A stretch of DNA of 64,000 nt from a candidate division WOR-3 bacterium (lineage in GTDB: Bacteria; Hydrothermota; Tepidihabitantia; Tepidihabitantales; Tepidihabitantaceae), in the NCBI GenBank assembly GCA_024653355.1, contig JANLFQ010000002.1:1-64000 (forward strand), in the 5' to 3' direction. Below the pieces are notes generated by a model. That model was not told the DNA's origin and did not search any database. It saw only the letters and a program-made list of their open reading frames with translations. The translations under genes were made by a program, and so were the position numbers. Shown piece after piece: positions 1 through 64,000 of the stretch (position 1 is its first letter; the number at the start of each line of letters is the position of its first letter).

Positions 1-160
1 CAGTTTGACCCGCAGTGACCGATGAGCGAAAGTTGCCACCGCTCATCTCACCGCCACCAATTCCACTCACGCTCCAGTCACAACGATAGGGCTGGGCAAG
101 GGCAACAGAAAAGAAGGTAAGAAACAGGAGGCAAACAGGAAAGGGACTCCTGTGAACCAT
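1..160 (-). CDS. Secreted protein of unknown function, N-terminal part only
   Basis: The reading frame starts with ATG at 160 and runs off the left edge, so only 53 residues are visible. A strong Shine-Dalgarno sequence (AGGAGGT) lies just upstream, and the ATG follows the TAG of the S74-domain gene by 3 nt, so the two are translationally coupled. Residues 1-22 form a clear signal peptide (hydrophobic core CLLFLTFFSVALA, cleavage near ALA-Q). The mature part begins with a Gly/Ser-rich stretch (SGIGGGEMSGG) that I cannot assign to a family. It is probably exported together with its upstream neighbour. Confident as a gene; function unknown. Confidence 0.75.
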   Translation of the reverse strand, partial: MVHRSPFPVCLLFLTFFSVALAQPYRCDWSVSGIGGGEMSGGNFRSSVTAGQT

Positions 161-163
161 CGC

Positions 164-2617
164 CTACCTCCTCTGGTTAAGTTGTGCCTCTAAAACCTTA
201 ACCCGGTGAAGAAGTTGCTGGTTCTCCTGTCTCTCTGCCTCAAGTTCCTGGTACAGCGCCTGAATTGCGGCAAATAGCACACCATCCGCATCCGCCATAT
301 TGATGCTTTTATCATTTTCACCGACGCCGAAAGCAGCGTAGAACTCCTGCGCCACCGGTCCGATGTGCTTTGTGCCGTCATTCTGGTCTTTCATCCGGTA
401 GTAGCGCACTGGCACCGTAGCCAGTTTTTTAAGCAGAGCCTTGTGGTCAACCGGTTGAAAGTCGGTCTTGTTTGCACTATCACAGGCAGATGCCCAGGAG
501 TTGGAACCGGGTGCCAGGTAAACACCGCTCGTCATCGCACGGTTGGAGAAGAACCAGACTCCGCCTCGTGCCCGCACTCGCCACTGGTTGGCACCCGTGG
601 TATAGACTGAATCAGAAGAAGTTAGCTCCCAACACGAATCACTCCACACGAAACTGTTAGCATGGTTTGCCCGGGCAAAGCTTCCCGCTGCAAAACTGTG
701 GTTCCCGGCAGCCTTGTTGTAATAACCGCCTGGCACCGTGGCATGGATGCCTGAGGCGGTGTTGTGATACCCACCACCAACCGTGGCATCGTAGCCCGAG
801 GCGGTGTTGTCATACCCACCGCCAACTGTGGCAGAGAGGCCCGAGGCGGTGTTTCCACACCCGCCGCCAACTGTGGCAGCGTAGCCCGAGGCGGCATTGT
901 TAAGTCCACCGCCAACCGTGGCATACTCGACCGAGGCGACGTTGTACCGTCCACCGCCAACCGTGGCAGAGAGGCCCGAGGCGGTGTTCCAATATCCGCC
1001 ACCAACAAAGGCAAATTCAGCGGTTGCTGAGTTGTCCATACCACCGCACACCACCACTGCGGTATCTTCAACACCATCACCAGCGAGGTTGGAATAGCCT
1101 GAGAGAGCCCCGCTGTAAGGCGCCCGAGCCGTATCAGCGTATCCACCGCCAACTGTTGCATCGGTGCCCGAGGCGGCGTTGTAAACCCCGCCGGCAACTG
1201 TGGCACCGTAGCCCGAGGCGGTATTGTACCGTCCGCCGGCAACTGTGGCACCGTAGCCCGAGGCGGTGTCTCTATATCCACCGCCAACTGTAGCATACCA
1301 ATCCGAGGCGGTGTTGAGCATGCCACCGGCAACCGTGGCAGCGTAGCCCGAGGCGGTGTTGCCATATCCGCCAGCAACCATGCAGTAGTTATAATTCTGG
1401 CTGCTTGTTCCAGTTGTGCAGGCAACACCAAGGTTGGTATGGGTGCGGCGACCGGAACCATAAAGCATATTGCCTGCACCACCACGCGCAATGCCCAGTT
1501 GCCTTATTGTGTAAAGGACCGAGTCGGGTGTGCCGCGCACCCAGGCGCTGTCACCCTGACCAACACTGTCGTTTCTTGGTGCCCAGGCGGAGCCGGTCCA
1601 CTTTAAAACCTGACCGGTTGCCGCACCCATCTGATTCAGGTCAGCAGCCAGTATCGTCCCATCCTGAATCATTGCGCTGGTGATGGAGTTTGCCTGATTT
1701 GTCCGCACAAATGCGGTCGTGTCTTTGCCCTGGAGTTTATGGCTGTTTGCCGCAACCCGGGCTGAATCGGCAAAGGTGATGCCGCCGGTTACCACCGCAG
1801 CGGTGTCAGCCCGGTTGGCATAAGCAACTTCACCAACCACATTGGCTCCCGAAACATAGAGTGCGGTGTCCGCCCGGTCCGCCTTGGGATAGTCAACCGC
1901 ACCCCAGAGGTTGCTGTTCCAGCGATAGGAGTTTGCCGCAACCCGGGCTGAGTCAACTGAAACGACATTTGCGGCACGGGCATAGTCCGCGGTGTCCGCA
2001 TAGGGTGCCTTGAAGTTTGTTGCCGCATCAGCCCGCAAAATAGTGCCATCCTGGATTTTTGCCGATGTTACCGCATTATTGGCAATCGTAGGATTGGGAT
2101 AGGTGCCAGTAAGGTCACCACCAGCAGGCCCTGATGGCTGAGCATTCGCCGCATAGTTGGCGCTGTCTGCCTTGCGTGCAAGATAGGCATAGGCAGCACT
2201 CACCAGCCTGATTCTGGGACTTAATGGCGCATAAGGGTTTACCTGCATCTCAAGATACAGATTGCCCGCCTCAGGAATGTACGGAATCGGTGTGATTTCA
2301 CCTAATATGCAGTTAAACAGCCCAGAATGTGTGGTGACATAACTCTGTGTTTCGCTCCAGAATGCGGTGCCACCGGTTGGTGTGGTGAAAAGCCGAAAGG
2401 TGATAGAGTATGTTGAGTCTGGAACCGGATTGCCTGTGTTGTCGGTCAGTTTGCCCTGATAGGAAATGAGGTTGGGGATGGTAATCTGGTCAATCTGAAG
2501 CACGGGCTCCTGTTTTACTGACGGGCTGCCTACTATGGCATCCATCGCATCATCTTGTGCCATTGCGACAGCAAACAGACACAGGGTGATTGATAAAAAA
2601 GGAGTTAAGTATCTCAT
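164..2617 (-). CDS. Secreted repeat protein with YadA-like head repeats and C-terminal S74-type (tail-fibre chaperone) domain
   Basis: 817 aa. Residues 1-20 are a signal peptide (cleavage near AMA-Q). Residues about 45-145 form a beta-rich domain, followed by a region with repeated 'ADTA/ADSARVAANS' units. About residues 410-640 are 15-residue repeats of the pattern V-x-G-G-x-x-N-T-A-S-G-x-x-A-T, like YadA/Hep_Hag heads that fold as trimeric beta-helices. The C-terminus (about 705-790) resembles the peptidase S74 intramolecular chaperone domain (KTDFQPVD, YYRMKDQ, HIGPVAQEF), followed by a coiled-coil tail (LEAERQENQQLLHRVKVLEA). In the S-x4-K autocleavage dyad of S74 the Ser position appears to be Cys712 (CDSANK, Lys717). 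Likely a trimeric surface adhesin or fibre. Good Shine-Dalgarno AAAGGAGGAGAG before the ATG. Confidence 0.85.
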   Translation of the reverse strand: MRYLTPFLSITLCLFAVAMAQDDAMDAIVGSPSVKQEPVLQIDQITIPNLISYQGKLTDNTGNPVPDSTYSITFRLFTTPTGGTAFWSETQSYVTTHSGLFNCILGEITPIPYIPEAGNLYLEMQVNPYAPLSPRIRLVSAAYAYLARKADSANYAANAQPSGPAGGDLTGTYPNPTIANNAVTSAKIQDGTILRADAATNFKAPYADTADYARAANVVSVDSARVAANSYRWNSNLWGAVDYPKADRADTALYVSGANVVGEVAYANRADTAAVVTGGITFADSARVAANSHKLQGKDTTAFVRTNQANSITSAMIQDGTILAADLNQMGAATGQVLKWTGSAWAPRNDSVGQGDSAWVRGTPDSVLYTIRQLGIARGGAGNMLYGSGRRTHTNLGVACTTGTSSQNYNYCMVAGGYGNTASGYAATVAGGMLNTASDWYATVGGGYRDTASGYGATVAGGRYNTASGYGATVAGGVYNAASGTDATVGGGYADTARAPYSGALSGYSNLAGDGVEDTAVVVCGGMDNSATAEFAFVGGGYWNTASGLSATVGGGRYNVASVEYATVGGGLNNAASGYAATVGGGCGNTASGLSATVGGGYDNTASGYDATVGGGYHNTASGIHATVPGGYYNKAAGNHSFAAGSFARANHANSFVWSDSCWELTSSDSVYTTGANQWRVRARGGVWFFSNRAMTSGVYLAPGSNSWASACDSANKTDFQPVDHKALLKKLATVPVRYYRMKDQNDGTKHIGPVAQEFYAAFGVGENDKSINMADADGVLFAAIQALYQELEAERQENQQLLHRVKVLEAQLNQRR
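695..1380 (-). repeat. 45-bp tandem repeats encoding the 15-residue head units
   Basis: Inside the S74-domain gene the DNA repeats with a period of 45 bp, recognisable on the + strand by recurring 'cccgaggcggtgtt' and 'ccgccaactgtggca' blocks. About a dozen units are present. They are interrupted near 1030-1140 by a non-repeat insert encoding a longer loop (ALSGYSNLAGDGVEDTAVV). Near-identical units in head-to-tail order could expand or contract by slippage or recombination. Confidence 0.8.
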
Positions 2618-2810
2618 CTCTCCTCCTTTCGTTTAGATGGTTTATATAACCCCTTTTCTTCTGTGCAGTGGAAGGATACAGTGACCGGACCTACAGCATC
2701 TCTTCCAGAGCCTCTGAGCAATTGTAACCTATTGGGGGGATTATGTCAATGCCAAAAGCCACCTTTTTCAGCGCACAACTTAAATGCGGTACACTAAATA
2801 CCGAGCCCGT

Positions 2811-3500
2811 TCAGGTGGAAAGAAGTTTGAGCATCGTCCGGGCATTCTTCAGCATATCCTCATCGTTGTTGAAGAAAACATAAACCGCTTGCGGATTTCT
2901 TGCCCAGATTTTCACCGCCACCTCTCTTAATTCTTTAGCGGTATAGTTGTGATGGTACCAGCTATCTCTGCCGTGCATCCGGAAATAAATTATCCCTGAA
3001 CTGTTGAAAATTTCCCGGGGAAGCGATGGCGCATCTACCGAAACAAAGGTAATTCGAAGTTCCTTTGCCCAGAGTTCGGTTTCCGTGTTAAACCATTCGT
3101 CTTTCCGGCACTCCAAAGCAAATCTTTTGCCTAAACCAGTACTAGAGGCAAAATCGCCAATCTTCTTTTTCTCGCGCAAAGTCAGTTGGGGTGGCAGTTG
3201 AAATAAGTAAAAATCAATTAGACAATCCAGCGGCTCAAAAAGCGCCCGGAACCTTTCCCAGACTTTATAACCCTCATCGGTAAACCGGTACTTATGGGTA
3301 ATCAGCCGGGAAACCTTTACCGCCCAGCGCAACCCCTTACCCTTATCAGCCCACGATTTAACCTGGTTCGGAAATGGAAACCGGTAAAAAGAAGCGTTTA
3401 ATTCAACCGCATTCAACCCTGAATGGGCAACAAACCAGTCCAGACGGCGCTCAGGGTTCCAGGAGTAGAACCAGCCTGAAGTGCCAACAAAAACGCGCAC
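2811..3500 (-). CDS. DUF72 (YecE-like) family protein
   Basis: 229 aa. The N-terminus (VGTSGWFYSWNP, then ELNASFYRFP) is diagnostic of the DUF72 TIM-barrel family. Further conserved pieces are 'FQLPPQL', 'ALECRKDEW' and 'YFRMHGRDSWYHHNYT'. The biochemical role of the family is unknown. The start is GTG at 3500, only 5 nt after a TATCAT -10 box that follows TTGACA by 16 bp, so the mRNA is probably leaderless. Divergently oriented to the gene at 3630. Length is close to the family norm of about 240 aa. Confidence 0.88.
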   Translation of the reverse strand: MRVFVGTSGWFYSWNPERRLDWFVAHSGLNAVELNASFYRFPFPNQVKSWADKGKGLRWAVKVSRLITHKYRFTDEGYKVWERFRALFEPLDCLIDFYLFQLPPQLTLREKKKIGDFASSTGLGKRFALECRKDEWFNTETELWAKELRITFVSVDAPSLPREIFNSSGIIYFRMHGRDSWYHHNYTAKELREVAVKIWARNPQAVYVFFNNDEDMLKNARTMLKLLST

Positions 3501-3505
3501 ATTTC

Positions 3506-3533
3506 ATGATAAATCGGCATTGTGCACTGTCAA
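3506..3533 (-). promoter_or_regulatory. Leaderless promoter of the DUF72 gene
   Basis: On the minus strand TTGACA (3533-3528), a 16-bp spacer and TATCAT (3511-3506) are followed after 5 nt by the GTG start codon. No Shine-Dalgarno sequence fits between. Confidence 0.6.
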
Positions 3534-3562
3534 ACCGGTATTTAACCGCAGCAATCCTTTGC

Positions 3563-3590
3563 TTGACATTGGACAACTTAAACTTATAAT
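3563..3590 (+). promoter_or_regulatory. Promoter of the triple-repeat secreted protein gene
   Basis: Perfect consensus TTGACA (3563-3568) and TATAAT (3585-3590) with a 16-bp spacer. The predicted transcription start near 3597 gives a leader of about 33 nt that contains AAGGAGGA. Divergent from the DUF72 promoter 30 bp away. Confidence 0.75.
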
Positions 3591-3629
3591 TTACTTAACT
3601 TGGCAAGCTGCAACCTAAAAGGAGGAAGA

Positions 3630-4655
3630 ATGCGCAAAGAAGGTATCGCTTTTGCGGCAGCTGCGATTGTGTTTCTGGCTCTTACCCTGCCTGTCTTTGC
3701 CGAAATGGCAAACAATAGCCCCTGCCTCTGCGGGGCAAAAATAACGCCAATTCAAGGAAGCGCCAGAAATGTTTATATCGCCCAGGTCCGGTATTCTGAC
3801 CCGGACAACGACCCGCCAGCAAAGGTTGAAGTTTATATCGATGGCATCGCTTATCCAATGCGCCGCGTAAAGGGCAAGCCGTCCGCCGGTATTTACCAGG
3901 CACGGTTGACCTTACCCATGGGTGAGCACAAATACTACTTCTACGCCGAGGATGTGCGAGGAATGTCGATTCGCTTCCCCCGCTACGGCGAAAAACCCGG
4001 ACCGTTTGTTGGCGCCGGTAAACAGATTTACGACCGACTGCCGGTGCTCAGCAACGGCGGTGTTCATGAAGACTATATCACCGGTACGAATATGTACACA
4101 TTTACCGTTGATTATCTCGATAAAGACGGCAAAAATCCCCAGGCGGTGCGGGTTGTAATTGACGGTATCCCAAGGGATATGGCGCTTCTTCAGGGAACAC
4201 CCGCTGCCGGCGTCTACTACTACAAAACGACTTTGCCCCCGGGTAACCATGTGTACTACTTCGCGGCGATTGACGATTGCGGCTCCTGTGTACTCCATCC
4301 CAAGCACGGCGTCATCTACGGACCGACTGTTGGTGAGATTGAAAACCACCAACCGGTTTTGATGGGTGAAAAGGTTGAACCCGCTGCGGGTTATCCCAAC
4401 ACCATTTTTACCTACTATGTAGAATACCGGGACCCGAACAACGACCCACCGGCTCGAGCCGAAATCTATATAAACGGCAAACCATTTGAGATGCGCCTTG
4501 TCGGCGGCAAACCCTATACCGGAATCTACCAATACAAAACCCGGCTTTATCCTGGTGCTTTCCATAACTATTACTTTTACTTTGAAGATGGTAAAGGTGG
4601 CTTCTGCCGTTATCCGGAGATCGGCTATTTTCACGGACCGATTGTAACCAGATAG
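3630..4655 (+). CDS. Secreted protein with three Ig-like repeats
   Basis: 341 aa. The ATG at 3630 is chosen because AAAGGAGGAAG lies just upstream and a signal peptide follows immediately (residues 1-24, ending VFA-E). The mature protein is three copies of an 85-residue beta-rich unit at about 46-127, 152-235 and 256-338. Each reads roughly 'F-x-V-x-Y-x-D-x-x-N-x-P...V-x-I-D-G-x-x-x-M...G...A-G-I-Y-x-Y-x-T-x-L-x-x-G-x-H-x-Y-Y-F-x-A-x-D' and closes with Y-G/GP. The unit resembles Ig-like or pre-PKD beta-sandwich domains. A CxC motif (Cys32, Cys34) precedes repeat 1. No enzymatic motif is seen. It lies 34 nt before a PKD/propeller lipoprotein gene and is probably co-transcribed with it; inferred periplasmic or surface role. 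Confidence 0.8.
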   Translation: MRKEGIAFAAAAIVFLALTLPVFAEMANNSPCLCGAKITPIQGSARNVYIAQVRYSDPDNDPPAKVEVYIDGIAYPMRRVKGKPSAGIYQARLTLPMGEHKYYFYAEDVRGMSIRFPRYGEKPGPFVGAGKQIYDRLPVLSNGGVHEDYITGTNMYTFTVDYLDKDGKNPQAVRVVIDGIPRDMALLQGTPAAGVYYYKTTLPPGNHVYYFAAIDDCGSCVLHPKHGVIYGPTVGEIENHQPVLMGEKVEPAAGYPNTIFTYYVEYRDPNNDPPARAEIYINGKPFEMRLVGGKPYTGIYQYKTRLYPGAFHNYYFYFEDGKGGFCRYPEIGYFHGPIVTR

Positions 4656-4689
4656 CATAACAAAATGAAATGAAAAGGGAGGAAGTTTT

Positions 4690-6513
4690 ATGAAAAGAAG
4701 TTTCGCATTGGTTGCCATGGTGGCGGCATTCGTCGGGCTCTTGTCCCTTGGCTGCCCCAAATCCAAGGCACCATCGACACCGATAATTTCCTATTCCCCG
4801 GAATCAACCTGGGTAAACGCCACCACCTCAATTCGGGTGTTTACTTCAGTATCCGGGAACAAAGATGTCCGGTTTATCGTTGACCTCGGGCAGCCCGATG
4901 GCAAAATGGACACCTCGGAGGTATCGCCAAGCGGTGACACCGTGGTTATTGCCCCGAAATGGACCCAGGTCGGAACCTTCAATTACAAAGTTGCTGCCTA
5001 TCTTGACGAAGACCCGACAAAAATCTCCGAATGGTCTGAGGCAAAACAAATCCGCGTACTGCCCAACAACCCGCCGCAAAACCTCTGGTTCTGGGTGCCA
5101 GCATTGGTCCCAAGAAATGTAGACCAGGTGTTCATCGCCAGCGCCACCGACCCGGAAGGTGACTCAATCCAGTTCTACTTCGATTTCGGCGATAACTCAA
5201 AAGAATGGACTCAAACATTCGTCGCCTCAGGCGAAACCCTTACTTACACCCACAAATACCGCGACACCGGCAACTTCAAGGTAAAGGTTAAAGCCCGTGA
5301 TAAAAAGCGCTCAGAATGTGCCCCAGAATCGACCGTAATTACGGTTGTTGCTCAAGGCCGGGTCCGCTGGTACTTTGCGGGCACGGTAAGTGGTGACTCG
5401 GAACCACCAATCGCTTCACCGGTTGTAGTTGTTGCCGGCGCGGACACATTGATTTACACCTACTGCGACGATGGCTACTTCTACTCGGTCAAGTACGGGG
5501 ACGGAAGAAAGAAAAGTTCGGCAAACAGCAGCAAACCGGACCCGGAATCTTACATCTTCCAGGGTAACCCTGCCTACTGTGCAAACCAGGCACACATCAT
5601 CATCGGCAGCGATGACGGCTACCTTTATGCACTGGGTGCCAGCGACTTGAGCAGTGCGTGGAAATGGCAGCCCGACACCAATGAACACGGCTGGGGTACA
5701 CCGGCAATCAACGGCAATAACATCTACATCGTCTCTGATGCCAATGACACCTTATATTACCTCCAAGATGCGGGTAGTGCCTGCAATCGGCTGGGTGCCT
5801 ACAAACTCCCGGCAAGTGTAATTGGTGCACCGGTCATCGACCGCTCCGGCTATGTGCTTGTTGCGCTTGACAACGGAACGCTCTATAAGATGGAACCGAA
5901 TATCCAGAGCCCAGCATGGGTCTGTACGCTGCGCATTAACGCCGCATTGGGTTCGCCGGTTATCGGTGATGACGGTGTCATCTATGTGGCTGACGACTCC
6001 GGTTATGTTTATGCAATAAACGAAAACGGCACCAAGAAGTGGGAAAAAATGGTTGACCCGGCAGGGATTGCCGGACTGGTCTTAAACTCTTCGTTCTTAT
6101 TTGTCGCAACCAGCGGGGGTAAGGTTGTTGCACTCCAGCCGGCAAACGGTAACGAAGGGTGGAGCAAGCAACACACCACAAACGAAATCATCGGCTCTCC
6201 CCTCCTTGCTGCCAACGGTTACCTCTACTTTATGGATGATGAGGACCAACTGTGGGCGATTGACCAGGCAACTGGTGATCTCAAATGGGTTGCCGACTGT
6301 TATACGCAAGTCGCGGGAAGGAGTAGCAACAATAGACCGCGCCGGCTGCTTGAAGAAAGCAACCCGAGCTTAGCGGTAGGGCCAACCGGTGACATCATCG
6401 TTGTCGGCAGTAACTATATGTACTGCGTCATTGGCCCGACAGACGGCACCCTGATGCAGGGCGCCCCCTGGCCCAAGTGGCAAAAGGACGAATACAACAC
6501 CGGTAAAAAGTAA
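4690..6513 (+). CDS. Lipoprotein with PKD-like domains and PQQ-type beta-propeller
   Basis: 607 aa. A lipoprotein signal peptide ends in the lipobox LSLGC (Cys22). Two PKD-like beta-sandwich domains follow at about 30-115 and 125-220; the second has the typical FDFGDNSKEW and YRDTGNFKVKVKA strands. From about 225 to the end there are PQQ/WD-type propeller blades with recurring 'GSPVIGDDGVIYVADDSGYVYAINENG' style units. This architecture usually means a protein-protein or ligand-binding scaffold rather than an enzyme. It ends in a short WPKWQKDEYNTGKK segment also seen in a similar form in its paralogue at 10189. Shine-Dalgarno GGGAGGA. A strong terminator follows at 6529. Confidence 0.85.
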   Translation: MKRSFALVAMVAAFVGLLSLGCPKSKAPSTPIISYSPESTWVNATTSIRVFTSVSGNKDVRFIVDLGQPDGKMDTSEVSPSGDTVVIAPKWTQVGTFNYKVAAYLDEDPTKISEWSEAKQIRVLPNNPPQNLWFWVPALVPRNVDQVFIASATDPEGDSIQFYFDFGDNSKEWTQTFVASGETLTYTHKYRDTGNFKVKVKARDKKRSECAPESTVITVVAQGRVRWYFAGTVSGDSEPPIASPVVVVAGADTLIYTYCDDGYFYSVKYGDGRKKSSANSSKPDPESYIFQGNPAYCANQAHIIIGSDDGYLYALGASDLSSAWKWQPDTNEHGWGTPAINGNNIYIVSDANDTLYYLQDAGSACNRLGAYKLPASVIGAPVIDRSGYVLVALDNGTLYKMEPNIQSPAWVCTLRINAALGSPVIGDDGVIYVADDSGYVYAINENGTKKWEKMVDPAGIAGLVLNSSFLFVATSGGKVVALQPANGNEGWSKQHTTNEIIGSPLLAANGYLYFMDDEDQLWAIDQATGDLKWVADCYTQVAGRSSNNRPRRLLEESNPSLAVGPTGDIIVVGSNYMYCVIGPTDGTLMQGAPWPKWQKDEYNTGKK

Positions 6514-6528
6514 ATCCCAACTATACAC

Positions 6529-6561
6529 GCGGGGGATGGTTATCCATCCCCCGCTTTTTTT
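6529..6561 (+). terminator. Rho-independent terminator after the first propeller lipoprotein gene
   Basis: Perfect 11-bp stem GCGGGGGATGG / CCATCCCCCGC with a TTAT loop, followed by seven Ts. Confidence 0.93.
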
Positions 6562-6564
6562 ATC

Positions 6565-6592
6565 TTGACTTTGCAATTGTTGCCGGTAATGT
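6565..6592 (+). promoter_or_regulatory. Leaderless promoter of the parvulin operon
   Basis: TTGACT (6565-6570), 16-bp spacer, TAATGT (6587-6592). The ATG at 6600 begins 7 nt later and there is no Shine-Dalgarno sequence, so transcription probably starts at or next to the start codon. It sits directly behind the preceding terminator. Confidence 0.55.
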
Positions 6593-6599
6593 TTGTTTG

Positions 6600-7928
6600 A
6601 TGCGCCCAATCGCTATTTTGCTCACATTAATTTTAGTTTTACTCTCTGGTTCCTGCGGTAGTTCTGACCCCGTGGTGGCGCGGGTTAACAATGTTCCGAT
6701 AAAAAAAACAACCCTGCTTAAATCCCTTCCTCAATCGATTGAACCCGGAAAAGAGTCCACGGTTGTTAAAGACTGTCTCGAAGGGCTTATAAACAAAGAA
6801 CTTTTCGTTCAGGAAGCGATACGTCTGGGACTGGATTCTGTTATCGCCTATCCCCTCGAATTAGAGAAGAAGGGACTGGTAATTTATGAACTTTTTTCTG
6901 ATATCGCTCGTTCCAGCCCACCGGTTCGCGCCCAAGAGTTACAGCAAGCCTACAACCTCTTGAGTCTACAGGTTCACTGTCGGGTTATCGTTGTGCGCGC
7001 GGAAACCCTTGCCCAGCGCCTTTACCAGGACCTGCAAAACGGTGCCCAATTTGAAAGCCTTGCGCTACGTTATTCAATCCATCCCAGCCGGACCAAGGCC
7101 GGCGATGTTGGCACCTTTCCTGCCTACTACATTGAAGAACCGATGCGCAGTGCGGTTCTGGCTTTGCAACCGGGTGAGTACACCAAACCGGTCTTTTTTG
7201 ACTCCACCTATCAGATTGTCCTTTTATTGGACCGGGGTCCAACCGACCCGCCGCTACCACCATTTGCCGAAGCAAAACAGCAACTTGAAGAGCAGATTAA
7301 AATTTCACGCCAGCGCAAGGCGGCAAACGAGTATATCGCCCGGTTGCGCGCGCGCCTGGTTTACAACCCACTTGGTTTAGCAATTTTCTACAAACCGGTC
7401 GACTCAATTACCGAAGCAGAAAAAGAGGTTTGGGTGGCGGTACGGGACTCGAGTAAATATGTCAAAGTGGGTCGGCTCCTGCACATCGCCCGGCGTTTCC
7501 CGCCAGAACTGGACACCGCTTTACGCACTTATGCAATTAAACGGGCGATTGAAGACGACCTACTGTACGAAGATGGCTTGCAGCGTCGCCTTGACCAGAC
7601 GCCCACCGTCAAGGAACAGATTGAGCGCAGTCGGCGTAAACTACTATATGAAACTCTCTACAACCGTATGGTCACCAGTACGATTCAGGTGTCCGATGCT
7701 GATATCTACAACTATTATCAGAATCACCGCGACCGTTATCCGGGTGAAGATTTTGCACTGGTTGCCCCGCTCATCCGCAACAACTTGACCATTGAACAGC
7801 GTACCACAAGGTATCAGGAGTACCTTGCCCAGCTCCGCTCCCATGCCAAAATCGGCGTCAACCAGGCGATACTGCAAAATGTCATCAATGAGATTGTCCG
7901 CAAAAATAAAGAAAAAAGTAAGGAGTGA
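6600..7928 (+). CDS. Parvulin-type peptidyl-prolyl isomerase lipoprotein (PpiC/SurA-like)
   Basis: 442 aa from the ATG at 6600; a TTG one codon earlier is possible but the ATG fits a leaderless start. The signal peptide ends in the lipobox SGSC (about residue 19). A SurA-N-like helical region follows, then a PpiC/parvulin domain at about 105-215 (recognisable 'AETLAQRLYQDLQNGAQFESLALRYS', 'AGDVGTF', 'LQPGEYTKPV') and a second helical region. It catalyses prolyl cis-trans isomerisation and chaperones outer-membrane proteins in the periplasm by family role. First of three consecutive parvulin genes; its stop is directly followed by the next start. Confidence 0.88.
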   Translation: MRPIAILLTLILVLLSGSCGSSDPVVARVNNVPIKKTTLLKSLPQSIEPGKESTVVKDCLEGLINKELFVQEAIRLGLDSVIAYPLELEKKGLVIYELFSDIARSSPPVRAQELQQAYNLLSLQVHCRVIVVRAETLAQRLYQDLQNGAQFESLALRYSIHPSRTKAGDVGTFPAYYIEEPMRSAVLALQPGEYTKPVFFDSTYQIVLLLDRGPTDPPLPPFAEAKQQLEEQIKISRQRKAANEYIARLRARLVYNPLGLAIFYKPVDSITEAEKEVWVAVRDSSKYVKVGRLLHIARRFPPELDTALRTYAIKRAIEDDLLYEDGLQRRLDQTPTVKEQIERSRRKLLYETLYNRMVTSTIQVSDADIYNYYQNHRDRYPGEDFALVAPLIRNNLTIEQRTTRYQEYLAQLRSHAKIGVNQAILQNVINEIVRKNKEKSKE

Positions 7929-8828
7929 ATGATGATAAGAAAAGAAAACAATAGAACTGCCACAGCGCTCATAAACCCGGACAAGACCGTCCGGACTTCG
8001 GCGCTACTGGCTCTCTTATCTTTCGTATTCTGTTTAAGTTGTTCCAGCAGCCCTACGGGTCTCCATACCCCAAAGGGCAAGGTTGTTGCCCGAATTAATA
8101 AAGACCAAATCACCGCGCCGCAGGTGGACTACGCTGCCGAGCAACTGCGGGTTCAAGTCTCACCCAGCAACCTGCCTAAAATACTCGACCGGATGACCTC
8201 AATCTCTTTGCTTGCCGAAGAGGCGGTGCGACGGGGCTATCTCAAAGATGAAAAGGTCATTTCCGGGCTCGCCTGGATGGAAAGGATGTTTTTAGCCAAC
8301 GAACTTGCCTCCCGGATTGCGGAATCGATTGAACCCACACCCGAGGAGATCAGCACCTACTTTCAGCAGCACCGCACCGATTTTACCCTCGGTTTAAAGA
8401 TGATGCTGATGGTCCTCCCGGACTCCATCACCGCGGAACAGACCCTGGCTGAATTGAAACAGGGGGCTGATTTTGTTCGCCTGGCGCGCGAACGTTCAAT
8501 TGACACCTCGGCGCTCAACATTCCTGGCTACCCAACACGCGGCGTCGGTATGTCACTGGGCTGGAACCTGCGCGATGAAGAAAAGGTTTTTACCTTAAAC
8601 CCGGGAGAGGTATCACCGGTTCTCACCACCCCGCTTGGTTACCAGATCGTTAAGGTACTGGAAAAGAAAAAAATCAGTGAAAATCCCACTTTTAACGAAA
8701 TCACCCAGTACTATATTTCTGAAGCGTTGAAGAGTGAGCAAAGGCGCACCGCCCTGGACACTATCCTCAATAACCTCCGGGAAAAGGCAAAAATTACGCT
8801 GCAACCCGAAGAGTACAGCCGCCGTTAA
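7929..8828 (+). CDS. Parvulin-type peptidyl-prolyl isomerase, probable lipoprotein
   Basis: 299 aa. The N-terminus is long and polar before a hydrophobic stretch ending in LSC, which is a plausible but non-ideal lipobox near Cys38. A SurA-N-like region (ARINKDQITAPQVDYAAEQL) precedes a parvulin domain at about 150-265, with 'AEQTLAELKQGADFVRLARERS', 'GMSLGW' and 'LNPGEVSPVL'. Two adjacent ATGs (7929 and 7932) lie behind AAGGAG at the end of the previous gene, so translation is coupled. The order PpiC-like, PpiC-like, SurA recalls periplasmic folding operons in Bacteroidetes and relatives. Confidence 0.87.
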   Translation: MMIRKENNRTATALINPDKTVRTSALLALLSFVFCLSCSSSPTGLHTPKGKVVARINKDQITAPQVDYAAEQLRVQVSPSNLPKILDRMTSISLLAEEAVRRGYLKDEKVISGLAWMERMFLANELASRIAESIEPTPEEISTYFQQHRTDFTLGLKMMLMVLPDSITAEQTLAELKQGADFVRLARERSIDTSALNIPGYPTRGVGMSLGWNLRDEEKVFTLNPGEVSPVLTTPLGYQIVKVLEKKKISENPTFNEITQYYISEALKSEQRRTALDTILNNLREKAKITLQPEEYSRR

Positions 8829-8834
8829 CCATCA

Positions 8835-10145
8835 ATGTTTCTGTCCCGTCGCTGGCTGGCTTTTCTTGCCCTCTTTCTCCTTTCGCTCTTCAACGGCGTT
8901 GCCCTTGCGGGTAGTGCTGACAGCATCGCTGCCGTCGTCGGCAATAAAATCATCCTGGAAAGTGAAGTCCAGCAACTGATGACCTACCTGCGGCTGATGA
9001 GCGGCGACACTATTACCGATGACAGCTTGCTCCGGACGAGCGTCCTGCGTCGCCTGCTGGATGAAGCGCTCCTATCAGAACAGGCGGAACAGGAATCGAT
9101 TGATGTCACCCGGGAAGAAATCGCCGCCGGGGTTACCGAAAACCTCAACTCTTTAAAAGAGCGCTTCGCCACGGAGGCTGAGTTCCGGCAGACTCTTGCT
9201 GCTGAGGGCTTAACCGAGAAGCAGCTCCGCGACCGAATAAGTAAGGAGGTACGGCGCAACCTCCTTGCCCGCAAACTACTCGAAAAGGAAGGGCTCACCC
9301 AGATTTACATCTCGCCCGCTGAAGCGGAACAGTTCTACAACACCCATAAAGATTCAATCGCCCGCGTTCCCGGCAGGGTAGAACTGAGCCACATCCTTAT
9401 CGCCCTGAAACCCTCGGATTCTGCCGAAGCCAGTGCTGCCCAGCGTGCCCAAGATGTTTTGAACTTAATTGCCCGGGGCGGCGATTTTGCTACCCTCGCC
9501 CGCTCTTTCTCCGAAGACAAAAAGACCGTGGCGCGAGGCGGCGACTGGGGTTGGCAGGACACCAACGCCATCCCCTGGGAGTTCAAACTGGTGCTCAATC
9601 AATTGCAATACGGACAGGTTTCTCCGCCCTTTCGCATTCGTTCGGGATACTGCATCGTCCAATTAACCGAGAGGAGTAAAAACCGGCTCCGTTTTCGTTC
9701 AATCTTAATCGCCGTTCCTATCACACGCGCAGATACCCTCCGCGCCTTATCAACCGCCCGCAAGATAAAAAATATGCTCAAACAGGGTGTACCATTTGAA
9801 TCCCTTGCCCGGCGTTACTCGGACGACCCCGAGACCGCTAAAGAGGGAGGCTATCTCGGAACATTTTACCTCGATGGTCTGATGCCACCGTTTGACCAAG
9901 TTATTACCCAGCTTGACTCCGGTGCGGTCAGCGAACCGGTACTTTCCGAACACGGTTTTCACATCATCAAACTCCTTAATAAAGAACCCACCCGCACCCT
10001 CTCTTTTCTCGAAATTCAGGATGCAATACGCAACTACCTGTATGAACAGCGTTTTGCGGAACGGTTACGGCAATACCTTGACCGGGTGGAACGGAACATC
10101 TATGTTGAAGTCAAGGGTACGAGGCGACAAGTTAACGCTCCTTGA
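8835..10145 (+). CDS. surA: Periplasmic chaperone SurA (peptidyl-prolyl isomerase)
   Basis: 436 aa, close to the length of E. coli SurA (428). Signal peptide residues 1-25. The SurA N-terminal domain (ADSIAAVVGNKIILESEVQQ) is typical, followed by two parvulin domains: about 178-275 (VELSHILIA, RGGDFATLARSFSEDK, GGDWGW) and about 285-385 (GVPFESLARRYSDDPETAKEGGYLG, SEHGFHIIKLL). It escorts unfolded outer-membrane proteins to the assembly machinery. Last gene of the parvulin operon. Its TGA stop lies inside the -35 box of the next promoter. Confidence 0.93.
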   Translation: MFLSRRWLAFLALFLLSLFNGVALAGSADSIAAVVGNKIILESEVQQLMTYLRLMSGDTITDDSLLRTSVLRRLLDEALLSEQAEQESIDVTREEIAAGVTENLNSLKERFATEAEFRQTLAAEGLTEKQLRDRISKEVRRNLLARKLLEKEGLTQIYISPAEAEQFYNTHKDSIARVPGRVELSHILIALKPSDSAEASAAQRAQDVLNLIARGGDFATLARSFSEDKKTVARGGDWGWQDTNAIPWEFKLVLNQLQYGQVSPPFRIRSGYCIVQLTERSKNRLRFRSILIAVPITRADTLRALSTARKIKNMLKQGVPFESLARRYSDDPETAKEGGYLGTFYLDGLMPPFDQVITQLDSGAVSEPVLSEHGFHIIKLLNKEPTRTLSFLEIQDAIRNYLYEQRFAERLRQYLDRVERNIYVEVKGTRRQVNAP

Positions 10146-10171
10146 CACAATGTCAGTTAACATTTTATAAT
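10142..10171 (+). promoter_or_regulatory. Promoter of the second propeller lipoprotein gene, overlapping the surA stop codon
   Basis: TTGACA (10142-10147) and TATAAT (10166-10171), spacer 18 bp. The TGA stop codon of surA is the TGA within the -35 hexamer. AAAGGAGGA lies downstream of the predicted start. Confidence 0.6.
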
Positions 10172-10188
10172 AAAATAAAGGAGGACCA

Positions 10189-12315
10189 ATGGGAAAAAAG
10201 AGCGTCTTGGCAGTGGTCCTGATGGCGGTTATCGTCATCGGCGTTGGCTGCCGTAATAAACCACCTCAAATACCGGTAAAACCAATTGGTACCGCGCTCG
10301 TCAACCTTGGGGACACCGCGCAGTATCGTTCGGTAACCACCGACCCCAATCGTGACCGGATTCTTTACATCTGGGACTGGGGTGATGGAAAGTTTGACAC
10401 CTCTGCCCTGCTGCCGTCGGGCGACACCATTGTTGCCCGCCATCTCTGGGAGGCAATCGGAACCTATCCGGTGCGCGTCCGGGCTAAAGATGACAAAGGT
10501 AACTTCAGCGCCGAATGGAGTGACACGCTGCTTGTTCAGGTAATTCTCGGAGAAAATCTGCCCCCGGTTATTGGTGCGCCAATTGGTCCGGACTCGGGCT
10601 GGGTTGGCGAATGGCAGATTTTCAAAGCGGTGGCAACCGACCCGAATGGCGATTCGGTCAGGATAAAGTTCCTCTGGGACGAAGGTCAGACCTCATTGTT
10701 GAGCCCGCTTGTTGCCTCAGGTGATACGGTCACCGATTCGGTGAAGTACTTCTATCGGGGGATAAAGAACATCCGCTGTGTCGCCTGGGACAAAACCGGC
10801 CTGATTTCTGACACCTCACCGGTGAAGGTGTTCACCGCACTACAGACAAACACCGCACCGCCGGCACCAACCCTTCGAGGACCAAACCGGGGAATCGCCA
10901 GCGGTCCTTACTACCGATTCTATGCTCGGACCATTGACCCGCAAGGCGACCGGGTGCGTTATAAATTCATCTGGGGTGATGGCCGAGAATCAGAGTGGAC
11001 CCCATTCCAGACCAGCGGTGGTATCGGAATGGACTCGGTTCGCTTCACCCAGACCGGAACCTATAGAATCCGGGCAATCGCTCAGGACTCACTGGGCTTG
11101 GTGTCCGAAACTTCAGCGGTAAAGTCGTTTACTGTGGTCGGTGAAGGAGAACTGTTGTGGGGCTTACCCGCTGAAGAGTTTGTCTCATCGCCTGCCTTCG
11201 GTCAGGCGGTTCGGGGTAGTGAATTTCGTCCTGCTCTAATCGTCGGCGGCACCGATGAGCGGCTTTACGCCTACGACCCCTATCAGGCAGAAACGCTGTT
11301 TGTCTCGGCAGAAGGTGTCGGCACCTGGGAAGAATTTCTCTCGTCACCGGCAATCGGTCCTGACGGCACAATCTACATTGGAAATGAAAATGGCCGCTTT
11401 TACGCCTTTAACACCAGCGGCAACATCAAGTGGGGATTCCCGGACACATTGACCCAGAACGCCTTCTCCGGTTCCGCCGCGGTTGATGGCAACATAATCT
11501 ACATCGCCGGGGAAGATAAAACCCTGCGCAAACTTCAGGACAACGGCACATCCTGGACCGAAATCTGGAACTCCCCCTTGCCAACCGACGCTAACTCTTC
11601 GCCGGTTATCCTGCCCGATGGCCGCGTGGTAGTGGTTGATGACTCCGGGTATGTGACTTGTGTTTCCGCAAACGGTAGCTTGTCCTGGCAGACCCTGCTT
11701 GACGCCGGCGTCACATCCTCGCCGGCCGTTGACCAAAACGGCAACATCTACATCGGCACCGACCAGGGCGACCTGATTTCCCTCACATCAGATGGTAACC
11801 GGCGCTGGACCTACCATGTTTCCGGTGAGTTCAACGACATCAACTCCTCACCAGTTATCGATAACGACGGTAACATCTATTTCGGCTGCGAGAATGGCCG
11901 GGTGTATAAACTCAATCCGGCCGGTTCCTTTGAATGGGATTGTGAGGTCTGGCCCAATGCGTCGTTGAGCAGTACTCCGCTACTCACCGCCGATGGCGTC
12001 CTCTACATTGCGGGCGCCGCCGACACTACAACCGAGAAAATCGCCGCCATCAACATCAACAACGGCACTAAACTGTGGGAAACAACTTTGACATTATCTA
12101 CTGACCATAAAGGCTCTGGTTCAAAACCCCGGCGTTTGTTCATCGACCTGTTCCCATCGCCGGTGCTCGACCAGTACGGTATCATCTACATCGCTACCAC
12201 CCGTGGCATATTTGCGGTTGCCGGGCGGCCTAACGGTTATCTAATGCCCAGCGCCTGGCCGATGTTCCGCCATGACATCCGTCACACCGGCAAATTCGGC
12301 GCCTTCCGACGCTAA
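10189..12315 (+). CDS. Lipoprotein with three PKD-like domains and PQQ-type beta-propeller
   Basis: 708 aa. Lipoprotein signal peptide with lipobox IGVGC (Cys21). Three PKD-like modules occupy about residues 25-120, 125-220 and 225-320 (YIWDWGDGKFDTS, FLWDEGQTS and FIWGDGRESEW are the matching strands). A propeller of repeated 'SSPAIGPDGTIYIGNENGRFYAFNTSG' type blades follows to the C-terminus (WPMFRHDIRHTGKFG). It is a larger paralogue of the protein at 4690, and the two flank the SurA operon. Shine-Dalgarno AAAGGAGGA. Own promoter and own terminator, so it is a single-gene unit. Probable envelope scaffold or sensor; ligand unknown. Confidence 0.85.
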   Translation: MGKKSVLAVVLMAVIVIGVGCRNKPPQIPVKPIGTALVNLGDTAQYRSVTTDPNRDRILYIWDWGDGKFDTSALLPSGDTIVARHLWEAIGTYPVRVRAKDDKGNFSAEWSDTLLVQVILGENLPPVIGAPIGPDSGWVGEWQIFKAVATDPNGDSVRIKFLWDEGQTSLLSPLVASGDTVTDSVKYFYRGIKNIRCVAWDKTGLISDTSPVKVFTALQTNTAPPAPTLRGPNRGIASGPYYRFYARTIDPQGDRVRYKFIWGDGRESEWTPFQTSGGIGMDSVRFTQTGTYRIRAIAQDSLGLVSETSAVKSFTVVGEGELLWGLPAEEFVSSPAFGQAVRGSEFRPALIVGGTDERLYAYDPYQAETLFVSAEGVGTWEEFLSSPAIGPDGTIYIGNENGRFYAFNTSGNIKWGFPDTLTQNAFSGSAAVDGNIIYIAGEDKTLRKLQDNGTSWTEIWNSPLPTDANSSPVILPDGRVVVVDDSGYVTCVSANGSLSWQTLLDAGVTSSPAVDQNGNIYIGTDQGDLISLTSDGNRRWTYHVSGEFNDINSSPVIDNDGNIYFGCENGRVYKLNPAGSFEWDCEVWPNASLSSTPLLTADGVLYIAGAADTTTEKIAAININNGTKLWETTLTLSTDHKGSGSKPRRLFIDLFPSPVLDQYGIIYIATTRGIFAVAGRPNGYLMPSAWPMFRHDIRHTGKFGAFRR

Positions 12316-12334
12316 AACCAAGCCTTGAAACATT

Positions 12335-12366
12335 GGGGGATGGTTTAACCATCCCCCTTTATTTTT
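12335..12366 (+). terminator. Rho-independent terminator after the second propeller lipoprotein gene
   Basis: Stem GGGGGATGG / CCATCCCCC with a short T/A loop, then TTTATTTTT. The stem core is nearly the same as in the terminator at 6529. It lies between convergent genes and overlaps the last codon of the DUF5916 gene. Confidence 0.88.
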
Positions 12367-14500
12367 AGATGTTGAACAGATAACGGAGTTTGACCACCTG
12401 AATTAGTTTCAAGCCACCCGCCGCATCCCGGCTCCAGTTTACCGCAAAGTAAAAATGGGAGCGGGGCCGAAACTGCCAGGTGTAAAGCCCAAAAAGCGAC
12501 CAGGTGTTCCAGAACGATGTCAATTGGCTGTCGTAGCCCCGTACCAGTTCGCCACTCAGCCGCAAAGAAGACTTGGCAGAAAAACTGTATTCGGCGTAGG
12601 GACGGATAATCATCGTTGCATCGCGAGGCAAGTCAAACCTGCCACCGCTGTCCGCCTCGGCAACGACCGAGTTGCTGAGAGTTGTTACCAGCCGGTCGCC
12701 AATCCGGGCTTTAATAGCCCAGCCACCTTCTGCCGTAGGCGCGATTACTTCCCGGCGATAGTTTGCCGACCGGCTCTCGTAATTAAACCAAAGATTGAAA
12801 CTGATTGCTTTTGATTCATCAGTACCGGCGTAGCCGCCGACATATGCCTTTTGATACCAGCGTCCCATGTCCCGCGACCGCCCCGAACCAACCCAGCACC
12901 CGGCGTAATGGTTGTTCTGAAACTGACTATTCCAGTTGACAAAACCCATTCCGGCAAAACCCGGGTCCGAATCGCCCCACTCGCGCTGAACTTCTACTCC
13001 TGGAGTTAAGGTTGCTGAAACCAATGTGCCCCGGTTGTAAAAAGCCGGACCGGCATAGGCGCTGATATACTGACCGCGCCAGGTCGTATAACCCGGTCCA
13101 TTCATATTGAACTCCGGCTGAATCTGCCGGTAGACAAAGTTGCCAACAAGGGAACGGGAACGATACCCAACTTCAGTTGACAACGCCCAGTCAAAACTGT
13201 CACCCCACTGACTTCCGGCAAGGAAAATTCGGCTATCTAACCCTCCTTTACGCAAGATGCCGTCAATCGCCCCACCGTGATTGGAATAGATTGGGTTGTC
13301 TTTACCCGCATAGAGCAACCCGACCTCCGAGTTGCCCAGAACCTGACGCCGGAGCGCCAGGACCGAGTACAGACTCGTTGGTTCATCCTGACAAACACCG
13401 GTAACCGCCGCCAGCGCGCCGATTTGTCCAAAAGCGAACCGGTCGGTGTACTTGACCCCTCCTAAAATTGGTACCACGGCACCGCTGGATAGCGGCTTGC
13501 CAATGCGCCGGGAGTAAAACAACTTTATCGGCTGACTGCTGCCCCCAAAGGTTTCTACCGCCTCGGTGAAAAACGGCCGGCGCTCACTGAGCCACAGCTC
13601 ATACCGGGACAGATTCACCTGATACGGGTCGGCTTCAATCTGAGCAAAATCGGGCAATGCGGTCAGTTGAATGCTGGCACTGGCTGTTGGAAAGTAGGCA
13701 CCGTCAAAACCCAGTGCCCCTTGCAACCGGTCTTCCCATCCTGTTGCCTCCTGCCCGGTCTTCTCCTGACGCACCAGACCCACCGGGTACAGTTCAAGAT
13801 GCAACCCCTGGTGGGCAGGTTTGATCCCCTTGAGCCGTCCCATTCTTGACACCTTGAACCCGGTCCGCTCATGCTCTGCCCAGAAAGCCATCTCACCTTT
13901 CCCAACAAATCGCCGGGCAAAGTCGATACCCCACTCATCGGCACTCGGATAATAACGGAGTGTCTTAAACGGAATCACCATCTCCACCCCATAACCCCAG
14001 GAAAAACGCTGTACCGCGGACCACCAGACACCTTCCCAGGATTCAAACACTGCGCCGTCAGCAATTCCCCGGTAACTTGACTCCACGCCGTTAAAATCGA
14101 CGCTAAAACTGTAACAGGTGGTGCGGTCGCGAAATGTGTCAAGGCGCAAGCGTACCCCATCGGCATCTTCGCTCAACCGGTCGTGAACCTGCGTCATATC
14201 CGAAACCGCACACCGAAACGCCACATAGATATTTTCTTCATCATAAAGCAAATAAACGGTTGTCGCTTCACTTGCCGGCTTTCCCGCTTCGGGTCTCTGC
14301 TGGACAAAACCGTAAGCCGAATCTGCTCTGGTCCAGAGCTCTTCGAGGACGCCGTCGATAACCGGTCGGGTTGTTGTGTACCGTGCCTCCAGGACCCGCT
14401 CGGCACCCAACGCCCCGCCCAAAATAACCGCTGAAGAACACAGGACGCTGAAAACGCAAATGAAAAAATGCGTCGCGCGTGGACCGATTAACTTGCGCAT
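12365..14500 (-). CDS. Outer-membrane protein with CBM9-like N-terminus (DUF5916 family)
   Basis: 711 aa. Signal peptide about residues 1-33. Residues about 38-215 form a carbohydrate-binding-module-9-like domain (PVIDGVLEELWTRADS, YDEENIYVAFRC, VEMVIPFKTLRY). The remaining 480 residues match DUF5916, a predicted outer-membrane barrel; the hallmark is NLSRYELWLSERRPFF. Alternating aromatic and polar strands continue to the C-terminus, which ends YLFNI. Family members are common in Bacteroidetes and candidate phyla; substrate unknown. No clear Shine-Dalgarno or promoter was found, and the gene starts 37 nt after pyrC, so it may be read through from the pyr operon. Confidence 0.85.
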   Translation of the reverse strand: MRKLIGPRATHFFICVFSVLCSSAVILGGALGAERVLEARYTTTRPVIDGVLEELWTRADSAYGFVQQRPEAGKPASEATTVYLLYDEENIYVAFRCAVSDMTQVHDRLSEDADGVRLRLDTFRDRTTCYSFSVDFNGVESSYRGIADGAVFESWEGVWWSAVQRFSWGYGVEMVIPFKTLRYYPSADEWGIDFARRFVGKGEMAFWAEHERTGFKVSRMGRLKGIKPAHQGLHLELYPVGLVRQEKTGQEATGWEDRLQGALGFDGAYFPTASASIQLTALPDFAQIEADPYQVNLSRYELWLSERRPFFTEAVETFGGSSQPIKLFYSRRIGKPLSSGAVVPILGGVKYTDRFAFGQIGALAAVTGVCQDEPTSLYSVLALRRQVLGNSEVGLLYAGKDNPIYSNHGGAIDGILRKGGLDSRIFLAGSQWGDSFDWALSTEVGYRSRSLVGNFVYRQIQPEFNMNGPGYTTWRGQYISAYAGPAFYNRGTLVSATLTPGVEVQREWGDSDPGFAGMGFVNWNSQFQNNHYAGCWVGSGRSRDMGRWYQKAYVGGYAGTDESKAISFNLWFNYESRSANYRREVIAPTAEGGWAIKARIGDRLVTTLSNSVVAEADSGGRFDLPRDATMIIRPYAEYSFSAKSSLRLSGELVRGYDSQLTSFWNTWSLFGLYTWQFRPRSHFYFAVNWSRDAAGGLKLIQVVKLRYLFNI

Positions 14501-14537
14501 TATTGAATTGCTTGCCTACCGCACTATCTATCTGTAT

Positions 14538-15812
14538 TTACTGATTTAATCTAAAACTTTCCCCGAGCAGGGTTGCTATCACCCGCCCGCGCAACTTCTT
14601 TCCTAACCAGGGGGTGTTGTGGGAGCGGGAAACAATCTTCTCTTCGGTGAGAATCCAGGTCGCCTCCGTGTCAAGGACAACAAGGTTCGCCTCCGCCTCC
14701 GGCACAATCCGCGGTGGCTCAACACCCAGAATCTGTGCCGGCACAACCGTCAACCGGGCAATCAGTTCGGGCAGGGTAAGCGTTTTTTTCACAACCAGCG
14801 TCTCGTAAAGAACACTGAAAGCGGTCTCAAATCCAATTATGCCGCTCGCTGCGGCGCTAAACTCCTTATCTTTGTCTTCCGGAGAATGGGGCGCATGGTC
14901 GGTGGCAATCGCATCGATCGTACCATCAATCAACGCCCGGACAAGTGCCTTTCGGTCCGCTTCGCTCCGCAAGGGCGGATTAACCTTGTAATTGGTATCA
15001 AACTGATTGAGCTGTTCAACGGTCAGTGCTAAGTAGTGGGGACAGGTTTCGGCAGTGACCGCAATGCCCCGTGCCTTTGCCCAGCGCAGCACCTCAACCG
15101 TCTCCGCACTGGAAACATGACAGATGTGCAGTCGGGCGTGCGTCAGATGGGCAAGGAGAATGTCCCGCATCGCGGCAATCGCCTCGCCAACACCGGGCGC
15201 TCCGGCTAACCCCAAACGGGTGCTAACCACTCCTTCATCCGCCAGTTCTGAAACCAGTTCCGGTACCTCACAGTGGGACATCACCAGTAAGTCAAAAGTC
15301 TTGGCATACTCCAGAATCCGGCGAAACAACCCAACATCACTCACCCAGGAACCGTCATCAGAAATCGCCCTTGCCCCAGCCTGCCACATCCCGCCCAGTT
15401 CTGCCAGTTCTTTACCCTGCCGGCCCTTTGTGCAACAGCCTACTGGAATGACCCGTGCCGCATCTGCTGTTCTTGCCGCTTCCAGTTCAAACCGCACCAG
15501 CGCCTCGGAATCTATCGGCGGCGTCGTATTGGGCATCGGGCAAATCTGGGTCCAGCCACCGGCAAATGCTGCCCGGCACCCGGAAGCGATACTCTCCTTT
15601 TGCTCTTCACCCGGCTGGCGCAGATGACAGTGCAGGTCAATGAAGCCCGGTGCCAGATACCGGTTACGGCAGTCAATCTTTTCCGCATCCGCCGCCCGCA
15701 GATTGCGCCCTACCGCCTTGATTCTGCCGTCTTCGATCAGGACATCGGCAACCCTGACCGTGCCTTTCAACGGGTCAATAACCCGACCGCCCGTAAAAAG
15801 CCGCCGGCTCAT
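14538..15812 (-). CDS. pyrC: Dihydroorotase
   Basis: 424 aa. Amidohydrolase that closes N-carbamoyl-aspartate to dihydroorotate in pyrimidine synthesis. Metal-binding signatures are visible: DLHCHLRQPGEEQKES (first His pair) and ATDHAPHSPEDK (late Asp/His). Length and motifs fit the class I bacterial enzyme. The start ATG overlaps the pyrB stop by 4 nt (ATGA), so translation is coupled. Last gene of the 76aa-pyrR-pyrB-pyrC unit. Confidence 0.96.
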   Translation of the reverse strand: MSRRLFTGGRVIDPLKGTVRVADVLIEDGRIKAVGRNLRAADAEKIDCRNRYLAPGFIDLHCHLRQPGEEQKESIASGCRAAFAGGWTQICPMPNTTPPIDSEALVRFELEAARTADAARVIPVGCCTKGRQGKELAELGGMWQAGARAISDDGSWVSDVGLFRRILEYAKTFDLLVMSHCEVPELVSELADEGVVSTRLGLAGAPGVGEAIAAMRDILLAHLTHARLHICHVSSAETVEVLRWAKARGIAVTAETCPHYLALTVEQLNQFDTNYKVNPPLRSEADRKALVRALIDGTIDAIATDHAPHSPEDKDKEFSAAASGIIGFETAFSVLYETLVVKKTLTLPELIARLTVVPAQILGVEPPRIVPEAEANLVVLDTEATWILTEEKIVSRSHNTPWLGKKLRGRVIATLLGESFRLNQ

Positions 15813-16750
15813 TTTGCCTCCTCACTCAAAATGCCCCGCTTCCGGGCGAGCAGATAAAAAACCGCCATCCGCACCGCAACACCGTTCTTCACCTGATTCA
15901 TAATCAATGTCTGGGGCAGTTCCCGCACATCGTAGTCCATCTCAACACCCCAGTTTACCGGTCCGGGATGAATGATAACCGTCTCCGGATTCAACTTCGC
16001 CAGCCGCTCCCGGGTTAAACCGTAAAACTGGCGATACTCACGCAGACTGGGGATAAAGTTTGCCGTCATCCGTTCCGTCTGCAGCCGTAGCATATTGACA
16101 ACATCCACCTCGGACAAAATCCGGTCCAGATGATAGAAAACCTCGCAACCCAGTTCCTCAATACCCGCGGGCAGAAGGGTTGGTGGTCCACAGACCGCAA
16201 CCTGCGCACCCAACTTGTTCAAAAGCAGGATGTTGGACCTTGCCACCCGGGAATGGGCGATATCGCCGACAATCAACACCCGCTTGCCTTCCAGTGTTCC
16301 AAAATGCTCCAGGAGTGTAAACGCATCGAGCAGTGCCTGGGTCGGATGCTCGTGGCACCCATCACCGGCATTGACCACAAAACAGGAGACGCGTCGCGCC
16401 AGGAAATGGGGCACGCCGGCAACACTGTGCCGGACAACAATCCCATCGACCCGCATCGCTTCAATATTGGCGACCGTATCAAGAATACTTTCCCCCTTCT
16501 TGACCGCTGAAGCACCAACCGCAAAGTTGAGGCACTGTGCCGAGAGCCGGCTTGCCGCCAGGTTAAAAGAGGTTATCGTGCGGGTTGATGGTTCAAAGAA
16601 CAGGTTGACAATCGCCTTACCCCGCAGCACCGGCACAATCGGAATCGGTCGGTCCAGCACCTCGCGAAACCGCCGCGCCTGTTCGAGAATCGCCTGAATT
16701 TCTTCCCGCGTCAGTTCGGCAATCCCGAGCAGATGTTTGAGTCCTGCCAT
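15809..16750 (-). CDS. pyrB: Aspartate carbamoyltransferase, catalytic subunit
   Basis: 313 aa. Joins carbamoyl phosphate to aspartate, the committed pyrimidine step. The carbamoyl-phosphate loop FFEPSTRTITSF, the active-site HPTQALLD and the HPGPVNWGVEMD motif are all present. Length matches the bacterial catalytic chain. No pyrI regulatory subunit gene is next to it; the adjacent pyrR suggests control through PyrR instead. It begins right after the pyrR stop with no gap. Confidence 0.97.
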   Translation of the reverse strand: MAGLKHLLGIAELTREEIQAILEQARRFREVLDRPIPIVPVLRGKAIVNLFFEPSTRTITSFNLAASRLSAQCLNFAVGASAVKKGESILDTVANIEAMRVDGIVVRHSVAGVPHFLARRVSCFVVNAGDGCHEHPTQALLDAFTLLEHFGTLEGKRVLIVGDIAHSRVARSNILLLNKLGAQVAVCGPPTLLPAGIEELGCEVFYHLDRILSEVDVVNMLRLQTERMTANFIPSLREYRQFYGLTRERLAKLNPETVIIHPGPVNWGVEMDYDVRELPQTLIMNQVKNGVAVRMAVFYLLARKRGILSEEAK

Positions 16751-17269
16751 TTACTCCTTCCGGATTAATACCACCTCATCATGCCCGTCAACCTCTTTCA
16801 GGTAAATATCAACAATATCATCACGCCGGGTTTCAATCTTCCGCCCAACAAAGTCAGGCTGAATCGGCAGTTCGCGATGACCCCGGTCAATCAACACCAG
16901 AAGTTGCACCGCCCGGGGCCGGCCAAAATCAAGTAACTCGGTCAGCGCTGCCCGTACCGTGCGCCCGGTAAAAATCACATCGTCCACGAGAACAACCGTT
17001 TTATCATTGATATCGAACTCGATGTTTGAGCCGCGCACAATCGGTGTCTCTGCCACCAGCTGCAAATCGTCGCGGTAAAGGGTGATGTCGATCGAACCCA
17101 CCGGGACATTGCCCAAACCAACCGCAATGCGCTGTGCCAGCGGTACCCCGCGGCGCTGAATACCAACCAGCAGCAAATCCCCCTGGTCCTTATTGCTCCG
17201 CGCCACCGCGGCGGTCAGGTTGCGCACCAGCGCACCAATCTCTGCCGCGGAAAGGAGCCGCCGCTTCAT
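16751..17269 (-). CDS. pyrR: PyrR, pyrimidine regulator / uracil phosphoribosyltransferase
   Basis: 172 aa, the usual PyrR length. The PRPP-binding motif VVLVDDVIFTGRTVRAAL and the PyrR-specific VLIDRGHRELPIQPDFVGR are clear. In other bacteria PyrR binds pyr mRNA leaders with UMP and promotes attenuation, and it has weak UPRTase activity. I could not find a PyrR-type leader hairpin ahead of this operon, so its target here is unclear. The start overlaps the 76-aa gene by 4 nt. Confidence 0.96.
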   Translation of the reverse strand: MKRRLLSAAEIGALVRNLTAAVARSNKDQGDLLLVGIQRRGVPLAQRIAVGLGNVPVGSIDITLYRDDLQLVAETPIVRGSNIEFDINDKTVVLVDDVIFTGRTVRAALTELLDFGRPRAVQLLVLIDRGHRELPIQPDFVGRKIETRRDDIVDIYLKEVDGHDEVVLIRKE

Positions 17270-17496
17270 TTTAAAAGCAGTGCCAGCGGCACGAGTACAC
17301 AGTAGCCTAAAACCAATAGAATCGGCGCCAGCGTAATCGAACCCTGTGCCAGGGTGATAAAGCCCACGACAATCGTTACCAGGCCGGCACCCAACAGCGC
17401 ATAGTTCTTTTTCGTCAACTTCAACTCCGGTGCCGGCGGCGTTTTGACCGCTGGTGCCACCTTCGCCTTTTGACTCTTCTCACTTTTCCGTTTCAT
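17266..17496 (-). CDS. Small two-helix membrane protein (DUF3098-like)
   Basis: 76 aa. A basic, Pro/Lys-rich N-terminus (residues 1-28) is followed by two hydrophobic helices (about 33-50 and 54-75). The 'KKNYALLGAGLVTIVVGFITL' type segment resembles DUF3098 proteins. First gene of the pyr operon; its stop overlaps the pyrR start. Function unknown. The ATG is preceded by GCGGAGAAG. Confidence 0.7.
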   Translation of the reverse strand: MKRKSEKSQKAKVAPAVKTPPAPELKLTKKNYALLGAGLVTIVVGFITLAQGSITLAPILLVLGYCVLVPLALLLK

Positions 17497-17507
17497 CTTC
17501 TCCGCTC

Positions 17508-17535
17508 ATCATATTCAGCCCGCACTTAAAGTCAA
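17508..17535 (-). promoter_or_regulatory. Promoter of the pyr operon, overlapping the stop codon of the upstream gene
   Basis: Minus strand TTGACT (17535-17530), 16-bp spacer, TATGAT (17513-17508). The transcript would begin only a few nt before the 76-aa gene, leaving no room for an attenuator ahead of that gene. The TGA stop of the PH-like gene is part of the -35 box. Confidence 0.6.
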
Positions 17536-18011
17536 GAAACATCATCGGCCGCTGGCAACCGTCTTTTAAGGTAGGCAACAATCGTTGCCGATTCTGCCGG
17601 CAGCAAAAGATGGACGCCGCGAAAGTTGTCCAGAAAGTTGCGCTCCTTGAACGGCGAAAGCACCACCCCGCCATTTGTAAAAAAGAAACGCCGGAATCGG
17701 CTCCACTCGTAGGTGTAGGAAAATATCCCCTTGTCCACCGTCACACCCTGAGAAGAGAATGTATACTTCACCGGTAAGAAATAGGTGTGAGTTGCGCCGA
17801 ACAGCACAACCACCGCCACCCCAAAAAGCAAAAAGCCAAAGGCAAACAGGGTAAAAATCAGAAAGCCAATTATGAACAGTCCAACCAGCACCGTACGCCC
17901 GGGCATCTCCTTTGCCCGATGCACTTTCCAGGAAATCGATGCCGGGCAATAGTCTGATGAGCCATTAGCGCAGAATTCGGTTCCTGTCCCATTATGCTCT
18001 TGTGATTCCAT
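17532..18011 (-). CDS. Membrane protein with PH-like domain, unknown function
   Basis: 159 aa using the ATG at 18011. A longer reading from 18068 would run into the tRNA gene and is rejected. Residues about 38-75 form one long or two short membrane helices (LVGLFIIGFLIFTLFAFGFL). The C-terminal part (YTFSSQGVTVDKGIFSYTYEWSRFRRF, then VVLSPFKERNFLDNF) resembles bacterial PH-like (YcxB/bPH) domains. Likely an inner-membrane protein. It follows the tRNA by about 23 nt and may be co-transcribed with it. Start uncertain; a downstream ATG at 17906 is the alternative. Confidence 0.65.
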   Translation of the reverse strand: MESQEHNGTGTEFCANGSSDYCPASISWKVHRAKEMPGRTVLVGLFIIGFLIFTLFAFGFLLFGVAVVVLFGATHTYFLPVKYTFSSQGVTVDKGIFSYTYEWSRFRRFFFTNGGVVLSPFKERNFLDNFRGVHLLLPAESATIVAYLKRRLPAADDVS

Positions 18012-18034
18012 ATTTGCTCTCTGCTGCTCCGCGG

Positions 18035-18111
18035 TGGTGGGCCCGGTCCGGGTCGAACGGACGACCAACTGATTATGAGTCAGTTGCTCTGACCATCTGA
18101 GCTACGGGCCC
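18035..18111 (-). tRNA. tRNA with CAU anticodon (elongator Met or Ile2)
   Basis: 77 nt including an encoded CCA. All stems pair: acceptor GGGCCCG/CGGGCCC, D stem GCTC/GAGC, anticodon stem ACTGA/TCAGT with loop CTCATAA, T stem GTCCG/CGGAC with loop TTCGACC. The anticodon stem lacks the three G-C pairs of initiator tRNA. The choice between elongator tRNA-Met and tRNA-Ile2 (lysidine at C34) cannot be made with certainty. The loop CTCATAA and variable region TGGTC look slightly more like Ile2. Confidence 0.95.
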
Positions 18112-18153
18112 GTAAGAAATAATAATCTGAACTTCAGTACCGGTCAATTAAGT

Positions 18154-18342
18154 TCACCACTCCGACTCGTCGTCGGGCGGCAGATTGATGTCGAAGTCAT
18201 CCGGCTCGTCAAGCTCAAAGAATTCCCTGTCCAACTCCTCATCTTCCTTGAGAAACTGGTCTTCTTCCTGTAGAGTTTCCGGCTCGGGATGACCCCGCAG
18301 CCGCACCGACCTTTTTCTCTGGACCTTCTTCTTGGACCTCAT
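18154..18342 (-). CDS. Small acidic protein of unknown function
   Basis: 62 aa. A basic head (MRSKKKVQRKRSVRLRG) is followed by a strongly acidic tail with about 20 Asp/Glu residues, ending DDESEW. A strong AAGGAGGAAG site sits 4 nt before the ATG, which supports it as a real gene. It lies 42 nt upstream of the tRNA in the same direction. No family recognised; the charge pattern suggests a disordered nucleic-acid- or protein-binding peptide (inference). Confidence 0.6.
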   Translation of the reverse strand: MRSKKKVQRKRSVRLRGHPEPETLQEEDQFLKEDEELDREFFELDEPDDFDINLPPDDESEW

Positions 18343-18372
18343 CGCCTTCCTCCTTCGAAAACTTCTCTCCCT

Positions 18373-18447
18373 CTAATAACCCAGCCCCATCTTCTGGCAA
18401 CCGGTGTTTGGACAGTTAATCTCATCACCGTCACCGCCTGTTCTCAA
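18373..18447 (-). CDS. Possible 24-aa leaderless microprotein with Cys-Pro-Asn-Thr-Gly-Cys
   Basis: A TTG codon 4 nt after a -10 box (TAATTT) opens a 24-codon frame. Its product contains INCPNTGCQKMGLGY and ends at TAG shortly before the Shine-Dalgarno sequence of the 62-aa gene. The CPNTGC pair looks like half of a zinc knuckle. The evidence is only position and composition, so this is a candidate, not an established gene. Confidence 0.25.
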   Translation of the reverse strand: MRTGGDGDEINCPNTGCQKMGLGY

Positions 18448-18451
18448 ACTG

Positions 18452-18479
18452 AAATTACCAATTTCTCCTGCCCTGTCAA
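18452..18479 (-). promoter_or_regulatory. Promoter of the 62-aa gene and tRNA unit
   Basis: Minus strand TTGACA (18479-18474), 16-bp spacer, TAATTT (18457-18452). It gives a leader of about 100 nt before the 62-aa gene. Confidence 0.55.
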
Positions 18480-18500
18480 GCAGAAAATCAATCCCGGTTT

Positions 18501-19265
18501 TTATTCCGGAACAACCTCAATCCGAAACTGCCAGCCATAGGGCTGATAACCAACCGCTTTCGCGGTGGCGATTGATGCAAAGTTTAAATCTGATGTCACA
18601 TAGATCGGCACCCGGCCGCTTTTCAGCACCGCCTCGGTGGTGCAAGCCACGACCTGCTTACCAAAACCTTCCCGGCGCCGCGCCGGGATTGTTCCCGGCA
18701 CACAGATATCGGCAACCCGGTCTGCCATATGAGGCACTTCCCAGGTACCGGCAACCGCCACCGGTTCGGCACCGTCAAAGGCAGCAAAACAGGTGCCCTC
18801 GGCAATACTTTTGTCAAGGTATTTGCCGTAGAGCCCGACCGCCTGCAACGCCGGAATATCCGCCTCATTGACCAGCCGGCACCTGTCAACCGGAATCCGC
18901 CGAAAAGTGGCGCTCGTGGCAAAAAATATCGGTCCCGAATTGCCGGTTACCGCCGGCGGCCTTTTAATCTTTGCTGCCACCGCCTCGATTAGCGCCTTCT
19001 GCCCGTAAGGGGTGCGAAAATCACCCAGCGCCAGCCGATTGACAACCCTCTGCACCGCCTCCTCCAGACTCCGCTGCACCGAAACAACACACCGATTACC
19101 ACTGGCGATCAGCCACAGCGCGATGATGTTGTCCGACCGTTCTTCCCGGGCGTCGCGGCGGTCCGAAGGAATCACCCAGACCCGTCCCGGTGCGACATTC
19201 CCCAAATCACACTCTAAGTATTTTGAGAAAAACTCGTCAAGGACCGCAATCGTATCTTTCATCAT
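18501..19265 (-). CDS. GNAT-family N-acetyltransferase
   Basis: 254 aa. The C-terminal half (about 125-250) is a GNAT fold: 'ADICVPGTIPARRREGFGKQVVACTTEAVLKSG' is the acetyl-CoA loop region, with R-R-x-G-F/G-K, followed by 'NFASIATAKAVGYQPYGWQF'. The N-terminal 110 residues resemble the extra domain of acetyltransferases that have a degenerate first half. Substrate unknown. It starts 18 nt after the PAC2 gene, probably in one operon; two ATGs (19265, 19262) follow a weak GAGCGG. Confidence 0.82.
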   Translation of the reverse strand: MMKDTIAVLDEFFSKYLECDLGNVAPGRVWVIPSDRRDAREERSDNIIALWLIASGNRCVVSVQRSLEEAVQRVVNRLALGDFRTPYGQKALIEAVAAKIKRPPAVTGNSGPIFFATSATFRRIPVDRCRLVNEADIPALQAVGLYGKYLDKSIAEGTCFAAFDGAEPVAVAGTWEVPHMADRVADICVPGTIPARRREGFGKQVVACTTEAVLKSGRVPIYVTSDLNFASIATAKAVGYQPYGWQFRIEVVPE

Positions 19266-19283
19266 CCGCTCAGCAATTGCGGA

Positions 19284-20240
19284 TTATTCGCGTTTCTCTT
19301 TTTTACTGAAAAGGTCTAAAAACCGGTCCTCGTAAAGTGCGAACAGCCCCCAGCGGTCCAGTTCCTCTTTCAACTCCTGAATCTTACTGCGGTCGCGCTG
19401 TGCCTCTTCAAAGAGATGTTCGATGTGCGCCATCAGTTCATGGGGTTCCGGCCTTTCCCCGGCTTCGACCTCTTCCCCTTCCTCAGAAGCGAACCGTTCC
19501 TCGGTATTGCGGCGTAACGCCTCAATCGCCGCCGCCACCCGGCGTTCAAACTCACCCATCATCCGGTCGGTTTCGCTGATGCGTTCATCAATCTCCGTCA
19601 TATCAACCGTCGTATTGAAAATCCGCTCAAACACCTGAACAATCGCCTTGGACGCCTTCGGATTCGGGGCTTCAATCGCATACTGGGGAATCGTCGCCAG
19701 AAACGACGCCGCCGACAATCCCCTTGACTTTGCCAGCCCTAACAACAGCCCGTTAAGTCCGGAAACCCTGCCCTCCTTCAACGGCTCAACCCCGAGCGGC
19801 GCAAACCGGCTGCGCAGTGTCTCATCGGTTGCCACACCGTAAACCTTTACCGCCTGACGAAAACTCATCGGCAGGGCAAACGCCGCGCCGGTATAAACCG
19901 TACTGACCCCTGCCTCCTGAGCAACATCTAAAAGTTCACTGGCGATTTTAATACCCGGCTCACCGGAAATCTGTGCCTCACCCTCAAACACCAGCAGCGG
20001 TGGTTCGGCAATCGCATACACCATCTGGCGCGGTGGCGCCGGAATCCGGCCAATACCATCAACAACCTCAATCGCATCGGGCAGAAAGTAGGGCGTGGCA
20101 TCAATCTCGGCGTAAGGCACACCGTTCAACTTCATCCGCAGATAACTCGCCGCCAGAATTCCCACATGACCCATCCCGGGCCAGCAGGCAACAAGCGCCG
20201 GTGCTTTCACCTTCGTTTCACTCAAATATCTAACTGGCAT
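19284..20240 (-). CDS. PAC2 (proteasome assembly chaperone) family protein
   Basis: 318 aa. The N-terminal motif CWPGMGHVGILAASYL and later 'VYTGAAFALPMSF' and 'GLLLGLAKSRGLSAASFLATIPQYAIEAPNPKAS' are typical of the PAC2 family found in archaea, Actinobacteria and several candidate phyla. The last 110 residues are a charged, coiled-coil-prone tail (residues about 225-318). No proteasome genes are in the window, so the partner is unknown. Predicted start nearly leaderless. Confidence 0.85.
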   Translation of the reverse strand: MPVRYLSETKVKAPALVACWPGMGHVGILAASYLRMKLNGVPYAEIDATPYFLPDAIEVVDGIGRIPAPPRQMVYAIAEPPLLVFEGEAQISGEPGIKIASELLDVAQEAGVSTVYTGAAFALPMSFRQAVKVYGVATDETLRSRFAPLGVEPLKEGRVSGLNGLLLGLAKSRGLSAASFLATIPQYAIEAPNPKASKAIVQVFERIFNTTVDMTEIDERISETDRMMGEFERRVAAAIEALRRNTEERFASEEGEEVEAGERPEPHELMAHIEHLFEEAQRDRSKIQELKEELDRWGLFALYEDRFLDLFSKKEKRE

Positions 20241-20549
20241 ATACCCTTCAATTCTAACAGAAAACTACCCGATTATCAACCCTTATACAATATCTCGAAC
20301 CCGCTTGATGTTTCCCATCTGTTTTAACCCTGCCGGCGGTACTGACTGTAAAACCGGTTTTAACCACCGAAGTTGCCGTTTGAACCGTGCGAAAATCAAT
20401 TTCCCATACCATCCCCGAGACCGTACCGGGGTTGGGTAGGGAAAATTTGTTCACCGCGGTTTAACCTGTTATTTTGAAATAGGTTACGCGAAAACACCGC
20501 CCGACACGATTGATACTTTAAAGTATACAACAAACCGCGGACAAAACCT
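20241..20549. other. Intergenic region between murJ and the PAC2 gene
   Basis: 309 bp containing the PAC2 promoter at its left end and otherwise AT-richer sequence. An imperfect inverted repeat lies around 20463-20490 (AACCT...ATTT / AAATAGGTT). No convincing gene is seen. Confidence 0.5.
20251..20279 (-). promoter_or_regulatory. Near-leaderless promoter of the PAC2-GNAT unit
   Basis: Minus strand TTGATA (20279-20274), 17-bp spacer, TAGAAT (20256-20251). The ATG begins 10 nt later, so the leader would be about 3 nt. Confidence 0.5.
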
Positions 20550-22148
20550 TCATCTTGCCCGCTGGATTAAACTGTTAATCGCCTCCTTCACCTCCTCAAT
20601 ACGCAAAACCCGCGCCATCAGATAATAACCAGCCATACCCAGACCACCGGCAACAATCACCTCAGTTAGTTGTGAGACCACCCGGTTTATCGGCAAAAAC
20701 GACTCATACCCCAGCCGGCATCCATAAGCAACCGCACCACCAACCAGCGCCGCCCCGCCGGTCTGAATAAGCATTCGGAAAAGCGTCCGGTCAAAAAGAT
20801 TAATTTGCCGTCGTGTCAAGAGATAAAAAAGAATCACAAAGTTCAAAAACTGGGTCAACGAAGCCGTAAGGGGAAAGGAGCGAAACCCGATAAACCGCAT
20901 CAAAATTAGATTGAGCGCAATGTTGCCCGCAACCACGCCGAGTGCAACCAGTGCCGGTGTTTTGGTGTCACCCAGCGCATAAAACCCCGCCGCACAGTTA
21001 CGGGTTAGTGCCGCAGGCAGAACACCCAGCGCATAAAGCGCCAGCGCCTGCGCCGTGAGCACAGTATCAAGGGCGGTAAACCTGCCATGCTGATAAATCA
21101 GCCGCACCACCGGTACCGCCAGAACAAGGAGAAGCACACCCGCCGGTAGTGTCAATACCGCCGCCAGTTTCAAGGCATGTTTAAACCGCTCCGGCACAAT
21201 GCGCCTTTCGGTCGCCGCGCTCCCGGCGTACTCGGCAAGCGCCACCGTGCCAATCGCCACGCCAAACAACCCCGCCGGCAGATGCTGAATCCGGTAGGCA
21301 TAACTTACCCAGGTGACCGAACCTTGCGGCAGGAAAGACAACAGCAAAGTGTTCACCAGAAAGTTCACCTGCCAGCTGGCGAAACCGAGAATCATCGGCA
21401 CCCAGCGCCGCACCACCTGATGCAAATCCTCATCCTTCAGGTTCAGCACCGGCTGATAACGAAACCCAAAGGTGCGCAAGCGCGGCAACTGCACCACCAG
21501 TTGTGCCACCGCACCAATCGTTACGCCGTACGCCATTCCGACAATCGGCTCAATCCCCTTCTGTCGCAAAAACCCGTAAAGCACCACCGGCACCAGGGCA
21601 GAAAAGACATTGAACGCTGCCGGTGCGCTCGCCGGGATAAAAAAACTACCGCAACTGTTCAAAATCCCCATCGCCCAGGCGGCAAGGACAACAAACAGAA
21701 GAAACGGAAACATTATCCTTGTCAATGTCGTTGTCAGTGCTAACTTCGCCGGGTTGGTGCGAAAACCCCAGGCAATCACCTGCACCACCTGGGGCGCAAA
21801 AATCATCCCGAAAATCACCAGTAGACCGATAAACAGCACAATCGTATTGAATACATTAGCGGCAAAACGCCAGGTGCGTCGCTCGTCTCCTGCTTGACGC
21901 CGCGCAACAAAGGTCGGGACAAACGCCGCGGAAAGCGCGCTCTCGGCGAACAGGTCGCGCAGAAAGTTGGGGATTCGGAAGGCAACATTAAAGGCATCGG
22001 TTGCCATTCCGGCACCAAACAGATAAGCAAAAACCGACTCCCGTGCCACCCCTAAAAGCCGGGAAATCAAAGTGCCGATGGTGAACAGCCCGACCCGCCG
22101 GGTAAATCGACCTGAAGCAACCGATGTTGTTCTAACATCAGAAGGCAC
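20550..22148 (-). CDS. murJ: Lipid II flippase MurJ
   Basis: 532 aa with about 14 predicted membrane helices, the usual MurJ length and topology. The N-terminal signature (GTLISRLLGVARESVFAYLFGAG, then FRIPNFLRDLFAESALSAAFVP) is diagnostic. It moves lipid-linked peptidoglycan precursor across the inner membrane. The start is GTG at 22148, only 5 nt after the -10 box, so the mRNA is probably leaderless. It is divergent from the CofE-like gene. A second family member lies at 35101. Confidence 0.95.
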   Translation of the reverse strand: MPSDVRTTSVASGRFTRRVGLFTIGTLISRLLGVARESVFAYLFGAGMATDAFNVAFRIPNFLRDLFAESALSAAFVPTFVARRQAGDERRTWRFAANVFNTIVLFIGLLVIFGMIFAPQVVQVIAWGFRTNPAKLALTTTLTRIMFPFLLFVVLAAWAMGILNSCGSFFIPASAPAAFNVFSALVPVVLYGFLRQKGIEPIVGMAYGVTIGAVAQLVVQLPRLRTFGFRYQPVLNLKDEDLHQVVRRWVPMILGFASWQVNFLVNTLLLSFLPQGSVTWVSYAYRIQHLPAGLFGVAIGTVALAEYAGSAATERRIVPERFKHALKLAAVLTLPAGVLLLVLAVPVVRLIYQHGRFTALDTVLTAQALALYALGVLPAALTRNCAAGFYALGDTKTPALVALGVVAGNIALNLILMRFIGFRSFPLTASLTQFLNFVILFYLLTRRQINLFDRTLFRMLIQTGGAALVGGAVAYGCRLGYESFLPINRVVSQLTEVIVAGGLGMAGYYLMARVLRIEEVKEAINSLIQRAR

Positions 22149-22153
22149 AGCCG

Positions 22154-22182
22154 AGTATAAATCCTCCCTGCCGAAAAGTCAA
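22154..22182 (-). promoter_or_regulatory. Leaderless promoter of murJ
   Basis: Minus strand TTGACT (22182-22177), 17-bp spacer, TATACT (22159-22154), then 5 nt and GTG. Confidence 0.6.
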
Positions 22183-22226
22183 AAAACGGTTGGCACCAAA
22201 CTCCGGCAACCGCCTTTGTTCCAGAA

Positions 22227-22254
22227 TTGATTTTCTCCTATTGGTTGCTAAATT
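22227..22254 (+). promoter_or_regulatory. Leaderless promoter of the CofE-like gene
   Basis: TTGATT (22227-22232), 16-bp spacer, TAAATT (22249-22254), then 5 nt and GTG at 22260. Confidence 0.45.
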
Positions 22255-22259
22255 CAATT

Positions 22260-22955
22260 GTGCCAAAGGAAAAACCGCCCATCATTGAAACCAGCCGTGG
22301 TCCAGTCGAGCGCATTCGGGTAAAAACCCATGTCCTCAATAAAGGCGACGATTTGCTCTCTGCGGTCCGGCACTATGCCGGCGCCCTGCTTCAACCCGGC
22401 GACATCCTGACCATTGCCGAAAGTCCGGTTGCCGCCACCCAGGGCAGGGCAATCCCTCTCACTGAGATAAAACCCGGCATCGCAGCGCGCATTCTCTGGC
22501 GCTTTGTCAAAAAGGTGCCCTACGGCATCGGCTTGCGCAGCCCCTACTCAATGCAGTGCGCAATTGACGAAGTTGGCTTACCCCGCATCCTTATCGCCGC
22601 CATCGCCGGCGGCTTCGGTAAACTTTTTGGTATAAGTGGTGTTTTCTATCGCATCGCCGGCAAACAGGTAGCGATGATTGACGCTGCCCACACCTCGGGC
22701 GTTAAAGAGTTTTACGACTGCGTCATTCTCGGTCCGAAAGACCCGGACGATGTTGCCCGGCGCCTTGCGCAGGCGCTTTCCTGCCCGGTGGCAGTGGTTG
22801 ACGCCAACGACATCTTCGGCTGCACCGTGGTTGGTGCCTCACCAGGACTGGATTCCGCACTGGTTTCTGAGGCGATGCGCGACAACCCCGCAGGACAGGG
22901 TGGCGACCTGACACCAATCGTCATCCTCCGGCCACACACCAGGGCGACACCTTGA
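22260..22955 (+). CDS. CofE-like (coenzyme F420-0:L-glutamate ligase family) protein
   Basis: 231 aa from GTG at 22260. A TTG at 22227 would add 11 residues but is itself part of the predicted -35 box. Motifs fit the CofE/MurNAc-independent glutamyl-ligase fold family: 'ILTIAESPVAATQGRAIPL' and 'CPVAVVDANDIFGCTVVGAS', with an acidic metal site. In archaea and actinobacteria CofE adds glutamates to F420. No other F420 genes are in the window, and many uncultured bacteria carry this paralogue with no known F420 use, so the substrate is open. Confidence 0.8.
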   Translation: MPKEKPPIIETSRGPVERIRVKTHVLNKGDDLLSAVRHYAGALLQPGDILTIAESPVAATQGRAIPLTEIKPGIAARILWRFVKKVPYGIGLRSPYSMQCAIDEVGLPRILIAAIAGGFGKLFGISGVFYRIAGKQVAMIDAAHTSGVKEFYDCVILGPKDPDDVARRLAQALSCPVAVVDANDIFGCTVVGASPGLDSALVSEAMRDNPAGQGGDLTPIVILRPHTRATP

Positions 22956-22979
22956 AAACCCAACACCACCCCTTATAAT
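22952..22979 (+). promoter_or_regulatory. Promoter of the GT39-type glycosyltransferase gene
   Basis: TTGAAA (22952-22957), 16-bp spacer, perfect TATAAT (22974-22979). GTG at 22989 starts 9 nt later, giving at most a 2-3 nt leader. The -35 box overlaps the end of the preceding gene. Confidence 0.6.
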
Positions 22980-22988
22980 AAACTACTG

Positions 22989-25349
22989 GTGCGGCAACCT
23001 TCAAATTTGCCTTTGCAAAACAGTCCGGGTGTCTATCACCCTACCGGTACTCTTTTGCGGTTATTGGCATTACTCCTCGGCATCACCTTCCTCTTCCTTG
23101 CCGCTGTTACCAACTACACCTCTGCTAACTACCTGTACGCCAACCGCTGGGCTATCAACGGCAAATCCACCGTGTTCTTTCACCTGCCGTCAATGCCCCC
23201 CGAACAGTTTTACTACTTTCCCCTCTCCTGGCTCCTGCTGGGCATCGCCTTTCTTCTGCTCCTTTTTGGCTTGCTGTTTCGCCCCTTCCGAACCGGCATT
23301 TCTTACCTGTTCAAATCAAAACAAACCGCCCTGCCCTTCATCTTCACCTTTGCCTTCTTTCTCTTCACCCTCTACCCGTGGGACTTTCTCACCGCCAAAC
23401 AGAACGAAACCGGCTCCCAGTTTATGCTCTACCTGTCGCTTGCCAGTGCCGGCTTTATCTTCCTTTTGTTTGCCCTCTACCCTGTCCTCGGCTTTCTTGA
23501 AAAACCACTCCAAAATATCATCAACTGGCTGCTCAACCTTAAACCCCGTTACTTCCTCTTACTCACCGCCGGCTTTTTCTTCCTCATCGCCAACCTCATC
23601 TCCTATTTTGTCTTTGAACACATCCCCCACATCCAGGACTCCATATCCCAACTCTTCCAGGCGCGCATCTTTGCCCAGGGCAAAATCCATCTCCCTTCAC
23701 CACCCTTTCCGGACTTCTTTGACTACACCCATATCATCAACAACGGCAACTGGTACTCCCAGTACCCCTGGCTCCACTCCTTCCTGTTGATGTTCTTTGT
23801 CTTTCTCGGTACCCCCTGGCTCTTAAACCCCTTAATGGGTGCTTTGTTCTTGCTTGTCCTTTACCATCTCGGCAAAGAACTTTACGACGAAAAGACCGCC
23901 CGTATTGCCACCCTCCTCGCCACCTTCTCGCCCTACATCATCAACATGTCCGCCGAATATATGAACCACGCCTCCGCGCTCCTCTTTGCCACCCTGTTCA
24001 TCCTCTTCTACTTTCGCACCGTCAAGGGCGCAAAACCGTTCCCCAGCGCCCTGCTTGCCGGCATCACCCTCGGTGCCGTCGCCAACATCCGGCCCTACAC
24101 CGCGCTTGCCATCGGTCTGCCCTTTGCCCTTTACGCCCTTTTCCTCATCGTGCGTCAGCCCCGGCGCTACCTCCTACCCTTTATCCTAATCGTTCTTGCC
24201 ACCGCTGCCGTAACCAGCCTCCTTTTAATCTACAACTACCTCGCCAACGGCAATCCGCTCCTGTTTGGCTATGTCGTCAAGTGGGGACCAGGCCATGAGG
24301 TCGGATTTGGCCACTCCGGTTGGGGACCGCCGCACACCCCTTATCAGGGGCTCTTGAATATGGGCAACAACTTCAACCTCGTCAACAAATTCCTGTTTGA
24401 GTCACCCTGGCCCGCCCTACTTCTCATCCTCATCCCGTTTGCCATTGGCACCCGCAACCGCTACGACTGGCTCCTTTTTGCCGGCTTTCTCGCCTTACCC
24501 ATCGCCTATTTCTTCTACTGGTTTCACAATGTCTGCTTCGGTCCGCGTTTCCTCTATGAGTCCAGCGCCTGCCTTTTTCTGCTTGGTGCCCGCGGTATCA
24601 ATCAACTCCCCCAACTTCTCAGCCACACCTTCGGGCAGAACCCTGTCCCCAACACAAACCGCTTCCTCCGCCGCGCCCTACCGCTAACTTTGCTCTTCAC
24701 CATCGCCATCGCCCTGCCACCGCTCTTTAAACTCTACCATGTTTATGGTGGAGTTAGCGCTGTCGTTTACAAAACGGTCCGCCGTGCCGGACTCAAAAAC
24801 GCCCTGATCTTCTGCGACCACTTCGGCACCGGCTTCTCCTACAACCGCCTTGACCTTAAGGGTCCTCTCGTCTATGCCAAAGACTACGGCTACCTCAACG
24901 CCGCCCTCACCCTTGCCTATCCCGACCGGCAGTACTACTTTGCCCGTCACGACACCCTCCGTCTCCTCACCGACATTAAGTATGAAAACTCCCGGCTGAA
25001 ACAGACCCTTGACGACCTTGCAAAAACCCTTGCCGACACCGCCTTTGTCAACACCTACAAAACCATCCTCTGGCCCTTTGCCGACATCCCCCCGCTGCCG
25101 GACACTACTCCTTTGAAACCGCAAATCCTTGACTACCGCACCGTCTCCCGGCAAATCTTCACCCGGCAAAGGTCAATTGACGATTTCACCCCGATTCTTG
25201 CCTTCTGGCTCTTTGACGACCCACGCGAACACCTCAGCCTGTTCTCCTCAATGGACGACGCCGAACACACCATCGCCGGCGGCTTAAGATTCACCCTGCT
25301 TTCCGTCACCGCCAACAACCTCGGCGCCGTCTACGACATCCGGCGCTGA
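22989..25349 (+). CDS. Multi-pass membrane glycosyltransferase (GT39/PMT-like)
   Basis: 786 aa, with about 11-13 membrane helices in the first 600 residues and a soluble C-terminal domain of about 180 residues. The pattern matches the GT-C superfamily: an acidic residue in the first large loop (EHIPHIQDSISQLFQARIF), then 'LYHLGKELYDEKTARIATLLATFSPYIINMSAEYMNHASAL'. Such enzymes transfer sugar from a polyprenyl-phosphate donor to lipid or protein on the periplasmic side. Acceptor unknown. GTG start, nearly leaderless. Confidence 0.8.
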   Translation: MRQPSNLPLQNSPGVYHPTGTLLRLLALLLGITFLFLAAVTNYTSANYLYANRWAINGKSTVFFHLPSMPPEQFYYFPLSWLLLGIAFLLLLFGLLFRPFRTGISYLFKSKQTALPFIFTFAFFLFTLYPWDFLTAKQNETGSQFMLYLSLASAGFIFLLFALYPVLGFLEKPLQNIINWLLNLKPRYFLLLTAGFFFLIANLISYFVFEHIPHIQDSISQLFQARIFAQGKIHLPSPPFPDFFDYTHIINNGNWYSQYPWLHSFLLMFFVFLGTPWLLNPLMGALFLLVLYHLGKELYDEKTARIATLLATFSPYIINMSAEYMNHASALLFATLFILFYFRTVKGAKPFPSALLAGITLGAVANIRPYTALAIGLPFALYALFLIVRQPRRYLLPFILIVLATAAVTSLLLIYNYLANGNPLLFGYVVKWGPGHEVGFGHSGWGPPHTPYQGLLNMGNNFNLVNKFLFESPWPALLLILIPFAIGTRNRYDWLLFAGFLALPIAYFFYWFHNVCFGPRFLYESSACLFLLGARGINQLPQLLSHTFGQNPVPNTNRFLRRALPLTLLFTIAIALPPLFKLYHVYGGVSAVVYKTVRRAGLKNALIFCDHFGTGFSYNRLDLKGPLVYAKDYGYLNAALTLAYPDRQYYFARHDTLRLLTDIKYENSRLKQTLDDLAKTLADTAFVNTYKTILWPFADIPPLPDTTPLKPQILDYRTVSRQIFTRQRSIDDFTPILAFWLFDDPREHLSLFSSMDDAEHTIAGGLRFTLLSVTANNLGAVYDIRR

Positions 25350-25658
25350 TTGAATCTGCCGGAATTGGCAACCAGTTGCAGCCCTGCCGCAAAAGTCACC
25401 CCATCCTAAATTTGTCCGGTTAATTTTACTATCGTCCTCACCTGCTCAAGTTTTCGTAAAGTTCAAGAAATACAACTTTCCTTTTTGCCTTGCCATTTTC
25501 CTGAGCTCTTAAGTAACGAGCCTTTGAGAACAATTTAATTTACAGAACGAACTTTTTAATGATGAATTTGTTCTATCCAATATTCAATTGGTTTAATCCC
25601 GAGAAAAAACTATCCGCGAACACCGTTGTGCGCGCATAAGCCCTTTTGCATTCATCGC
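25350..25658. other. AT-rich intergenic region between convergent genes
   Basis: 309 bp between the ends of the GT39-type gene and the CRTAC1-like gene. I see no frame with a Shine-Dalgarno sequence, no RNA gene and no strong terminator hairpin. Confidence 0.5.
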
Positions 25659-27278
25659 CTATTTTAGTTTGACAATTTTCACCCTGCGCTCTGGTCGGTC
25701 TGCGGGGATGAGATAATATACTCCTGCCGGTAGCTGTTCCCCAAACCAGAAACCGTTTTCTTCGCTCAGAAATTTACCCGCGCTGGTGTACAAAATAATC
25801 TTGCTGGTACCGGGTGTGATAAGGCAGGTGCGGTTGACAAATGGATTCGGCAGCACAAAATCCCGGGGCAATGATTGCTGGTGATTTTCTTCCAACCCAC
25901 CTACCCCCTCTTCAATTACCAGGGTAGTATCTCCATTGTTACCGTTAATTCTGCTGACGGCGCCACTGGGCCAGATAACCTCAAGCGAGTCAAACCGGAT
26001 GTTACCACCGAGCCCGAAATGAACCAGCGCCGGGTTGTGGCCATATTGTCCGCTGCCCCCGGAAATCTCCTGAGTTTGAACTGTGTCGCGCTGGTAAACT
26101 CTGACCCGGGCTCCGATGGCGCTGCGGTTTGACCTTGTGCCGTCCAGTTTTATTTTGAGGTAATGGAGGGCATTTCCGCCGGAATCTCGCATCAGGGCAC
26201 AGCCCTGACCAAAATGTCCCACCAGAAAAGCGTCAAGGTCGCCATCGTTGTCATAGTCGCCCCAGCTGGCGGCAAATACATCCTGAGGCGCAGCGATGTT
26301 GACCGCGCCGGCAACATTCAAAAAAGGCGCGTTATAACCCATCGAGCGAAATAACCGGTTGGGATAAACATGGTTGGTAGTAAAGAGGTCAAGGAGTCGG
26401 TCGTTATTGAAGTCAATCCAGTCGCAGGTTCTGCCGTCGCCTACATCGGCGACCCCATAGAAACTGGTGACATCAACAAAGGTACCATTCCCGTTGTTAC
26501 GGAATAGTTTGTTTGTGCCACCGCCGATGTTCGTGATATAAAGGTCAAGGTCGCCGTCATTGTCAAAGTCGCCGAACGCCGCTGCCTGGGTGTTACCGGC
26601 GTTACCCACGCCCGCGGAATCGGTGACATCGCTAAAGGTGCCATTACCATTGTTGCGCAGAAGTTTATTCGGACCATTCCGGCAGATGTAGATGTCCGGG
26701 TAAAGGTCGTTGTCGTAGTCTGCGCAGGTGCCCGAATTGCCACCCCAGGGCAAGGCTAATACTAGTCGAAAACTGTCGGCTGATATGTTCCGGTAAAGAA
26801 AGGTCGCGTCCAAGCCGATGACGAGCACATCAAGAAATCCGTCCCGGTCATAGTCAAGAAACAGGGGGCGATCACCACCGCGCATCAGTCCGTTTGTTGC
26901 GGCAACATCGGTGAAGGTGCCATTCCCGTTGTTACGGAAGAGGTAGACGGTACTACCGTGGTCATTGGCGAGGATGTCGCTAAAACCATCGTTGTTGTAG
27001 TCAGCCCAAACTATCGAGCGAAAGTCAAGACCGGCAAGTCCTGCCTGCTGAGTAACATCGGTAAAGGTGCCGTCCTGATTGTTGTGGAACAGGTAAACCT
27101 GAGGACCGGGGTCAAAGCAGATATCTAAGTAGTCATCGTTGTCATAATCGGCAAAGGCGGCGCAGGAGCCAAGCCCGCCCTGCACCACGATGCCCGACTC
27201 CTGCGCCACATCACGGAAGGTTATCGTCTGGGCAAAGATGAGCGTGCCCAGAGATAAGAGTAGCAGTATCCCTTTCAT
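25659..27278 (-). CDS. Secreted CRTAC1-like protein (FG-GAP/VCBS repeats, ASPIC/UnbV) with C-terminal sorting domain
   Basis: 539 aa. Signal peptide residues 1-16. Residues about 20-370 are FG-GAP/VCBS-type propeller blades with repeated Ca2+-binding loops such as DYDNDDYLD, DYNNDGFSD, DFDNDGDLD and 'FRNNGNGTFTDV'. An ASPIC/UnbV domain follows at about 375-460 (IGARVRVYQRDTVQTQEI, VIWPSGAVSRI). The last 65 residues (PNPFVNRT...LPAGVYYLIPADRPERRVKIVKL) match the C-terminal sorting tails of type IX-secreted proteins. Probably a cell-surface or released Ca2+-binding protein. Downstream of, and coupled to, the LVIVD gene (3-nt gap). Confidence 0.88.
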   Translation of the reverse strand: MKGILLLLSLGTLIFAQTITFRDVAQESGIVVQGGLGSCAAFADYDNDDYLDICFDPGPQVYLFHNNQDGTFTDVTQQAGLAGLDFRSIVWADYNNDGFSDILANDHGSTVYLFRNNGNGTFTDVAATNGLMRGGDRPLFLDYDRDGFLDVLVIGLDATFLYRNISADSFRLVLALPWGGNSGTCADYDNDLYPDIYICRNGPNKLLRNNGNGTFSDVTDSAGVGNAGNTQAAAFGDFDNDGDLDLYITNIGGGTNKLFRNNGNGTFVDVTSFYGVADVGDGRTCDWIDFNNDRLLDLFTTNHVYPNRLFRSMGYNAPFLNVAGAVNIAAPQDVFAASWGDYDNDGDLDAFLVGHFGQGCALMRDSGGNALHYLKIKLDGTRSNRSAIGARVRVYQRDTVQTQEISGGSGQYGHNPALVHFGLGGNIRFDSLEVIWPSGAVSRINGNNGDTTLVIEEGVGGLEENHQQSLPRDFVLPNPFVNRTCLITPGTSKIILYTSAGKFLSEENGFWFGEQLPAGVYYLIPADRPERRVKIVKLK

Positions 27279-27281
27279 CGC

Positions 27282-29648
27282 CTAACGGACGAGGGTTATC
27301 CGCTGGAATTTATCTCTCCTGTTTTCCTCAAAGCGGATGAAGTAGACGCCGGGGCTGAGATGGGAGAGGTCGTTTTCCTGTAGTGTGAGGGGCATTACCA
27401 GTCTACCGGATGCGTCACGGAGTTCTACTTTGGACAGCGAACGGTTATTGAAGGAAGCGAGGTTCAGTTTTCCGCGGGTAATGGTTGCCAACCGGTTTGC
27501 TTCAGATTTATTTCTGTTTTCCGCAATTCCTACATACCCGGTCCGGAAAAGAAACAGCCCGCCCGTGCTAATACAGGCGCCGATTGAGTCGCCCTTAGAC
27601 CAGACATCAGTCACCTCAGAATACTTGATACTGAAAACGGGCATCAGATAATAGTAGCCATAGAGTTGGGGATTGTTGCGGTTCCTTGCGTCAACTGCCG
27701 CAAACTCCTCGGCTGCGCCACAGAACACAAGACTCCTTCCAATGTGAACATCTTCAACATAGCCGTTGAAGTCTACCGTGCCCGTTATCCGGGGATTGGA
27801 TAGGTCAGAGAAATCAAGAATATGAACACCCGCGTCATAGTCGGCAAGGGCAAGGTGTTGACTGTTTCTAAACCGGTCAACACCCCGGCACTGATTGGGC
27901 GTGGTGAACTCGGTTATGAGCCGGGGGAGCCAGGGTCGCGCAACACTCGCAATTCCGAGGTCGCGGGGTGTCGGTGATGGTGTCCAGGGGTCATAGCCAC
28001 CGGCCAGGAATAGCACGCTGTCCTGTTTACTTACTTCCAGTGCTGCCCAGGTGGACCAGAAAAGCTGCCCGATGTCCTCAATCTGGGTCGGGTCGCCAAT
28101 GTCGATGATGCGTAGGTAGGTCTGACCGGAAAGCGCTGTCGGGACATAGGCAAGGCTGTCTTCCACGAAAAACTGATTCCCTCCGGCGTAGTCGCGCCAC
28201 ATTTTGGTACCAACCCAGTCCGGATGGAACGGGTCAGTTATCTTGACAATTGCGAGATAACAGAACCAGGGATAGCCGCGGACAATTAGATAGGCGTAAT
28301 CATCCTTAATCATCATACCGCCGATATCGACGATCTGGGCATTGGAAGGAATGGAATCAAGAAATCGGGAATAATACGAAATTTCTGTAATGTCATCGGG
28401 ATGAGTGATGTCAAGAACACGCAAACAACCATAGGAATCATAGATGTAGGCATAATCGCCCTCAACCTGAAGATAATAGGGGTTACCAAGATACAGATAG
28501 AAGGTATCAAGTCGCGGATTGTAGGGATAGGTGATATCATAGAGCACAGCACCGGCAAGAGCCTGATGGTAAAGGCGGTTTCCCTCAATGTAGTCGGCGG
28601 TTGAGCGTACATTAACCGTGGTGATTTCATAGGGATTTGCCGGGTTGGAGAAATTGGCAATCACCAGATTGTCAAGGTTGGCAATAAACGCATAGAGTGT
28701 TTCACCTGAAGGGTAGAGAGTAACATTCTGGGCGTCATTTAGACTGAGCGTGCCGAGCACCACCGGATTCGCCGGGTCAGCGATGTTAATCGCTGTTACA
28801 CCGGCATAGCGGCGCGCAATGCAGGCAATCGTGTCCCGAATTGCAAATCGCATCCCGTGGCTCAAACTTGCTACCGTGGATATTATTCTCGGATTGGCAG
28901 GGTCAGCGATGCTGTAAACGATAAAGGCGTTGTTGAGGTTGCTGTTGTACTGGGTAACAAATGCCAGGGTGTCCTTAATACAGACATCCATCAACCAGGT
29001 CTCTTGAGTGTTGGAACCAATAAGCCGGGGATTTCTTGGGTCACTGATGTTAAACACATATAAACCACCGATCCGGACAGTAACAAGGGCAAGGGTATCA
29101 GTCAGCGCAATACCGGTAGCACCCCAACCGAAGATTTCGTTGTAATTCGGGTCTTCATAAGGAATGTCAACCTGAGCAATCACTCGGTTTCCGGTTAGTG
29201 AAGACAAGTCATAGACCACCAGACCCTTATCGCCGCTGGCGCTAAACACATAGTTGCCCTGAACCGCAAAATCCCAGATGTAACCCGGCCCGGAGATTTC
29301 CTGAACCTTACGCAGGTTATCTTTGGTGAACACATAGAAACCGCCCCCGGAAGAAAACAGGATGTAATTGCCAAAAGGTTTAACCTGCCAGCCCGACATA
29401 TTCAGATAGTTACCGGCAAGGTTATAGTCACCAAGAAGAGAAAAGTTGAGCGAATCGTCGGTTTCCCAATTCATCGGCCGGTCCTTTTTTAACCCGATTG
29501 GGGCAAGCGGTTCGGTTGGCGAAAAGAGTGTATTGCGAATGATGTTACGGAAGTAGGTCGGGTGCTCAGAAGAAGGAAGAAGCATGCCCTGGTTCAAATC
29601 AACCGGGCTTGAGGCTATAACCAAAAAGACAGTTATAAGTGCCACCAT
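27282..29648 (-). CDS. Secreted LVIVD-repeat protein with C-terminal sorting domain
   Basis: 788 aa. Short signal peptide (residues about 1-15). The body carries many LVIVD-type propeller units, seen as 'D-x-x-N-P-R-I/L-x-G-x' followed by a strand such as 'LAFVTQYNSNLNNAFIVYSIADPANPRII'. These form beta-propellers of unknown ligand. The C-terminal 70 residues (KVELRDASGRLVMPLTL, LSPGVYFIRFE, RITLVR) are a typical sorting tail. Strong Shine-Dalgarno AAAGGAGG; it begins 11 nt after the TrmB gene and is presumably under its control. Confidence 0.86.
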   Translation of the reverse strand: MVALITVFLVIASSPVDLNQGMLLPSSEHPTYFRNIIRNTLFSPTEPLAPIGLKKDRPMNWETDDSLNFSLLGDYNLAGNYLNMSGWQVKPFGNYILFSSGGGFYVFTKDNLRKVQEISGPGYIWDFAVQGNYVFSASGDKGLVVYDLSSLTGNRVIAQVDIPYEDPNYNEIFGWGATGIALTDTLALVTVRIGGLYVFNISDPRNPRLIGSNTQETWLMDVCIKDTLAFVTQYNSNLNNAFIVYSIADPANPRIISTVASLSHGMRFAIRDTIACIARRYAGVTAINIADPANPVVLGTLSLNDAQNVTLYPSGETLYAFIANLDNLVIANFSNPANPYEITTVNVRSTADYIEGNRLYHQALAGAVLYDITYPYNPRLDTFYLYLGNPYYLQVEGDYAYIYDSYGCLRVLDITHPDDITEISYYSRFLDSIPSNAQIVDIGGMMIKDDYAYLIVRGYPWFCYLAIVKITDPFHPDWVGTKMWRDYAGGNQFFVEDSLAYVPTALSGQTYLRIIDIGDPTQIEDIGQLFWSTWAALEVSKQDSVLFLAGGYDPWTPSPTPRDLGIASVARPWLPRLITEFTTPNQCRGVDRFRNSQHLALADYDAGVHILDFSDLSNPRITGTVDFNGYVEDVHIGRSLVFCGAAEEFAAVDARNRNNPQLYGYYYLMPVFSIKYSEVTDVWSKGDSIGACISTGGLFLFRTGYVGIAENRNKSEANRLATITRGKLNLASFNNRSLSKVELRDASGRLVMPLTLQENDLSHLSPGVYFIRFEENRRDKFQRITLVR

Positions 29649-29659
29649 ACTACCTCCTT

Positions 29660-30454
29660 TTATGTCTTTACTGCACTTAACCTTTTGCTTCTCTCCCAGT
29701 AGTATTCAAAACAGGCGCTGAACGCCTGAACCAGTTCTGGGTGGTGAAACGCATACATCGTCACCTCGTTGTTTGTGGGGTGACGTAGAGAAAATGTCGC
29801 CACCCGGTTGTCCACAACCAGCAGGTTCATCGGCAGACCTTTAAACACCCTTGCCTCTTCGCCCGCCCTTACCACCTGATTGAGATATAGGGCGATGATT
29901 TTCCCCTGGGGTTTAATACAGTGTTCCTCGTCGTAGATACAGCGAACCCGAACACCGCGCCTGAGGAGCTTGATTTCCTGCTGGGTGCCATACTTTAGTT
30001 TTTGCCTTGATGTTACCGCCATCTGCCGCACGAAGATTTTGACATCCTGTTTCGCCTCTTTCAGGATTGCGACCATAAAAGTTGTGAGATGTGGCCCTTT
30101 AAGCACCTCAATCGATACCTCCGTTGTGCTGTTGCGGGTACTACTTGCATAAAATTCGCCCAGTTGTTTAATAAGGTCCTTGAGCATTTTCAGTTGGGCA
30201 TCTTTCTCGTGCCAGAGCGCACCCAGGGCAGTTTCCGGCGGCAGGGGCGAATAGTAAAGAAATTGCCCAGGGTTTTCCTTGCAGAGTCCTCTACGGCAAA
30301 GCGATTTGAGGGTGCCATAAATCTGGGCGCGGGGGACCGAGACAAGCGGAATAAGGTCGCGTACCCGCACCCGACCTGCTTTTATCAGCGCCAGATATAC
30401 CTGAGCCTCATAATCCGAAAGACCGAGAAATTTCAAGAGAGAAAGTTCTGCCAT
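29660..30454 (-). CDS. TrmB-family transcriptional regulator
   Basis: 264 aa. An N-terminal winged helix (residues about 5-75: LKFLGLSDYEAQVYLALIKAGRVRVRDL, VPRAQIYGTLKSL) identifies the TrmB family. A short helical linker leads to a C-terminal effector domain of PLD-like fold (about 105-255). Archaeal members sense sugars; bacterial ligands are mostly unknown. It is first in an operon with the LVIVD and CRTAC1-like genes. The ATG starts 6 nt after the -10 box and a perfect inverted repeat covers the promoter, so autorepression is likely (inference). Confidence 0.9.
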   Translation of the reverse strand: MAELSLLKFLGLSDYEAQVYLALIKAGRVRVRDLIPLVSVPRAQIYGTLKSLCRRGLCKENPGQFLYYSPLPPETALGALWHEKDAQLKMLKDLIKQLGEFYASSTRNSTTEVSIEVLKGPHLTTFMVAILKEAKQDVKIFVRQMAVTSRQKLKYGTQQEIKLLRRGVRVRCIYDEEHCIKPQGKIIALYLNQVVRAGEEARVFKGLPMNLLVVDNRVATFSLRHPTNNEVTMYAFHHPELVQAFSACFEYYWERSKRLSAVKT

Positions 30455-30480
30455 ATTGTTAGTATATTATTACTAACAAT
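30455..30480. promoter_or_regulatory. Perfect inverted repeat, putative TrmB operator
   Basis: ATTGTTAGTA, 6-bp spacer, TACTAACAAT: two perfect 10-bp half-sites ending exactly at the trmB start codon and covering its -10 box and transcription start. Confidence 0.8.
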
Positions 30481-30488
30481 TATGTCAA
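30461..30488 (-). promoter_or_regulatory. Leaderless promoter of trmB and the sorting-tail protein genes
   Basis: Minus strand TTGACA (30488-30483), 16-bp spacer, TATACT (30466-30461), 6 nt, then ATG. No Shine-Dalgarno sequence. Confidence 0.7.
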
Positions 30489-30605
30489 GAAAAATCTGAA
30501 CCTCAATCTTTTTACGGACAATATCCGGAAACCAATGTCTAATTTAGGATGACATTATAAATAACCACGGGTTATAGACCGTCCGATTTCTGCTTTAATT
30601 CTGGG

Positions 30606-30734
30606 TCAGCGGTTTTTTCGCGAATGGACGCTGTTTTCGGTTATCTCAAATTCCCTCTTGGCACCGATTTCCTTAAATATTTCTAACGCCGCACCGTAAC
30701 ACTCCAGCGCCCTATTCAGTTTGCCTTCTTCCCT
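30606..30734 (-). pseudogene. Remnant of a TPR-repeat protein gene
   Basis: The minus strand encodes EEGKLNRALECYGAALEIFK followed by EIGAKREFEIT and a TGA stop. This is a clear tetratricopeptide unit of the 'A-L-x-x-Y-x-x-A-L-x-I-x-x-x-I-G' type. The frame is closed by a stop just upstream (TAA at 30737-30735) and no start or Shine-Dalgarno sequence is near, so only the 3' end of a former gene seems to remain. Confidence 0.5.
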
Positions 30735-31049
30735 TTAGGTTTTATTTCTATCAACGATATCAGGCTAACGACAGTAGACCTTGTTAGAACCGGTCTTTTC
30801 TTCTGCTGCTGGAGAATAAAGTGCCGTCGATATCGCTATGATTCAGGTTGCGAAACCGGATAACACCTTGCTGGTATGGCATCTTTCTATTGTATCAATT
30901 CCTGAATTGTATTACTACACAACGAAAAATGGCAAAGCCTTTTCTCTGCATCAGGGTGGTTTTCGCATAGGGTTAAATCAGGATTGCACTGCGTTAATGA
31001 TAAAACACAATAGTTTTTCGCCATGGACTCAAAAGGTAAAATATTTCGC

Positions 31050-31077
31050 TTGACAATTTGACAATTGCCATTATCTT
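31050..31077 (+). promoter_or_regulatory. Possible promoter of the outer-membrane barrel gene
   Basis: TTGACA (31050-31055), 16-bp spacer, TATCTT (31072-31077). A second TTGACA lies 8 bp downstream. The leader would be about 100 nt. Confidence 0.35.
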
Positions 31078-31180
31078 TTAGAAAGATGCGATGCCGGTGT
31101 TGACGAGTTTTAGCCGGGGCAAAAAACTTAAAACATCTGTTATAGACCGCAGGGTAGGCATAAAACCAAAAGGAGGACCT

Positions 31181-31822
31181 ATGTCAAAAAAGATGATGAC
31201 GCCCCTGTTAATCACAATGGTGGCGCTGATAGGCAGTACTGCTTGGGCCGATGCTCAATTTGGGTTTTCCGTAAAGCCTGGAATGAGCCTGAACGCTGTT
31301 CAATTCGGTTACAAGGCTGACAACCTCTTTGCCGGCCTTGGACTGGAGTTCGCCAGCCTCTCGGTTTCATCCAAAGTAAAGTATGAATACGGGGAACAGA
31401 CATATACCTACACGACCAAGGTAGGTGGCAACCTGTTTATGCCCCAGTTAGGTGCGCGCTACTTCTTTGTCAAAAACGAAGATAAAGGCAGCTATGTCAC
31501 CCCTTATATCGGCACCAGCCTTTTTTACACCTTTGGCAAGGTCAGCATCTCTGAGTCTGATGGTGAGACAACCTACCGGGATACCACTATGGAAAAAACA
31601 CTAAACGATGTGTTGAGCGGAAACATCGGCGGTACGCTCGGCTTCGGCGGTGAATACTACCTTTCCAACAACTTCTCAATAGGTGGTGAATTCGGAATCA
31701 GAATGCTTTTCGGGGGGACCAAAACCAAAGTCCCCGATTATTATTATGAAGAATATACTTTAACCAACAACCTCGGCTTGGGTGTAACCTACACCACCCT
31801 CGGTTTGAACTTCTACTTTTAG
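31181..31822 (+). CDS. Outer-membrane beta-barrel protein
   Basis: 213 aa using the ATG at 31181, which has AAAGGAGGACCT directly upstream; an in-frame extension to 31091 lacks these signals. Signal peptide residues 1-22 (STAWADA). The mature part is a set of alternating beta-strands rich in Gly, Tyr and Phe (FGFSVKPGMSLNAVQFGYKADNLFAGLGLEF, YVTPYIGTSLFYTFG, LGFGGEYYLSNNFSIGGEFGI) and ends in LGLNFYF, the terminal aromatic typical of barrels inserted by BamA. It resembles OmpA-like or opacity-type 8-10-stranded barrels. Function unknown. No terminator is evident. Confidence 0.8.
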   Translation: MSKKMMTPLLITMVALIGSTAWADAQFGFSVKPGMSLNAVQFGYKADNLFAGLGLEFASLSVSSKVKYEYGEQTYTYTTKVGGNLFMPQLGARYFFVKNEDKGSYVTPYIGTSLFYTFGKVSISESDGETTYRDTTMEKTLNDVLSGNIGGTLGFGGEYYLSNNFSIGGEFGIRMLFGGTKTKVPDYYYEEYTLTNNLGLGVTYTTLGLNFYF

Positions 31823-31968
31823 TCCGGGTCCAATTTACTCTCAACTCCTGCCTTAGGTGGGAGCCGACTTTTTAGCCTTTTTTCTGGCTCTGAATGGTTT
31901 TGGTAATAGAAGAGTTGGTAGTGTCAATATGATTTTGCGCCGTGGATAGACAAAGTTATGCCCAGATG

Positions 31969-31996
31969 TTGACTTTTGGCAATTTTTGTTTATAAT
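31969..31996 (+). promoter_or_regulatory. Main promoter of the polysaccharide operon
   Basis: TTGACT (31969-31974), 16-bp spacer, perfect TATAAT (31991-31996). Predicted start near 32003. Confidence 0.75.
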
Positions 31997-32002
31997 TAAA
32001 TA

Positions 32003-32208
32003 CAGCAGGGAAACATCGGGGAAGGAGGAAGTGCTCGCTTAAGGGCGGGCAAAACAAGGAGGAACGCAGATGAAGCGATTGGCTGCCGGGGGAGCCAGAG
32101 CAGAAACATCCCCGGAGAAACAAAATGTTAAACAAGTAACAACCGCACAAGGGTACCGTTTTTCGCCCCGTCACGGGGTATAAAAATATATATTGGGAAG
32201 GAGGAAAA
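32003..32208 (+). promoter_or_regulatory. Long structured 5' leader of the polysaccharide operon
   Basis: TCGGGGA (32016-32022) can pair with TCCCCGG (32109-32115), closing a domain that holds GCTCGC/GCGGGC and TGGCT/AGCCA hairpins. TCGCTT (32035-32040) can alternatively pair with AAGCGA (32073-32078). A further hairpin CCCCG-TCA-CGGGG lies at 32166-32178 and could compete for the first strand. This suggests a regulatory leader, but it does not match a riboswitch class that I know. Confidence 0.4.
32070..32183 (+). CDS. Possible 37-aa leader peptide of the polysaccharide operon
   Basis: ATG at 32070 with a textbook AAGGAGG 7 nt upstream; 37 codons; stop TAA 25 nt before the first operon gene. 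The product is basic and polar (starts [12 protein letters not shown], ends RFSPRHGV) with no signal peptide or known motif. It may be a leader peptide whose translation affects the RNA fold, or the Shine-Dalgarno match may be fortuitous. Confidence 0.35.
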
Positions 32209-33948
32209 ATGAGTCGCTCAATTGCGGTCGTCGGCGCCGGCACCTGGGGGAAAAACCTAGTGCGGGTGTTTGACAGTTTGAAAAGTTTGCACACCGTTTG
32301 TGATTCCAATCCTGCCGCACTAAGCGGGTTAACAATCTCAAATGGTGTCCATCTAACAAACGATTTTACCACCGTTCTCACCGAACCGGAGATTACCGCC
32401 GTTGCCATTGCCACTCCGGCAATCAGCCACTACGAGTTTGTCCGCGCCGCCCTGCTAGCAGACAAGGATGTGTTTGTCGAAAAACCGCTTGCCCTTGACC
32501 TCACCCAGGCTGAAGAACTGGTTCGCCTTGCCGAGAAAAAGGAGCGGATTTTGATGGTCGGGCACATCCTGCGCTACCATCCTGCCATCGTTCACCTTGC
32601 CGAGATGATTGAAAAGGGGGAACTGGGCAAGATTGACTACATCTACTCCAACCGCCTCAACCTGGGCCGACTGCGCACCGAAGAGAACATCCTCTGGAGT
32701 TTTGCCCCGCACGACATCAGCGTCATCCTTGCCCTTGTGCAGGAACGGCCTACAGCGGTATCGGCGCACGGTGAGGCTTTTCTCCAGCGAAACATTCCTG
32801 ATGTGACCCTTACTACCCTGGAATTTCCTTCTGGGGTTCATGCCTACACATTTGTCTCCTGGTTGCACCCGTTCAAAGAGCAGCGGCTGGTCGTGGTCGG
32901 CTCAAAACAGATGGTGGTGTTTGAAGACAACGGCTCCCGCCCCACCCTCGCCTGTTATCCCCATGACATCCGCTGGCATCAGGGGCGCATCCCGGTTGCA
33001 CTGAAAGGAGAAAAGAACCTTATTGAACTCCCGGCCGAAGAGCCGCTGCGCCTGGAATGCGAGCATTTTCTGGAAAGCATCGCCACCCGCATCCCGCCGC
33101 GCACCGACGGTAACGAAGGCATCCGGGTGTTGGAAGTCCTGACCGCCGCACAACAGTCACTGCAAAAGAGCGGCAAAACGGTGTCCCTGAATCCGTCTCG
33201 CAATGGCAACACCAAGAAGATTATGGTGCAGGTCAAAGAGCCAAAACCGGTGTTGACTGCAGCCGCGGTCCAGGTTCAAACCAGCACCGTATTTCCTCAC
33301 TCGATACCGGTTGAAGCAGAAACCGCATTTGCCGTGCCAAGCCCGGCTGAAGATGGTAAAGAACCGGAAACCACGCCCTTCATTCATCCCACCGCCATTG
33401 TTGACCCCGGGGCATCAATCGGCTCGGGTACCAAAATCTGGCACTTCACCCACATCTCCGCCAATGTCCGCATCGGCAAGAACTGCGTATTCGGTCAGAA
33501 TGTGTTTGTCGCGGAAGGGGTAACCGTGGGCGATAACTGCAAGGTTCAGAACAATGTCTCGCTCTATAAAGGGGTCTGTCTTGAAGAAGGGGTGTTTTGT
33601 GGGCCCTCGTGTGTCTTTACCAATGTCATCAACCCGCGCGCCTTTATCGAGCGCAAAACCGAATTCAAACCGACGCTGGTGAAAAAAGGTGCATCCATCG
33701 GTGCCAATGCGACGATTGTATGCGGCAACACCATCGGCCGTTACGCCCTGATTGGCGCCGGCGCCGTTGTCACTCGTGACATTCCTGATTACGCCCTGGT
33801 CGCTGGTGTTCCGGCGCGTCCCATTGGCTGGGTGTGCAAATGTGGCACGAAACTGGTTGTTGATGACCACCGCGCCCGCTGTCCGCGTTGTGGTAATGAG
33901 TATCAACCCGACGATGAAGGTGGGTTAAAGCCGTTAAAGGAGAAGTAA
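32209..33948 (+). CDS. Fused sugar-nucleotide 3-dehydrogenase (WbpB/WlbA-type) and N-acetyltransferase (WbpD/WlbB-type)
   Basis: 579 aa. Residues 1-325 are a Gfo/Idh/MocA oxidoreductase: NAD site [10 protein letters not shown], then FVEKPLALD and GHILRYHPA. It would oxidise C3 of UDP-GlcNAcA. An Ala/Pro/Val-rich linker (about 335-385) leads to a left-handed beta-helix acetyltransferase (about 388-545, hexapeptide repeats such as [13 protein letters not shown] and [13 protein letters not shown]) with a C-terminal zinc-ribbon-like CKCG...CPRCG. In P. aeruginosa these are separate WbpB and WbpD proteins, acting before and after the aminotransferase WbpE, whose homologue is the next gene. First gene of the operon; strong Shine-Dalgarno GGAAGGAGG. 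Confidence 0.9.
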
Positions 33949-35097
33949 ATGGAAGTACCAATCCTTGACCTGAAACGTCAGTACCGTTACCTCAAATCCC
34001 AAATCGACCACCGACTGCAACAGGCGCTTGACCATCAGAGGTGGATTATGGGTCCGGAGGTTCAGGAACTGGAACAAACCGTTGCCCGCTACATCGGCAC
34101 TCAATTTGCCGTCGGTGTCGCCTCAGGAACCGACGCCCTCGTTCTCGCACTCCGCGCCCTCGCTTACAAGCGCACCGGCAGCGACTTCTGGAAGCCAGCC
34201 GCCGAAATAATCACCACCCCCTTCACCTTCGCCGCCACCGCTGACGCCATCCTTCGTGCCGGCGCGACGCCCGTCTTCGTCGACATCGACCCCGAAACCT
34301 TTAACATCAACCCCGAGCGAATTGAAAATGCGTTGACCAAAAACACTGTCGGCATCATTCCGGTTCACCTTTATGGTCGGGCTTGCCCGATGGCGCAACT
34401 TAAGGAAATCGCCCAAAAGCACAACCTTTTTATCCTTGAAGATGTTGCCCAGGCGTTTGGTGCCTCTTATCAGGGTAAAAAGTGTGGCGCCTGGGGCGAT
34501 GCTGCCGCCTTCAGTTTCTTTCCGAGCAAAAATCTTGGTGGATTCGGTGACGGGGGTATCGTTACCACCGATGACCAATCCATTGCTGAGTTCGTTGACA
34601 TCCTACGTCGCCACGGTGGCAAAGACAAGTACAATGTTGATTACCTCGGCTACAACAGTCGGCTTGACACCCTGCAGGCGGCAATCCTTCTCGCCCGCTT
34701 TTCGGTTCTCGAGGAGTTCAATGCGCGCCGGCTCAAAGTTGCTGCTAATTACAACCGGGCATTCAGTTCGATTCCCCATTTAACCGTTCCCCGACTGCCG
34801 GCAAATGGAGAACATGTCTTCCATCAATACACCATTCGCCACCCGGAACGTGACCTCCTGAAACAGCACCTCGACCGGGCAAAGGTTGCGACGATGGTCT
34901 ATTACCCCATTCCCCTGCACAAGATGAAACTGTTTGCCACGCGCTGCCGCATCGGCGGGGAACTCAAAGAAGCGGAGAGAGCAGCACGCGAAGTCCTTTC
35001 ACTACCGATTGAACCGCTCCTTGAACCCGAAGAAGTTGATTTTGTAATCAAGCGCATTGAAGAGTACAGCTATCAACGACAAACGGTTTCGGTCTAA
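33949..35097 (+). CDS. UDP-3-keto sugar aminotransferase, DegT/DnrJ/EryC1 family (WbpE/WlbC-type)
   Basis: 382 aa. PLP enzyme of fold type I. The PLP lysine lies in FFPSKNLGGFGDGG, the aspartate in LFILEDVAQAFGASY, and the N-terminal GTDALVLALRAL is the phosphate-binding part. It is closest in pattern to WbpE/WlbC, which aminates the 3-keto product of the dehydrogenase using glutamate. Immediately follows the fused dehydrogenase-acetyltransferase with no gap, so all three catalytic steps to UDP-GlcNAc3NAcA are adjacent. Confidence 0.92.
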   Translation: MEVPILDLKRQYRYLKSQIDHRLQQALDHQRWIMGPEVQELEQTVARYIGTQFAVGVASGTDALVLALRALAYKRTGSDFWKPAAEIITTPFTFAATADAILRAGATPVFVDIDPETFNINPERIENALTKNTVGIIPVHLYGRACPMAQLKEIAQKHNLFILEDVAQAFGASYQGKKCGAWGDAAAFSFFPSKNLGGFGDGGIVTTDDQSIAEFVDILRRHGGKDKYNVDYLGYNSRLDTLQAAILLARFSVLEEFNARRLKVAANYNRAFSSIPHLTVPRLPANGEHVFHQYTIRHPERDLLKQHLDRAKVATMVYYPIPLHKMKLFATRCRIGGELKEAERAAREVLSLPIEPLLEPEEVDFVIKRIEEYSYQRQTVSV

Positions 35098-35100
35098 CTA

Positions 35101-36492
35101 ATGGCATTTACCCGCTCCTCACCCGCGGAAAACCCCTTGCCCCGCTTCGCAGTTCGTACCCTCCATATGCCGTTTGGTGTTTCGCACCTTACCCTGACTC
35201 GTGCCTTAACCGTAACCCTGCTTACCACCCTATCGAAAATCCTGGGATTTGTCCGGGAAATGCTCCTTGCCCACATCTTCGGCACCGCCCCAATTGTTGA
35301 CGCCTACCGTGTCGGCGAAACAATCACCACCGTTGGTGGTGGTTTCATCTCCAACACCTTTGATGTTTCCGCCCTGCCTCTGCTGGTGGAACGCAAACTG
35401 TGTAAAGACGAAGTCAGTTCCCGTAACCTCTTTGCCTCGCTTTGGACCATCGGTTTACTTTTTGCTCTTGCCATCGCCCTTATCACCTTTATTGCCGCAC
35501 CCTTTTTGGTATCCATCTTCGCCCCGAAAATCGGCCCACAAACCCGCACCCTTGCACTCACCGTCACCCGTCTTATGGCAATTGTCCCGGCGGCGTTAAT
35601 CCTTATCTCTGCTACTGCCGCCTATCACAACTCCCGGCGCAAATTTGCCATTCCGCGTCTCATCGACCCGGTTATCAATTTAGTTGCCATCCTGTTTATC
35701 GTAATCTGGGCAAAAAAAAGCGGCACATTTGCCCTCGCTGCCGGCTGGAGCAGTGGCCATCTCATTGGCTTGGTGGTAACAGTGGCACCTCTCATCTTTA
35801 CCGGTCATCGACTTCTTCGTTCCGTGCGCGACCCCGGAGTTCGGGAGTTTTTTCTCCTCTCTTTGCCCCTCCTTGCCTTCCTTTTCATCCGACCGGTCAA
35901 TCTCGCCCTGGGCCGGCTCTTCTCCTCTTTTCTCCCTTCGGGCAGTATCGCCATCCTTGGCTATGCCGACCGGCTCTTTGCTTTCCCCTGCAACCTCATC
36001 GCCGCCTCAATTGGAACAATATTTTTTACGCGGGCGAGTGAACTTGCCGCAACCGGCAAATCCCTTCATCTCCGCCGGCAAACCGGACAGCTTCTTAAAA
36101 TCTCAACTCTCATCCTCATCCCGGCAACCGTTCTCCTTCTATTTATCGCCCGTCCGCTGGTCCGGTTGCTTTACGAGCACGGTGCCTTTACCCCGGAAGC
36201 GGGCGCAAAAACTGCGCTCGCCCTCGCCATTCTCGGGTTGGGTCTGATGCCATTCACCGCCGCCGCTATCCTCACCGCTTACTTTCGCGGTCAAAAAAAC
36301 ACCCGGACACCGGTCATCGCTGCCCTGCTGGGCGCGGGCACCACCGCCTTGATTGATTTCGTTCTTGTCCATCCTCTTGGCATCCCGGGATTGGCACTGG
36401 GCTCAACCGCTGGCTTGACAACCAATATGGGTTACCTTTTGTGTGCTTTTCAGCGCGACAAAGCGTCCGCGCCCAGAACGGATTTGCGATGA
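35101..36492 (+). CDS. MurJ/MviN-family flippase of the polysaccharide operon
   Basis: 463 aa with about 12-14 membrane helices. The N-terminal signature TLLTTLSKILGFVREMLLAHIFGTAPIVDAYRV is MurJ-like, and 'FFLLSLPLLAFLFIRPVNLALGRLFSSFLPSGSIAILGYADRL' matches helices 7-8 of the family. The real MurJ is encoded at 20550, so this copy probably flips the lipid-linked polysaccharide repeat unit and takes the place of a Wzx protein. An internal ATG at residue 23 is an alternative start. Its stop overlaps the next start by 4 nt. Confidence 0.86.
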   Translation: MAFTRSSPAENPLPRFAVRTLHMPFGVSHLTLTRALTVTLLTTLSKILGFVREMLLAHIFGTAPIVDAYRVGETITTVGGGFISNTFDVSALPLLVERKLCKDEVSSRNLFASLWTIGLLFALAIALITFIAAPFLVSIFAPKIGPQTRTLALTVTRLMAIVPAALILISATAAYHNSRRKFAIPRLIDPVINLVAILFIVIWAKKSGTFALAAGWSSGHLIGLVVTVAPLIFTGHRLLRSVRDPGVREFFLLSLPLLAFLFIRPVNLALGRLFSSFLPSGSIAILGYADRLFAFPCNLIAASIGTIFFTRASELAATGKSLHLRRQTGQLLKISTLILIPATVLLLFIARPLVRLLYEHGAFTPEAGAKTALALAILGLGLMPFTAAAILTAYFRGQKNTRTPVIAALLGAGTTALIDFVLVHPLGIPGLALGSTAGLTTNMGYLLCAFQRDKASAPRTDLR

Positions 36493-37817
36493 ACATTATC
36501 ACCCTCCTTACCCTCGGTTTTTTCTGTCTCGCTTTACTCCTCCGTTATCCCGAAATCACCCTGATATTGTTTCTCTTCTCCGGCACCTTCAAATCGCAGT
36601 TCGCCGCGCTGTTCCCTCAGGCACCGGACATCACCGTTATTCTGGCGCTTATCCTCATCACCGGAACTGCCTTCTCCGTTCCCGCATTCCTGCGCACTGC
36701 CCGTGCCGCAAAAGCGTCAACCGCAACCTCGCTCAAATTCTCTTTCGACTCCTCCCAGATTTTCAACTTCCTGCTAACCTTCTTCAGCCTCGTCGTTGTA
36801 ATGACTCTATCCGCCTTTGCCGACCCCGACAACTCCTATGGTCTGGAAAAAACGGTTCGGTTCGCGACCCTGACCGGCCTTGCCTTATTTGCCCCGATAG
36901 TAACGGTCCATTCTGAGAAAAACCTCTTGCGCCTCCTCATTACCTTCATTATCGTCGCCCTCCTGATGGTTGCGCTCGGTCAAACCACGCCCGAGGGATT
37001 AACCGCGTTCGGTGCCAATCACATCGCCACCGGCAGAATCATCGGACTGGGTTTTCTCGGTGGCCTTTACTTTACCCTCCGTTCCCAGCCACGCACGCTG
37101 ACAACCGTTGTCGTCCGCGTTGTTATGCTTATTGTCAACATCGTCCTTGGTTACGGGGTCTTTTACTCGGGCTCGCGCGGGGTATTGGTCGCCTTACTTT
37201 GCGCCCTTGGTACCGCCGGTCTAATCGCTTTCTATTTTCGAAAGGGCAGAAACCTTATCCTCACCGGCGCCGCAACCGTTATCGCCATCATTGTTATCAC
37301 CTCCATCTTCGCCCCCGACGCCGCTTTGACGATGAACAAACGTATCCGCAACACCGTCTCCGGACCAATCGACCAGACCGCACACACCCGGGTCATTCGT
37401 GCCGAAGCGGCAATTGATATGTTTCGCAACCACCCTTTCACTGGCGTTGGCATCGGCGGCTTTGACCAGGAGTTCAACCCTTACCAAAGTGAACGGGGTG
37501 ACTATCCCCACAACCTCTTTTTAGAGGTAGCGGCTGAACTGGGCATCGTCGGCTTACTCCTCATCACTTTACTTCTATTTATCCCGCTGCGCGCCCTGTT
37601 CAGAGGTCTCGCTCACGGCAACCGACCGATAACGCTCTTGATTTTAACCATCACCGTTTACTTACTGGTCAATGCCCTGTTCTCGGGTGACCTCAATGAC
37701 AACCGTTTCCTATTCGCCGCTTTGGGTTTGTGCCTTGCCGCACCCAGGGCAGCAACCAAAGCCTCAGAAATTACCCGTGAAGGAGCAGCACAATGGCAAC
37801 CCGCATCTGCATCCTGA
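36489..37817 (+). CDS. O-antigen ligase / polymerase family protein (Wzy/WaaL-type)
   Basis: 442 aa. The ATG at 36489 overlaps the flippase stop (ATGA); an extension to 36441 is out of keeping with the membrane start. About 11-12 helices with a large periplasmic loop at residues about 290-350 containing the family motif 'HTRVIRAEAAIDMFRNHPFTGVGIGGFDQEF' and 'PHNLFLEVAAELGIVGLLL'. Such proteins polymerise lipid-linked repeat units or ligate them to an acceptor. Position in the operon favours a polymerase role. Confidence 0.87.
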   Translation: MNIITLLTLGFFCLALLLRYPEITLILFLFSGTFKSQFAALFPQAPDITVILALILITGTAFSVPAFLRTARAAKASTATSLKFSFDSSQIFNFLLTFFSLVVVMTLSAFADPDNSYGLEKTVRFATLTGLALFAPIVTVHSEKNLLRLLITFIIVALLMVALGQTTPEGLTAFGANHIATGRIIGLGFLGGLYFTLRSQPRTLTTVVVRVVMLIVNIVLGYGVFYSGSRGVLVALLCALGTAGLIAFYFRKGRNLILTGAATVIAIIVITSIFAPDAALTMNKRIRNTVSGPIDQTAHTRVIRAEAAIDMFRNHPFTGVGIGGFDQEFNPYQSERGDYPHNLFLEVAAELGIVGLLLITLLLFIPLRALFRGLAHGNRPITLLILTITVYLLVNALFSGDLNDNRFLFAALGLCLAAPRAATKASEITREGAAQWQPASAS

Positions 37818-38938
37818 CTTCCTCCCATACCGTGCACGATACCAGGATATTCCATCGGGAAGCTAAAACCCTTGCCCGGGCAGGCTATCAAACTGTCCTC
37901 GCCGGCATCGGCACGAATCACATCAAGTCCGCCCCACATCTCGCCGCCGTTAAAAACCCTGTTGTCATTTACCAATTCCCTGCGCCCGGCTCGCGAATTA
38001 GCCGGTTTATCTTCTCCTTACCGCGCTATCTGCGCTTTGCTCTGCGAATGCGCGCCGATATCTACCACCTTCACGACCCGGAACTACTTCCCCTCGCCCT
38101 CATCCTAAAAACCCTCAACCGCCGAGTCGTGTGTGACATCCATGAAGACTACTACCGTCAGATACCGGATAAACGCTATATCCCGCGACCTTTCCGGACC
38201 CTTCTTGCCTCCCTGTACAACAACTGGGAAAAGTTCGTTGCCCGGCACATCGATGGTGTTGTCACCGCCACGGACACAATTGCTCAGCGCCTCTCTTCAT
38301 CCGCGCGCCATTTGGTAACGGTGAAAAACTATCCCGAGCCGTTTCCTTCTCATCAACCGGCACCTTCTCATTCTGCACAATCAGCGCCCAACGGACAATT
38401 TCGTATCGTCCACCTTGCCCGCATCCTCACACCGGAACGGGGTATCACCCTGCTTCTTGACGCCCTTGCCCAACTGCCCGATTGTGAACTGCTCCTCGCC
38501 GGCAAATTCAGTCCATCGTCTTACGAGAACGAAATCAAAAATCACCCCGCATATCCCCGCGTACGCCATCTTGGTGTCATACCCCATCTCGATTGCTTCC
38601 GATGGTACGCAACAAGCAATGTCGGTGTTGTCCCTTCATTGCCGGTTCTCGGCTACGAATTCGCTCTGCCGGTAAAGATGTTTGAGTTTATGAGCGCGGG
38701 CCTGCCCGTAATTGTACCCGACTTTCCGCCCCTGCGCGCCATCATCAAGGAGTGCGCCTGCGGCTTGACTTTCTCACCGGGCGATGCAACCTCGTTAGCC
38801 GATGCGCTCCGGACAATAAAATTCCATCCGGAACAAGCCCGCGAGATGGGAAAAAACGGCCAGGATGCCGTGAATAAAATCTACAACTGGTCAAATGAAG
38901 AAAAAAAACTTTTGAAGTTTTATGAACGGATTATTTAA
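37793..38938 (+). CDS. Glycosyltransferase family 4
   Basis: 381 aa. GT-B fold. The N-terminal half binds the acceptor (ICILTSSHTVHDTRIFHREAKTLARAGY), and the C-terminal half carries the donor-binding region with 'LARILTPERGITLLLDALAQLP' and the E-x7-E-like 'GYEFALPVKMFEFMSAGLPVI'. It would add one sugar to the lipid-linked repeat unit in the cytoplasm. Its start lies 25 nt inside the polymerase gene behind GAAGGAG. Confidence 0.9.
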   Translation: MATRICILTSSHTVHDTRIFHREAKTLARAGYQTVLAGIGTNHIKSAPHLAAVKNPVVIYQFPAPGSRISRFIFSLPRYLRFALRMRADIYHLHDPELLPLALILKTLNRRVVCDIHEDYYRQIPDKRYIPRPFRTLLASLYNNWEKFVARHIDGVVTATDTIAQRLSSSARHLVTVKNYPEPFPSHQPAPSHSAQSAPNGQFRIVHLARILTPERGITLLLDALAQLPDCELLLAGKFSPSSYENEIKNHPAYPRVRHLGVIPHLDCFRWYATSNVGVVPSLPVLGYEFALPVKMFEFMSAGLPVIVPDFPPLRAIIKECACGLTFSPGDATSLADALRTIKFHPEQAREMGKNGQDAVNKIYNWSNEEKKLLKFYERII

Positions 38939-39557
38939 CCGAGTATTGTTTTTAGGCGCCCACACCGACGATGAGTTCGGTTGTTCGGGCACAATTGCCC
39001 GCCTGATTGAGGAGAAAAAAGAGGTTTTCTATATGGCATTTTCTACCTGCGAAGAATCGGTACCAAAAGGGTTCCCGCCTGACATTTTGAAAAAGGAGTG
39101 CTTTACCGCGGTGACAAAACTCGGTGTTAAACCGGAAAACTGGCAGCTCTTTGACTTTCGGGTTCGCCGCTTCCCTGAATTTCGCCAAGAAATCCTTGAA
39201 GAACTTGTCCGCTGCCGGCAACAGCTCAACCCCGACCTCGTATTTCTGCCGGCATCATCGGACATCCATCAGGACCACCGGGTGATTTTTGAAGAAGGTT
39301 TACGGGCATTCAAACACACCTCAATCCTCGGTTACGAACTTCCGATGAACACCCTTACCTTCCGTCATGTTTGCTTTGTCCCGCTCGAAGAACATCACAT
39401 TCAGCGCAAAATCGAAAGCCTTGCCGCCTATCAATCGCAACGGTTCCGTTCCTACACCGGCGAAGATTTTATCCGTAGTCTTGCCCGGGTCCGGGGCGTT
39501 CAAGCCGGGGTCCAGTTTGCTGAAGCGTTTGAGGTGGTAAGATGGATATGGAAGTAA
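38922..39557 (+). CDS. PIG-L family deacetylase
   Basis: 211 aa. LmbE/PIG-L zinc-dependent N-deacetylase. The N-terminal GAHTDDE motif (metal and catalytic Asp) and HQDH at about residue 115 are intact. Substrates in the family include GlcNAc-containing lipids and sugars. In this operon it may remove an acetyl group from a lipid- or nucleotide-linked amino sugar, which the adjacent hexapeptide acyltransferase could re-acylate (inference). It overlaps the GT4 gene by 17 nt and the acyltransferase gene by 16 nt. Confidence 0.9.
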   Translation: MNGLFNRVLFLGAHTDDEFGCSGTIARLIEEKKEVFYMAFSTCEESVPKGFPPDILKKECFTAVTKLGVKPENWQLFDFRVRRFPEFRQEILEELVRCRQQLNPDLVFLPASSDIHQDHRVIFEEGLRAFKHTSILGYELPMNTLTFRHVCFVPLEEHHIQRKIESLAAYQSQRFRSYTGEDFIRSLARVRGVQAGVQFAEAFEVVRWIWK

Positions 39558-40600
39558 AAATCGGCTCTGAAGTCAAAATCGACTGCCCGGAACTAATCCT
39601 CGGCGCTAACTGCTCAATTGGTATCCCGGAAGAAGAAAATCTTTCCCCCGCCCCAAAAGTCTTAATCCGCTGCTCCCGACTGGAACTTGGCACGGGCTGT
39701 GTAATCGCACCCGGGGTTGTCATAACCGGTGGCTCAATCAAACTGGACGCCGGTTGCCGCATCTCTTCAGGCGTAACCATCCGGGTTCAAGAATCACTCG
39801 AACTCGGTAAAAACAGCGTCATCGGTCCCAACTCCCTTATTGAAGGCATAAAGATAAAAATCGGCCGGGAACTCTGGTGCGGACCATATGTGCGCATCGG
39901 CGGTGGTTCCTGCTTTGAACCGCAATCCCTCCTGACCGCGGGCTACTGGTTGCACCTTGGCATGCGGGCATTTATCAACACCGCCCGTCCGGTAACAATC
40001 GGCAACGAAGTTGGCATCGGTACCAACAGCGCCATCTACACCCACGGCGCTTATCAGTCCATCCTGATGGGATTCCCGGTTGCCTTTGCCCCGGTGACGA
40101 TTGGCGATAACTGCTGGCTACCTGGAGCAACCGTCAACCCCGGTGTAACAATCGGCGCCAACACCGTCATCGGTGTTGGCTCGGTCGTAACAAAAAGCAT
40201 TCCGGCGGGCGCTCTTGCCGCTGGTGTTCCCTGCCGTGTGCTTAAAGAAAATGTCTTCCCCCGGCCACTTTCTGAGCAGGAACGCCGGGCATTTTTCCTT
40301 GACTTTCTGCCCATTGCCGGGGAAATCCTTGCCCATCAGACCAAACAAAATTTCCAGTTCCTTCCCCAAACCCTCACCCTCATAATCGATACCCCAACTC
40401 CAACCACCATCGCCTATCAGGACAACACCATAAATGTGGTCTCCGGGGAAACACCTGCCACCATCTTTCACTTAGGCGAACGCGCGATAACCGGCACCGT
40501 GACGCCCATCACCGAAAAACTCCGTGATCTGCTCCGTCGTTACGGCATCCGATTTAAAAGTGAACCGGTCGATGGAAACTACCAACCCTGGGTCGAATGA
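39542..40600 (+). CDS. Hexapeptide-repeat acyltransferase
   Basis: 352 aa. Residues about 5-240 are a left-handed beta-helix of hexapeptide repeats (IGSEVKIDCPELILGANCSI, then VTIGDNCWLPGATVNPGVTIGANTVIGVGSVV). The typical 'IPAGALAAGVPCRVL' closes the helix. Residues 250-352 are an extra domain with no match that I recognise, unlike short acetyltransferases of about 200 aa. Probably O- or N-acetylates a sugar of the polysaccharide. Two ATGs (39542, 39548) follow GAGGTGG. Confidence 0.85.
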   Translation: MDMEVKIGSEVKIDCPELILGANCSIGIPEEENLSPAPKVLIRCSRLELGTGCVIAPGVVITGGSIKLDAGCRISSGVTIRVQESLELGKNSVIGPNSLIEGIKIKIGRELWCGPYVRIGGGSCFEPQSLLTAGYWLHLGMRAFINTARPVTIGNEVGIGTNSAIYTHGAYQSILMGFPVAFAPVTIGDNCWLPGATVNPGVTIGANTVIGVGSVVTKSIPAGALAAGVPCRVLKENVFPRPLSEQERRAFFLDFLPIAGEILAHQTKQNFQFLPQTLTLIIDTPTPTTIAYQDNTINVVSGETPATIFHLGERAITGTVTPITEKLRDLLRRYGIRFKSEPVDGNYQPWVE

Positions 40601-40601
40601 A

Positions 40602-41690
40602 ATGAACGCCTCCCTACCGCTGATCACCATCATCATTCCCTGTCGTAACGAAGAGAACTCCATCATCAGAGCACTTCAATCAATAATCGACCAGGACTAC
40701 CCATCGCATCTCATCGAAATCATCGTCGTCGATGGTAATTCTGAAGACAACACCCTCACCCGGCTCCAGCAGTTTGCCCGCGCCCATTCCGACCGCAACA
40801 TTTGTATCCTTTCCAACCCACATCGTACCACCCCTTATGCGTTAAACATTGGCATCGCCCACGCCCGCGGTGAAATCATATTTACCTTTGGCGCCCACAA
40901 CCGTTACTCACCAAATTACATCTCGGAAGCGGTCCGTATTCTCAACAACACCGGTGCCGCAGCGGTAGGGTCTGTTGCTGCCACCCTTCCATCCAGCCGC
41001 ACGCCGGTTGCTCGCGCCATCGCTCGTGTCCTCGCTTCGCCGTTTGGCGTCGGTAATTCACTGATGCGTATCGCTCGCAACTATCACAACATCCGCGCTG
41101 CCGACACCGCCTCCTGCCCTGGTTACCGGCGCGAGGTGTTCACATCTTTGGGCACCTTCAACACCGGACTTGTCCGCAACCACGACATCGAATTCAATCT
41201 CCGACTGCGTCGTACCGGCAGGCAAATCCTCCTCGCACCATCGATAAAAACCTACTACTATGCCCGCTCCCGTCTCAGCGACCTCTTCACCAACGCTTTT
41301 GCCAACGGTTACTGGGTCATTCGTGGCACCCGATTTGCGACCGCCCCGTTTACCTTTCGTCACCTCGTTCCAGCCCTGTTTCTAATAACCCTTCTCATAT
41401 CCGGTGCTGCTGTTTTTCCCCTTGCCCATTACCTGACAAGACTCAACATAAGCCCCGCTTTTGTTCTTGCTTCAACACCGCTCCTTTTGACCGCCGGCAG
41501 TTACCTACTCCTTCTTATTATATTCTCTACGCTCACCACCCCTCGCCTGCATCACCTTCCATACTACCTCATCACCTTCCCTATCCTTCATATTGGCTAC
41601 GGACTTGGTTCTCTCTGGGCGCTCCTGACACACTGGCGTCACCCGCCTTCAGTAAAAGCAGCGCTTTCCTTAAAACAGCAAAGGAGTTAA
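40602..41690 (+). CDS. Glycosyltransferase family 2 with C-terminal membrane helices
   Basis: 362 aa from ATG 40602, one nt after the preceding stop. Upstream in-frame starts at 40572 and 40524 would overlap the acyltransferase gene. Residues 5-230 are a GT-A domain: LITIIIPCRNEENSI, IIVVDGNSEDNTL and RNHDIEFNLRLRRTG (the D-x-E/ED catalytic region). Three hydrophobic helices follow, as in ExoA/EpsM-type enzymes that extend lipid-linked chains at the inner membrane. Confidence 0.88.
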   Translation: MNASLPLITIIIPCRNEENSIIRALQSIIDQDYPSHLIEIIVVDGNSEDNTLTRLQQFARAHSDRNICILSNPHRTTPYALNIGIAHARGEIIFTFGAHNRYSPNYISEAVRILNNTGAAAVGSVAATLPSSRTPVARAIARVLASPFGVGNSLMRIARNYHNIRAADTASCPGYRREVFTSLGTFNTGLVRNHDIEFNLRLRRTGRQILLAPSIKTYYYARSRLSDLFTNAFANGYWVIRGTRFATAPFTFRHLVPALFLITLLISGAAVFPLAHYLTRLNISPAFVLASTPLLLTAGSYLLLLIIFSTLTTPRLHHLPYYLITFPILHIGYGLGSLWALLTHWRHPPSVKAALSLKQQRS

Positions 41691-41696
41691 TTAATA

Positions 41697-42677
41697 ATGA
41701 CACCAGTTTTATTCATCATCTTCACCATCTCGGCATCTCTTCTCCTCAACACCATCCTTGCCCGCCTTGCGCTCCAGTACAACTGGTGCGACCACCCGGG
41801 AAAAGCCAAAATCCACCCCAAGCCTGTTCCATTTACCGGCGGTATCGGCATCCTTTTGACCTGGAGTTGCACCCTTCTTATTCTTACGACCTTCCAGCCC
41901 AAAATCCCGATTTTGCGACTTATCATCCCGGCTGCCGCCGCTTTGCTCATCGGTACCTTTGACGACTTTTACTGGAAACAACGCACCGTTCCCGGACTCA
42001 AACTCCTTCTTCAAATTGCCCTTGCCCTGAGCATCTCCCTTCTGCTCAACACTGCCTGGCAGCCATCTCCTTCCCATTCGCTGGGTATTACTACCTTCTC
42101 CCTCGCCTACATCCTGTTGGCAATCAATGCCTTTAACCTTGCTGATGGCCTTGACGGTCTTGCCGGGGGACAGGCACTCATCTCCTTCCTCGGTTTGTCA
42201 ACGGTTTATGCCCTACTGAACAAAAACGAATTCCTCCTGCCGCTTCTCCTCCTCGTGGCAACAATTACCGGATTCCTCATACTGAACCTCCAGCACCCGT
42301 CACGCCTTTTCCTCGGAGATGGTGGTAGCCATCTTCTTGGGGCGACCTTTGCAACCTTCACCCTGAACCTTATGTCATTGCGCGTTAGCGAAAAAGAAAT
42401 CTCGTCCCCTGCTCCTCTGCCGCATTGGTGCGCTATCGACATCTGGACCGCAATTGCCCTGCTCCTCTTTATCGGCGCACCGCTCGTTGACCTGATTTGG
42501 GTCACAATCCGCCGTATCTATCTCCATAAACCCCTCTTTTCCTCAGACCGCAATCACCTCTACGACATCCTCGCAACTACCGGGCTCGGTCCCCGTTGTA
42601 CCGTGTTCATCTTCTGGTTCGGACACGCCCTCCTTGTCCTCACCGGTGTCACCATGCTCCTTTTGGAGGTCGGATGA
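41697..42677 (+). CDS. Polyprenyl-phosphate sugar-1-phosphate transferase (WecA/MraY family)
   Basis: 326 aa, about 10-11 membrane helices. Signature motifs are complete: KIHPKPVPFTGGIGI, IGTFDDFYWKQ, NLADGLDGLAGG, FLGDGGSHLLG and DRNHLYDIL. The enzyme starts repeat-unit assembly by moving an N-acetylhexosamine-1-phosphate from UDP to undecaprenyl phosphate. It is WecA-like rather than MraY because it lies in a polysaccharide operon away from mur genes. Good AAAGGAG site. The stop overlaps the next start by 4 nt. Confidence 0.92.
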   Translation: MTPVLFIIFTISASLLLNTILARLALQYNWCDHPGKAKIHPKPVPFTGGIGILLTWSCTLLILTTFQPKIPILRLIIPAAAALLIGTFDDFYWKQRTVPGLKLLLQIALALSISLLLNTAWQPSPSHSLGITTFSLAYILLAINAFNLADGLDGLAGGQALISFLGLSTVYALLNKNEFLLPLLLLVATITGFLILNLQHPSRLFLGDGGSHLLGATFATFTLNLMSLRVSEKEISSPAPLPHWCAIDIWTAIALLLFIGAPLVDLIWVTIRRIYLHKPLFSSDRNHLYDILATTGLGPRCTVFIFWFGHALLVLTGVTMLLLEVG

Positions 42678-43804
42678 AAATTCCTCTTGCCGCACCCGAC
42701 ATCACCACCCTGGAACATCGTGCCATTCAGGCCGTTCTTAAAACTGGCAGGCTGGCACTCGGTTCCTATGCCACCCGATTTGAAAACAAACTCGCCCGGC
42801 TTGTCCAGCGCCGCTACGCTGTTGCCACCAACTCTGGCACCGCCGCTTTACATCTGGCGGTGCGCGCCCTCGGTCTCAAACACGGTGACGAAGTCATCAC
42901 CACGCCGTTTTCCTTTTGTGCCTCGGCGAATTGCCTACTCTACGAAGGGGTAAAACCGGTATTTGTCGATATCGACCCCAAAACGCTCTGTATCGACCCG
43001 GCGAAAATTGAATCTGCCATCACCCCGCGCACCCGCGCCATCCTCGCCGTTGACATATTCGGTCACCCCGCCAACTGGAACGCCCTTACCGCCCTTGCCC
43101 GGCGCCACCGCCTTTTCCTCATTGAAGATGCCTGCGAAGCTCTGGGCAGCGCCCTGCGCACGCCCCAGGGGCGAAAGCGCTGCGGCACCTTTGGAACCAT
43201 CTCCACCTTTGCCTTTTACCCCAACAAACAGATTACCACCGGTGAAGGTGGCATGCTTCTCACCAACAACTACCGTTTGAGTCAACTCTGCCGCTCTATG
43301 ACCAATCAGGGTCGAGCTGGCTTCAACGGCAAGTGGCTCTCCCACATCCGGCTCGGCTACAACTACCGCCTCGATGAAATGAGCGCCGCCCTTGGCTGGG
43401 TACAACTGCGTCGTCTGCCAGTTATCCTCAAACGCCGGCGCCGCGTTGCCCGGCTTTACACGCAGCTCCTTGCCTCAATACCACAGATTCAAACTCCCAG
43501 CGCTGCTCCGGGTGCCTTCGTCCAGTGGTTCGTTTACTGTATCCGCCTTGCCCCTGAAATCAACCGCGACAAAATCATCGCTCACCTCCAAAATCAGGGC
43601 ATTGGCTGCGCGCCCTACTTCCCGCCCATTCACCTTTTGCCCTTCTACCGCTCCGGTTTCGGCTATAAGCCCGGCGCCTTTCCGGTCACAGAAAAGATTG
43701 CCCGCCAGACTCTTGCCCTTCCTTTTTACAGCAAATTAAAGGCCGAACAAATTTATTATATCGTCTCTTGCCTGCAAAAGGCAATAAAACAACAGGGGGT
43801 CTAA
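42674..43804 (+). CDS. Second sugar aminotransferase, DegT/DnrJ/EryC1 family
   Basis: 376 aa from ATG 42674, behind GGAGGT and overlapping the WecA-like stop (ATGA). PLP lysine in TFAFYPNKQITTGEGGML, aspartate in LFLIEDACEALGSAL. It differs clearly from the aminotransferase at 33949 (this one has YPNKQ, the other FPSKN) and is more like 4-keto-sugar aminotransferases of the perosamine/bacillosamine type. So a second amino sugar may be in the polymer. Its keto-sugar substrate would need a 4,6-dehydratase that is not in the window. Confidence 0.9.
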   Translation: MKIPLAAPDITTLEHRAIQAVLKTGRLALGSYATRFENKLARLVQRRYAVATNSGTAALHLAVRALGLKHGDEVITTPFSFCASANCLLYEGVKPVFVDIDPKTLCIDPAKIESAITPRTRAILAVDIFGHPANWNALTALARRHRLFLIEDACEALGSALRTPQGRKRCGTFGTISTFAFYPNKQITTGEGGMLLTNNYRLSQLCRSMTNQGRAGFNGKWLSHIRLGYNYRLDEMSAALGWVQLRRLPVILKRRRRVARLYTQLLASIPQIQTPSAAPGAFVQWFVYCIRLAPEINRDKIIAHLQNQGIGCAPYFPPIHLLPFYRSGFGYKPGAFPVTEKIARQTLALPFYSKLKAEQIYYIVSCLQKAIKQQGV

Positions 43805-43808
43805 AAAG

Positions 43809-45899
43809 ATGACAAAAGAAGAACATGGTTTAAGTTATTACCTTGACCTTATTAACCGAAGGTTTGGCTTTTTCCTCGTTCTGTTTACCAGCAGCGCGCT
43901 CCTCGTCTTCATCGCCAGCCAGACGGTACGTCCCTTATATCAGTCCAGCGCCACCATCCTCGTCAACCGTACCACCAGCACAACCGGTGCCGAGTTCATC
44001 TTCAACCCTTCAGCCGGCTCCTTCTCCGCACGCCCCAACCTTGCCAACCACATCGAAATCATCAAAAGCCGTACCCTCGCTCAGCTCGTGCTCGACACGC
44101 TGAGTGAAGCCCAGCGCACCGAACTCCAGCGTTATGTCACGAACGACCCGGTGGTCGAACTGGTGAACAGTCTTACGGTACGTGCCGTGCGCGACGCCGA
44201 TATCCTCAAACTCTCAGTTAATGCCCCAACCCGGGAACTGGCACGGGCACTGGCGCTCGCCTATGTTGACGCCTATCAAGCCTGGACGCTGGAACGCAAT
44301 CGGGCGGACATCCGTGCGGTTCGGGAGTTTGTTGCCACGCAGTTGGCGGGCATCAGCACCCGTCTTGACTCCGCCGAACAGGCGCTGGAAAAATACAAAC
44401 GAACTGTTGGTAGCACCGACCTCTCTGCCCAAGCGCAGGCGCTCATTGAACGGCAGAGCACCGTTCTGTCGCTGTACGAACGCACCAACGCTGAACTTGC
44501 CGGCTTGAAAAAAGAACTCGCCCTTCTGCCGAATCTTGATTCAACCGCGGCCGACAATCGCGCCCCAGGCACCAATTTGCCATTACTCGCCTCAATCACC
44601 GCTCAACTCACCACCCTTGAAACCGAACGCACCGGTCTCATCATCCAGGGATACGACACCCTCAGTCCCCGCCTTCAGGAACTCAGTAAACGGGTTGACG
44701 AACTGAAAACCCGGCTCACCGCTCTTTTCCTCAATGAGGACCCAACCTCCATCAAGTCGCTCCCCGAAGTTGCCGCGCGCCGCGCATCCATCGCCACCGA
44801 AATCACCCGACTGGAAGCCCAGCGCAATGTCCTAAAAGCGACTATTGCTCACTACGACCAGGAACTTAACCGTCTCCCGACCGAAGAACGGCAACTGGCA
44901 CGCCTGACCCGTGATGTCGAAGTTGCCCGTCAGGTCCATTCTCTCCTCGAACTGAAACTGGAAGAAGCCCGCATCCAGGAAGCCGGCCGACTTTCACCGG
45001 TGGCGCTGATTGACGCCCCGGGTCCAGGACGAAAGATTCGGCCCAGTCCACTAAAAAATGCCCTGACCGCTCTCCTTTTCAGCATCCTCTTCGCCCTTGG
45101 CACCACCACCCTTGTTGACCGGCTTGACACCCTGATTCGCCATCCCGAAGACCTCGAACGGCGCTCCTGGACTATCATCGGTTCTATACCCCGGCTCAAC
45201 GCAACCGCGCCGTTGGAACTACCGGAAAACATCTGCGAACAGTTCCGTATCCTGCGCACCAACCTCCAGTTCCTTGGCGCCGAAAAGAAAATCCAGAAAA
45301 TTGTCATCAGTTCACCCAGCCCTTCGGAAGGAAAGTCCACCGTCGCCACCAACCTCGCCCTGGTCCTTGCCCGCAACGGCAAAAAAACTGTGCTCATCGA
45401 CTGCGACCTCCGCAAACCGGTCATCCATAAGCATTTCAATCTGCGGCGTAAACCGGGCATCACCGATGTTGTCCTTCTTGGCACACCGCTGGAACAAGCG
45501 CTGCACCATTCTTCGCCCGATGCCCCTGCGGTCATCTGCGCCGGCACCACACCACCTTCACCGGTTGACTTCTTCACCTCCAGCGCCTTTATCTCATTTC
45601 TCAACCGGCTGGCGGAAACCTACGAATACATCATCATCGACACACCGCCGGTTCTGGTATCAGCCGACGCCCTGGCTCTGGCTGCGAAATCAGACGGCAT
45701 CCTCCTTGTGACCCGAATGAACCAAACCGATATCCGTGCCCTCACCGAAGCCCGCAAACTCATCAACCAGGCGCAGGCACGAATCCTGGGGGTCGTTGCC
45801 AACGGTATCAACCTCAAACACCGCTACGGCTACTATCGATACAAATACCGCTACTACCACTACCGCTATGCGACCAATCCCCAAAAGGCAGAAGGTTAG
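43809..45899 (+). CDS. Polysaccharide co-polymerase with bacterial tyrosine kinase domain (Wzc-type)
   Basis: 696 aa. Wzz-type chain-length domain with helix at about 22-40, periplasmic coiled coils at about 170-400, second helix near 415-435, then a BY-kinase. Walker A SPSEGKST (Lys509), Walker A' VLIDCDLRKP and Walker B IIIDTPP are intact. The C-terminus has nine tyrosines within about 20 residues (RYGYYRYKYRYYHYRY), the autophosphorylation cluster of this class. It controls chain length and export. Last gene of the operon, which lacks an obvious Wza exporter or a separate phosphatase. Confidence 0.93.
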   Translation: MTKEEHGLSYYLDLINRRFGFFLVLFTSSALLVFIASQTVRPLYQSSATILVNRTTSTTGAEFIFNPSAGSFSARPNLANHIEIIKSRTLAQLVLDTLSEAQRTELQRYVTNDPVVELVNSLTVRAVRDADILKLSVNAPTRELARALALAYVDAYQAWTLERNRADIRAVREFVATQLAGISTRLDSAEQALEKYKRTVGSTDLSAQAQALIERQSTVLSLYERTNAELAGLKKELALLPNLDSTAADNRAPGTNLPLLASITAQLTTLETERTGLIIQGYDTLSPRLQELSKRVDELKTRLTALFLNEDPTSIKSLPEVAARRASIATEITRLEAQRNVLKATIAHYDQELNRLPTEERQLARLTRDVEVARQVHSLLELKLEEARIQEAGRLSPVALIDAPGPGRKIRPSPLKNALTALLFSILFALGTTTLVDRLDTLIRHPEDLERRSWTIIGSIPRLNATAPLELPENICEQFRILRTNLQFLGAEKKIQKIVISSPSPSEGKSTVATNLALVLARNGKKTVLIDCDLRKPVIHKHFNLRRKPGITDVVLLGTPLEQALHHSSPDAPAVICAGTTPPSPVDFFTSSAFISFLNRLAETYEYIIIDTPPVLVSADALALAAKSDGILLVTRMNQTDIRALTEARKLINQAQARILGVVANGINLKHRYGYYRYKYRYYHYRYATNPQKAEG

Positions 45900-45901
45900 G
45901 G

Positions 45902-45930
45902 TTGACATAAAACAGTTTTCCATCTAATCT
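45902..45930 (+). promoter_or_regulatory. Leaderless promoter of the tandem-paralogue operon
   Basis: TTGACA (45902-45907), 17-bp spacer, TAATCT (45925-45930). ATG at 45938 follows after 7 nt with no Shine-Dalgarno sequence. Confidence 0.6.
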
Positions 45931-45937
45931 ATATCCG

Positions 45938-46522
45938 ATGAGCCGTATTAAATTTTCGCCCATTTTCCTTGCCGCCCTCTTTAGCATTGCCGCCCTCTGT
46001 GACAATCTACCCGAACGCCAGTGGGAACGGGGCGCATTTGAACCGATTGGCGGAAAACCGTACCAGTTGCCCAGCGGTATCACCCTTCGGGAAATCAAAG
46101 GTCTCGGTGAAGAAACGACTTTTTCTCTCATGCCCCTGCGGGCGGTTCTGCTCAACACCAGTTCCAATCGCATCACCGTCAAAATGCCGGCGGGACTGGT
46201 ATTTTCGCCCTTCGACCACGAGTATCAGTATATGATGCTTGTCCAGGACTTTTCTTTTTCGGTGCCCGCAGACCAGGACACCGCAATCCTTCTGCCCACC
46301 TACGGTTGCAATGAAGATTTAGACGAACCGGACGAAGAGTCCGACTATCAGATTGACATCCAGGTGTGGGAGCGGGAGTTTAACGAACTGTTCACCATCC
46401 TCAAAAACAAAAACCTCAACAACATAGATGCCGTAGAACTGGTGCAGGATGCGGTTTACGAAATCACCGACGGCGTTGGCCTTACCGACTCCACCCGCAC
46501 GCTTTTGAAACAACTCCCGTGA
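45938..46522 (+). CDS. Secreted protein of unknown function, first of a tandem pair
   Basis: 194 aa. Signal sequence residues 1-20 ending AALCDN; Cys21 could be lipid-modified although Leu at -1 is unusual. The mature part is beta-rich at first (ITLREIKGLGEETTFSLMPLRAVLLNTSSNRITVKMPAGLVFSP), then helical (LFTILKNKNLNNIDAVELVQDAVYEITDGVGLTD). The whole plan recurs in the next gene. No family recognised. Starts 39 nt after the Wzc-type gene from its own promoter. Confidence 0.7.
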   Translation: MSRIKFSPIFLAALFSIAALCDNLPERQWERGAFEPIGGKPYQLPSGITLREIKGLGEETTFSLMPLRAVLLNTSSNRITVKMPAGLVFSPFDHEYQYMMLVQDFSFSVPADQDTAILLPTYGCNEDLDEPDEESDYQIDIQVWEREFNELFTILKNKNLNNIDAVELVQDAVYEITDGVGLTDSTRTLLKQLP

Positions 46523-47121
46523 GTAAACTCAAATTTTCTTCCCTGCTGCGCTCCGGCGCTACCGCACTTCTGCTTTTCTGCTCTTGCGCGCTTCTCTTCC
46601 TCTCTGCCTGCGACAACATTTTCTCCCCCTCTGACTTTGAACCCACCGGCACCCCTTTTAACCTCAACCCCGGCATCAGCACCATCGCCATAACCGGCAA
46701 CCGCCGCCTGTTCAGCGACCGGGGTCTTTACACCCTGGAACTTATCTGCCAGACAACTAATTCCAGCCCTCTTCTTGACACCCTTCCCGGCGGCTTGCTC
46801 TTCACCTCAATTAAAAACTCCACCCAGCATGTTATCGTTCTTAAAGACCATTTTATCACGGCGCACCCATCCCGGACAAGCGTTGTCGTCGGCGTGTTCT
46901 GCTGTAACCGCTATCGCCAGATTCCGGCCGAAGACGACACCTTTCGCCTCGGACCATTGACCGACAACCCTGACCTCCAGCGTCTGGCGCAACTGGTGAA
47001 AAACAAAGACATCTCGCAAAACCTCGGTATGGTACAACGCGCGGTCTGGATGGTTACCGACTCCACCGGTTTGACCCAGCCTTACATCGACTCAATCAAC
47101 GCTTTACCACCCGGAATCTAA
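46519..47121 (+). CDS. Lipoprotein of unknown function, second of a tandem pair
   Basis: 200 aa from a GTG that overlaps the preceding stop (GTGA). Lipobox LSAC (Cys31) followed by DN, as in its neighbour. Shared landmarks with the first copy are 'F-x-P-x-G-x-P-F/Y-x-L', 'L-P-G-G-L-L/V-F', 'NKDISQNLGMVQRAVWMVTDSTGLT' and a C-terminal 'LP'. It therefore arose by duplication and has diverged strongly. Likely periplasmic and outer-membrane anchored. Function unknown. Confidence 0.72.
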   Translation: MSKLKFSSLLRSGATALLLFCSCALLFLSACDNIFSPSDFEPTGTPFNLNPGISTIAITGNRRLFSDRGLYTLELICQTTNSSPLLDTLPGGLLFTSIKNSTQHVIVLKDHFITAHPSRTSVVVGVFCCNRYRQIPAEDDTFRLGPLTDNPDLQRLAQLVKNKDISQNLGMVQRAVWMVTDSTGLTQPYIDSINALPPGI

Positions 47122-48254
47122 TGGTAACCGTCATTGAGGTCAAAACCCCGCAACAGTTAAAGCGGTTTATCGACCTGCCCTTTGCCCTGTATTGGGGAAA
47201 ACTCGGGCACGGTGCAGAGTACCCCTGCTGGGTACCGCCGCTCAAGAAGGAGGTGGCGGCAATCCTTGATTTTAGGCACCACCCATTCTGGGAACACGCC
47301 ATCAGCACCCTGTTCCTCGCCGAAAAAGCCGGTATGACGGTTGGCAGAATCTCGGCGCAGATTGACCACAACTACAACAAACTCTGGGACGAGAAACTGG
47401 GTTCGTTTGGCTTTTTTGAATGTGTTGACGACCAGGAGGTGGCGAATGCGCTTTTTGATGCCGCCGCGCAATGGGTCAAGAGCCGCGGGATGAACCGGCT
47501 GCGCGGACCAATGAGCCCTTCCTCGAACGACGAATGGGGCTTTCTCATTGAAGGCTTTGACCAGCCGCCGGTTTTGATGATGCCCTACAACCCACCTTAC
47601 TACCTGCGCCTCGCCGAAAATTATGGGTTTGTAAAGGCGAAAGACCTCCTCGCCTTTATTAAATACGCCCACACCCCGATGCCCGAACGGCTTGTCGCAC
47701 TTGCCGAACGCCTCCGCGCCAACCCCAACATCACGGTCCGACCAATTAATATGAAAAAACTGCCTTCGGAGATGGCAATCGTCCGGGAACTGTACAACAC
47801 CTCCTGGGAGAAAAACTGGGGTTTCTCGCCGATGACCGACAAAGAGATGAACCTCCTTGCCCAAAACCTGAAAACATTTGCCGACCCCAATATGGTGCTT
47901 CTTGCCTTCTATCAGGGAAAACCCGCTGGACTTGCCATCACTTTACCCGATATGAATCAGGTTTTAAAGCATCTAAACGGTAAACTGGGACTTATTGGAA
48001 TGGTAAAATTCCTCTACTACCGCCGGAAAATCACCGGTGCCCGCGCCATCGTGTTCGGGTTCAAGCCCGAGTACCGCCGGCTTGGACTGCCGGTTCTTCT
48101 GTTCTACGAAACCGAAAAATATATGCGGCAGAAGGGCTATCAGTGGTGCGAACTTTCCTGGAACCTTGAAGACAACTGGCTCATCAACGAATTTGACCGC
48201 GAACTGGGCGGCGAGGTGTACAAAAAATACCGGGTGGTTGAAAAGCCTGTATAA
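47121..48254 (+). CDS. GNAT-fold acetyltransferase-like protein (YghO-type)
   Basis: 377 aa. Characteristic pieces are 'WVPPLKKEVAAILDFRHHPFW', 'GRISAQIDHNYNKLWDEKLGSFGFFE', 'RLRGPMSPSSNDEWGFLIEGFDQPPVLMMPYNPPYY' and 'YQWCELSWNLEDNWLINEFDRELG'. These are typical of a large GNAT-like family annotated YghO or N-acetyltransferase, often beside lipid or polysaccharide genes. Substrate unknown. The start overlaps the previous stop by 1 nt (TAATG), so the three genes form one operon. Confidence 0.85.
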   Translation: MVTVIEVKTPQQLKRFIDLPFALYWGKLGHGAEYPCWVPPLKKEVAAILDFRHHPFWEHAISTLFLAEKAGMTVGRISAQIDHNYNKLWDEKLGSFGFFECVDDQEVANALFDAAAQWVKSRGMNRLRGPMSPSSNDEWGFLIEGFDQPPVLMMPYNPPYYLRLAENYGFVKAKDLLAFIKYAHTPMPERLVALAERLRANPNITVRPINMKKLPSEMAIVRELYNTSWEKNWGFSPMTDKEMNLLAQNLKTFADPNMVLLAFYQGKPAGLAITLPDMNQVLKHLNGKLGLIGMVKFLYYRRKITGARAIVFGFKPEYRRLGLPVLLFYETEKYMRQKGYQWCELSWNLEDNWLINEFDRELGGEVYKKYRVVEKPV

Positions 48255-48480
48255 AGTTTTTGACCCCACTTAAATAAAATATTCACTCTCTTTCTCGTAA
48301 TTTACTATCTATCATAAACTTATCCAACACAACCACCATCCCCTGAACCGTTTCCGGGACCGTTTCGGACTCCCCCGGTGCATAAATACCATATTTGTTT
48401 ACCTCTGAACCCGCTATTTTTCACTGTTGGACCGCCACTGTGGTGCTGTTAAATATCGGAGGATACGGCAGTTGGTGCTC

Positions 48481-50010
48481 CTACTCCCACTCAATCGTTG
48501 CCGGTGGTTTAGAGGAGATGTCGTAAACCACCCGATTGATACCCGGCACCTCATTGGTGATACGAGCGGCGATACGGGCAAGCAAATCCTCCGGCAACCG
48601 CGCCCAATCTGCGGTCATCGCATCGGTTGATGTCACGGCGCGCAGGGCGACAACATTCTCATAGGTTCGCTCATCACCCATCACCCCAACCGAACGCACC
48701 GGCAAAAGCACACAGAGCGCCTGCCACACCTTATCGTAGTATCCTGCCCGGCGCAGTTCAGTGATGAAAATTTCGTCCGCAGCGCGCACCAGTTTCAGCC
48801 GCTCCGGTGTCACCGCACCCAGGATGCGCACCGCAAGCCCTGGTCCGGGAAATGGATGGCGCCCAAGAATCACCTTCGGAATGCGCAACGCCCGACCCAA
48901 ACGCCGCACCTCATCTTTAAAAAGCTCCTTTAACGGCTCAATCAGTTTAAACTTCAAATCCTTTGGCAAGCCGCCGACATTGTGATGGGTCTTAATCGTT
49001 GCCGAAGGACCGCCGAACGCCGAGCGGGACTCAATCAGGTCCGGATACAGCGTGCCCTGCGCCAGAAATTTAATCCCGCCCAGTTGCCTTGCAACATCTT
49101 CAAACACCCGGATAAACTCATTACCGATGATTTTCCGCTTCTTCTCTGGGTCGGTAACACCCTTCAGCCGGTTCAAGAACCGTTCTGCCGCGGGCACAAA
49201 CCGCACCGGCAGCCGGCCGCGCAAAGTTTTAAGCACCATTTCCGCTTCCCCGGCGCGCAATAGCCCGTTGTCAACAAACACCGCTACCAGTTGCCGGCCA
49301 ATCGCCCGGTAAAGTAAAGTGGCAAGCACCGTGGAGTCAACCCCGCCCGAAACCGCGCACAGCACCCGCTCCTTGCCAACCGTGTTTCTGATTTGGGCGG
49401 TCTTTTCCGCAATGAACTCCTGCATCGTCCATTCCGGCTGACAGCGGGCTATTCGGAAAAGAAAGTTTTCCAGAATCTTTTTGCCCAGCGGCGTGTGTTC
49501 CACCTCGGGATGAAACTGCACTCCGTAGATGCGCCGCGCCTCATGCCCCATTGCCGCTATTGACAGATGCCCGGTCTTACCCAGTTTCACAAATTCGGCG
49601 GGCAGTCGGGTAACCGAATCGCCATGACTCATCCAGACCCGGAACCGTTGCGGCAGCCCGGCAAAAAGCGGGCTAACCTGAATCTTCTCAAACTGGGCGC
49701 CGCCGTACTCCCGCACCCCATTACGCGTCACCTTTCCCCCTAACAGATAGGCGGTGACCTGCATTCCATAGCAAATCCCCAGCAGCGGAATGCCCAGACT
49801 GAAAATCGCCCGGTCCGGTAAAGGTGCCTTCGGCGCAAACACACTCGCCGGTCCACCCGAAAGAATCAGCGCCTTTGCCTGACGTTCTAATATCTCTTCT
49901 GGTGCGATGTTGAAAGGCACAATTTCGGAGAAAACCCGCAACTCCCGAACCCGCCGGGCAATCAGTTGGGTGTACTGCGAGCCAAAATCTAAGACTAAAA
50001 CTTTATCCAG
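48481..50010 (-). CDS. guaA: GMP synthase (glutamine-hydrolysing), probable CTG start
   Basis: 509 aa if translation begins at CTG 50010-50008. The start is forced by homology: the conserved N-terminus KVLVLDFGSQYTQLIARRVRE is encoded in frame upstream of the first ATG/GTG/TTG candidate (TTG at 49941). A TAG lies two codons before the CTG, and AGGGAGAGG sits at the right distance. Glutaminase triad: Cys in GICYGMQ, His and Glu in VQFHPEVEHT. PPi loop SGGVDST. C-terminal PPATIEWE is standard. It converts XMP to GMP. Coupled to the preceding small membrane protein gene. Confidence 0.95.
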   Translation of the reverse strand: MDKVLVLDFGSQYTQLIARRVRELRVFSEIVPFNIAPEEILERQAKALILSGGPASVFAPKAPLPDRAIFSLGIPLLGICYGMQVTAYLLGGKVTRNGVREYGGAQFEKIQVSPLFAGLPQRFRVWMSHGDSVTRLPAEFVKLGKTGHLSIAAMGHEARRIYGVQFHPEVEHTPLGKKILENFLFRIARCQPEWTMQEFIAEKTAQIRNTVGKERVLCAVSGGVDSTVLATLLYRAIGRQLVAVFVDNGLLRAGEAEMVLKTLRGRLPVRFVPAAERFLNRLKGVTDPEKKRKIIGNEFIRVFEDVARQLGGIKFLAQGTLYPDLIESRSAFGGPSATIKTHHNVGGLPKDLKFKLIEPLKELFKDEVRRLGRALRIPKVILGRHPFPGPGLAVRILGAVTPERLKLVRAADEIFITELRRAGYYDKVWQALCVLLPVRSVGVMGDERTYENVVALRAVTSTDAMTADWARLPEDLLARIAARITNEVPGINRVVYDISSKPPATIEWE

Positions 50011-50013
50011 TTG

Positions 50014-50433
50014 CTACCTCTCCCTTCCTGCTGGCGGCAGGGTGTCGCTCGCCAGCAGTTCACAGACCCCTGACGCCTTGCCATAGATTAAAAGACATTT
50101 GTAATAGATACTGGCGGCGGAGTTAACATCCTTTGTTGCCCGCCACTTGTCCAGCGTCAGTTTCAGTTCTTCAATCTGCCGCTCAAGGTAACCAAGCCGG
50201 CGATTGATTAAAAGCCGCTCAACCACCGAAGACGAACTCAGCCGGTTGCGCAGTACCACCGCGCTGCTTTCCAGTTCCGCAACACGGCGCTCAAACACCT
50301 GTACCGACTCCGGCGTCACCTCAAAAACCATTACCCGGGATTTAATCCTCTGCCGCTGATTCGCGGTATAAAACAAAAGCCCGAACAAAAACGCCAGCAC
50401 CAATAGCAGTAACCAGAAAAGTCCCTTCATCAC
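50014..50433 (-). CDS. Small membrane-anchored coiled-coil protein
   Basis: 139 aa. One N-terminal helix (residues 4-24, GLFWLLLLVLAFLFGLLFY), then a long charged helix with heptad character (about 42-105: VFERRVAELESSAVVLRNRL, LGYLERQIEELKLTLDKW). The C-terminal segment has two cysteines. No family recognised. Strong AGGAGG site; lies between leuS (7-nt gap) and guaA (4 nt). Confidence 0.7.
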   Translation of the reverse strand: MMKGLFWLLLLVLAFLFGLLFYTANQRQRIKSRVMVFEVTPESVQVFERRVAELESSAVVLRNRLSSSSVVERLLINRRLGYLERQIEELKLTLDKWRATKDVNSAASIYYKCLLIYGKASGVCELLASDTLPPAGRER

Positions 50434-50440
50434 AACCTCC

Positions 50441-52903
50441 TTACCTGACTACGATATTTACCACCCGGCCCGGTATCAAAACCACCCGGATGATTTCCTT
50501 ACCCTCAATATAGGGTAGTACCGCACTGTTTTCCAGTGCCGCTTTTTTCACCTCCTCCTCGCCGCTTGTCCTGCTGACAACCACCTTGCCCCGCAGTTTG
50601 CCGTTGACCTGAACCGGAATCTCTATTGTGTCAAAATGCACAAACCGCTCGTCCCATTCCGGCATCGGCTCGCAGAATATCGACCCCTTTCCCGGATAAA
50701 ATCGGTGCCACAACTCCTCACTCAAATGGGGGGCAAACGGCGCCAGCAGTTTAACAAACCGCACCAGGGCAAACCTGAACACCGGCGACTTCCGGTCCGG
50801 GAACAGATACAGTTCGTTCAAAAACTCCATCAGGGCGCTGATTGCGGTATTAAACTGGAAACTGTCGGCATCGGTTATCACCTTCTTATGGGTCTGGTTC
50901 AGCCGGATGTAAAGTCTCTTCTCCTCGGCGCTGAATTTTTCCACCTCAAATTTATCGGGCGGCAGTTGATAACCCGCATCTTCAAACAGTCGCCATACCC
51001 GGGCGATAAAACGCTTGACACCGGTGACAAGTTCATTTGACCATTCGAGCGGCTTCTCCGGCGGTGCGGCAAAGAGCACACCGAGCCGGGCACAGTCGGC
51101 ACCGTGCTCCTCAACAAAAGGTCCAACCCAGACCCCGTGCCGTCGGGACGAGGACATCGTCTTACCGTCAAGGGAAACCATCCCCTGGGTGTGCAAAACC
51201 CGGCAGGGCTCTTTTACCGAAACCATCCCCAGGTCGTGCAAAACCCGGGTAAAGAACCGGAAGAAAATCAGATGGCCACAGGCGTGCTCAATACCGCCGA
51301 TGTACTCGTCAATCGGCAACCACTTGTCCGCGTTCTCCCGGGTAAAGGGCAGTTTGTCGTTGTGCGGGTCGGTGTAGCGCAGATGGTACCAGGAAGAGTC
51401 AACAAAAGTATCCATCGTGTCCGGGTCGCGCTGGGCAGGACCGCCGCACTTCGGGCAGGTGGTGTTGATAAACGACTCCACCCCGGCAAGGACCGATTTG
51501 CCTTTGGGCTTGTAATCCTTGACATCGGGCGGCAAAAGCACTGGCAGCTGTTCATAGGGAACCGGCACGATGCCGCACTGCGGGCAGTGAATCATCGGTA
51601 TCGGTGTGCCCCAGTAGCGCTGCCGGGAGATGAGCCAGTCTTTCAACCGGTACTGAACCTTGCGCCGGCCGATATTGCGCCTTTCCAGTTCTTCAATAAC
51701 CAGTTGAATCCCTTTCTCCGAAGGCGTACCATCAAACGGACCGGAGTTGACCATCACCCCGGGCTCGGTGTAAGCGCCCGCCATCTCTTCCGGCACAAGC
51801 GTTTTGCCCTCAGGCACAATCACCACCTTAATCGGGATGTTGTACTTGCGGGCAAACTCAAAGTCCCGCTGGTCATGTCCGGGCACACCCATCACCATTC
51901 CGGTCCCATACCCGGCAAGCACAAAGTCCGCAACCCAGATTGGTACCATTTCACCGCTCAACGGGTTGCGGGCAAACCGGCCGGTGAAAATCCCCTGCTT
52001 CTCCCTGCCCACGGCGGTTCGCTCAATCTCGGGCTGGATTAGGACCTGGTGACAGAAATCTGCCACCGCATGCTCCTGCGGTGTACCCCGGGCAACTGTT
52101 TCCGCAAGCGGCGCATCCGGCGCCAGCGCCAGAAATGTCACCCCGTAAAGCGTATCAGGCCTTGTTGTCCAAACCGGCAACCTTGTGCCGTCGTCCATTT
52201 GAAAATCAACCTCAACCCCTTCGGACCGGCCAATCCAGTTCCGCTGCATCACCCGCACGCTCTCGGGCCAGCCGGTCAACCCTTCAATTCCGTCCAGCAA
52301 CTCCTGGGCGTAATCGGTGATTTTGAAAAACCACTGCGTCAACTTCTTCTTCTCCACCGGTGCCGCACAACTGGAACGGTAACATCTGCCTTCAATTACT
52401 TGCTCATTTGCCAGAACCGTCTGGCAGCGCGGACACCAGTTCACATAAGCCTCCTTGCGGTAAACCAGCCCGCGCTCGTAAAACTTCAGAAACAACCACT
52501 GATTCCACCGGTAATATTCCGGCCGGCAGGTAGTGACCTCCCGGTCCCAGTCATAACCAATGCCCAGCAATTTAAGGTTCTTCTTACACAACTCAATTGA
52601 GTCAAATGTCCAAACCCAGGGCGGTATGTTGTGCTCAATTGCCGCATTTTCCGCCGGTAAACCGAACGCATCCCAGCCAAACGGATGCAACACATCGTAC
52701 CCCTGCATCATCTTGAGCCGTGCCACACAGTCACCGATACAGTAATTGCGGGCATGACCCATATGCATATCACCCGAAGGATACAGAAACATCTCTAACA
52801 CATAGTACTTCTTCTTCGGATTGGGATTCGTCTTAAAAACCCCTTTTTCCTCCCAGAACCGTTGCCATTTCAACTCAATTTCTCTTGTTGGGTAATCACT
52901 CAT
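50441..52903 (-). CDS. leuS: Leucyl-tRNA synthetase
   Basis: 820 aa, a normal bacterial length. The HIGH motif appears as HMGH in YPSGDMHMGHARNY, the CP1 editing domain with 'TTRPDTLYGVTFLALAPDAP' is present, and so is the ADKWLPIDEYIGGIEHA region. The KMSKS loop is unusual: GKTMSSSRRHGV (Met583), where KMSKSKGN is expected. Everything downstream (LFAAPPEKPLEWS, anticodon domain, C-terminal VNGKLRGKVVV) is standard. Essential for Leu-tRNA charging. Part of the holA-leuS-guaA unit. Shine-Dalgarno AAGGAAGG. Confidence 0.97.
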   Translation of the reverse strand: MSDYPTREIELKWQRFWEEKGVFKTNPNPKKKYYVLEMFLYPSGDMHMGHARNYCIGDCVARLKMMQGYDVLHPFGWDAFGLPAENAAIEHNIPPWVWTFDSIELCKKNLKLLGIGYDWDREVTTCRPEYYRWNQWLFLKFYERGLVYRKEAYVNWCPRCQTVLANEQVIEGRCYRSSCAAPVEKKKLTQWFFKITDYAQELLDGIEGLTGWPESVRVMQRNWIGRSEGVEVDFQMDDGTRLPVWTTRPDTLYGVTFLALAPDAPLAETVARGTPQEHAVADFCHQVLIQPEIERTAVGREKQGIFTGRFARNPLSGEMVPIWVADFVLAGYGTGMVMGVPGHDQRDFEFARKYNIPIKVVIVPEGKTLVPEEMAGAYTEPGVMVNSGPFDGTPSEKGIQLVIEELERRNIGRRKVQYRLKDWLISRQRYWGTPIPMIHCPQCGIVPVPYEQLPVLLPPDVKDYKPKGKSVLAGVESFINTTCPKCGGPAQRDPDTMDTFVDSSWYHLRYTDPHNDKLPFTRENADKWLPIDEYIGGIEHACGHLIFFRFFTRVLHDLGMVSVKEPCRVLHTQGMVSLDGKTMSSSRRHGVWVGPFVEEHGADCARLGVLFAAPPEKPLEWSNELVTGVKRFIARVWRLFEDAGYQLPPDKFEVEKFSAEEKRLYIRLNQTHKKVITDADSFQFNTAISALMEFLNELYLFPDRKSPVFRFALVRFVKLLAPFAPHLSEELWHRFYPGKGSIFCEPMPEWDERFVHFDTIEIPVQVNGKLRGKVVVSRTSGEEEVKKAALENSAVLPYIEGKEIIRVVLIPGRVVNIVVR

Positions 52904-52986
52904 AACGCTACCTTCCTTTCACCGCTTCGCTCCTTAAGACTCCCCCTCGCTCGATAGAAGGGGCAATGGGACGGTATAAACTTCAT
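52900..52986 (-). CDS. Possible 28-aa coupling peptide between holA and leuS
   Basis: ATG at 52986, 2 nt after the holA stop and behind AGGAGATAG; 28 codons; the TGA overlaps the leuS ATG. The peptide is basic with no motif. It may exist only to couple translation, or not be made at all. Confidence 0.25.
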   Translation of the reverse strand: MKFIPSHCPFYRARGSLKERSGERKVAL

Positions 52987-52988
52987 CG

Positions 52989-53966
52989 CTATCTCCTGGC
53001 TCCCAGTGCCCAGACCAGCCACATATCAAGCAACGCCCAGGGCTCTGGATGACCGGAAACAATCCGGCGGTTAATTTCGTAAAGGGCATCAATCGCCTTA
53101 TGCAGGCGCCGGGTCCGAATCGTGCCTTCACCCCAGCCCATCTCTCCGCCATAATACTCGGGTCTGCGCAGCCAGTTCAACAACGCATAACCGAGATTCA
53201 CCACAATCCGTATCGGCTCCTCACCCTTCTCCTCAAGCCGCCGCAGCATTTGCAGCGCCCGAGCGGGATTCCGCTCCCGTACCTGCCGAATAAACTCCTG
53301 CAACTCAAATACCCGGGTGGAACTGGCATACCGCTTCACCACATCCTCGGTAACCTTTTCGCCCTGCCCCAGAACCGTCCCTAACTTCTCCATCTCCCCC
53401 TTAAGAAACCGCAAATCCTGGCCACAAACCTCAACCAGACTGCGCGCCGCCCCATCATCAAACTTCAATCCGTCCGCCGCACCCCAGCTTTTCAACAACC
53501 GCACCAGCCCATCACCCTCCGGCGCCCGCAACTCCACCACAAACCGTTCCACTCCGGTTTTCTTAAAAACCTCCTTCAACCCCTTCTCATACTCGCAACT
53601 TGCCACTATCGTCACCGCATCGGGCAAGCGCGCAAACAGCGCACACACCCTCGCCAGCGCCTCCTTGCGCAACTCCTCTAAGTGCTCAATCACCACCAGC
53701 CGCCGTGGCGCCGCAACCGGCAACTGACGAACCGCCGCCTCAATCGCGCCCACAACATCACCCCGCACCTCCCGGGCATCAAGCCTTTCAAAATCAAACG
53801 CCTCTAAACCGGAAACCAGCAACTTCTCCTTTAAGACCCGAACAAACTCCTCAACAAAAAGCGACTCGCTGTCGTAAAATAGATAAAGCGGCTGAAAATT
53901 TCCCGCCGCCAACTCGGCAAAAATGTCGCGCGCCCCACCCTTATGGGCTCTGCTCTTCTCCTGCAT
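52989..53966 (-). CDS. holA: DNA polymerase III, delta subunit
   Basis: 325 aa. Delta subunit of the clamp loader, which opens the beta clamp. The family pattern is present: 'FQPLYLFYDSESLFVEEFVRVLKEKL', 'PRRLVVIEHLEEL', 'RFLKGEMEKLGTVLGQGEKVTEDVVKRYASSTRVFELQEFI' and a C-terminal helical collar. First gene of the operon; the ATG is 10 nt after a -10 box and lacks a Shine-Dalgarno sequence. Confidence 0.92.
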   Translation of the reverse strand: MQEKSRAHKGGARDIFAELAAGNFQPLYLFYDSESLFVEEFVRVLKEKLLVSGLEAFDFERLDAREVRGDVVGAIEAAVRQLPVAAPRRLVVIEHLEELRKEALARVCALFARLPDAVTIVASCEYEKGLKEVFKKTGVERFVVELRAPEGDGLVRLLKSWGAADGLKFDDGAARSLVEVCGQDLRFLKGEMEKLGTVLGQGEKVTEDVVKRYASSTRVFELQEFIRQVRERNPARALQMLRRLEEKGEEPIRIVVNLGYALLNWLRRPEYYGGEMGWGEGTIRTRRLHKAIDALYEINRRIVSGHPEPWALLDMWLVWALGARR

Positions 53967-53976
53967 ACTGAAAACG

Positions 53977-54004
53977 ATTTTACCTCAAATCCATCTGCGG
54001 TCAA
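53977..54004 (-). promoter_or_regulatory. Near-leaderless promoter of the holA-leuS-guaA operon
   Basis: Minus strand TTGACC (54004-53999), 16-bp spacer, TAAAAT (53982-53977), then 10 nt and ATG. Confidence 0.55.
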
Positions 54005-54098
54005 CCCTCAAACCTTGTCACACCAATCCCTCCTCCCACTAATTTTTCCCTTTAAATTCGGAACTGGGGCGCAACGGCAAAAAGGATAATCGGCCCTA

Positions 54099-54866
54099 CT
54101 ATTCCCCTTTGATGGGATGGGACACAAAGGAGGGGACACTCTCCCGTAAGCGCGAAAACTCTTCCAGCAACTGCTGATTGATACGTCTGATTTCCCGCCT
54201 CAACTCCTCCGGAGAAGAAGGCGGCTGCGCCGGTGGCGCAATCGGCTCACCCAGCGCAACCACGATATTACGATTCAGCAAATTGCCGACAACCGAAAAA
54301 AATCCCTCCCAGGCTTCATTCAGACCGGCTTTGGAATTGGGTTCTGGTCCGAGTTTCAACCCGGCAACATACACCGGTAAAACCGGCACCTGCGCCCGCA
54401 CCGCCAGCCATGCGGTACCGTCGTAAAGATGGTCAACATCGCCCCGGCGGTTCAACTCGCCCTCCGGATAAACGCCCAACACCGCGCCCTCCTTCAACAT
54501 CTGAACCCCGCGCCGCAAAGTCGGGATGTTCTCATTACCCTTGCCAATCGCCACCGGCATCGTATCGCAAAGATTCCTCATCCAGAACCCGACAAACCGC
54601 GAGTGAAACCACTTTGCCGCCGCCAGAAAGAACACCCGCGTCCTCAGCGCCAGTTGAATCACAATAGAGTCTGCGCCGGTCAAATGGTTTGCCGCAACAA
54701 CCAACCCGCTTTTAATCGGCAGCGCCACCCGTTCTCTACCAACCACCCGAATCCGGATTAGAAGACCATAAAGGGTGAGCAGCACCGACTTTACCAGCGC
54801 CCATAACCTGCGGTTACGGAATGGTTTGGCTCCCGCCGGTGTCTCAAAAATCCTTCTTTTTGACAT
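54099..54866 (-). CDS. plsC: 1-acyl-sn-glycerol-3-phosphate acyltransferase (PlsC family)
   Basis: 255 aa. A single N-terminal helix (about 25-42) precedes the acyltransferase domain. The H-x4-D catalytic motif is NHLTGADS, and the glycerophosphate-binding motif is YPEGELNRRG. It would acylate lysophosphatidic acid to phosphatidic acid in membrane lipid synthesis, though some members modify other lipids. Single-gene unit with its own promoter; GGAG lies 7-8 nt before the ATG. Confidence 0.9.
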   Translation of the reverse strand: MSKRRIFETPAGAKPFRNRRLWALVKSVLLTLYGLLIRIRVVGRERVALPIKSGLVVAANHLTGADSIVIQLALRTRVFFLAAAKWFHSRFVGFWMRNLCDTMPVAIGKGNENIPTLRRGVQMLKEGAVLGVYPEGELNRRGDVDHLYDGTAWLAVRAQVPVLPVYVAGLKLGPEPNSKAGLNEAWEGFFSVVGNLLNRNIVVALGEPIAPPAQPPSSPEELRREIRRINQQLLEEFSRLRESVPSFVSHPIKGE

Positions 54867-54883
54867 CTCGCAACTCCTGCATT

Positions 54884-54912
54884 ATTGTAAAATTTCTCTC
54901 AACCTGTGTCAA
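54884..54912 (-). promoter_or_regulatory. Promoter of plsC
   Basis: Minus strand TTGACA (54912-54907), 17-bp spacer, TACAAT (54889-54884), giving a leader of about 10 nt that holds AGGAG. Confidence 0.6.
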
Positions 54913-55143
54913 CACCCCCGAAACCCTCACCTTTGTTTTCCCCATTAAGAAAAGAGAAAAACAGGCGGCCTCGCTTGCGTCATATCTAACTGTCTCGCCC
55001 GTGCCGGCGGTTATCTTTGATTTCTCAAATAGTTCCAGTAAACTGGGCTGATGCGGCGGGGCACGGCATACCGCGCCCGGATATCCGTTTGACTATTTTG
55101 AGCCGTCAAGGTCCGTTAAAAATTACCAGCCAAAGGAGGCAGC

Positions 55144-55308
55144 GTGGTGGACGAACACAATAGCCATAACGAAGCGGTGGTTGAAGCGCTGATTGAAATT
55201 GCGGCGCTCGTTGAAATGTTGATTGACAAAGGGGTGTTTACCGCTGAGGAGTTTCAAAACAAAATCGGCGAGGTGGTTGAACGGTTTACAACACCTGAAC
55301 AGGAATAG
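55144..55308 (+). CDS. Small helical protein of unknown function
   Basis: 54 aa. Two adjacent GTG codons (55144, 55147) follow a strong AAAGGAGG; the second has the better spacing. The sequence is acidic and helical: AVVEALIEIAALVEMLIDKG then VFTAEEFQNKIGEVVERF. The 'LIDKGVFTAEEF' segment resembles short helical-hairpin proteins found in many bacteria as unnamed small ORFs. It stands alone between plsC and the DUF4416 gene; a TTGACT at 55089-55094 may be its -35 box. Confidence 0.65.
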   Translation: MVDEHNSHNEAVVEALIEIAALVEMLIDKGVFTAEEFQNKIGEVVERFTTPEQE

Positions 55309-55325
55309 CCTTACCCTCTTTCCGG

Positions 55326-55360
55326 CTAACCCTTCCCGCGCACTAACAGAAGGGGGTTAG
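55326..55360. repeat. Inverted repeat between convergent genes, possible weak terminator
   Basis: CTAACCCTTC (55326-55335) pairs with GAAGGGGGTTAG (55349-55360) with a 2-nt bulge and a 13-nt loop. There is no T tract on either side, so factor-independent termination is doubtful. Confidence 0.4.
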
Positions 55361-55385
55361 ACGGTCTCGTTGCAACCTGCCCCAA

Positions 55386-55895
55386 CTAAGCCTTACCGTC
55401 TTTGATTAACCTGTTGCGGCAGACGGTAAGGAACTCCAGGCAAGTTGCGGTGCGGTAGTCCGGATAAGTCCAGGGCAGAGGTTGAAACTTCCCTTGGTGA
55501 TAGATTAAGGTCACTTCGGCGTAGATGCCCTCTCCCAGATAGATGCGATGCGCGTAGTCTTTCGTTGTCGGCAGGATTAAATTGTGCAGGGAAAGGATAC
55601 CCGGGTCGAGGTTTGCCGGACGCCTGCCGGTGGCATCTTTCAGTTGCGCCTCAAGGGCAATGGTGCTTTTCTTGAATGCAATTAGCCGGTCGGGTTGAAA
55701 CAGCCCTTGATGGGCAACCCAGCAACGCAGCAGCTCTGGTCCCATCTCATCTTGATAGTAACGGGAAAAGTCCCAGGGGATAATCGAACTTCTCAACTCA
55801 ACAGCGCCGAAGGTCTGCTCCAGGAGGCGAATACTCTGTTCAAGTATGTCCGGGTTGCGGGCGATAATCCCGATGATAAGTTTAACCGGCTTCAA
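55386..55895 (-). CDS. DUF4416 family protein
   Basis: 169 aa. The family pattern is complete: PVKLIIGIIARNPDILEQSI, 'FGAVELRSSIIPWDFSRYYQDEMG', 'NLDPGILSLHNLILPTTKDYAHRIYLGEGIYAEVTLIYHQGKFQPLPWTYPDYRT'. The function of DUF4416 is unknown; it is common in Deltaproteobacteria, Aquificae and candidate phyla. Last gene of the talC-tkt-lysC operon; its start overlaps scpB by 4 nt. Confidence 0.9.
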   Translation of the reverse strand: MKPVKLIIGIIARNPDILEQSIRLLEQTFGAVELRSSIIPWDFSRYYQDEMGPELLRCWVAHQGLFQPDRLIAFKKSTIALEAQLKDATGRRPANLDPGILSLHNLILPTTKDYAHRIYLGEGIYAEVTLIYHQGKFQPLPWTYPDYRTATCLEFLTVCRNRLIKDGKA

Positions 55896-56542
55896 GGTGT
55901 AGGTTGCGTTGTATCAGACTCCAGGGTTTCCCGTTCCGCAAGAAAGGTGCCCATTTCTTCAAGGCTGGGCAGTTCGTCCAGCGACTCCAGTCCAAAGTAG
56001 CGCAGAAACTCGCGCGTTGTTCGATAGAGAAACGGATTTCCAGGCCGATGTGCCCGACCCGCGGTCACAATCAAACCGCGCTCGAGCAGTGTCAGGAGCG
56101 GTGCCGAACAGTCAACCCCGCGCAGTTTCTCTATCTCCGGCTTGGTCACCGGTTGGCGATAAGCGATAATGGCAAGAACCTCAAGCGCTGCCGGCGAGAG
56201 ACGCTGGACTCGCTGGTGCTGGTAAAGTTTTCTAATCCAGTCGGCGTATTCGGGCAAAGTGTAAAGTTGGTAACCATGGGCAACCCGGCTGATGCGAAAC
56301 GCCCGGCCGGTGTCGGCGTAGTTTTGGTTTAATGTTGCGATTACCGTACGGATTTGTTCCTCATCGGCACCGGTTATTGACGCCAGCCGGCTCAGAGGGA
56401 TTGGTTGGTCACAGGCAAATAGGAGCGCCTCAACGATGCCGGACAGTTCGTTAGCCTGATAGTGACCCACCGCAGCCGAACCCTCTAAATTCTGCTCTTC
56501 TGTTCTTCCGTTCTTCTGCTCTTCCTGACTGTTGTTGTTCAT
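55892..56542 (-). CDS. scpB: Segregation and condensation protein B
   Basis: 216 aa. Two winged helices: 'GIVEALLFACDQPIPLSRLASITGADEEQIRTVIATLN' and 'LSPAALEVLAIIAYRQPVTKPEIEKLRGVDCSAPLLTLLERGLI', the second being the ScpB signature. The partner of SMC and ScpA in chromosome compaction. scpA is not next to it, which is unusual. Polar tails at both ends (residues 1-30 and 190-216). Overlaps lysC and the DUF4416 gene by 4 nt each. Confidence 0.93.
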   Translation of the reverse strand: MNNNSQEEQKNGRTEEQNLEGSAAVGHYQANELSGIVEALLFACDQPIPLSRLASITGADEEQIRTVIATLNQNYADTGRAFRISRVAHGYQLYTLPEYADWIRKLYQHQRVQRLSPAALEVLAIIAYRQPVTKPEIEKLRGVDCSAPLLTLLERGLIVTAGRAHRPGNPFLYRTTREFLRYFGLESLDELPSLEEMGTFLAERETLESDTTQPTP

Positions 56543-57756
56543 CGCTTTTTAGTCAGCCGGAATCGGGTTAGCAGTGCGGTAACCGCAAGGCGCAGTTCTG
56601 AGGCGTGAATGAAGCAGGTAAGCCGGAGCGCCGAAATCGCAAACGCCTCGATATGAATCTGTGCCCGATGCAGGGTGGCAAAGGTCTCGCCGATGATGTC
56701 CGAATCGGTACCGACACCGGGCCCAACGAGTGAAACCGCACTGAGATTTTCGTCAACCTGTAACCGCCGGGCACCCAGTTTTTCAACCAGCGGTTTTAGC
56801 AGTTCAATCGCCCGTTTTTGATGCGTTGCTGGTATGTAGAACAGCAGGTCAAAACGGTCACGATGGGTGACACCGTGATTGAACAGCAAAACCGGCACCC
56901 GGGCGGCACTTAAAATGGTCACGACCTGATGCAGACACCGTTTCTTCTTGACAACATCAACCAGGGCAATCCTTGCTACCGCCGCTTCGTGCGTTATCGC
57001 CCGGACAAACGGTTTTTCCATCGGTGATTGTGCTTTTACCATCGTCCCTCGCTTTTTGTTGAAAGACGACCGGATGACCATCGGCACCCGGTACTTTTCG
57101 GCTAATGCGCAGGCGCGAGGATGAATTACACCCGCCCCCGCCTGCGCCAGTTCGGTCAATTCCTCAAAACTGATTTCGGGAACTTTTTTCAAATTCGGAA
57201 ACTCCCTTGGGTTCTCGGTAAAGATACCGTCAACATCTTTGTAAAATTCGCAGCGGTCGGCTTTGAGCGCTGCGGCAAGTGCCACGGCAGTAACATCAGA
57301 ACCACCTCGCCCTAAGGTTGTTATCTCTCGCTCCTCGCTCACGCCCTGAAAACCGGCAACAATTGGCACTTTTCCCCGGCGCAACGCCTCAGTAACTCGA
57401 TAAAGCCGGACCTCCTGAATGCGGGCGTCGGAGTGAAACCGGTCGGTGATGATACCCACCTGCGAGCCGGTAAAGGAAGCCGCCTCCTGTCCTTCATTGA
57501 ACAGCGCCAGCGAGAGCAATGCCATCGCCTGCCGTTCACCGGTGGTTAATAGCATATCCAGTTCCCGGGGCGGCGGTGATGGGTTAACCATTAAGGCTTG
57601 CCGATACAGGTCATCGGTTGTGTCGCCCATCGCCGAAACGACAACCACCAGCCGGTCACCCAACCGACGCCGTTGGGCAATTTGTCTTGCTATCTTTTTC
57701 AGCTGTTTGATACTGGCAAGCGAACTACCCCCAAATTTCTGAACAATTAATGCCAT
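56539..57756 (-). CDS. lysC: Aspartate kinase
   Basis: 405 aa. The N-terminal VQKFGGSSLAS and the ATP/aspartate site 'TTLGRGGSDVTAVALAAAL' with 'CEFYKDVDGIFTENPR' identify an aspartokinase. Two ACT domains follow (about 265-400; the second contains 'AVSLVGPGVGTDSDIIGETFATL'), implying end-product feedback. First step of lysine, threonine and methionine synthesis. Length fits the monofunctional class. Overlaps the neighbouring aminotransferase gene by 10 nt. Confidence 0.95.
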   Translation of the reverse strand: MALIVQKFGGSSLASIKQLKKIARQIAQRRRLGDRLVVVVSAMGDTTDDLYRQALMVNPSPPPRELDMLLTTGERQAMALLSLALFNEGQEAASFTGSQVGIITDRFHSDARIQEVRLYRVTEALRRGKVPIVAGFQGVSEEREITTLGRGGSDVTAVALAAALKADRCEFYKDVDGIFTENPREFPNLKKVPEISFEELTELAQAGAGVIHPRACALAEKYRVPMVIRSSFNKKRGTMVKAQSPMEKPFVRAITHEAAVARIALVDVVKKKRCLHQVVTILSAARVPVLLFNHGVTHRDRFDLLFYIPATHQKRAIELLKPLVEKLGARRLQVDENLSAVSLVGPGVGTDSDIIGETFATLHRAQIHIEAFAISALRLTCFIHASELRLAVTALLTRFRLTKKR

Positions 57757-58979
57757 ACCGCTTTTGTCTTAGCCCCAGTCATTAGTTTTGTCATTTGCGT
57801 CAGCCAGCGCCGGATACGGGCACCTGCGACCTTAAGTCTGTTTTCCGGCGTAACCAGCGCAAACCGGACAAACCCCTCTCCCTGCTTACCGAAACCAGCC
57901 CCGGGTGCGGCAACAACCCGGCATTTCTCAATTAACTGGAGGCAAAAGGCGTAGGAGCGTGAACCGCGATAAGTCTCCTGCCACCAGTCAGGCAGTTTTG
58001 CCCATACATAAAATGTACCTTGGGGTAAATGAATATCCCAGCAGCCTCGTGCCAGTTCGGTGACAAAAACATCCCGGCGTTGCTGATACCGGCGCCGCAC
58101 CGTTGCCGCGATTTTGCTCCCCCTGTTCAGGGCAAAAACCGCGGCGTCCTGAACCGCGCCAAACGGTCCGGAGTCAACATTCTCTTTTATCTTCAGCAAT
58201 GCACCGAGCAGCTCTTTATTGCCCACCGACACCCCGAGCCGCCAGCCCGGAATTGAAAATGTTTTGGAAAGCGAATGTAACTCCAGTGCACAATTCTTGC
58301 TATCTGGAACTTGAAGGATGGAAGGCGGCGGTTCGTTAAAATAGATTTCGGAGTAAACATTGTCATTAACGATGTAGAATCCATATTTCAATGCCAGGGC
58401 AACAAGTTCCTTATAGAAACTAAGGGGCGCAATGGCGGCAGTCGGATTGTTAGGAAAGTTAAGGCAAAGCAGTTTCAGCCTTGGGGCAATTCGGCTGATG
58501 AAATCAAGGTCGGGAAGAAACCCATTCTTTTCCTCCAAGGGAACAAGCACCAGCGATGCTCCGCACAGTCGACTCTGATTGACATAAACAGGGTAACCCG
58601 GGTCGCAGACCGCAACCGTATCACCTCGGTCGCACAACGCCCAGAGCAGATGTGCCGCACCCTCTTTGGAACCTAAGAGCACCACCACCTCTTTTTCCGG
58701 TTCGAGGTTCACACCGAACCTTCGCTGATACCAGCGGGCAAAGGCGCGGCGTAAGGTCAGTTTACCGGCATAAGTAGGATAACGGTGATTTTCCGAAACT
58801 TTTAACGCGCGGATGAGTACCTTAAGTAACGCTGGTGCGGGTGCAAGGTCCGGATTGCCTTCACCCAGGTCGATTAAACCGCCTTTTGCCCGTGCCTTAA
58901 ACTGGTTCAATTCTGAAAAGAGATAAGGGGGAAGAAGCGTTAACCTTTGAGCAAAAGGGGGCAATCGGCGCTGGCTCAT
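57747..58979 (-). CDS. Class I/II aminotransferase (LL-diaminopimelate aminotransferase/AlaC-like)
   Basis: 410 aa. PLP-dependent fold type I enzyme; Schiff-base lysine in SLSKTFSIPGWRLG, N-x-P motif in FPNNPTAA, and 'IDLGEGNPDLAPAP' at the N-terminus. The pattern (PTYAGKLTLRRAFARWYQRRFGV) is close to DapL/AlaC-type enzymes. Given the adjacent lysC, a role in lysine/DAP or alanine metabolism is reasonable but not proven. Start overlaps the upstream aminotransferase gene by 4 nt. Confidence 0.85.
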   Translation of the reverse strand: MSQRRLPPFAQRLTLLPPYLFSELNQFKARAKGGLIDLGEGNPDLAPAPALLKVLIRALKVSENHRYPTYAGKLTLRRAFARWYQRRFGVNLEPEKEVVVLLGSKEGAAHLLWALCDRGDTVAVCDPGYPVYVNQSRLCGASLVLVPLEEKNGFLPDLDFISRIAPRLKLLCLNFPNNPTAAIAPLSFYKELVALALKYGFYIVNDNVYSEIYFNEPPPSILQVPDSKNCALELHSLSKTFSIPGWRLGVSVGNKELLGALLKIKENVDSGPFGAVQDAAVFALNRGSKIAATVRRRYQQRRDVFVTELARGCWDIHLPQGTFYVWAKLPDWWQETYRGSRSYAFCLQLIEKCRVVAAPGAGFGKQGEGFVRFALVTPENRLKVAGARIRRWLTQMTKLMTGAKTKAVWH

Positions 58980-60136
58980 CGCCGGGCTAAAAATCGCTCA
59001 ATTCTTTCGAGCGCCCGCTGGATGTTCTCGATAGAGTTGGCGTAACTGAACCGCAGAAACCCATCGCCAAACTTGCCAAAGCAGGTGCCCGCAAGACACG
59101 CTACCCCTTCCTCTTCGAGCAGTCTATCCGCGAGAACCTTACAGTCAATTCCGGTGCCTTCGATATTGGGAAAGACATAAAAAGCACCCTGCGGTTTAAT
59201 ACAACGAAAACCCGGAAGCCGGTTCAAGCCCTCGACAATAAAGTCCCGCCGCCGCTTGAACTCCGCCACCATTTGGTCAACAGGTTCACGGGGACCGTTG
59301 AGCGCCGCCAAGCAGGCACGTTGAATAAATGTCGCTGTGCAGGAGTTGATGTTGGTCTCAATCCGCGCCATCTTTTCTGCCAGTTCCGCCGGCATTATAC
59401 CATAACCGATGCGCCAGCCGGTCATCGCAAAGGTCTTGGAAAAACCATCGAGAATGATCAAACGGCGTCCCACCTCGGGAAACTGAGCAATCGACTCGAA
59501 TTGTCCGTCATAGACAATCTCCGAGTAAATCTCGTCGGCGAGAATCCAGACATTGTGTCTTATCGCAACTTCGGCAATCAAGCGCAAATCTTCCCGAGTT
59601 AACACGCCACCGGTCGGGTTTGCCGGCGAGTTGATAATAATCATCTTCGTTCGGGGATTGACCATTGACACCAACTCTTCAACATCCAGCCGAAAACCCC
59701 GTTCTTCCCGGAGCCGGATCGGTACCGGTCTTCCGCCCATATAGTCAATCATCGACTCATAGATAGGAAAACCGGGATTGGGATAAATCACTTCATCACC
59801 GGTCTCAACCAGTGCCATAATCGCAAATGACATTACCGGTTTTCCTCCAGGCGTGACCACAACCTGCTCCGGGAAAAACTTCGTTCCTCGCAACCGCCCC
59901 GCATATTTCGCAATTGCATCCCGAAGCTCGCCTAAACCCGCCGAAGGGCAGTAATGGGTCCAGCCCTCATCCAGCGCCTGTTTTGCCGCTTCAACAATGT
60001 GTCTGGGTGTCGGGAAGTCGGGTTCGCCAATCTCCAGATGAATCACCGCCATTTTGCATTCCAGCTCCTTTGCCCGACACAGACAGTCAAAAGCGGTCTC
60101 GGTTCCTAACCGACTCATCCGCTCTGCCAGTCTCAT
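58976..60136 (-). CDS. Aspartate aminotransferase-like enzyme
   Basis: 386 aa. PLP lysine in DGFSKTFAMTGWRIGY, 'IINSPANPTGGVL' and 'IHLEIGEPDFPTPRHI' are typical of class Ib aspartate aminotransferases. It would interconvert aspartate and oxaloacetate with glutamate/2-oxoglutarate and so feed aspartate into the kinase encoded two genes downstream. Overlaps the transketolase stop by 4 nt. Confidence 0.9.
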   Translation of the reverse strand: MRLAERMSRLGTETAFDCLCRAKELECKMAVIHLEIGEPDFPTPRHIVEAAKQALDEGWTHYCPSAGLGELRDAIAKYAGRLRGTKFFPEQVVVTPGGKPVMSFAIMALVETGDEVIYPNPGFPIYESMIDYMGGRPVPIRLREERGFRLDVEELVSMVNPRTKMIIINSPANPTGGVLTREDLRLIAEVAIRHNVWILADEIYSEIVYDGQFESIAQFPEVGRRLIILDGFSKTFAMTGWRIGYGIMPAELAEKMARIETNINSCTATFIQRACLAALNGPREPVDQMVAEFKRRRDFIVEGLNRLPGFRCIKPQGAFYVFPNIEGTGIDCKVLADRLLEEEGVACLAGTCFGKFGDGFLRFSYANSIENIQRALERIERFLARR

Positions 60137-62253
60137 TTCTTACCCCCGGGCTTCCGTCTACTCGGTGCCTTCCGCTTTGGGCTTGGGGTAGAAACCTTGC
60201 CGCCACCAGCCTTCCCTTTCGCCATATCATACAACTCCTTTGCCTTGGCGGCGATGTGCTCAGCCGAAACCTCAAACTCCCACATCAACTCCCAAGGCTG
60301 GCCCGACTCTCCAAACCGGTCTTTAACACCAATCGACCCGAACGCCAGTGGATGACCGTAGAGTTCCGGAGCGGTGTGCAGGACATAAGAAACCCGGTGC
60401 GCCAGACCACCAATCTGATGCTCCTCTGCGGTCAAAACCACACCGGTCTCCAGTGCCGCCTGAATCAAAAACCTTTGATTGGGAATCGTCTCATTCGGAT
60501 GGGTGCTGGGCGACTTTAAGGTGTGTAAATTGATAACCCGGGTTTCAATTCCAAACTCCTCTTTTAACATCCACGCCGCCCGCAACGCCTCCGGTACCAT
60601 TGGTCCGCACGCCACAATCGTCAAATGCTCGCCTTCGTTTTCGTAACTGTCCAAAGTCTTGACCTCAAACGCCTCAAGAAACTTGTCCTTTTCCCCCCGG
60701 TACCGGTAAACATTGGGCATTCCCCAGACAAAAGGCGTATCCGGTGTGGTCACGACCGGTGTTGCCTCGCGTGCAAACCGTATATACTTCGGTCCCTGAA
60801 TATTTAAAAGCAAATGTTCGGTTGCCCTTCTGGTCTCAAGCGCATCTGCCGGTACTGACACATGCATATTGGGTAAACCGCATATCTGGAACAAATCTTC
60901 CAGTGCCTGATGTGTCGCGCCATCAGGACCAACCGAAACCCCACCGTGTGCGCCGGCAATCAAAACATTGAAATTACCGTAGCAAACGGTCGTACGCAAC
61001 TGGTCCAGATTTCGCCCCGCAGCAAAAACGCCATATGTCCCGAAAACCGGCAGTTTCCCCTCCTTTGCCAGCCCTGCCGCCACATTCGTGCCCGACTGCT
61101 CGGCAATTCCAACCGAAATCCACCGCTCCATTCGCTCTGGATACTTCTCATAAAACTTTGAAATAGTGATTGACCCCGAGATGTCCGCGCCAATACAACA
61201 TACCCTTTTGTCGTCACCCAGTGCTTCCAGCGCCTCGCCAAACCCGAAACGCGTTGCCTTCATTTCTACCTTCATTTTCTGCTGCTGATTCCAGAAGTAG
61301 TCCCGGGAAAACTTGGGCACCTTTGCCATCAACTTGGCAGTCGCCTCAGCCTGATATTCCGCGGCCTTTTGCAGCAGTTTCTCGTAATCAATCCGGTAAT
61401 GAAGACCAAGCTCTTCCAATCCCTTAACCATCTCCGTCTTGTTCGGTGCCTTTCCATGCCAGCCGGCGACATTCTCCATAAACGAAATACCTTTACCCTT
61501 GGTCGTGTGGCAGATAATCACCGTCGGCTGCCCTTTGTGCTTTGCCGCTTTATCAAATGCCGCCAGAATCTGGTGCATATTGTGGCCATCGATCTCAATC
61601 ACATTCCAACCAAACGACCGGTACTTTTCAGCAATTGGGTCGATCGGCATTACATCCTTAACCCAACCGTCAATCTGCAGCCGATTCTTATCCAGAATAC
61701 AACAAAGGTTATCCAGTTTATAGGCACCGGCTTCCATTATCGCTTCCCAAATCTGTCCCTCCTGATGCTCACCATCACCGGTGATACAGTAAACCCGATA
61801 ATCCTTCTTATCCAACCGGGCAGCAAGACAAATCCCCACCGCCACCGAAAGCCCCTGACCCAGCGAACCAGAAGAAATCTCAACCCCGGGCAGTTTGAGC
61901 CAGTGCGGATGGCCCTGATAAGGAGCGTACAGCTTCCTCAACCGCACCACATCCTCAACTGGAAAATAGCCCGCCATTGCCAGTCCCAAGTAAAGCGCCG
62001 GCGCCTTATGCCCGGTCGACCAGATAATACGGTCCCGGTCTTCCCAGTAAGGATTTTCCGGGTCGTGCCGGGCAACATGAAGGTACAGTGCCGCAGTCAC
62101 ATCCATAATAGAAAGCGTCCCGCCCGAATGACCCGAACCCGCAGCACAAAGCGCAATAAGGTTATAACCGCGCATTGTATTCGCTGCCTGAATCAACTCC
62201 GCTACTGAGTAACTCTTCCGCACCGCATTACTCTTTGAGTCAACTATCGGCAT
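60133..62253 (-). CDS. tkt: Transketolase
   Basis: 706 aa, full length with N- and C-terminal halves in one chain. TPP site GDGEHQEGQIWEA...N with 'GSGHSGGTLSIMDVTAALYLH' at the N-terminus, 'RFGFGEALEALG' and 'ISVGIAEQSGTNVAAGLA' in the pyrimidine-binding half. Moves two-carbon units between sugar phosphates. An unusual Lys/Arg/Pro-rich tail (KGKAGGGKVSTPSPKRKAPS and onward) adds about 30 residues. 8 nt downstream of talC. Confidence 0.93.
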   Translation of the reverse strand: MPIVDSKSNAVRKSYSVAELIQAANTMRGYNLIALCAAGSGHSGGTLSIMDVTAALYLHVARHDPENPYWEDRDRIIWSTGHKAPALYLGLAMAGYFPVEDVVRLRKLYAPYQGHPHWLKLPGVEISSGSLGQGLSVAVGICLAARLDKKDYRVYCITGDGEHQEGQIWEAIMEAGAYKLDNLCCILDKNRLQIDGWVKDVMPIDPIAEKYRSFGWNVIEIDGHNMHQILAAFDKAAKHKGQPTVIICHTTKGKGISFMENVAGWHGKAPNKTEMVKGLEELGLHYRIDYEKLLQKAAEYQAEATAKLMAKVPKFSRDYFWNQQQKMKVEMKATRFGFGEALEALGDDKRVCCIGADISGSITISKFYEKYPERMERWISVGIAEQSGTNVAAGLAKEGKLPVFGTYGVFAAGRNLDQLRTTVCYGNFNVLIAGAHGGVSVGPDGATHQALEDLFQICGLPNMHVSVPADALETRRATEHLLLNIQGPKYIRFAREATPVVTTPDTPFVWGMPNVYRYRGEKDKFLEAFEVKTLDSYENEGEHLTIVACGPMVPEALRAAWMLKEEFGIETRVINLHTLKSPSTHPNETIPNQRFLIQAALETGVVLTAEEHQIGGLAHRVSYVLHTAPELYGHPLAFGSIGVKDRFGESGQPWELMWEFEVSAEHIAAKAKELYDMAKGKAGGGKVSTPSPKRKAPSRRKPGGKK

Positions 62254-62261
62254 AAATTCTC

Positions 62262-62912
62262 CTAACCTTTTGGTATCCCCTGATAATCCTCGTAGAACTT
62301 TTTAATCCCGGCATCAGTCAAAGGGTGCCGAACCATCTTCAAAAGCACATCATAAGGAACCGTTGCTATATGCGCGCCTGCCCGCATCGACTCAACAACA
62401 TGCAAAGGATGCCTGATACTTGCGGCAATCACCTGGGTCGAAAAGTCGTAATAATCAATCATTGCTGCAATATCCCGAACCAGTTCCATCCCTTCGTGCG
62501 AGATGTCGTCCAGTCGTCCTACAAACGGCGAAACAAAAGTTGCCCCAGCGCGGCACGCTAAAAGCGCCTGATTCGGTGAAAATATCAAAGTGACATTTGT
62601 CATTATACCTTTACGCGTTAACCGGTAAACCGCCTTTAAACCTTCGATTCCCATAGGAATTTTCACCGTAACCTTCTTCGGGTCTAACTTTGCCCACTCT
62701 TCCGCCTCCTTTACCATACCATCCGCATCTGGTGATATCGCCTCAACCGACACCGGCCCATCCACGACCTCCAGAATCTCTTCCACACATTCCCTAAAAG
62801 GCTTACCGGTCTTTTTCACCAGTGTTGGATTGGTTGTTACTCCATCAAGGATGCCCCAGCTGGCAACATCCTTAATCTCCTTGATATCTGCGGAATCAAT
62901 AAATATCTTCAT
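62262..62912 (-). CDS. talC: Transaldolase, fructose-6-phosphate aldolase-like subfamily
   Basis: 216 aa from ATG 62912, which has GGAGGA 8 nt upstream; the in-frame extension to 63125 is not supported. Small transaldolase of the TalC/FSA type: [43 protein letters not shown] (Schiff-base lysine in VKIP) and [11 protein letters not shown]. With transketolase next to it, it completes the non-oxidative pentose phosphate reactions. First gene of the seven-gene operon. Confidence 0.95.
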
Positions 62913-62964
62913 AATGGTTATCCTCCGTTGACTGAAAATGGAAAGTTTCTCGCCAAGGAATTTC

Positions 62965-62992
62965 AGTATAACAACAAAAACCAAAAAGGCAA
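62965..62992 (-). promoter_or_regulatory. Promoter of the talC-tkt-lysC operon
   Basis: Minus strand TTGCCT (62992-62987), 16-bp spacer, TATACT (62970-62965). Leader of about 46 nt with GGAGGA. Confidence 0.55.
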
Positions 62993-63007
62993 GTATTACT
63001 ACCGGGC

Positions 63008-63589
63008 TTACCTGGTAATGCCGGCACCGTTGCGGAGCAGGTTGAGAGAGTTGCCCGCTTGTACTACTGAGCGTACTTCCCCAACCTGCTCCGCTGCCCT
63101 GCTCATTAACCTTTCCACCCCGCAACTTAACAGTGACGGCGTGTTGAGAACTTTATCCGCCAGCGCCAGAACACGCACCGCGGCACTGGAACGGCTGAGC
63201 ACGCGCACACTGGGCGGAAACAAAACGAGGGTAAAAGAAAGACCGAACCATACCACCGCTAGGCCCTTTGTCAATCCGAAAATACCACCAAGGAAGGTGT
63301 CGAGATACTCAAGGCGGCTCCAGTCCAGCAGTTTTAAAAGCGCCCGTCGGACAAAACGAAGACCCAGTCCGGTGGCAGCAATAAGAATAACGAAGGCTAA
63401 AAAAACGGATGCGGGATAGTTGTGCAGAAATCGGTCGAACACGGGGGAGACGACCGTTTGATTTCTCAGCCCTATGACAAGCCCAAGCGAAGGGAAAAGT
63501 AACGAGCAGAACCTCCTTATCAGGCCTGAATAGTAACCACTAATCATAAAACCAAGGACAAATAGAACAATAATCACATCCACCGCCAT
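63008..63589 (-). CDS. CvpA family membrane protein
   Basis: 193 aa. Four hydrophobic helices in residues 1-125, with the CvpA-type start '[25 protein letters not shown]' and '[25 protein letters not shown]' (the conserved D-x-x-L/G-G-x-x-G-x-x-x-G motif). Family members affect colicin V production and envelope stress in E. coli; molecular role unclear. GAGGGG precedes the ATG. It ends about 95 nt before the talC start and probably has separate control. Confidence 0.88.
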
Positions 63590-64000
63590 ATCACACCCCT
63601 CACTTGTAAGTGTGCATTACTTGTGCCACCAATTTTACGGTGGGCACAGGGCTTAACTTTTTTCTAACATACTTAAAATCAGGTGGTAACAATAAGTCAA
63701 CTCTGTAATATCAAAAATGCCCGCCAGTTGCACCCCCTCCATCACTATGCCTGTATCATATTCAAACACAACAACATGTCCATCGTGACCGAATTGTTTT
63801 TAACTGTCGCACCCGTTTCGCAGAAGAAATCATTGTCAGCCCCTTATCTGTTATTGTCCACAAAAGGAACTTAGGGACAAAGCAATTTCCTGTGACCTTC
63901 GCTAATAATGCGCTATCAGTCTATCAAAATGACAAGAGTTTTAAGCCGGTCTCCGGTTCTAGTTGTCGGCTAAGTTTCTTATCACCCGGAAAGATGGAGA
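63590..64000. other. Right-edge region without a recognisable gene
   Basis: 411 bp of AT-richer sequence. A 63-codon frame on the + strand (63683-63874) has no Shine-Dalgarno sequence and no recognisable composition, and is probably chance. No tRNA, repeat or terminator is evident. The promoter of the cvpA gene should lie in the first 70 bp but I see no good match. Confidence 0.5.

Follow-up and report, generated by a model that had tools for sequence, protein, structure and literature searches.

EAR and JUMPstart/ops are leader elements of polysaccharide operons, antitermination of the RfaH/LoaP type is known for such operons, and CsrA-controlled leaders of the E. coli pga type combine many GGA motifs with polysaccharide genes. 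The leader described here, from a genome of candidate division WOR-3, a group apparently known mainly from environmental genomes, likewise combines many GGA motifs with polysaccharide genes, and it differs from EAR and JUMPstart/ops in that no Rfam family of this sort matches it. Among the systems considered, the nearest worked-out parallel is ppe2 of M. tuberculosis, whose expression is reported to depend on translating a riboswitch-controlled leader frame (PMC11260477). There, a short leader frame with its own Shine-Dalgarno (SD) sequence stands before the gene, as it does here, and the AUGA stop/start overlap found there recurs in one relative of our leader (G005). The two differ in that a B12 riboswitch and reporter data are presented for ppe2, whereas our leader contains no known aptamer, and in that the frame described below stops 25 nt before a gene with an SD sequence of its own.

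The window, by which we mean the whole stretch of 64,000 nt that was analysed, belongs to the genome designated G000, and the leader and operon features given below lie on its plus strand. A promoter-like sequence, TTGACT-16-TATAAT, with 11 of 12 consensus matches, occupies 31969-31996 and is the only such site found (shuffles gave a mean of 1.0). Since this site is sigma-70-like, transcription probably starts near 32003, giving a leader of about 205 nt, in good agreement with the original prediction of a leader of roughly 200 nt before a polysaccharide operon. By eye, comparable promoter-like sites were seen at the same place in five of the related leaders (G001, G002, G005, G012a and G012b). 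The only terminator-like site in 31500-32700 lies at 31845-31863, 5' of the promoter, and none was found within the leader. A GGAGG at 32200-32204 serves as the ribosome-binding site of the first gene (32209-33948), whose product joins a Gfo/Idh oxidoreductase to a hexapeptide acyltransferase in one fusion protein. It is followed by closely packed genes at 33949-48254 for DegT aminotransferases, a MurJ-type flippase, a Wzy_C protein, glycosyltransferases, PIG-L, a hexapeptide protein, a GNVR/ParA-type ATPase and GNAT; judged from strand and packing, 32209-48254 is presumed to be a single polysaccharide operon. Two cluster proteins of about 200 residues (45938-46522 and 46519-47121) have no Pfam match at E 0.001. 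Elsewhere in the window, 27282-29648 encodes an LVIVD-repeat protein with a weak C-terminal match to a Por secretion tail, below the Pfam cut-off.

Our preferred reading, which we hold tentatively and rate somewhat short of an even chance, is that of a ribosome-entry leader whose open reading frame is free in sequence and is coupled to expression of the operon, limited to one WOR-3 family. Relatives of the leader were sought by BLASTN over 61 genomes, which returned a full relative in G001 (86%), a partial one in G002, both of the same genus as G000, and several weaker matches that on reading were start regions of unrelated genes. A WOR-3 fragment with 72% identity over 156 residues (L088) makes WOR-3 (Caldifarciminota in the taxonomy) the probable phylum. 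Among 15 inspected loci upstream of first-gene orthologues, G012 and G005 proved to have related leaders and G008 a partial one; by eye, the other 12 had a coding gene upstream, showed nothing similar or were cut off. Together with a second copy in G012, seven leaders from three genera were compared (G000, G001, G002, G005, G008, G012a and G012b).

Leader identity between G000 and G001 is 173/205 (84%); fourfold sites within the opening 300 codons of the gene that follows agree at 91/146 (62%), and aligned bases 5' of the promoter at 51/118 (43%). The blocks GGGAAA..GGGGAAGGAG, AAAACAAGGAGGAA and GGCTACCGGGGGAGCCA are still present in G002, whose fourfold identity with G000 is down to 103/237. 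Because the leader exceeds both the fourfold sites and the upstream DNA in identity and keeps these blocks in G002, it is under selection and, on this comparison, a real, evolutionarily constrained element. Conservation is uneven along it: the first 26 nt (32003-32028), a 5' block with GGGAAA..CGGGGAAGGAGG, are identical in G001 (26/26), a hairpin at 32081-32096 is identical at 15 of 16 positions, and 32097-32120, with the 3' strand of the proposed closing helix and its surroundings, at 17 of 24. The 5' block is represented by a GGGAAAnAnnGGGGAAGGAG-like sequence in G002 and by GCAAGGGG in G005 and G012b.

The ribosome-binding sequence of the leader, AAGGAGGAA at 32056-32064, contains GGAGG (32058-32062); AAAACAAGGAGGAA is identical in G000, G001 and G002, and a similar purine block occurs in G005, G008, G012a and G012b, which bears out the original description of a textbook SD site. 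A second SD-like AAGGAGGAA lies at 32022-32030, closely followed by GTG CTC GCT TAA (region 32022-32042); in G001 the frame of this second site has no stop there and, by eye, runs in phase into the leader frame. The leader frame itself (32070-32183, 37 codons) is open in G001 (37 codons) and G002 (34 codons). It had been proposed to act as a peptide-controlled attenuator, in which sensing of the 37-residue peptide, or of its codons, as it is translated would determine whether the operon is transcribed. The textbook SD and a frame open in all three genus members would suit such a device, but the codon changes in the frame between G000 and G001 comprise 13 non-synonymous to 1 synonymous, whereas 21 to 82 were counted over the opening 300 codons of the gene that follows. 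With 13 of 14 changed codons altering the amino acid, as against 21 of 103 in the gene, the peptide is not what is kept, and a conserved leader peptide was rejected. Furthermore, the frames of G002, G005 and G012 show no relationship past their first codons, no regulatory codon run was seen by eye among the 37 codons, and the leader is free of terminator-like sites, all of which makes attenuation the least probable explanation that we considered.

What is shared by the frames is their extent. In all seven leaders, a frame whose start codon follows the first base of the SD-like block by 8-27 nt reaches the vicinity of the first gene, ending between 42 nt before and 4 nt inside it or running into it; the frame overlaps the first gene (ATGA) in G005 and continues into it in G008. 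The chance of such an end by shuffling was 0.18 for G000, 0.15 for G001, 0.17 for G002, 0.135 for G012a, 0.56 for G012b, 0.097 for G005 and 0.83 for G008, each well within chance on its own, with a joint chance of about 2e-4 when the values are multiplied as if independent and G001 is left out, in a test that was devised after the frames had been seen and that leaves some freedom in picking a start codon close to the SD-like block. G012b also offers an earlier ATG, whose frame is 6 codons long, and the start codon of G012a is far from its SD-like block. This pattern suggests selection for an open frame and not for its amino acids.

The conserved structural core appears to be the bulged hairpin GGCU-G-CC[GGG]GG-AGCC at 32081-32096. 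Its pattern, GGCTNCCGGGGGAGCC, occurs once in each of the three genomes of the genus and in none of the 25 others of the order. Before the orthologous genes, hairpins reading GGUU-A-CC[GGG]GG-AAUC in G012 and GGCG-U-CC[GGG]GG-CGCC in G005 were seen by inspecting the upstream regions and not by a pattern search; such a hairpin arose in 18 of 20000 shuffled G012a leaders and 16 of 20000 shuffled G005 leaders. A pattern search for the hairpin did lead to the second G012 copy (G012b), GGUG-A-CC[GGG]GG-AACC, which has one mismatch and stands before a MurJ flippase gene with its own promoter-like sequence. The two G012 copies lie about 6 kb apart within one polysaccharide cluster (G012:C257, L241, minus strand, about 3049-3145 and 9261-9380). 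The hairpin is thus present in 6 of the 7 compared leaders, one of the six having been found by searching for it, and is missing from the G008 leader. The distance from the first base of the start codon to the hairpin is 11 nt in the window's genus, 10 in G005 and 9 in G012a.

Across the six hairpin sequences, 35 of 36 pair cells are standard and two of the six pairs are altered on both sides, whereas slid controls of the alignment were 17-67% paired. When the 3' letters were re-dealt, 16 of 500 shuffles reached the observed percentage paired and covariation score, 98 had as many covarying pairs and 337 as many pair types; since re-dealt letters often match the observed counts, the support from covariation is modest. 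On this moderate evidence, the hairpin is probably conserved, with its pairing kept, across three genera before polysaccharide genes. It is read in differing frames in different genera, so that the RNA rather than the peptide would be what matters.

Under the ribosome-entry reading, the conserved heart of the leader would be a module made up of the 5' GGGG-containing block, the strong SD, the start codon and the small bulged hairpin. Ribosomes would enter at the leader SD and translate a frame whose amino acids do not matter; as that frame stays open until just before the first gene, entry at the leader would be passed on to the operon, either by termination-reinitiation or because the nascent leader is shielded from Rho. 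How frequently such entry occurs would depend on the hairpin and the G-rich pairings. Translation of the frame, its coupling to the operon and any sensed signal are what we infer here. If the leader works as proposed, it would be a control element of polysaccharide synthesis absent from Rfam, and a short frame with a perfect SD would have been kept for its openness and not for its peptide.

All pairings named in the original prediction exist in the sequence, but only the hairpin at 32081-32096 keeps its pairing while the letters change. The closing helix (32016-32022 with 32109-32115; seven pairs, one of them G-U) has the same letters in G001 but is shortened by eye to GGGG/CCCC (four pairs) in G002, and inspection of G000, G001 and G002 revealed no covariation in it. 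Of the predicted inner hairpins, the one just described recurs, but hairpin 1 (TGCTCGCT / GGCGGGCA, 32032-32051, in the centroid fold) is kept in G001 with an altered loop and absent from G002. The alternative pairing of TCGCTT (32035-32040) with AAGCGA (32073-32078), said to compete with these structures, was rejected: a helix at least as long between both segments arose in 8378 of 20000 shuffles, and the pairing is broken in G001 and missing in G002. A downstream hairpin that was also expected to compete, CCCCG-UCA-CGGGG at 32166-32178, is present and has no T run after it, but only 4 bp of it remain in G001 and, by eye, a different hairpin stands in G002. Folding of 32005-32125 is somewhat more stable than that of shuffles (z = -2.46, 3/200 as good), and that of the whole leader hardly so (z = -1.53, 15/200).

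In G005, G008 and G012 an arm near a conserved GCGATGC is found instead, and computed folds show a long arm in G005, G008, G012a and G012b. Without interruption, the helix of this arm extends at most to 9 bp in G008 (64 of 20000 shuffles as long), 11 bp in G012b (105), 7 bp in G012a (1030) and 5 bp in G005 (11260). In G008 (L147/L242, G008:C55, about 4080-4139), GTATTGCGATGCGGTAA and the 9-bp arm are kept although the CCGGGGG hairpin is absent; starting at a TTG that follows the SD-like block of this element would extend the Gfo/Idh protein by 17 residues, and a gap of N letters precedes the element. Such arms bear on a further explanation, a ligand-binding riboswitch or other sensory RNA in which the 5' block, the closing helix, a variable arm and the bulged hairpin form a junction, a small molecule (e.g. 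a nucleotide sugar) changes ribosome access, and the frame is either incidental or the output. The 26/26 identity of the 5' block in G001, hairpin pairing kept in three genera, the placement before polysaccharide genes, the two copies in G012 and the long arms, with helices of 9 and 11 bp in G008 and G012b, are consistent with it. On the other side, the closing helix does not covary, the arm is absent in G002 and does not exceed chance in G005 (11260/20000) or G000 (8378/20000), inspection by eye found no pairing that sequesters the SD, and the leader has no terminator-like site. Nor is there a relevant Rfam match: Rfam 15 gave nothing relevant in the window at gathering score or in 31820-32300 up to E 10, and only irrelevant matches in ten loci (up to E 1) and the G012b region (up to E 10). 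Convincing matches outside the family are likewise lacking in 147 genomes of the phylum under Infernal's stricter filters. Because of a likeness to the last hairpin of the c-di-GMP-I riboswitch, a divergent member of that class was considered; it was rejected, as it is not among the Rfam matches of 31820-32300 up to E 10. We regard a sensory RNA as a possible but rather doubtful reading. The sole Rfam match of the window at gathering score is a tRNA gene on the minus strand (18038-18111), and a narrow literature search found no publication on riboswitches in WOR-3.

A long gene cluster for polysaccharide synthesis behind a conserved leader hairpin is also what a docking site for a specialised NusG paralogue, of the RfaH/LoaP type, would look like. 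The LoaP/dfn hairpin is likewise small and belongs to the leader of a long biosynthetic operon, but it has a UNCG-type loop, the type bound by LoaP, and acts with a NusG paralogue (PMC12691694), whereas the hairpin here has a GGG loop and a bulge. Each of the six carriers (G000, G001, G002, G005, G008 and G012; genomes 90-98% complete) has a single NusG-family match and no second one, and the leader has no Rfam match, which leaves such docking very improbable; a site for antitermination by some other factor is possible. As for CsrA-controlled leaders, with which the GGA motifs and polysaccharide genes are shared, none of the same six carriers has a CsrA match at E 0.001 (1 of 28 genomes of the order has one), and CsrA control of the leader was ruled out, within the limits of the search, by this absence. 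CsrA, a specialised NusG and the Rfam families are, within the limits of these searches, out as explanations.

The hairpin region could alternatively be merely the decayed start of a deleted NAD-dependent sugar epimerase gene of the SDR family, functionless now. In G012b it reads TTG-RYLVTGGTGFTGS, which we take to be an SDR start motif and which none of 100000 shuffles with the hairpin fixed contained, the motif having been chosen after it was seen. The frames of the window's genus begin with 18 protein letters not printed here and with MKQKATGGA, their start codons being equally far away; G003 and G004 have an intact epimerase-like gene (M.FLVTGGAGFIGSN, named by motif) directly before the Gfo/Idh gene, and G007 has another SDR-like gene there. 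BLASTN of the G012b stretch also matched SDR gene starts in G010 (E 0.086) and G006 (E 1.8). Against mere decay, the stretch has persisted through saturating divergence although its peptide is not constrained, the hairpin falls in other reading frames within the leader frames of G005 and G012a, and CCGGGGG occurs in none of the 11 intact SDR starts displayed from 30 loci. Four leader peptides had no Pfam match up to E 10, and the PDB matches of two of them include no epimerase. We consider a functionless remnant unlikely. An epimerase origin as such is a plausible inference for one locus (G012b) and a lead for the others; it leaves the retention of the stretch unexplained, and the sequence of the hairpin could partly reflect a coding origin. 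No intact epimerase gene carrying this leader was found in the loci searched. In L311 (G008:C134), an intact SDR gene starts GCG-ATG-CGG-GCA-TTG-GTT-ACC, and GCGATGCGG of the leader arm is an SDR gene start too, which may be a further vestige of an epimerase within the leader, or a coincidence.

Origin and function can also be read jointly, as a new lineage-specific regulatory RNA from an operon that lost its first gene, a sugar epimerase, although this combination is quite improbable. The ribosome-entry site and first codons of the epimerase would have been kept and reshaped into a hairpin-gated leader frame, which would control the rest of the operon and would have been copied to a second transcription unit. 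If the leader works as proposed, it may also be a case in which the beginning of a lost gene turned into a regulatory element.

As far as 147 genomes of the phylum show, the leader seems limited to one family, since no convincing match appeared outside it under Infernal's stricter filters. Model R1 had matches at E 1 in 56 of these genomes, but below E 0.02 only its five training leaders were returned (next 0.0265), and by eye seven weaker matches included no such leader, most lying in or at gene starts and one past a gene end. Over 74 chosen loci of 110, the known G012 and G005 loci being left out, R1 again gave the G002 leader (L038) plus one match at E 0.87. Model R2, trained only on the G005 leader and the two of G012, gave over the 147 genomes, besides its three training leaders, 12 places with E values from 0.026 to 0.36 and worse. 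One of the 12 is the G001 leader (E 0.048 for its genome), which is outscored by a place in G077 (E 0.026), taken for a chance match to an unrelated place. Within short loci R2 marks the G002 (16.5 bits) and G000 (15.5 bits) leaders, but both miss E 0.5 genome-wide.

Searches by letter pattern and by BLASTN gave a similar picture. The pattern GCGATGCGRYA...AGGARG matched 20 of the 147 genomes, including the G008 leader and both G012 leaders; the remaining rows were judged unrelated from the printed letters alone, and G005 lay outside the gap limit. When the G012b leader was compared by BLASTN with the 18 genomes of the family, it found no other match of full length (the next best had E 0.023), and two of the five short matches that were read are SDR gene starts. 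A loose hairpin pattern is not rare in the family: it occurred at 47 places in these 18 genomes and its reversed control at 25, and the four that were read proved to be the second leader copy (L212), a terminator-like site (L201), a place within a gene (L206) and palindromic DNA (L202).
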